Source: a virus. From it: DNA of 20,109 nucleotides. Positions 1 through 20,109 of the stretch are shown piece by piece. Where the stretch lies: the IMG/VR virus record IMGVR_UViG_3300021085_000289, positions 1 to 20,109 of that record; one strand, written 5' to 3'. The number at the start of each line of letters is the position of its first letter. Within the stretch, counting starts at the first letter, position 1. Both the position numbers and the translations under genes were made by a program. Below the pieces are notes generated by a model that had not been told where the DNA came from, made no database searches, and worked only from the letters and a program-made list of their open reading frames with translations.

Positions 1-1923
1 CAAGACACAGATTTTGCTGGAGAAGGATTTGTAAACGCAGTAGACGAAGAACAAGGATTTGTTGCTGTACCCGAAGTGAAAAAAGAAGCAGCGCCGGCTT
101 ATAGTAATTTAGAAAATATAGGACAATCAAACTGGATGAGTACTGTTGACAGTCCTGCATATCGTTGGACATTATATGTAGTTAACGATAGAGTGTGGGA
201 AGATGTAACTAAATTGTACGGAAGTGATTCAGCAGTTACAAATAAAAATGAAGCTATGATAATTGCAAAAACAGGTGTAACTACAGAATTTTCTTTAGAT
301 AACTTTGTAACAGTAGCAACAGTTACGCCAGGACAACAACACGGTAATACGACACCAGGCATAATGCAATTTGATATTTTTGAAAATCTAGGGTTTACAT
401 TTTTAGATAGAGTATTAAAAGCAGGTATTAATATTGGAAAGCCTGGAAATCTGTATGCTCAAAATTATGTATTAAAATTAGAATTTATAGGCAGAAACCC
501 TGCTACAGGATTTAGTGTTACTAATCCAAGTGTATTCTTTTATAGAATAAAAATAAACCAAATAAGAAGTACAACAGGTCCAGAGGGAACTAGATATAAT
601 GTTATTGGCTGGTCATTAAATAAACATTCACAATTAGAAGCACAGACATCGAGTGCATTGACAGTTAAAAATGTAACTACTGCACAATCGTTTATTGACG
701 GCTTACAAGAAAGTTGGAACAACTCAATGATTGAGGCAATGCCGGGTGGCAAAGATGCATATGCATCAGGTATGGTAGTTCCGTATAAACAAGTAAAGAT
801 AAAGTTTGATCCAAGTGCTACTATTAAAAATGACCCTATACCAGGTATTAATAATTTTGTATTGCCTATTGCAGAAATGGGAGCAGGAGCAAATACACAA
901 ACATCAGGTGGACAAGATGGAAACAAAGATGATCCAAAAAATAAAGATATTCCAATTGGTCCAGACACAAACATATCAAACTATATAGTAGAATACATTA
1001 ATAAAAATTGTCTTACTTGGGTAGAGTATCGTAAAAAAGCACAGGAACTAGGAGTAACTTATTCTTTAAGTGTTGGGCTTGAAACTACATATCCTATAGT
1101 AAATAGCACAATGGCATATGCTTATAACAGAGCACCGGAATTAATTACATTTACAATTAAGGTATCGAGAAATGAAACTACACCTCCTACGGATTTAAAA
1201 GTACACAATGATAATTTTGATAGTGCAGCTTACCAAAATGCAAAAATAAAAAGATTGCCTATTGAAAAAAGTTATTCGTTTCTTTACTCTGGATTAAACA
1301 CAGAAGTAATAACTTATCAAATTGATATAGAAAATTTATATTTTATGATTAACCAACCAGCTGGTGGATTATATTCAGATGCAAATTTAGAAACATATGC
1401 ACCAAGTGTTCCAAATAAAATCACTTCACCATATGTAGAAGATATTGAACTAGGTGATTCTAAATCATACGGTAATACTGTAAAAGGTACAGTAGCATAT
1501 GTTGGAACAGATGAACAACAGATTGGTGCTACAGTGCAAAGTGATGCAGTACAAGTAAACTTAGCCTCTAAGATGTCCAAGCGAGACATTGATGCATATA
1601 ACTTTAGTATGGAAATCAAAGGAGATCCGTATTGGATGGGTAATATGATGGTAGACATACAAGGGAATGGAACGCTTAAAGTTCCAGATTATGATACAAG
1701 AGATGCTCTAATAACTTTTTTACAATATCAACCAAGTAATAATTTATTAACAACAGAAACAAAAGGCCCAGTTGATTATGTATCATCTGGTGTTTACAAA
1801 TTAAATAAAATTGAAAGCAGATTCCAAGGAGGCAGATTTACACAGACATTGTCTGGTTATAAAGATCCTACTTCGAATATTGTTCATATATTAAATCAAA
1901 TAGAAAAACTAACTAGGAGTTAA
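1..1923 (+). CDS. Large virion structural protein, probable gp27-like baseplate hub subunit (5' partial)
   Basis: The reading frame is open from base 1, so the gene starts upstream. The GTG at 76 is an internal codon, not a convincing start, because the same frame continues unbroken before it. The 640 residues in the window show no signal peptide and no membrane segment. The C-terminal stretch around codons 595-624 (SGVYKLNKIESRF, then GGRFTQTLSGYKDP) resembles the end of phage tail hub and late-control proteins, where a Y-x-V-x-x-V...F-x-Q-x-L pattern recurs. The gene directly precedes the gp5-like spike, which is where a hub protein that binds gp5 would be expected. It is longer than T4 gp27 (391 residues), so it may carry extra domains or be a marine-phage-specific structural protein. 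The hub assignment rests on the C-terminal motif and gene order and is an inference. That it is a virion protein is safer. Confidence 0.6.
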   Translation, partial: QDTDFAGEGFVNAVDEEQGFVAVPEVKKEAAPAYSNLENIGQSNWMSTVDSPAYRWTLYVVNDRVWEDVTKLYGSDSAVTNKNEAMIIAKTGVTTEFSLDNFVTVATVTPGQQHGNTTPGIMQFDIFENLGFTFLDRVLKAGINIGKPGNLYAQNYVLKLEFIGRNPATGFSVTNPSVFFYRIKINQIRSTTGPEGTRYNVIGWSLNKHSQLEAQTSSALTVKNVTTAQSFIDGLQESWNNSMIEAMPGGKDAYASGMVVPYKQVKIKFDPSATIKNDPIPGINNFVLPIAEMGAGANTQTSGGQDGNKDDPKNKDIPIGPDTNISNYIVEYINKNCLTWVEYRKKAQELGVTYSLSVGLETTYPIVNSTMAYAYNRAPELITFTIKVSRNETTPPTDLKVHNDNFDSAAYQNAKIKRLPIEKSYSFLYSGLNTEVITYQIDIENLYFMINQPAGGLYSDANLETYAPSVPNKITSPYVEDIELGDSKSYGNTVKGTVAYVGTDEQQIGATVQSDAVQVNLASKMSKRDIDAYNFSMEIKGDPYWMGNMMVDIQGNGTLKVPDYDTRDALITFLQYQPSNNLLTTETKGPVDYVSSGVYKLNKIESRFQGGRFTQTLSGYKDPTSNIVHILNQIEKLTRS

Positions 1924-1924
1924 A

Positions 1925-3127
1925 ATGTCAGTATTAAAAAAAGATGGAATAGAAGTTTCAAAAAGAGTAGGACCCAACAGTGTTGTTGGTATTAATAATA
2001 TTCAAGGAACTTATATCGGCGAAGTTATTGACAATGTTGATAGCTTATACACAGGCAGAATAACAGTACGCATAAACGATTTTCAAAGCCAAGATGCAGA
2101 ACATATTTGTTTACTAGCATTGCCATTTGGCGGACATACTAAAATTAAAGACAGTGGTGATGACAAAACCAAAGAAGCACAAGCTCCAATAAGTTATGGA
2201 ATGTGGCCACAACCTCCGGAAATAGGAACCAATGTTGTTGTAGTTTTCACTGGTAGTTTAGAGCAAGGCATTGTTATGGGTTCGTTAGTCTCAAAAGACA
2301 ATAACTCTATGATGGGCGGTAGAGCAAGTGGACAAGCATATGTAAATGGTGAAACTGAACTAGCACCAACAGTTGAAAAAAATCCATACGACACAGATGA
2401 TGATGACACTAAACCACTTGACGAATACTTCCAATCAGTATTAAATCAGCAAGGACTAAGTCTTGACTATGTTAGAGGACACAGTAAGAGTGGAGCAAGA
2501 AGAGAATCACCTAGTAAGGTATTCGGAATTACAACACGCCAAGGACATGTATTATCAATGGACGATGGCGATGATGAAGAAGCTAGTAAAAATATTAGAT
2601 TGAGAACTAGAAGTGGCGCTCAAATTTTAATGGACGACAGTAATGGATTTATTTTTGTCACCACACAAACCGGTGACGCATGGATAGAAATGAACAATGT
2701 AGGACAAATTGATGTTTACAGTAAGGCAGGCATAAACATGCACACTGAAGGCGACTATAATGTACATGCTAAAGGTAGCATTAATATGCAAGCCGAGGTA
2801 GGAGTAAATATTAAAAGTACAGGTGGAGATGGAATTAAGTTAGAAACAAAAGTTGCAGGCATAGATGTTTATAGTGCATTAGATATAAAAATGCAATCGC
2901 CAAATAATTATCATCTAAAAGTAGACGGCAATGTAATAATGAAGGGCGGCAAGATAGACATGAATGGTCCAGAACCAGAAGAAGCTACAAAGATTACAAT
3001 ACAAAATCAGGAATCAAATGATAATGTAAAAACTAGTATAGCCAGTAGAGTACCAGAACACCATCCGTGGAAAGGTGTTGATGGACTTGACCCAACATAT
3101 AAAACGCAAAAAGGAAGAATATTATAA
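1925..3127 (+). CDS. 5: gp5-like baseplate hub spike (OB fold plus beta-helix)
   Basis: This is the central tail spike, related to T4 gp5 and VgrG, which pierces the outer membrane on contraction. Residues 28-122 look like the OB fold (GTYIGEVIDN, GRITVRINDF, YGMWPQPPEIG, then VVVVFTGSLEQGIVMGSLV). An acidic linker follows (DTDDDDTKP at 156-164). Residues 196-350 form a strand-repeat region of alternating short hydrophobic beta strands (IRLRTRSGAQILM, IDVYSKAGINMHTEG, INMQAEVGVNIKS), typical of the triple-stranded beta-helix. The C-terminus carries SRVPEHHPWKG, a short tail motif of a kind I associate with phage hub proteins. At 400 residues it is shorter than T4 gp5 (575), because the lysozyme domain that T4 has between OB fold and helix is missing. 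A lysozyme-fold gene lies immediately downstream instead. The start at 1925 has AGGAG at 1915-1919 with a 5-base spacer, and the gene follows the upstream stop by one base. Confidence 0.88.
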   Translation: MSVLKKDGIEVSKRVGPNSVVGINNIQGTYIGEVIDNVDSLYTGRITVRINDFQSQDAEHICLLALPFGGHTKIKDSGDDKTKEAQAPISYGMWPQPPEIGTNVVVVFTGSLEQGIVMGSLVSKDNNSMMGGRASGQAYVNGETELAPTVEKNPYDTDDDDTKPLDEYFQSVLNQQGLSLDYVRGHSKSGARRESPSKVFGITTRQGHVLSMDDGDDEEASKNIRLRTRSGAQILMDDSNGFIFVTTQTGDAWIEMNNVGQIDVYSKAGINMHTEGDYNVHAKGSINMQAEVGVNIKSTGGDGIKLETKVAGIDVYSALDIKMQSPNNYHLKVDGNVIMKGGKIDMNGPEPEEATKITIQNQESNDNVKTSIASRVPEHHPWKGVDGLDPTYKTQKGRIL

Positions 3128-3834
3128 TGCCATCGTTTAAGTTAAAAGCAGTTGTAGATAGCAGTAATTTAATTGACTATGGACTATTCACTGTAATAGA
3201 TAGTTCAGCAGTGAATACATTAATAGATCTCAAAACCTTAGAAGCAAGTGATAAATTAATTAATATTAAAATTAGAAACACTAAATGGCTAGGTTATGCA
3301 AAAGGTTCTGTTATTGGATACAAAACAACTACACAATTAACAGGTGACGGATTAACAGAAGCCGCTGCTTATACACTATGGATTGAAAAATTCAAAGACA
3401 AGGAAAGAGCATTTAAACGACAATTTCCATTGGAACAATTATCACAAGCACAATATGATGCTATGTTAGGACTTTATATAGATACTGGAACATTTCATAA
3501 AGTGGGATCAGATTCTAGACAATTTGATATATTGGAATATATACAAGATAGAAAATGGGAGTATGTGGCTACTGCACTAACATTAAATACATTAAACAGA
3601 AGAGACAGACAATCAGAAGCAAAGTTGCTTATGCTAGGTGACTATGGGATGTACAAAGATAGAAGTTATATCAAAGAAGAAGGTTTGCAAACTATGTTAA
3701 AAGAATATGTGTCGTCGCAATTAAACGATATACAAAAAAAGCAAGCAGAATATGTTTACTACGCAGAAACAAAAAGGTTTCTACCAAATATGATTGAGAG
3801 CAGGAAAAGAATTCTTGCAAATCTACTCAGTTAA
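3127..3834 (+). CDS. Free-standing GH24 lysozyme-fold protein, possibly catalytically inactive
   Basis: Residues 42-173 follow the T4 lysozyme layout. VIGYK (62-66) sits where family members have TIGYG. GLTEAAAYTLW (75-85) matches the T-x-x-E-A segment. LSQAQYDAMLGLYIDTGTF (105-123) matches the L-s-x-x-Q-x-D-A-L...N-x-G helix. LEYIQDRKWEYVATAL (136-151) parallels the T4 LQQKRWDEAAVNL stretch. RRDRQSEAKLLMLGDY (158-173) matches the family's RR-x-x-E-x-x-L-x-x-x-G-D-Y. By my alignment the catalytic positions T4 E11, D20 and T26 fall on D42, N51 and V62, so muramidase activity is doubtful, although the N-terminal alignment is loose. A C-terminal extension (174-235) is rich in charged residues. 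The ATG overlaps the gp5 stop (TAATG) and has AAGGAAG at 3111-3117, so it should be co-translated with the spike. It probably replaces the lysozyme domain that is built into T4 gp5. The alternative is a purely structural hub cap. Confidence 0.7.
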   Translation: MPSFKLKAVVDSSNLIDYGLFTVIDSSAVNTLIDLKTLEASDKLINIKIRNTKWLGYAKGSVIGYKTTTQLTGDGLTEAAAYTLWIEKFKDKERAFKRQFPLEQLSQAQYDAMLGLYIDTGTFHKVGSDSRQFDILEYIQDRKWEYVATALTLNTLNRRDRQSEAKLLMLGDYGMYKDRSYIKEEGLQTMLKEYVSSQLNDIQKKQAEYVYYAETKRFLPNMIESRKRILANLLS

Positions 3835-3841
3835 CTCACCA

Positions 3842-3849
3842 CATAAATA
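3842..3849 (+). promoter_or_regulatory. T4-type late promoter (-10 element) before the HNH gene
   Basis: CATAAATA differs from the T4 late consensus TATAAATA at one base. It lies in the 49-base gap after the lysozyme-fold gene, with the start expected about six bases further on. That places transcription between this gap and the TTG start at 3884, giving a leader of roughly 30 bases that includes the ribosome binding site. Confidence 0.55.
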
Positions 3850-3869
3850 TTTAAATACTAATATAATAC

Positions 3870-3875
3870 AAGGAA
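3870..3875 (+). promoter_or_regulatory. Ribosome binding site that decides the HNH start
   Basis: AAGGAA lies eight bases before the TTG at 3884. No such site fits the earlier in-frame ATG at 3794, which lies inside the upstream gene. This supports the short, TTG-initiated form. Confidence 0.65.
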
Positions 3876-3883
3876 TTTTTATC

Positions 3884-4438
3884 TTGAATAAAAGCGTTTT
3901 ACTACTTAATGCTGATGGGCAACCATTATCACAGATGCCACTTAGCACAGTCAGTTGGCAAGATGCAATCAAGGCCATGTGGTCACAAAAAGTACATGTA
4001 ATTAAAAATTATGATGATGAGTTTCTCCGGTCACCAACAGTAACTATTCCATACCCAAGCATTATTATGCTTAACACTTATCACAAACAACCCTCCAAAG
4101 CAAAATTCACTCGTAGAAATTTATATGTCAGAGACAAATACTGTTGCCAATACTGTGGCGATAGGTTTGCTTATGCTGACTTAACAATTGATCATGTTAT
4201 TCCAAAGTCAAAAGGTGGAAGACTAACATGGGAAAACAGTGTTACTGCTTGTGGTCCGTGCAATGTAAAGAAAGGCGATAGCTTATATCCTTTACCTATG
4301 CAACGACCAACACACCCTTCGTGGTACCAAATAAACTATGCTTACCAGCATCATACACTCACAATACCAGACGCAGCCTGGAGCAAATACATACATTGGC
4401 AGGAAGATAAACTAATTGTTGAATCTTTATCTACATAG
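3884..4438 (+). CDS. HNH endonuclease
   Basis: The 184-residue product has a complete HNH (beta-beta-alpha metal) nuclease site. C88-x2-C91 and C123-x2-C126 form the structural zinc site. DH at 103-104 gives the catalytic histidine, and N118 (WEN) and N127 supply the remaining motif positions. The N-terminus (VLLLNADGQPLSQMPLSTVSWQDAI) and FTRRNLYVRDKYCCQYCG match a family of stand-alone HNH proteins of about this size in bacteria and marine phages. I chose the TTG at 3884 because family homology begins there and because AAGGAA precedes it. The ATG at 3794 would add 30 residues with no family likeness and would overlap the lysozyme-fold gene. The gene sits between the spike and gp25 with its own late promoter. 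It could be a homing-type gene inserted in the structural block, or a nuclease with a role in DNA processing. The sequence does not decide between these. Confidence 0.88.
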   Translation: MNKSVLLLNADGQPLSQMPLSTVSWQDAIKAMWSQKVHVIKNYDDEFLRSPTVTIPYPSIIMLNTYHKQPSKAKFTRRNLYVRDKYCCQYCGDRFAYADLTIDHVIPKSKGGRLTWENSVTACGPCNVKKGDSLYPLPMQRPTHPSWYQINYAYQHHTLTIPDAAWSKYIHWQEDKLIVESLST

Positions 4439-4449
4439 TTAATCATTTG

Positions 4450-4457
4450 CATAAATA
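4450..4457 (+). promoter_or_regulatory. T4-type late promoter (-10 element) before gp25
   Basis: CATAAATA lies only five bases before the gp25 ATG at 4463. With normal T4 late spacing, transcription would begin at or very near that ATG. It should drive gp25, gp6 and the giant gene, which follow with gaps of only one or two bases. Confidence 0.55.
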
Positions 4458-4462
4458 GTTGT

Positions 4463-4845
4463 ATGAGCAATATATTTGGATACACAACAGTCAATCAATC
4501 ATATACTAGTAAAACGCTTTCTGGCCTTGAATTGGCAAAGCAGGATCTATTAATCATTTTAAAATTCGCAAAGGCGAGAAATGGACTGACCCTGAATTTG
4601 GAAGTAACTTAGAACTATATGTGTTTGATCCATTAGATCAGCAAACACAAGATGCTATTGAAGAAGAAGTCAATGCAATAATAAATTACGATCCTAGATT
4701 CGAAGTAAACGATTCAGATATAAGAGTTGTACACGACACACATTCGGTAACAGTTAATGTAAAACTAACTTACTTACCAGAAACAACTGCAACAGAGTTG
4801 CAGATTAAATTCGACAAAGAATTTATAGAAAACGCAGAGTTTTAA
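4463..4845 (+). pseudogene. 25: gp25 baseplate wedge protein, interrupted by a single-base frameshift
   Basis: gp25 is the wedge protein that carries the sheath-initiation fold. The 5' part reads from ATG 4463 (MSNIFGYTTVNQSY ... LELAKQDLL) and would stop at TAG 4610-4612 after 49 codons. The rest is in the next frame (HFKIRKGEKWTDPEFGSNL, then YVFDPLDQQTQDAIEEE, INYDPRFEV) up to the TAA at 4843-4845. Inserting one A in the AA run at 4552-4553 restores AKQDLLNHFKIRKGEKW and gives an intact protein of 127 residues, against 132 in T4. The INYDPRF segment matches the family's conserved Y-x-P-R. No Shine-Dalgarno is evident before 4463. Because gp25 is essential in T4-like phages, a sequencing or assembly deletion is the likeliest cause. 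A real mutation or a recoding event is less likely. The GTG at 4621 is not a credible start, since conserved codons of the same frame precede it. Confidence 0.85.
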
Positions 4846-4847
4846 TT

Positions 4848-7800
4848 ATGGCACAGAAATCAAGACAAAATAAACTATTTGCGGCAGAGGACTTTACAGT
4901 AATCTATGAATCATACATCAATGCAAACTTTCAAGCATTTGACTTTGATACTATTAGAACTGCAATGGTTGACTATGTACGCAACAATTACCCAGAGAAC
5001 TACAATGACTGGGTTGAATCAGCTGAATTTGTATCACTACTAGATGTAGTTGCACAGTTTGGACACAACTTAGCATATCGAGTAGATATGAATGCAAGGA
5101 ATAACTTTTTAAGTACTTCCCAAAAACAAGAAAGTGTTTACAAGCTAGCAGAATTTTTAGGTTACCAAGCAAGACGCAATGTGCCAGCGTACGGTGAGAT
5201 GAAAGTAATAGGTGTTAAAACAAACGAACCAGTTATAGGTAGTGCAGGTACTAGCTTAGGTGGTACCGAAATAAAATATGAAGTGTCAAACAATGTTAAC
5301 AACTTAGATGACTTTATTACTATAGTAAACTCTGTATTGCAAAATAGCAATCAATATGGTAGTCCAAAAAAGTCAGTAGTAATTAATAATATAAAAACAG
5401 AATTCTATGATATGAACAATACTCCAAACCAAATTAAATTTGATGTAAATGGTACTGTATCAGGAGCAAGTTCGAACTTCAATATCATAAGCAGTGACTA
5501 CGACAATAACTCAAGAACATTCACAGAAAAATCTCCAGACCCAGTTGGAAGTTTTGGTATTTACTTTAAACAAGACGGTAAAGGGATAACAAGTATTAAC
5601 ACTGGATTCTTCTTTGGTGTTAAACAAGGAACATTACAGTTTCAAGACTTTGTTGTTGACAACCCAATTGACAGTGCATCATTTGATATAACAAATGCAA
5701 ATGTTAATAATACAGATGTATGGGTACAAAATATTAACGAAACAGGAAATATTGCCAAAGAATGGAATAAGGTTCTAGATGTTAACAGTAATGTAGTTTA
5801 TAATAATTTAGCAACAGGTGAACGAGATATATTCAGTATTAAAACTAGAAAAGATAATAAAATATCAATTATGTTTCCTGATAGTACATTTGGTAACATT
5901 CCAAAAGATACTATTAGAGTATGGCACAGAACAAGTGCTAACAGTACATATGTACTAAGACCAGATGATTTAACAACTAAAAAAGTTCAAGTAAATTATA
6001 CAGGGTATGATGACAATACATATACTGCTGTGTTTACATTGCAACTTAAACAATCAATTGCAAACGCAAGTGCAAATGAAACAATGGATCAGATTAGAGA
6101 AAACGCACCAAAGAATTACGCTAGTCAAGACAGAATGATTACTGCACAAGACTACAATACAATGTTAGGTAATACCAGTGGTAGCATTTCAAAAATTAAA
6201 AGTATTAATAGAACATTTAGTGGACACAGTAGATATTCTAAATTCGGAGATCCCACAGGAACATACAGTAACTTATATATGGCAAACAACGATGGTGTAT
6301 TATATGCTACAGATAATTTAGTTAATTCTGCATCAACTACAACAGATAGTGCAAACGTTATATTCCAAAAATATATCAAAGATATTCTTGACAATGATGA
6401 ATTTGTAAACTTGTATTATAAAAAATATAGAAATTCATTTCTTGGGTTAGCACAAGAAACTATTGATGGAACTAGGCATATGGATAACGCAGACTATGTT
6501 AGTGAATCATCAATCTTTACTTGGAATAGTCCAAGTTCTACAGCTAGTGGTATCTTAACAGGCTATCTAACTTTAAGTAATAATATTGCTCGTGTAGGTG
6601 ATACTGCAAGTGGATACATAAAACATTTTAAACCGGGAGCATTAATTAAATTTGCACCAGCAACAACAACTGCAGGTGGGTTTGTTACAGGACAAAATTA
6701 TAAAATAAGAGCAACAGGTACAACTGATTTTACATTACTTGGTTCAGCTAATAATAATATTGGTACAATATTTACGGCAACAAGTGCTGGACTAGGTACT
6801 GGAACAGCTACTGCACAAAATTTCAAATGGGCAAAAGTAGTAGATATTAAAACATACGGCTTAGGCATTGAAGGTATAGGAGCACAAGCAGGTGCGCCTA
6901 CTGGCATAGTTTCTGATGGAACTGGTGCAATTGTATTAGATGCAAAAATTCCAGCAAACAGTACAATAGAAATTATATATCCTGCTCTTACTAGAAAATT
7001 TAGTACTCGAGAAAGAGACTTAGTTATTAATTATTTAACTGCAAAAAGATCATTCTCATTAGTATACAATTACAAAACAACAAGTTGGAACATTGATACA
7101 ACTCCTGATAATTGGGATGGTACTCAAGCATTTCCAGATGACTTTGGAATAAATGATAACAGTTGGTCAGTGTTTATTGATTATACTGGTTCAACATTTG
7201 ATATCTATCTAAGAACACAACGAATTAATTTTACAAGTTCAGCAGTAAAACTAGGAAACATTCAAAACGAAGTTGAGATTGGATCTTATACTAAAAAAGC
7301 TAAACGAGATATAATTACTGTACTAGGCGGATTTAGAACTGAGATTTTACCAGTTGGTTCGTTTTATGTATATGGGTTTGAAAACTCTGATTCTAACAAC
7401 TATAGATTAGCATTGATTGACGGGAATGCTGACAGTAGACCAGACAACCCAGATGTATACAGTGATATAGTTTTGCCAAGAGAAGATACTTTACTAACTA
7501 GTCCAAATCCATTAGTACGAGGCGAAGAGAATTTGCATTTTGAATGGGAACACATTGCAACAGACAACCAAGTTGTTGACCCTAGCTTTACAAACATTAT
7601 TGATGTTTTTGCTTTGTCAAAAACTTACGACACAGAATATAAAAATTATTTAAAAAGAACTGTAGCAGTAGAACCAGTACCGCCAACTAGTTACGAACTA
7701 GGAAGTCAATTTATCGGTATCAACGATAAGAAAGCAGTAAGTGATACTATTGTTTATAAACCAGTTAAGTACAAGCCATTGTTTGGTTCTTTATCAGAGC

Positions 7801-8144
7801 CACATCTTAGAGCTAGATTTAAAATAATTAAACTATACGGATCAAATATTACTGACAGTGATTTAAAATCAAAAACAGTAACAGCTATAGGTGAATTTTT
7901 TGAAACAAGTAATTGGGACTTTGGCGAAACATTTTACTTTACAGAATTATCTGCATATGTACATAAGCAACTAGCAGGTGTGCTAAGTAGTTTTGTTATT
8001 GTACCACAAAATGCAGGTAGTGTATTTGGTGACATGTTTGAATATGAACCAAACAGTGATGAACTACTTATACCAGATGTAGATGTAGGTGACATTGATA
8101 TTATTACTAATATCACAGACGCTAATATTAGAGCAGGATCATAA
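4848..8144 (+). CDS. 6: gp6 baseplate wedge protein, enlarged
   Basis: This is the main wedge protein, which forms the ring around the hub and binds gp25 (T4 gp6 and P2 gpJ family). The N-terminal third carries the conserved features: FDFDTIRTAMVDYVRNNYPENYNDW near residues 33-57, then FVSLLDVVAQFGHNLAYRVDMNARNNFL and VYKLAEFLGYQARRNVPAYG. At about residues 412-445, NAPKNYASQDRMITAQDYNTML is the typical wedge/gpJ-like A-P-x-x-x-x-x-x-R-x-V-T-x-x-D-Y segment. The C-terminus (about 985-1098) contains the beta-rich end with SNWDFGETFYFTELSAYVHK. At 1098 residues it is far longer than T4 gp6 (660). Part of the excess is a 45-residue cassette at 612-656 that recurs in the next gene. The ATG follows the gp25 stop by two bases. 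No strong Shine-Dalgarno is visible, so translational coupling to gp25 is likely. Confidence 0.9.
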   Translation: MAQKSRQNKLFAAEDFTVIYESYINANFQAFDFDTIRTAMVDYVRNNYPENYNDWVESAEFVSLLDVVAQFGHNLAYRVDMNARNNFLSTSQKQESVYKLAEFLGYQARRNVPAYGEMKVIGVKTNEPVIGSAGTSLGGTEIKYEVSNNVNNLDDFITIVNSVLQNSNQYGSPKKSVVINNIKTEFYDMNNTPNQIKFDVNGTVSGASSNFNIISSDYDNNSRTFTEKSPDPVGSFGIYFKQDGKGITSINTGFFFGVKQGTLQFQDFVVDNPIDSASFDITNANVNNTDVWVQNINETGNIAKEWNKVLDVNSNVVYNNLATGERDIFSIKTRKDNKISIMFPDSTFGNIPKDTIRVWHRTSANSTYVLRPDDLTTKKVQVNYTGYDDNTYTAVFTLQLKQSIANASANETMDQIRENAPKNYASQDRMITAQDYNTMLGNTSGSISKIKSINRTFSGHSRYSKFGDPTGTYSNLYMANNDGVLYATDNLVNSASTTTDSANVIFQKYIKDILDNDEFVNLYYKKYRNSFLGLAQETIDGTRHMDNADYVSESSIFTWNSPSSTASGILTGYLTLSNNIARVGDTASGYIKHFKPGALIKFAPATTTAGGFVTGQNYKIRATGTTDFTLLGSANNNIGTIFTATSAGLGTGTATAQNFKWAKVVDIKTYGLGIEGIGAQAGAPTGIVSDGTGAIVLDAKIPANSTIEIIYPALTRKFSTRERDLVINYLTAKRSFSLVYNYKTTSWNIDTTPDNWDGTQAFPDDFGINDNSWSVFIDYTGSTFDIYLRTQRINFTSSAVKLGNIQNEVEIGSYTKKAKRDIITVLGGFRTEILPVGSFYVYGFENSDSNNYRLALIDGNADSRPDNPDVYSDIVLPREDTLLTSPNPLVRGEENLHFEWEHIATDNQVVDPSFTNIIDVFALSKTYDTEYKNYLKRTVAVEPVPPTSYELGSQFIGINDKKAVSDTIVYKPVKYKPLFGSLSEPHLRARFKIIKLYGSNITDSDLKSKTVTAIGEFFETSNWDFGETFYFTELSAYVHKQLAGVLSSFVIVPQNAGSVFGDMFEYEPNSDELLIPDVDVGDIDIITNITDANIRAGS
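6681..6815 (+). repeat. Shuffled cassette, copy 1 (inside gp6)
   Basis: This encodes gp6 residues 612-656, with pattern T-G-x-x-Y-x-I...T-T-D-F-T-x-x-G-(S/A)-x-x-N-x-I-G-T-(I/V)-F-T-A-T...G-T. It interrupts a segment that otherwise runs from GALIKFAP to FKWAKVVDI, as an inserted cassette would. The same pattern occurs three times in the next gene. Confidence 0.8.
8135..8138 (+). promoter_or_regulatory. Ribosome binding site for the giant structural gene
   Basis: AGGA lies seven bases before the ATG at 8146 and inside the last codons of gp6. It supports 8146 as the start in preference to the in-frame ATG at 8089, which lies 56 bases inside gp6 and would add 19 residues. Confidence 0.65.
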
Positions 8145-8145
8145 T

Positions 8146-11100
8146 ATGAAAAAGAAGGCAGGACAGAATTCAGTCAGCAATATAAAAACTAGTAAGTTCT
8201 TACCGGGTGTATTCCAAACAGAACTTAATAAAACTTGGTTAGATAGCACATTGGATCAAATGGTTTCAAAAGGACCATTGGAAAGCATCAGTGGATTTGT
8301 TGGAAGTAAAGATGGTAAAGTATCGTCAGCTGACGATACATACATAACAACAGATTTTAATCCAGCTATTGTTTCATATAACAAAGAAAAACAAATAACT
8401 AACTTGCTTGCATTTGACGACATTGCAAATTCAATTAATGAAAATTTTAAAACATACAATTACAACTCGGCATACAACTCTACTAAGTTTAGTTTCAGTC
8501 CTCCAATTGATATTGACAAATTCACTAATCATCAAAACTACAGTTGGGTAGAAGAATTACCAGTATACGAAAGTGTACTAGCATCTGGTAGCGTAAACCC
8601 AATCACAGAAATTCGAGACAACAACAAGTCTACTATTGTAGATGATAACAACACAGTTGTACTAGAAAACCAAATGCTTATTAAATTTACAGGTGCAGGT
8701 TGGGACACAGCAGTTACAGGTAAAACATATATTGTAGCAGGATCAAGTGGTAAGTTTAGTTTATATGAATACATAGATGAAAACAATGTAAGAGTATATA
8801 ACAATACAGTAAAGCATTCAGAGAACACAGATGGTACTTGGACTAATGACACATTATTTAATGTTGAACCAAATTGGGACAGTAAGTATTTTCCAGTAAT
8901 AAATGCAGGTAATTTTGTAATTGGGCAAACATATAGAATTAATAGCGTAGACACAACAGATTTTACAACAGTTGGCGCAGCTGACAACAACATTGGTACA
9001 GTGTTCACTGCAACAGGTGTAGGAACATTAACTGGCGGAGCTCAACTATTAGTAGAACCAGAAATTGTAATAGGATTATATAATGCAGATGGTGTTAAAG
9101 ATCCGGTGTTTGATGGATTTTATTTTGTTGATCTAAATAACAATCCTACTAAGCTCGTGTATGACACACTTGTAAAGTTTGCAGGAAATTGGGCAACTAC
9201 AACAGATACAACAAATACATATTCAATAGCATACAAAATTGATACTATTGGAATTAACATAGCACTAGCGACGGCAGATGAAATAGCAACTATTCCAGTT
9301 ATATCACCTTCAAGTAATTTAATGTATGACAAGGGATCTATTGTTGCTCCTATAAAAGATTATATTGTTGTAGCTAAAAATGATAACGCTCAAACAGCAT
9401 GGAGCAGAAATAATCACTGGGTTAATACTAGTACAATTAAAAAGTTAATTGAACTGATACCTGGCTATGACTTTTCTGACATAGAAAGCACATATAGAAA
9501 AGCATCAAGGCCTATTATTGAATACACTACAGAATTGCACATGTGGAATCAAACTGAAAGTACTTCTAATGTTTCATACAAGGGTGTTGTTGATGAAGCA
9601 GTTACTATTGGAAACGAACCAACTACTACAGGTAAAACTTATGTGTACACAGACGACACTGATACTTTGATTCATACAGTTGGAGGTTCAGATGTTACAT
9701 TATCAGAAGGCGATACTTTCTCTGTATTAACAAGCACAGACAGTCGATGGATAGAAGCTGATGGTTACTACACGGCTGGCAAAGTAACACTTGCACAACA
9801 AAAAACACAAACAAATCAAACACCGTTATACAGATTTTATAACGAAGCCGGCGATGCATTAGAAAGCGTTAACGGAAAAAGATTTATTGGCGATAAAATA
9901 TTTGGATATAAAATTGGCACAGGTGCAAACGACCCTGAACTAGGATTTCCATTAAGTTATAAAGACACACCCAAGGGTGCTGAATTTGAATTTGAAAACT
10001 TTATTATAACACAAAAATATCATACTACATATTCTAATGCAGAAAACTCTAGAGGAACATATTCAAAAGATCAAGTTGGCTATAGTTTATTTAAACAAAA
10101 TAATATATTAAAAAATATATACATACCTGCTGGAGAAATGGCAGGTGCTGAAGAACATGTACAATATAAAGTAGATGTACCAGATTCAACATTAACAATA
10201 CCATACGGTGAAAACAACTGGCGCCCTACACAAGAAATTTTAGTACACAACAATGAAAATAATTTATCAATCACAACATTAACAAGCACAGGTGAATCAA
10301 CTACAAAAGAATCTGCAGACGGTGAAGTAATGATACTAGGCGTTGGTCAAGAAATTACATTTAAAAGTTTAAGTAGTATGACATTATCAATTGTATCACA
10401 TGGTACAACTATTACAAATAATACACCAGGTTGGATAAGCACTTATACATCATCAGCTGATAGTATAACTTTAAAAACAAGCGGATCAAGTAATAATACT
10501 AGATTTAATTTAGTAGGAAATGGTAATACAGTAATTCAAACATTTGTTGTATCTGAACAATGGGATAATTTATTTTATAATATAACAATAGATGGTAAAA
10601 GAATTGACCAATCTAATTTAACAATAAATGAAACAACAATTGATATAGACACAAGTGTTCTTAATAAAAATAGTTTGGTTGATTTATATTTTAGAAATGT
10701 AGACTTAGCAAACAAAACAATTAACAATAGTTTACCAGATGTACACAAACATAATGCAAACAACAAAGCTATTGAAACTTTTACTTTAAGTGAAACATTA
10801 GATCATTGGGTAGACAAACTAAACACATTGCCTGGGTTTGATGGGAAAGCATTTGAAGAAAATAATTACCAAAGCATTCCACATACATCACACTACGGTG
10901 GCACAATCTTTATGCATAAAGATATTAGTATAATGCACGACATTAATTACTCATCAAACGAATTAAGTGTAACTGGTGCATTAGTAGAACAAGCAAACGA
11001 GTTTGTAGCATTTAGACAACGAGTATCTGCACAAGCAAGAAGAATTTGGTCTGCGGGTGCTAGTACTGTACAAGAATTAGCCGACAATGCTATATACGAA

Positions 11101-14100
11101 GTTACAAGAAATCAACAGGATCACGGACTATACAAAGAATCAAACATGCTTTATATTAAGGGTGAAGACTACCAAACCTTTACACTAGAAGGTGATGCTA
11201 TAACTGATTTCCCTAAAACATTTAATACACGATTCTTAATCAACGGTGATAAGAATATTAGAGATCATGTTTATGTTTACTTAACAGAAGACAATGGCAG
11301 TGAAACACAAATAAGAAGATTATTATTAAAAGACACAGACTACACATTCATAGGCAAGACAGTTACATTAACATTAAATTATGCAGCCTATGATAGTTTA
11401 AAAACCAAACCAACAGTAGAAGTATACTATACACACATGGACGAACAAAGTTTTGTTCCAACCAGTATGGTAAAACTTGGACTAGCATATGGTATAGAAC
11501 CACAAGTAGATAATAATATATTATATACACACGACGGTAAAGAGATAGATGTTACTGGACAAGATTTAATTAATATTAATGCTCCTACATTTAATCCAGT
11601 TAACGCAGTAATATTTGAAATGGAAAAACGCATATTTGCAGGACTAGTTAAGCAAGATGCAATGTACAAAGACGAAGTACAGGGCAGAACAAAATACAGT
11701 GCGTATAATAATTATTTGCCTTCTCAACATAGACATACTTGGTATTCATTAGCAGATTTAAATAATTATTTAGAAAAGCATTACTATAAATGGGCCAAGC
11801 AAAACAATATTACAAGTTTTAATACATCAAATTATTTTGAAACAAACAATTCATTTACTTGGAATTATAGTACTATAACAATCAACAATGGATATAAGAA
11901 CCAAGCACTTCCAGGTCATTGGAAAGGTGCATACATGATGTTGTTTGGAACATGCACTCCACATCTTACTCCGTGGCATATGCTAGGTTATTCATTTAAA
12001 CCAACATGGTGGGACGCCGAGTATAATTGGGATACAAAGAGAAACGAATTACTAGACGCACTAAAACAAGGTACATATACAAACCCTACATCTGCAAAAG
12101 AATCGCAAGATATTAATGTTGCTAGACATTATTGGGATTGGGATAATCACTGCCCAGTTAATAATGCTGGTGAACTACGAGATCCTAGGTTTGTATTAGA
12201 TCCAAATTCAACACTTGTAGGTTTTGACAAAGAGCAAGAGTTTGTATTTGGTGACTGGGGACCAGTTGAGTATGAATGGAGAGCAAGTGCATTAGGACAA
12301 GCAGTAACAGTTGACGCAGTATTAAAACTTAATCCTGCAAAGGCTTGGACAGACTTTTTCCAACCAGGACAGTCTCAACAATTCTTAACAAGTGATTTTT
12401 ATAAAACGCCAGGTAACATATATGGCAATTCAGTTGAATACATACAAGTAAACTCATCACCTAGTACATTAGAACGCAATGGTTCTTTTGTAATGCTAGA
12501 TGACGACTACAGTACAATTGGTGCTGCAACATACGATTTAACAGATATAGGTACTCCTGGAAAGATTGACGCGATAAGTGTAATTGATCGTGGATTAAAC
12601 TTTACAACACAACATATTGTTTCTTATGTTCCATACTATAGTGAACTGCCAACTGGCATTGACTTGTATACAAAATTAAAACCAGTTTCTTTTGTAGCGA
12701 ATGGAATTGCACAAGCACAGTTTAACTTTATGATTAGACACAGTTTTAATACTAAACTAGATAATCTACATGATAATTTAACTACAAAGTTACAAACAAA
12801 ACTAAATGGATTTACAAGCAAACACTTGTTAAACATAAATGCAGAAACAAGTAGTGCTGGAGACTTCCAACTTGGAGCAGATGACTTTAGTGTAGAAATG
12901 TATAAAGGTACTACTGCAGAATTAGTTACTGCTAGTACATTAACAATTAAAAAAACATTAACCGGTTACACTGTAGAGGGTGTTAGTAATAATGCAAGAG
13001 AGTTTAGTTTTTACGAACCAAACCTAGCAGTACCAACAGCTTATACAACAAAAACTATTTTAAATCAATCAGTAAGACATTATAATAATTTTGTTACAGT
13101 TCCTAGTATTATTGAATATGATGCTGAACTACAGAAGCTACAAGATGTTTATAACTTTATAAGAGGTTACTGGAAATGGATGGACACAGTTGGATACACA
13201 CCAGAGTATGACGGTGATAGTTCTGCTTCAGACTTTGTTGCTTGGGCATTTACTGCCGAAGTAGGACAAGGCTATATTCTACAACTAGGTAGAGTAATAA
13301 AATATAAACCAAACACTGGTCATGTATATGAATATAATAAATTAGAATATAACAGTAATGATGTGTTAGCATCAGATAGTACACGACTAGATAATACTAG
13401 ACTAAGTATCAAGCGTATAGACGGTACAACTACAATTGAAACAAAACAAAAAGAATTTATAGGAAGTGTAACCAGTGCGGTATTAAATTACCAACATGTT
13501 ATTTTGTTTGAAAATAAAACAAAACTAGCAGTAAATATATTTGACGATGTTAAAAACATATCTCAGAAAAGATTACATGTATCTGGACAAAGAACACAAA
13601 ACTGGACTGGTGAGAAGAAAGCTCCAGGATATTTAATTGCAGGAAACAGTATTGTACAAAACTTTGATAGTGCAGTCGAAAGCATTAACGATATTTATAG
13701 AACAGATGTAGATGAATTTAATAGAACATTTGCAAAAGGAAAAGAACTCACACTAGGAAAATCAGAAGGAATGTTATTAGATGGACTAGGTATTAACGAA
13801 AATGTTCTTACAAAATATTATCAAGGAATGATTAGAGAAAAAGGTACACAAGGTGCAATCGAACATGTAGGCAAGAGTACAATATTAAATAATGGAGAAA
13901 CTAAAGTTTCTGCTTACGAACAGTACATGTTTAGACAATCTACTTTGGGCAATGATGACTTGGAAGATCCGTTAGAGATTGAAATAGTATCAAGTGACAT
14001 TACATCATCACCACAAGCCATATCATTAGACACTGCAACTACAGAAGCCAATGTAATAAATGCAACATTATCTAGAATTGTTAACGACAAGCCTATTACA

Positions 14101-17100
14101 TTTGAGACACTAGGATATGATGATTCAGAGAGTGATATACTTACAGGTGGTGAGCCGTTGTTTATTGAAACAACATATAGATCATTAAGTTTGCCAGATA
14201 TGCCAAATGTGTTTGATACCGAAGCCGACTACAATAAAATTCCAACTTGGAATGCTTCAACAAGTTATCAACTAGGTGACAAAGTAAGATACCAAGGACA
14301 GCTATGGAAATGTAATGTTGACTTTACAGGACTAACAGAAACATCAGGTACTATTTTAGTAAACGGTACTGCAACATATCCGACATTTGCATCAGGTACC
14401 CAGGCAATTATTGCTGGAACAACAACTACTTTAGAAAAAACTAATCCTTATTGGACAGATGTTGTTGCTGAAGGTACAGTTGTTAGTCCTACATTTAAAG
14501 ACACTAAAACATTATTTGTAGATGGAGTACAAATTAACTTTGATAAGAAAGTAGGTGTACCTACTGTTATTGGTCCTGCTATTATGTTAGCAGATGCTAA
14601 CGGTAGATTATTAGACACCACAGATAGATCAATAACTATTGCAATAAGAAATACAAACACAGGTGACACTGATACTACTATTGATTTTGATTATCCAGAT
14701 GTAACTGAAACATTTAGTGGAGATGCAACTGAAACAGCATTCACTATTTCACAATCATTAGGCGGAGCTATTGGTGACAATTACGAAATACAAAGTGTAA
14801 CAGTAGATGGCGTTGCATCAACTGACCCTACAGACTATTCTGTAAGTGGACAAGTTATTACATTTACAAGTGCACCTGCAACAGGATCGAATAATATCGT
14901 TGTAGTTTTAAATCACATCACATTCCAATTAACACAAGCACAAATTAGAGATAAAATTAATAATGCAAATATTACTAACTTAACATGTACAATTGAAAAC
15001 ATAGGCAGTATAGACAGATTACAACTAAGCTACCAAGACACAGATGTAGAGAACAGCTTGGTACTAAAACCTGGAAGTGGTCCACATGGATCTAACAACT
15101 ACTATGCAAACAGTGAATTAGGATTTATTACTTCACCAACTGAGAATGTTGAGATAGTAGTAGCACAACAAAAACAAAATCAGTCTACAAGTGTAGACAT
15201 GACAGTAAATGAAATAGCAGGATTTATTAATGGCGAATCTAATGGAGCATTAGCAAATGTAACTGCTACAGTTGATAGTAATAAGCTAGTAATAACAAAA
15301 GCTAATAACACATCAGTTACTAATTTATATTTTTCTGGAAGTGCATGTGCATTATTGGGTATTACAACTGGCACAACAGACTATGTTAACATTGAGCAAG
15401 ATGTTCCAGTTCCTGCAGATCTTAACTTTGCTATAGACAAGATAAAAATTACATTAGCAAACGCAGGTGTTACAGATGTAATAGTTGCAAGAGTAGGTAA
15501 CGCACTTTCAATATCATCAACTGCTGCGTCATTGACACTTGGTGATACAACCTTTAACAGTAGTGCTGGTATAGTAACAGGCACTGTATTTTCAACTTCA
15601 ACAAATGTTGCAAATACATTTACTGACACTAAAACAATAGATGGAATTGAAGTAGATCACTTTACTGTAATAGATACTTCACAAGACCCAGCATTGTTTA
15701 ACATATTAGTATCCGATGACAGTGATTATAGTGTTGCAACAGTAGGCGGAATTAATACAAAATTCTATAGTTGGAATGTATTCCAAGCACAACAATCAGC
15801 AGTACCATTGTTTACAAAACCAGACCCAGCATTAAACACATTAGATAACTTTACTACATGTGGTATATGTGCAGGAACAACAAGTTCAGATGGAAATGAT
15901 GCAGAAGTAACAACTAATATTCCACATGGATTAACAGTGGGTAGCTATGTTATGTTATTAAATACAACTACCACACCAAACATAGACGGCATACATAAAA
16001 TAACAAAACTAGGTGAAAAGTCTAATGTATTTTACATAGACGAATACATTGAGTCGTGTGGTAACGCAGTATCTGTTTTACCATTAGTGACTACTAGATT
16101 TGCTAGCAAAGATCAAAGAGAAACTGCATTGCTAAGTAACAGTTGGAATTTACCAGTTAATAAAGTAGTATTTGCTAATACTAACCCAACAGGCACAGAA
16201 AACCTTAGAGGAACATATGTTAGAATGATACAAAGTTACGATATACATTCAGCAGGTACAACAATCCAAGCAGGTAATTATTATAGAATACAGTCAGTAG
16301 GAACTACTGACTTTACAACAATTGGCGCTGGTGCAAACACAGTAGGTACTATATTTGCTTCAACAGGCGCAACCACAGGTACAGGCACTGCTTTAAGAAT
16401 AGCTTCAACTGAGACCCGAAGAACTACTACCAGGCCAACTAATAAAGATATTGATAGCATGGTAATTTATAATCATGTTAACAACCAAGCCAAAGTACAA
16501 CTTGAAGCATGGGATCCAATGAGAAAGATATTACCAGGTATAGCTAGACAAAACATAGACTATATTAACCACTCAGACAACGCAATATATAACACATCAA
16601 CTGATGTTAACCAACACATTGACTTAGACACATCTTGGGGCAATGATCAGGTTGGAACAAGATGGTGGGATATTAGTAAGGTTAGATATGTTGACTACGA
16701 TCAAGGTGATGCTCAATACAAAACAAATCATTGGGGTAGACAAGAGAACGGCAGTGAAATTGTTGTGTGGGAATGGATTAAATCAACAGTAGCACCAGAC
16801 GATTACGATGAAGAAGTTGGAAAAAATACAGAGATGTTTGGTACTGTTGCAACAGGCGAAGCGTTCTCATACTATGACGAAGTAGCTAAAGAAACACAAT
16901 ATTATTATACAACAGAAGAAGAATGGAGTGAACAAACACTTTCATATAAAACTGTTTATTACTTCTGGGTAAAAAATAAAACAACACTAACAGACACTAG
17001 ATCACTTTCAGCATATGAGGCTTCTTTAATAATTGATAACCCTACTGCTAATGGTGTTAGTTGGTTTGCTGTTATAAGTGAAAAAGAATTCTTAATAGAT

Positions 17101-18933
17101 AATATTAATTATTATGTAGAAGATAAAAATACTGTAGTACAAATTAATAAAGCAGGTGATAAGTTTAAGTCACACAACGAATGGACAGTCATTACAAAAG
17201 ACAGTGATATAATTCCAGAATATTATATTAATAGACTGAAAAGAAACTTAGGTGGAAGAAATGATGCTAAAGCTAAAATTCCATTTATATCATTACACAG
17301 ATTTAATAGATACGGAGATGATTTAGAAATTGGTCAAGCATGGTTTAATAATTTACCAGACGCTAGAAGAAATGCAATTGTAACAATCAATAGTATACTT
17401 AAAAATATTAACTTAGTAGATGAGTATCAAGAAACATGGGATGTGACTTTATTAGCAAATAATTTCCCAACTAACTTATGGAGATGGACTGATTATGTAT
17501 TACCAACATACACTGGCACACTTAATCATACAACAACAATTACTAAGTATTCAGACTTAGATGCATTAGACAGAACTAAACATTTAGTTGCAAAACTAAC
17601 ATTGTTCCATACAGAGCTACAACTTAATAGAACTGAAACATATGCATATAATAAAGCAACCGATAAATGGGATCTTGTGTTTAAGAAAAACAGCACAGTT
17701 GAGTTTGACGAAGGACTAATGACTGCAACAGGTGGTTGGGACACTACAACATTTGACTCTAGGCCTTGGGACGAGGCAGACATTGCTGAGTATTGGGAAA
17801 CATTAGTTGAAGCATTAAACAAAGATATATTTGTGTACTATCACAGTGATAAAATGAATACACTATTCTTTGCAATGATACATTATATATTAAGTGTGTT
17901 TGAGCAAACAAACTGGATTAGAAAAACAACATATATTAAATTAGAATTTACTGATGCATTAGAAACAAAAATTAGAAAATATACTAAGAACAAAATTAAT
18001 AATGTAATAGGATATGTACAAGAAGTTAAACCGTTCCATACTAAGTCAAGTACAATAGTTACAAAACATACTGCACTTGAGAATGCAAACCTAACACTTA
18101 CCGAAGAGCCTGCTACAAATATAACTGTTAAGGTTAACGACTACGAAGCATTGTTTGGTGGAACATTATTTAATGATAATTCAGTAAACAACGTATCAAT
18201 AGCAGATCTTGTAACAGGAACAGAGTATGTTATAACATCACCTAGCAACTCTGACTTTACAACAGTTGGTGCAGCTGACAATGAAATAGGAACTATATTC
18301 ACTGCAACAGGCACTGGATTTTTAAATGGGCAAGCACAATTACACATAGGCGGTACAGGAACAAATCTTATAAATGGAATTGATTTTAATGATGCAGCTT
18401 CATTTAATTATATAACAGGTGGATTTAATAGAAACAGTCTTGTTGAAGTCAAACCATTAGAGCAGTTAGTAATTAATGTACAAACAAATGCATCAGGTAG
18501 CACACATGCATCAACATCAAGAACATTTGCACACATACATCAAGCAAACAACAATGTAATTGCATATGGATTAATAGAAACAAAAGAAGATGAATTAAAT
18601 GCATCATTTGGTACAGGCGACGATACTATTACTGTAGTAAGTACTGCTAACTTTGATGCAAGTGGTATTGTATACATAGATGGTGAATTAATTGAATATA
18701 CAAAACACAATAGTACAACACTTAACGTTATTAAACGTGGAGTAGCAGGAACATTCGGTGTTACTGCAAGTGTAGGGACATCAGTTATACAAGTAAATGA
18801 TACTCAACTTACATTTGCAAATGGCAGACCAAGCCATTATGGATACAACACAATAGGCGCTACGATTTTAAACAGCCCTGGGTCGACACAAGCACAAGAG
18901 TTGCAAACATTCGGCAAGGGTGTAGAATTATAA
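8146..18933 (+). CDS. Giant modular virion structural protein in the gp7 position
   Basis: This is a single frame of 3595 residues, begun one base after the gp6 stop. It occupies the place of T4 gp7 (1032 residues), but I see no direct gp7 match. The N-terminus (FLPGVFQTELNKTWLDSTLDQM, then ISGFVGSKDG) and a C-terminal KPFHTK (3295-3300) resemble very large structural proteins of marine T4-like phages. Residues 1258-1385 are rich in tryptophan and look conserved (TPWHMLGYSFKPTWWDAEY, FGDWGPVEYEWRASALGQA). The second half is modular. It has a CBM5/12-like stretch (W2035 to about 2107), a beta-rich module (2189-2255), three related segments (about 2263-2479), an HGL module (2586-2635) and an RG module (3482-3550). 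Three copies of a 45-residue cassette lie at 254-302, 2709-2752 and 3354-3401. No signal peptide or membrane segment is seen. It is probably a peripheral baseplate or fibre-network protein involved in host contact. The structural role is strong; the exact role is inferred. Confidence 0.82.
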   Translation: MKKKAGQNSVSNIKTSKFLPGVFQTELNKTWLDSTLDQMVSKGPLESISGFVGSKDGKVSSADDTYITTDFNPAIVSYNKEKQITNLLAFDDIANSINENFKTYNYNSAYNSTKFSFSPPIDIDKFTNHQNYSWVEELPVYESVLASGSVNPITEIRDNNKSTIVDDNNTVVLENQMLIKFTGAGWDTAVTGKTYIVAGSSGKFSLYEYIDENNVRVYNNTVKHSENTDGTWTNDTLFNVEPNWDSKYFPVINAGNFVIGQTYRINSVDTTDFTTVGAADNNIGTVFTATGVGTLTGGAQLLVEPEIVIGLYNADGVKDPVFDGFYFVDLNNNPTKLVYDTLVKFAGNWATTTDTTNTYSIAYKIDTIGINIALATADEIATIPVISPSSNLMYDKGSIVAPIKDYIVVAKNDNAQTAWSRNNHWVNTSTIKKLIELIPGYDFSDIESTYRKASRPIIEYTTELHMWNQTESTSNVSYKGVVDEAVTIGNEPTTTGKTYVYTDDTDTLIHTVGGSDVTLSEGDTFSVLTSTDSRWIEADGYYTAGKVTLAQQKTQTNQTPLYRFYNEAGDALESVNGKRFIGDKIFGYKIGTGANDPELGFPLSYKDTPKGAEFEFENFIITQKYHTTYSNAENSRGTYSKDQVGYSLFKQNNILKNIYIPAGEMAGAEEHVQYKVDVPDSTLTIPYGENNWRPTQEILVHNNENNLSITTLTSTGESTTKESADGEVMILGVGQEITFKSLSSMTLSIVSHGTTITNNTPGWISTYTSSADSITLKTSGSSNNTRFNLVGNGNTVIQTFVVSEQWDNLFYNITIDGKRIDQSNLTINETTIDIDTSVLNKNSLVDLYFRNVDLANKTINNSLPDVHKHNANNKAIETFTLSETLDHWVDKLNTLPGFDGKAFEENNYQSIPHTSHYGGTIFMHKDISIMHDINYSSNELSVTGALVEQANEFVAFRQRVSAQARRIWSAGASTVQELADNAIYEVTRNQQDHGLYKESNMLYIKGEDYQTFTLEGDAITDFPKTFNTRFLINGDKNIRDHVYVYLTEDNGSETQIRRLLLKDTDYTFIGKTVTLTLNYAAYDSLKTKPTVEVYYTHMDEQSFVPTSMVKLGLAYGIEPQVDNNILYTHDGKEIDVTGQDLININAPTFNPVNAVIFEMEKRIFAGLVKQDAMYKDEVQGRTKYSAYNNYLPSQHRHTWYSLADLNNYLEKHYYKWAKQNNITSFNTSNYFETNNSFTWNYSTITINNGYKNQALPGHWKGAYMMLFGTCTPHLTPWHMLGYSFKPTWWDAEYNWDTKRNELLDALKQGTYTNPTSAKESQDINVARHYWDWDNHCPVNNAGELRDPRFVLDPNSTLVGFDKEQEFVFGDWGPVEYEWRASALGQAVTVDAVLKLNPAKAWTDFFQPGQSQQFLTSDFYKTPGNIYGNSVEYIQVNSSPSTLERNGSFVMLDDDYSTIGAATYDLTDIGTPGKIDAISVIDRGLNFTTQHIVSYVPYYSELPTGIDLYTKLKPVSFVANGIAQAQFNFMIRHSFNTKLDNLHDNLTTKLQTKLNGFTSKHLLNINAETSSAGDFQLGADDFSVEMYKGTTAELVTASTLTIKKTLTGYTVEGVSNNAREFSFYEPNLAVPTAYTTKTILNQSVRHYNNFVTVPSIIEYDAELQKLQDVYNFIRGYWKWMDTVGYTPEYDGDSSASDFVAWAFTAEVGQGYILQLGRVIKYKPNTGHVYEYNKLEYNSNDVLASDSTRLDNTRLSIKRIDGTTTIETKQKEFIGSVTSAVLNYQHVILFENKTKLAVNIFDDVKNISQKRLHVSGQRTQNWTGEKKAPGYLIAGNSIVQNFDSAVESINDIYRTDVDEFNRTFAKGKELTLGKSEGMLLDGLGINENVLTKYYQGMIREKGTQGAIEHVGKSTILNNGETKVSAYEQYMFRQSTLGNDDLEDPLEIEIVSSDITSSPQAISLDTATTEANVINATLSRIVNDKPITFETLGYDDSESDILTGGEPLFIETTYRSLSLPDMPNVFDTEADYNKIPTWNASTSYQLGDKVRYQGQLWKCNVDFTGLTETSGTILVNGTATYPTFASGTQAIIAGTTTTLEKTNPYWTDVVAEGTVVSPTFKDTKTLFVDGVQINFDKKVGVPTVIGPAIMLADANGRLLDTTDRSITIAIRNTNTGDTDTTIDFDYPDVTETFSGDATETAFTISQSLGGAIGDNYEIQSVTVDGVASTDPTDYSVSGQVITFTSAPATGSNNIVVVLNHITFQLTQAQIRDKINNANITNLTCTIENIGSIDRLQLSYQDTDVENSLVLKPGSGPHGSNNYYANSELGFITSPTENVEIVVAQQKQNQSTSVDMTVNEIAGFINGESNGALANVTATVDSNKLVITKANNTSVTNLYFSGSACALLGITTGTTDYVNIEQDVPVPADLNFAIDKIKITLANAGVTDVIVARVGNALSISSTAASLTLGDTTFNSSAGIVTGTVFSTSTNVANTFTDTKTIDGIEVDHFTVIDTSQDPALFNILVSDDSDYSVATVGGINTKFYSWNVFQAQQSAVPLFTKPDPALNTLDNFTTCGICAGTTSSDGNDAEVTTNIPHGLTVGSYVMLLNTTTTPNIDGIHKITKLGEKSNVFYIDEYIESCGNAVSVLPLVTTRFASKDQRETALLSNSWNLPVNKVVFANTNPTGTENLRGTYVRMIQSYDIHSAGTTIQAGNYYRIQSVGTTDFTTIGAGANTVGTIFASTGATTGTGTALRIASTETRRTTTRPTNKDIDSMVIYNHVNNQAKVQLEAWDPMRKILPGIARQNIDYINHSDNAIYNTSTDVNQHIDLDTSWGNDQVGTRWWDISKVRYVDYDQGDAQYKTNHWGRQENGSEIVVWEWIKSTVAPDDYDEEVGKNTEMFGTVATGEAFSYYDEVAKETQYYYTTEEEWSEQTLSYKTVYYFWVKNKTTLTDTRSLSAYEASLIIDNPTANGVSWFAVISEKEFLIDNINYYVEDKNTVVQINKAGDKFKSHNEWTVITKDSDIIPEYYINRLKRNLGGRNDAKAKIPFISLHRFNRYGDDLEIGQAWFNNLPDARRNAIVTINSILKNINLVDEYQETWDVTLLANNFPTNLWRWTDYVLPTYTGTLNHTTTITKYSDLDALDRTKHLVAKLTLFHTELQLNRTETYAYNKATDKWDLVFKKNSTVEFDEGLMTATGGWDTTTFDSRPWDEADIAEYWETLVEALNKDIFVYYHSDKMNTLFFAMIHYILSVFEQTNWIRKTTYIKLEFTDALETKIRKYTKNKINNVIGYVQEVKPFHTKSSTIVTKHTALENANLTLTEEPATNITVKVNDYEALFGGTLFNDNSVNNVSIADLVTGTEYVITSPSNSDFTTVGAADNEIGTIFTATGTGFLNGQAQLHIGGTGTNLINGIDFNDAASFNYITGGFNRNSLVEVKPLEQLVINVQTNASGSTHASTSRTFAHIHQANNNVIAYGLIETKEDELNASFGTGDDTITVVSTANFDASGIVYIDGELIEYTKHNSTTLNVIKRGVAGTFGVTASVGTSVIQVNDTQLTFANGRPSHYGYNTIGATILNSPGSTQAQELQTFGKGVEL
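8905..9051 (+). repeat. Shuffled cassette, copy 2 (giant protein residues 254-302)
   Basis: The encoded core reads Y-R-I-N-S-V-D-T-T-D-F-T-T-V-G-A-A-D-N, followed by I-G-T-V-F-T-A-T-G. At the DNA level the stretch around 8961-8988 is almost identical to the matching part of copy 4, which suggests recent duplication or exchange. Confidence 0.85.
14248..14466 (+). other. CBM5/12-like carbohydrate-binding module within the giant protein
   Basis: Starting at W2035, the protein reads W-N-A-S-T-S-Y-x-x-G-D-K-V-x-Y-x-G-x-L-W-K-C, then PYWTDV about 45 residues later. This matches the usual W...Y..GD.V.Y.G..Y.....W layout of chitin or cellulose-binding modules (CBM5/12 type). A polar Thr/Gly-rich loop of about 30 residues is inserted before the last tryptophan. 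It suggests surface glycan binding. Confidence 0.6.
14710..14910 (+). other. Beta-rich tail module (F-x-GD ... TVDG ... ITF-TSAPA)
   Basis: Residues 2189-2255 read TFSGDATETAFTIS, then SVTVDGVAS, DYSVSGQVITFTSAPATGS and IVVVL. This order is common in phage tail fibre and baseplate proteins, where it forms a small beta-sandwich. It supports an exposed, adhesive role for this half of the protein. Confidence 0.6.
14932..15582 (+). repeat. Three divergent related segments in the giant protein
   Basis: Three segments (14932-15129, 15199-15372, 15418-15582) share the order I-x-x-x-I-N-x-A...V-x-A-x-V...L-x-I-S/T-x...S-x-L...L-G. The first two end in ELGFIT and LLGITTG. The third is more degenerate. 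They look like an old tandem duplication, but the likeness is weak and was judged by eye. Confidence 0.4.
15898..16050 (+). other. HGL-type beta module within the giant protein
   Basis: Residues about 2586-2635 read V-T-T-N-I-P-H-G-L-T-V-G-S-Y-V, then GIHKITKL and FYIDEYI. This is a frequent pattern in phage tail proteins. Cysteines flank it on both sides (CGIC just before, SCG just after), in a protein that otherwise has few. Confidence 0.5.
16270..16401 (+). repeat. Shuffled cassette, copy 3 (giant protein residues 2709-2752)
   Basis: The core reads Y-Y-R-I-Q-S-V-G-T-T-D-F-T-T-I-G-A-G-A-N, then V-G-T-I-F-A-S-T-G and a GTGTA end. It sits between RMIQSYDIHS and a TRRTTTRPTN segment, so it again interrupts an unrelated region. 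Confidence 0.82.
18205..18348 (+). repeat. Shuffled cassette, copy 4 (giant protein residues 3354-3401)
   Basis: The core reads Y-V-I-T-S-P-S-N-S-D-F-T-T-V-G-A-A-D-N, then I-G-T-I-F-T-A-T-G. The stretch at 18255-18281 is nearly base-for-base identical to copy 2, even though the two lie about 9.3 kb apart. Confidence 0.85.
18589..18795 (+). other. C-terminal RG-type beta module of the giant protein
   Basis: Residues 3482-3550 follow the order D-D-T-I-T-V...T-A-N-F-D-x-S-G-x-V-Y-I-D-G-E-L-I-E-Y...L-x-V-I-K-R-G-x-x-G-T. This is a widespread phage tail module (I-D-x-E-x-I-x-Y, then R-G-x-x-G-T). It supports a tail or fibre location for the C-terminus. Confidence 0.6.
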
Positions 18934-18950
18934 TGCTATTTAATGAATCG

Positions 18951-18958
18951 TATAAATA
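18951..18958 (+). promoter_or_regulatory. T4-type late promoter (-10 element) before the 199-residue gene
   Basis: TATAAATA matches the T4 late consensus exactly. It lies in the 44-base gap after the giant gene. Transcription would begin near 18964, just before the ribosome binding site AAGGAA at 18965-18970, and would cover the last two genes. Confidence 0.75.
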
Positions 18959-18964
18959 GTGTAT

Positions 18965-18970
18965 AAGGAA
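18965..18970 (+). promoter_or_regulatory. Ribosome binding site for the 199-residue gene
   Basis: AAGGAA lies seven bases before the ATG at 18978. It would sit at or within a few bases of the 5' end of the transcript from the late promoter at 18951, so the leader would be very short. Confidence 0.6.
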
Positions 18971-18977
18971 TAGGAAA

Positions 18978-19577
18978 ATGAATATATTAAATGAAAAATC
19001 AACAGTCAATGTAGAAGGACACGTTATAATCAGAGATACTGATAGCGGTGAAGTTTTACTTGACAAACACAATGCAATTAACTTTCATAACTTTGCATTT
19101 GCGGTAGCAAAAGCTATGGCTAATCAAACACTAGCTAGTGATGGATACTTTATAAAAAAGTTAGCACTAGGTTATGGAGGAACGACAATTGATGTTAATG
19201 GAAACATTACATATAAAGATGCAAAGGTTGACGGAACAACCAACACAGGATTATATAGTCCAAGTAAAGATAACTCGGTAACTCCAGCAGTGGACTTGCT
19301 AGTAGCAGTTTCAGAATTTATTGTGAGCAATGCTACTAACCAACCATACTCGGATTTACAATGTAAGACAACACTTGACTATTCATTTCCAACTGATGCA
19401 CTAACTACAGATAACGCAGGTGACTTTGACACAGAAGGTAATTTTGTGTTTGATGAAATTGCACTAGTTACAGAAGCTGGCACTTACTTAACACACTTAA
19501 TATTCCATCCTATTCAAAAAAGTAAGAACAGAAAACTAGAGATTCTTTATACGATAAGAATCAGAGCAGGAGTATAA
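18978..19577 (+). CDS. Small virion structural protein (marine T4-like family)
   Basis: This 199-residue protein has the N-terminal pattern V-x-G-H-V-x-I-x-D-x-x-S-G-E-V-L-L-D-K-H-N-A-I, followed by a helix (FAFAVAKAMAN) and a small glycine patch (LGYGGT, about residues 64-69). The C-terminal half ends FDEIALVTEAGTYLTHLIFHPI and then a basic strand segment (KKSKNRKLEILYTIRIR-like). I associate this arrangement with structural proteins encoded after the giant gene in marine T4-like phages, but I cannot name a T4 counterpart. T4 gp8 would be the positional equivalent, but no sequence match is evident. No signal peptide or membrane segment is seen. It has its own consensus late promoter and a good ribosome binding site, so it can be expressed apart from the long upstream operon, probably together with the fibre-like gene four bases downstream. 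The family is recognised by pattern only. Confidence 0.65.
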   Translation: MNILNEKSTVNVEGHVIIRDTDSGEVLLDKHNAINFHNFAFAVAKAMANQTLASDGYFIKKLALGYGGTTIDVNGNITYKDAKVDGTTNTGLYSPSKDNSVTPAVDLLVAVSEFIVSNATNQPYSDLQCKTTLDYSFPTDALTTDNAGDFDTEGNFVFDEIALVTEAGTYLTHLIFHPIQKSKNRKLEILYTIRIRAGV

Positions 19578-19581
19578 CACT

Positions 19582-20109
19582 ATGGCATACGAAGTTAATA
19601 GATTTTTAGACACAACGTTATCCGTATCTGACACTGGTAAAATTACTATAGTCGACGATGGATTAAATAACGAAACAAGTTTAGCACTAGTAGGAAAATA
19701 TTATGTGGGATACGGCGAGACAATTGCACAAAACTCACTTAGCTTACTAGAAAACTTTGCAAGCGAAACTGCTCCTAGTAATCCAATTGAAGGACAACTT
19801 TGGTGGCAACCATCAGCACAAATATTAAATGTTAGACACGCTCAAGACTGGACAGGTATCGATGCTAATAGTGTGGTTACACTTAGAGATGCTACACAAG
19901 CCGCCGGCGCAGGAACACATAAAGTAGTTGTTGAAAGAGCAGACGGATACCCAGTATCAATTGCAAGTGATCATCAGTTTGTAATAAACCCAGCCGAACC
20001 AATACATGGTAAATTTTTGGATGGTGGAACTGGAGCAGTTGCAACAGTTAAAGCAGGTATAAATTTAAATACTGAAACCTCAAAAGCAATGAAGTTTCAC
20101 GGTACGGCA
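19582..20109 (+). CDS. Fibre-like virion structural protein (3' partial)
   Basis: The frame is open for 176 codons and runs off the window with no stop. The ATG at 19582 has AGGAG at 19568-19572 with a nine-base spacer, lying in the end of the preceding gene. The protein starts MAYEVNRFLDTTLSVSDTG. Residues 38-73 read LVGKYYVGYGE, NSLSLLENFA and PIEGQLWWQP. This is the L-x-G-x-x-x-x-x-Y-G-E...N-x-L-x-L-L-E-N-F-A...P-x-x-G-Q-L-W pattern seen in tail-fibre-like proteins of marine T4-like phages. Usually a tryptophan segment follows, and it does here (QDWTGID, about residues 84-90). The part after residue 95 (VVTLRDATQAAGAGTHK) may begin a further beta domain. Its place behind baseplate genes, with a late promoter upstream, fits a host-contact structure. 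Which fibre it belongs to cannot be told from the part seen. Confidence 0.7.
   Translation, partial: MAYEVNRFLDTTLSVSDTGKITIVDDGLNNETSLALVGKYYVGYGETIAQNSLSLLENFASETAPSNPIEGQLWWQPSAQILNVRHAQDWTGIDANSVVTLRDATQAAGAGTHKVVVERADGYPVSIASDHQFVINPAEPIHGKFLDGGTGAVATVKAGINLNTETSKAMKFHGTA

Follow-up and report, generated by a model that had tools for sequence, protein, structure and literature searches.

Background

In bacteriophage T4, gp7 (1032 aa) is a monomer, present in six copies, which contacts gp6, gp8, gp9 and gp10 (PMC3004832). In phage XM1, a 242-aa protein, gp17, is the partner of the gp6 dimer and serves as the dock for the tail spikes, and a signal passing from the spikes to a gp25-type sheath initiator has been proposed (PMC10457771). 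Docking sites have also been reported in the T4gp10-like domains of the CBA120 and G7C fibres (PMC9700779).

Proteins encoded in the gp7 slot differ greatly in size. At the low end, KVP40 has 1165 aa and Menderavirus Yut3 503 aa. Cyanophages carry giants in this slot: S-SRM01 gp194 (3895 aa), S-B05 (4024 aa), Bellamy 111 (4067 aa) and, as calculated from record coordinates, ACG-2014a (6064 aa), S-SSM5_094 (6171 aa) and S-P4_047 (7041 aa). Two of the cyanophage giants are annotated as baseplate wedge initiator, and the paper on DLP6 compares its own gp7 with cyanophage gp7 (PMC5349666).

Another family of giants, phrog_10938, occurs in RaK2-like and related jumbo phages. Its members include RaK2 ORF070w (3326 aa), CBB_236 (3340 aa), PA5oct gp355 (3857 aa), the SCTP-2 protein (3807 aa) and Atu_ph07 gp180 (4449 aa), to which AP-J-162 gp58 (4455 aa) can be added through its published similarity to Atu_ph07 (PMC11242549). 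PHROGs labels the family "virion structural protein", category head and packaging, and in the main texts of the literature we found no study placing it in a baseplate map. Marine and jumbo T4-like phages commonly encode a gp7-slot protein of three to seven thousand residues, for which the only names are of the kind "virion structural protein".

Here we describe a giant of the phrog_10938 family encoded in a 20,109-base virus record, called the window throughout. We propose, with fair though not high confidence, that it is a baseplate-wedge scaffold which does the job of gp7 and carries docking or binding modules.

Results

The window is a baseplate operon read from left to right (Table 1). It codes, in this order, for a 640-aa structural protein (phrog_11190), a gp5-like hub, a lysozyme-like protein, an HNH endonuclease, gp25, gp6, the giant, a 199-aa protein and a further structural protein. 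The gp25 gene is in a single frame in the independent contig L027, identical to window 4322-9019 at 97.6%, and in relatives such as L002; the frame change in the window record is probably a sequencing or assembly error. The HNH endonuclease is missing from the close relative L002, and in 121Q a gene noted as intron-associated lies between gp25 and gp6. Downstream of its baseplate genes, L002 carries two radical-SAM genes (27290-29991), one with SPASM; radical-SAM genes are also present in the corresponding area of Atu_ph07.

Table 1. Genes of the window and segments of the giant protein, with window coordinates
Feature	Residues of giant	Position	Strand	Basis or remark
gp5/spike-like hub protein, OB domain, phrog_13211		1925..3127	+	profile matches
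Tail lysozyme-like protein		3127..3834	+	Phage_lysozyme, score just under cut-off
Free-standing HNH endonuclease		3794-4438		between lysozyme and gp25
gp25-like sheath initiator gene		4463..4845	+	split by one-base frame change
gp6-like baseplate wedge protein, 1098 aa		4848..8144	+	phrog_10646; T4 gp6 family phrog_219, E 2.5e-20
Giant virion structural protein, 3595 aa		8146..18933	+	ORF; phrog_10938, E 2.1e-166; relatives
TDFTT(V/I)GA insertion module 1	250-305	8893..9060	+	positions occupied in 8% of relatives
Trp-rich conserved core (LPGHWKGAYMMLFGTCTPHLTPWHMLGYSFKPTWWD...)	1101-1420	11446..12405	+	conservation
Module that recurs in cyanophage giants of the gp7 slot	1425-1515	12418..12690	+	HH E 3.4e-7
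Conserved domain, KGT...EeWmfR motif	1780-1960	13483..14025	+	weakly gp7-like
CBM_5_12 carbohydrate-binding module	2034-2059	14245..14322	+	Pfam
Small beta domain	2184-2258	14695..14919	+	like TSP4 (CBA120), tail/neck adaptors
Three tandem copies of ~80-aa module	2252-2482	14899..15591	+	HH self E 6.6e-14
Compact beta domain	2550-2648	15793..16089	+	VIA Z 8.2-8.8 over 75-77 residues
TDFTT module 2	2705-2755	16258..16410	+	14% of relatives
Conserved family region	2760-3300	16423..18045	+	pLDDT mostly 85-95 to ~3250
TDFTT module 3	3348-3403	18187..18354	+	26% alignment occupancy
199-aa protein, phrog_11259		18978..19577	+	found in RaK2-like phages too
Start of further structural protein, phrog_14394/15511		19582..20109	+	truncated by contig end

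As the sequence-only reading had noticed, one frame fills more than half of the window, and its product is over three times longer than T4 gp7 (3595 versus 1032 aa). The plus-strand ORF check of the window gave 3595 codons without a stop at 8146-18933; with the composition of the window (34% GC), a stop-free frame of this length is expected by chance at about 10^-130. Its ATG stands one base past the gp6 stop (8142-8144), and a GTG at 8089 is a possible upstream start that would extend the ORF inside gp6. The GC content per codon position (0.42/0.39/0.19) has the pattern typical of coding DNA. Substitutions relative to L001 fall mainly in third positions (0.30/0.23/0.44), and on this pattern the gene is judged to be under purifying selection. 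A Rfam CRISPR-repeat match inside the gene (10721-10778) is sub-threshold and was taken as chance.

Hundreds of relatives of the giant turned up in IMG/VR, from which 77 loci were kept. Complete copies number 59 (54 from these loci and five from isolate phages) and measure 2980-4449 aa, with a median of 3571. Joining of genes in assembly had been named, on the sequence alone, as something that would refute the observation, and a chimeric contig with fused neighbouring genes is a rival reading for which the probable frame error in gp25 speaks. Nevertheless, the complete relatives, isolate genomes among them, repeat the same length and gene order, and L027 reads across the gp6/giant junction, so joined genes are excluded and an assembly artefact deserves practically no credence. 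Two metagenome contigs have a giant interrupted close to the 5' end, probably by frame errors: it is split into 578 and 3050 aa in L049 (7640-18429), and its start is missing in L009 (3617-4185).

Among the loci with room upstream, 70 of 73 have gp6 directly before the giant, and gp25 and gp53 genes share operons with it in relatives. The gp7 position assigned by the sequence-only reading is thus borne out by the order gp25-gp6-giant: within the operon, gp6 precedes the giant just as it precedes T4 gp7 (phrog_964). This adjacency is not absolute, because SCTP-2 keeps gp6 (231230-234889) and the giant (127770-139193) about 90 kb apart. Gene 141 beside the SCTP-2 giant encodes about 3096 aa, so that two giant structural genes adjoin there.

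The window giant matches the phrog_10938 profile (3,324 positions) with 556 bits in four stretches, the best of them at 1520-3094, so that most of the protein is covered, and its gene comes right after a phrog_10646-type gp6. It is related over the full length to the isolate members, which likewise have no assigned function, at 22-28% identity (tblastn); it exceeds the copies of RaK2 and CBB by about 270 aa, and its three TDFTT modules are extra in comparison with the isolate copies. In several members the protein has been found in virions by mass spectrometry, in keeping with its earlier description as structural. CBB_236 gave 21 peptides (7.7% coverage; PMC5259590), and PA5oct gp355 carries an ESI-MS/MS note. 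In phAPEC6, gp245 (381.9 kDa, 17 unique peptides, 7.6% coverage), which we assign to the family from position and size rather than sequence, is listed next after the baseplate wedge protein gp244 (PMC7247149). Such sparse coverage of the relatives cannot tell a cut chain from an intact one. The family occurs also in contigs of four GTDB bacterial bins (L097-L100; two contigs of Gammaproteobacteria MED685, one of Puniceicoccaceae and one of Endomicrobia), which are probably binned phage contigs.

The giant is therefore a real and conserved member of an already catalogued family, to which the window adds one sequence with unusual small insertions. The hint that its size is exceptional did not hold up: proteins of 3-7 thousand residues fill the slot in cyanophages and RaK2-like phages, the size is shared by the group, and the window giant is mid-range for the slot.

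Likeness to T4 gp7 itself found no support, the profile comparison being at chance level. The giant has no PHROG match to the T4 gp7 profile phrog_964, and comparison of the whole family profile with T4 gp7 gave HH E 0.59. The best local match, at residues 1851-1950, reached E 0.003 against 0.008 in the reversed-profile control. On sequence, the giant consequently does not qualify as gp7. Among the fold matches listed for residues 1101-2110 and 2111-3300 (the N-terminal 1100 and C-terminal 295 residues lie outside these segments), gp7 chains are absent. A KGT-motif match to gp7 with E 4.6e-4 came from a hand-picked segment and was dropped after the reversed-profile control; an E of 1e-24 in the sliding scan against gp7 was an artefact of 6-12 columns, obtained in both directions. 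T4 gp7, which contacts gp8, gp9 and gp10 (fibre connector), and XM1 gp17 are the third subunit of the (gp6)2-gp7 wedge. They share the gene position with the giant, which is 3.5 to 15 times longer, and no similarity is detectable to T4 gp7, the one of the two with which its sequence was compared. The gp7 reading is partly supported: gene position and the presence of relatives in virions agree with it, but as sequence homology was looked for and not found, we do not file the giant as gp7.

Cyanophage giants (phrog_2885/701) resemble the window giant in the gp25-gp6-giant slot, in size range and in the module at residues 1425-1515. This repeated module is the single significant match between them (HH E 3.4e-7); neither the PHROG search nor HH profile comparison found a full-length relation. 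A motif of T4 gp7, FYSTKGIEASYKFLFKVLYNEEVEIE (within T4 residues 724-758; HH E 5.3e-7), is still present in the cyanophage giants, as it is in the 503-aa slot protein of Menderavirus Yut3 (HH E 1.2e-5), and at least S-SRM01 retains a gp8 gene, whereas the window family shows neither this KGT motif nor gp8.

In the giant, an N-terminal part of variable length (window residues 1-1100 correspond to 374-1189 aa in relatives) is followed by a body of conserved length (1101-2110, corresponding to 901-1101 aa in 39 relatives). AlphaFold models were made for 1101-2110 (pLDDT 75) and 2111-3300 (pLDDT 80). Foldseek with the first model gave no match below 1e-3 in the PDB and, in a viral library, only the protein's own family (an Atu_ph07 structural protein and uncultured phages). 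VIA rows pairing residues 1590-1781 with T4 and phi812 wedge chains (Z ~5) were left unused; they stood amid rows of the immunoglobulin fold with Z 4. A sequence search of solved structures with the whole protein and three segment profiles yielded only weak chitinase/chitin-deacetylase matches at the CBM; PARP1 and similar rows were taken as chance.

The second half had been described as a chain of small adhesive modules. This applies only to residues ~2030-2650 and to the three TDFTT insertions; it does not apply to 2760-3300, which is among the best conserved regions of the giant. Modules of the phage adhesion or docking type are indeed present. CBM_5_12 scores 29.1 bits in Pfam (cut-off 26.2) over 26 of 44 model positions, and carbohydrate binding is a prediction from this match. 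The small beta domain at 2184-2258 gives VIA Z 8.2-8.4 over 64-66 residues with rmsd 1.8-2.0 (CBA120 TSP4, Z 8.2); the matched stretch of TSP4 is presumably its T4gp10-like docking domain. The domain at 2550-2648 resembles a phi92 endosialidase domain and an E1 enzyme domain. Since these Z values are near those of unrelated small beta domains, they indicate shape and not function. TDFTT modules occur in only 7 of 80 relatives, partly at different sites, and the three copies in the window share 49-56% DNA identity with one another; judged from the alignment, they are insertions absent from most relatives.

Discussion

In the role that we propose, that of baseplate-wedge scaffold of a jumbo or marine T4-like phage, the giant, made next to gp25 and gp6, would most likely pack on the gp6 dimer where T4 has gp7; analogy with T4 predicts six copies in each virion. 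Its long conserved body may replace peripheral wedge proteins, taking over the functions of gp7 and probably those of gp8 and gp9/10, by means of sequence either non-homologous or diverged beyond recognition. The inserted modules (carbohydrate-binding, tailspike-type adaptor, tandem beta repeats, TDFTT) could dock fibres or touch glycans, and a pull on docked fibres might be passed through the giant to gp6, gp25 and the sheath, as T4 and XM1 suggest by analogy (PMC3004832, PMC10457771). In five complete genomes with the phrog_10938 family, T4-type gp7 (phrog_964) and gp8 (PF09215) went undetected and the gp9/gp10 N-domain (PF07880) gave nothing above cut-off, with one sub-threshold match in SCTP-2; as controls, T4 matched the gp7, gp8 and gp9/10 profiles and gp8 was recovered in S-SRM01. 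This result is compatible with replacement, although divergent genes would look identical in such searches. Against the wedge role stand the missing sequence homology to T4 gp7, the lack of gp7 chains among the fold matches listed for residues 1101-2110 and 2111-3300, and the separation of giant and gp6 in SCTP-2.

It is conceivable, though we lean against it, that the giant is a true gp7 homologue diverged to an extreme degree, with the core-bundle helices and KGT domain of T4 gp7 separated by large insertions. The operon slot is the same, the similarly sized cyanophage giants and the Menderavirus slot protein share the gp7 724-758 motif, and residues 1780-1960 hold a YYQGMIREKGT...EQYMFR region, conserved in the window family, which matches that motif weakly. 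This match, however, is no better than its reversed-profile control, and the one significant link to the cyanophage giants is the module at 1425-1515. Hidden gp7 homology would be compatible with a wedge-scaffold role. An improbable alternative is a host-adhesion protein, a long fibre or whisker that just happens to be encoded beside gp6, the body serving as shaft anchor and the modules as receptor binders. The CBM_5_12 module, tailspike-like and flagellin/FliD-like domain matches (VIA), the variable TDFTT insertions and the whiskers or hairy fibres of RaK2-like phages (PMC5259590) would suit such a protein, but the body is long and conserved in length, identity peaks in core regions, unlike in fibres, and phages of the family have separately annotated tail-fibre genes, for example CBB gp226.

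If the baseplate-wedge scaffold is taken one step further, a single giant chain in RaK2-like and related marine phages may have assumed the jobs of gp7, gp8 and gp9/gp10, that is, wedge scaffold, fibre dock and trigger, convergently and without homology to the giant gp7 of cyanophages. We offer this extension as a speculation that may well prove wrong; if true, proteins of more than 3000 aa have come to occupy the gp7 slot on at least two occasions. Assigning a baseplate-wedge role to such giants would reveal the task of several of the largest genes in marine and jumbo T4-like phages and would separate scaffold parts from exchangeable docking or binding modules. A TDFTT-type insertion module is also carried by gp6 of the window (~6666-6812, E 3e-15), and this module therefore spreads among baseplate proteins.

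Follow-up and report, generated by a model that had tools for sequence, protein, structure and literature searches.

A giant protein encoded by an uncultured phage contains, in its middle part, a row of candidate glycan-binding and tail modules between better conserved regions, and the locus therefore raises the question of whether these modules are exchanged as one receptor-binding unit or diversify by other means. The first-pass annotation had favored the former and placed an exchangeable, possibly hypervariable block at 14248-16050. The window (the whole stretch of DNA analysed, 20109 bases of a virus record) contains the following genes, in this order:

first in the gene order, 640-aa structural protein
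1925-3127, gp5-like hub protein
3127-3834, lysozyme-like protein (score slightly under the Pfam cut-off)
3890-4438, HNH endonuclease (Pfam HNH_5, E 7e-17)
4848-8144, gp6-like baseplate wedge protein (phrog_10646, E 2e-240)
8146..18933, + strand, giant virion protein of 3595 aa, one open frame (phrog_10938, virion structural protein, E 2e-166)

Genomic context and relatives of the giant protein

The gene of the giant protein lies directly downstream of the gp6-like gene, as gp7 lies beside gp6 in T4, and is followed by two more genes. Homology of the giant to T4 baseplate proteins was not seen in hhalign searches with single T4 sequences as targets, which revealed no similarity to gp6-gp12 (probability <1% against the one T4 gp7 sequence). 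The lysozyme-like and gp5-like hub proteins are encoded by two separate genes, whereas in T4 the lysozyme and the gp5 hub are fused into one protein. The HNH endonuclease encoded between the lysozyme-like and gp6-like genes is possibly a homing endonuclease. Among named phages, the best relatives of the giant are structural proteins of jumbo phages (the PA5oct group and the SCTP-2, RaK2 and 121Q types); the named-phage collection contains no DNA-level relatives of 13000-17500, and no solved structure related to the giant by sequence was found. Searches of IMG/VR located at least 80 loci with an anchor at 16420-17590, nine with an upstream anchor and three with the block itself.

Modular composition of the block

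The block corresponds to residues 2035-2635 of the 3595, and all of the modules assigned to it in the first-pass annotation are present side by side, the CBM5/12-like stretch being partial:

14245..14322, + strand, N-terminal half of a CBM5/12-type module (residues 2034-2059, Pfam PF02839)
14443..15825, + strand, fast-evolving core (residues 2100-2560)
14707..14910, + strand, F-GD module, a predicted beta sandwich of the XD2 (T4 gp10) type (residues 2188-2255, detected with our own HMM)
14911..15078, + strand, related segment 1, a flagellin-IN/FliD-like repeat
15181..15372, + strand, related segment 2
15403..15582, + strand, related segment 3
15787..16092, + strand, HGL module, a conserved beta barrel in the structure model (residues 2548-2649)

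The CBM_5_12 match scores above the Pfam cut-off (29.1 versus 26.2 bits, E 1e-6) and covers positions 1-26 of the 44 in the profile, so that the module is not matched over its full length; the same stretch has a profile match to the chitin oligosaccharide deacetylase 3wx7 (E 0.0024). The three segments are mutually related and alpha/beta in character, with hhalign probabilities of 96.0 (segments 1 and 2), 90.8 (1 and 3) and 96.8 (2 and 3).

To assign folds, residues 1985-2790 were modeled from 50 aligned sequences (50 of the 70 possible rows of the alignment). The model has a pLDDT of 85.7 and a pTM of 0.51, and its domains are therefore reliable, whereas their mutual arrangement is not predicted. 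In this model, F-GD (model part 199-275) resembles the T5/DT57C neck protein (Z 9.0) and residues 187-250 of CBA120 TSP4 (Z 8.3), in keeping with an XD2/XD3-type fold at Z values where chance arrangements also occur. The three repeats and their neighbors match FliD and the outer domains of flagellin (Z up to 10.4), and for HGL (model 564-665) the similar structures are the barrel of the E1 enzyme (Uba) and residues 255-340 of the phi92 endosialidase (Z about 8). Matches at Z 8-10 may simply reflect common arrangements. The modeled folds thus point to docking domains of the T4 gp10 XD2 type and to FliD-like repeats rather than to a proven receptor binder.

A fast-evolving core and a conserved HGL end

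Sequence identity along the giant was determined with nine nonredundant relatives, using windows of equal size as the null. The core (residues 2100-2560) has an identity of 0.408 as compared to 0.536 overall, and a value this low or lower is reached by only 1.1% of equal windows. In all nine relatives the core (0.39-0.46) is less conserved than its flanks (0.52-0.70), and the claim that the block lies between better conserved regions is thereby borne out. The exact block 2035-2635 is less extreme (identity 0.461; 8.9% of equal windows as low). Conservation of the CBM stretch is ordinary, and that of HGL (residues 2561-2640) is among the highest in the protein (identity 0.72, above 99% of equal windows). 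A profile of 60-residue bins over 59 relatives agrees with these results, and its gap-richest bins in the close group (241-300, 2701-2760 and 3361-3420) all lie outside the block. These bins arise from three copies of a small module, TDFT, described below. The alignment of relatives, which had been proposed as a check, is therefore non-uniform as anticipated, with a low core, but the HGL end behaves in the opposite way. Likewise, the borders 14248-16050 do enclose the low core, but HGL falls outside the variable zone, and beyond them lie the three modules that vary by presence and absence and are the least stable parts of the giant.

The core could be variable merely because surface repeats and linkers tolerate substitutions, with neither exchange nor host pressure. 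The core retains an identity of 0.39-0.46 with every relative, be the flanking identity 0.52 or 0.70, a plateau-like behavior that agrees with such relaxed constraint, as does a dN/dS well below 1 (0.22 for the block and 0.14 for the rest in the pair L015/L016). Relaxed constraint nevertheless leaves unexplained the raised synonymous divergence seen in several pairs, which argues against relaxed protein constraint alone, and we regard it as an unlikely account of the block.

Synonymous divergence and phylogeny of the block

Synonymous divergence was analysed in 10 of the 41 close pairs; of the remainder, some were almost identical, some sampled one phage repeatedly, and others were omitted. 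The ratios of block to remaining dS are 2.92, 1.44, 1.94, 1.71, 1.09, 0.63, 2.50, 0.61, 1.02 and 1.03, such that dS in the block is raised 1.4-2.9-fold in five pairs, nearly equal (1.0-1.1) in three and lower (0.6) in two; for three of the ten, no more than 2.3% of equal windows rank as high as the block. The block and the rest have dS values of 0.231 versus 0.079 in L015/L016 (dN 0.051 versus 0.011), 0.259 versus 0.104 in L053/L055 and 0.081 versus 0.048 in L003/L005, and dN/dS is below 1 throughout. In the otherwise almost identical pair L034/L035, the core differs at 0.58% of 1200 nt as compared to 0.03% of 9759 nt; about seven differences in this giant gene are packed in the core, with about three elsewhere. 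Among the omitted pairs, the core is less divergent in L063/L081 (0.65% versus 3.7%) and L080/L081, lower and about equal, respectively, in L065/L082 and L066/L082 (core of 195 nt), and slightly more divergent in L051/L081 and L065/L066. Tree comparisons are asymmetric: with the flank data the AU test rejects the core tree (p 0.005 and 0.028), but with the core data neither flank tree is rejected (p 0.11 and 0.34), and the tree conflict is therefore weak. The raised block dS in some pairs fits local homologous exchange, and these sequence comparisons suggest that a tract roughly covering the block has been exchanged in this manner in some lineages.

Could the block instead be a discrete, putative receptor-binding unit (14248-16050) that is swapped in one piece and changes host range? 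The low identity between conserved flanks, the CBM5/12 match and the raised dS in five of ten pairs, with the block in the top 2.3% of windows in three, speak in its favor. However, the search with the block alone recovered three loci, all from the same phage group and with matching flanks, and none in a foreign context. In addition, conservation is high at the HGL end and unremarkable in the CBM stretch, the flank trees are not rejected by the core data, and F-GD resembles docking domains that hold other virion proteins in T4 gp10 and CBA120 TSP4, as described in an excerpt of the published account (PMC8825819). The block is orthologous and probably not swapped as a whole. What survives of the exchangeable receptor-binding block is its low core identity and the dS raised in half of the pairs; the flat or lower dS in the other five, the conserved HGL and the weak tree conflict speak against it, and we consider exchange as a unit improbable.

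Gain and loss of single modules

The units that come and go in the giant are single modules at loops, namely F-GD (~68 aa) and TDFT (~45 aa). TDFT, named after its motif, is present in three copies in the giant and in one copy in the gp6-like protein:

6681..6803, + strand, TDFT copy in the gp6-like protein (HMM 61.7 bits)
8911..9036, + strand, TDFT copy 1 in the giant (HMM 64.7 bits)
16273..16386, + strand, TDFT copy 2 in the giant, with a long modeled beta strand on either side (HMM 49.3 bits)
18205..18330, + strand, TDFT copy 3 in the giant (HMM 56.4 bits)

Orthologs that lack the module exhibit a clean gap. L086, with 68% identity over 2073 columns, is the closest relative. At the site of copy 1, about 50 aa are missing in all seven aligned relatives and in L086. 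Copy 2, which is flanked by strands 701-718 and 764-776 of the structure model, is found in only one of the seven, L015, and also in its close relative L016. Copy 3 is missing in all seven, and L003 has an F-GD in the same linker. The copy in the gp6-like protein is absent in L086 (whose gp6 is 81% identical), L089, L092 and L025, and present in L094. To judge from their sequences, the orthologs may form short hairpins at three sites.

Among the 80 giants listed from IMG/VR, TDFT occurs in 11, at 11 distinct window positions (a partial twelfth hit was excluded), and F-GD occurs in 37, with extra copies at five places. Four of the five extra F-GD sites have a TDFT site no more than 40 residues away (P 0.011 by simulation), likely because both occupy loops. 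One clade (L010, L006-L009 and L037) has a tandem duplication of F-GD near window residue 2192. The block does not stand out as a hotspot for insertion: 4 of 13 pooled sites are inside it (P 0.16), with 4 of 11 for TDFT (P 0.10) and 2 of 5 for extra F-GD (P 0.20), counted without the partial L057 hit at site 2122, and none of these enrichments is significant.

Distribution and identity of TDFT

An IMG/VR search with a 48-residue TDFT query confirmed at least 491 of 599 pattern stretches, 80 of which were kept. A search of 84,980 prokaryote genomes gave 563 stretches, of which 17 proved genuine, mostly in metagenome-assembled genomes (MAGs), and the cultured-phage collection contains at least three records, a lower bound because the BLAST low-complexity filter cuts the TDFT query. 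One cultured carrier is the cyanophage S-TIM54, for which Synechococcus serves as laboratory host. When the module was masked, the 98 open frames from 97 loci chosen for TDFT formed at least 48 sequence clusters. Domain scans of 43 of the 48 cluster representatives gave matches to tail sheath, tail spike and tail fibre proteins (among the latter central tail fibre J and the T7 tail fibre), to the Mtd N-terminal domain and to baseplate wedges of the gp6 and gp8 types, and in one representative each to PilY1, the flagellin N-terminal region and PATR. A head closure protein was recorded separately as a further carrier. In an alignment of the 43, conservation is almost confined to TDFT. One virion protein (L115, 2051-5779) contains seven TDFT copies in a single open frame.

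Searches of Pfam, NCBIfam and PHROGs with 97 copies returned no convincing family. The best matches are scattered, with E values of 0.004 or weaker, and those to YjbE (15 of 97) and glucokinase (16 of 97) look like low-complexity chance. One of the 97 matches the Ig-like family Big_10 (E 0.11), and there is no structural match to an Ig-like domain, which is no exclusion of one. The TDFT alignment has 97 rows (96 of 99 references and window copy 2). A model of TDFT has a pLDDT of 86 and a pTM of 0.68, and neither a fold search with this model nor a search of the PDB gave a match beyond chance level. Literature listings for the motif and for domain insertion or promiscuity contain no such phage module, and TDFT is apparently unnamed within the family libraries and literature searched.

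Rickettsia palindromic elements are a precedent for elements within proteins that are mobile at the DNA level. Recent mobility of this type was rejected for most TDFT copies, as synonymous codon matches are near expectation both between loci (0.371 versus 0.354 expected, 4627 pairs) and within loci (0.449 versus 0.402 expected, 29 pairs). A few pairs look recent, for example two copies in L026 that match at 25 of 34 codons as compared to 15.4 expected. We tentatively propose, at slightly less than even odds, that TDFT is a self-contained plug-in of ~45 residues for the tips of beta-hairpins in surface-exposed virion and cell-surface proteins of unrelated phages and some bacteria, where it may provide general, low-affinity surface contact, and that what is truly exchanged in the giant is TDFT and F-GD.

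Discussion

The block is modular, and its core of F-GD and three repeats has faster substitution under purifying selection. In our preferred reading, which we hold to be probable, the phage is an uncultured one with a contractile tail, probably of the jumbo type, its giant protein belongs to the baseplate region, and the block forms a rapidly evolving arm of several modules midway along that protein, presumably outward-facing and not a one-piece receptor-binding cassette. The core of this arm would diversify rapidly by substitution and occasional homologous exchange, while loops along the whole giant would accept single plug-in modules (F-GD and TDFT). F-GD may serve in docking, as XD2/XD3 do in T4 gp10, and the three repeats may be FliD/flagellin-like surface repeats, so that an arm facing outward could hold fibre-type partners or touch the cell surface; in that position it would diversify under host pressure, and it might thereby affect host choice.

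On its own the block is a fairly ordinary fast-evolving arm, and TDFT is the more interesting result. For giant structural proteins of large uncultured phages, separating a fast orthologous arm from volatile modules guides the search for host adaptation. If TDFT is a real stand-alone domain, many environmental phage particles share a component that is nameless in the family libraries searched, and it may serve as a defined tool for testing the decoration of phage surfaces.

Several known systems resemble parts of this locus. In metaviromic islands of marine phages, intragenic recognition regions under-recruit reads, and genes for carbohydrate-binding proteins and tail fibres are frequent, according to the portion of the report consulted (PMC3909814); here, by contrast, the variable piece is in a baseplate-region giant rather than at a fibre tip and was seen by sequence comparison. 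F-GD superimposes on the XD2/XD3 domains of T4 gp10 and CBA120 TSP4 (PDB 7rfv and 7rej) over 64-68 residues with an rmsd of 1.9-2.2 Å (Z 7.7-8.3), and an excerpt on these domains describes them as binding other virion trimers (PMC8825819). Unlike them, F-GD is a single copy embedded in a giant protein where no trimer context is apparent, and extra copies are gained at other loops. The modeled repeats match D2-D3 of the flagellar cap protein FliD and the outer domains of flagellin over 87-111 residues (Z 8-10.4), but here a phage structural protein contains three of them, and no flagellin terminal domains were noted in it. Finally, promiscuous Ig-like domains occur on phage virions. TDFT differs from these in its length of ~45 residues, in that the fold searches linked it to neither Ig nor another fold and in its apparent position at the tips of beta-hairpins, but like them it is one small module that recurs across many unrelated virion proteins. 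Domain mosaicism has been described, in the part of that work available to us, for tail fibres, spikes and baseplate proteins (PMC10684548).
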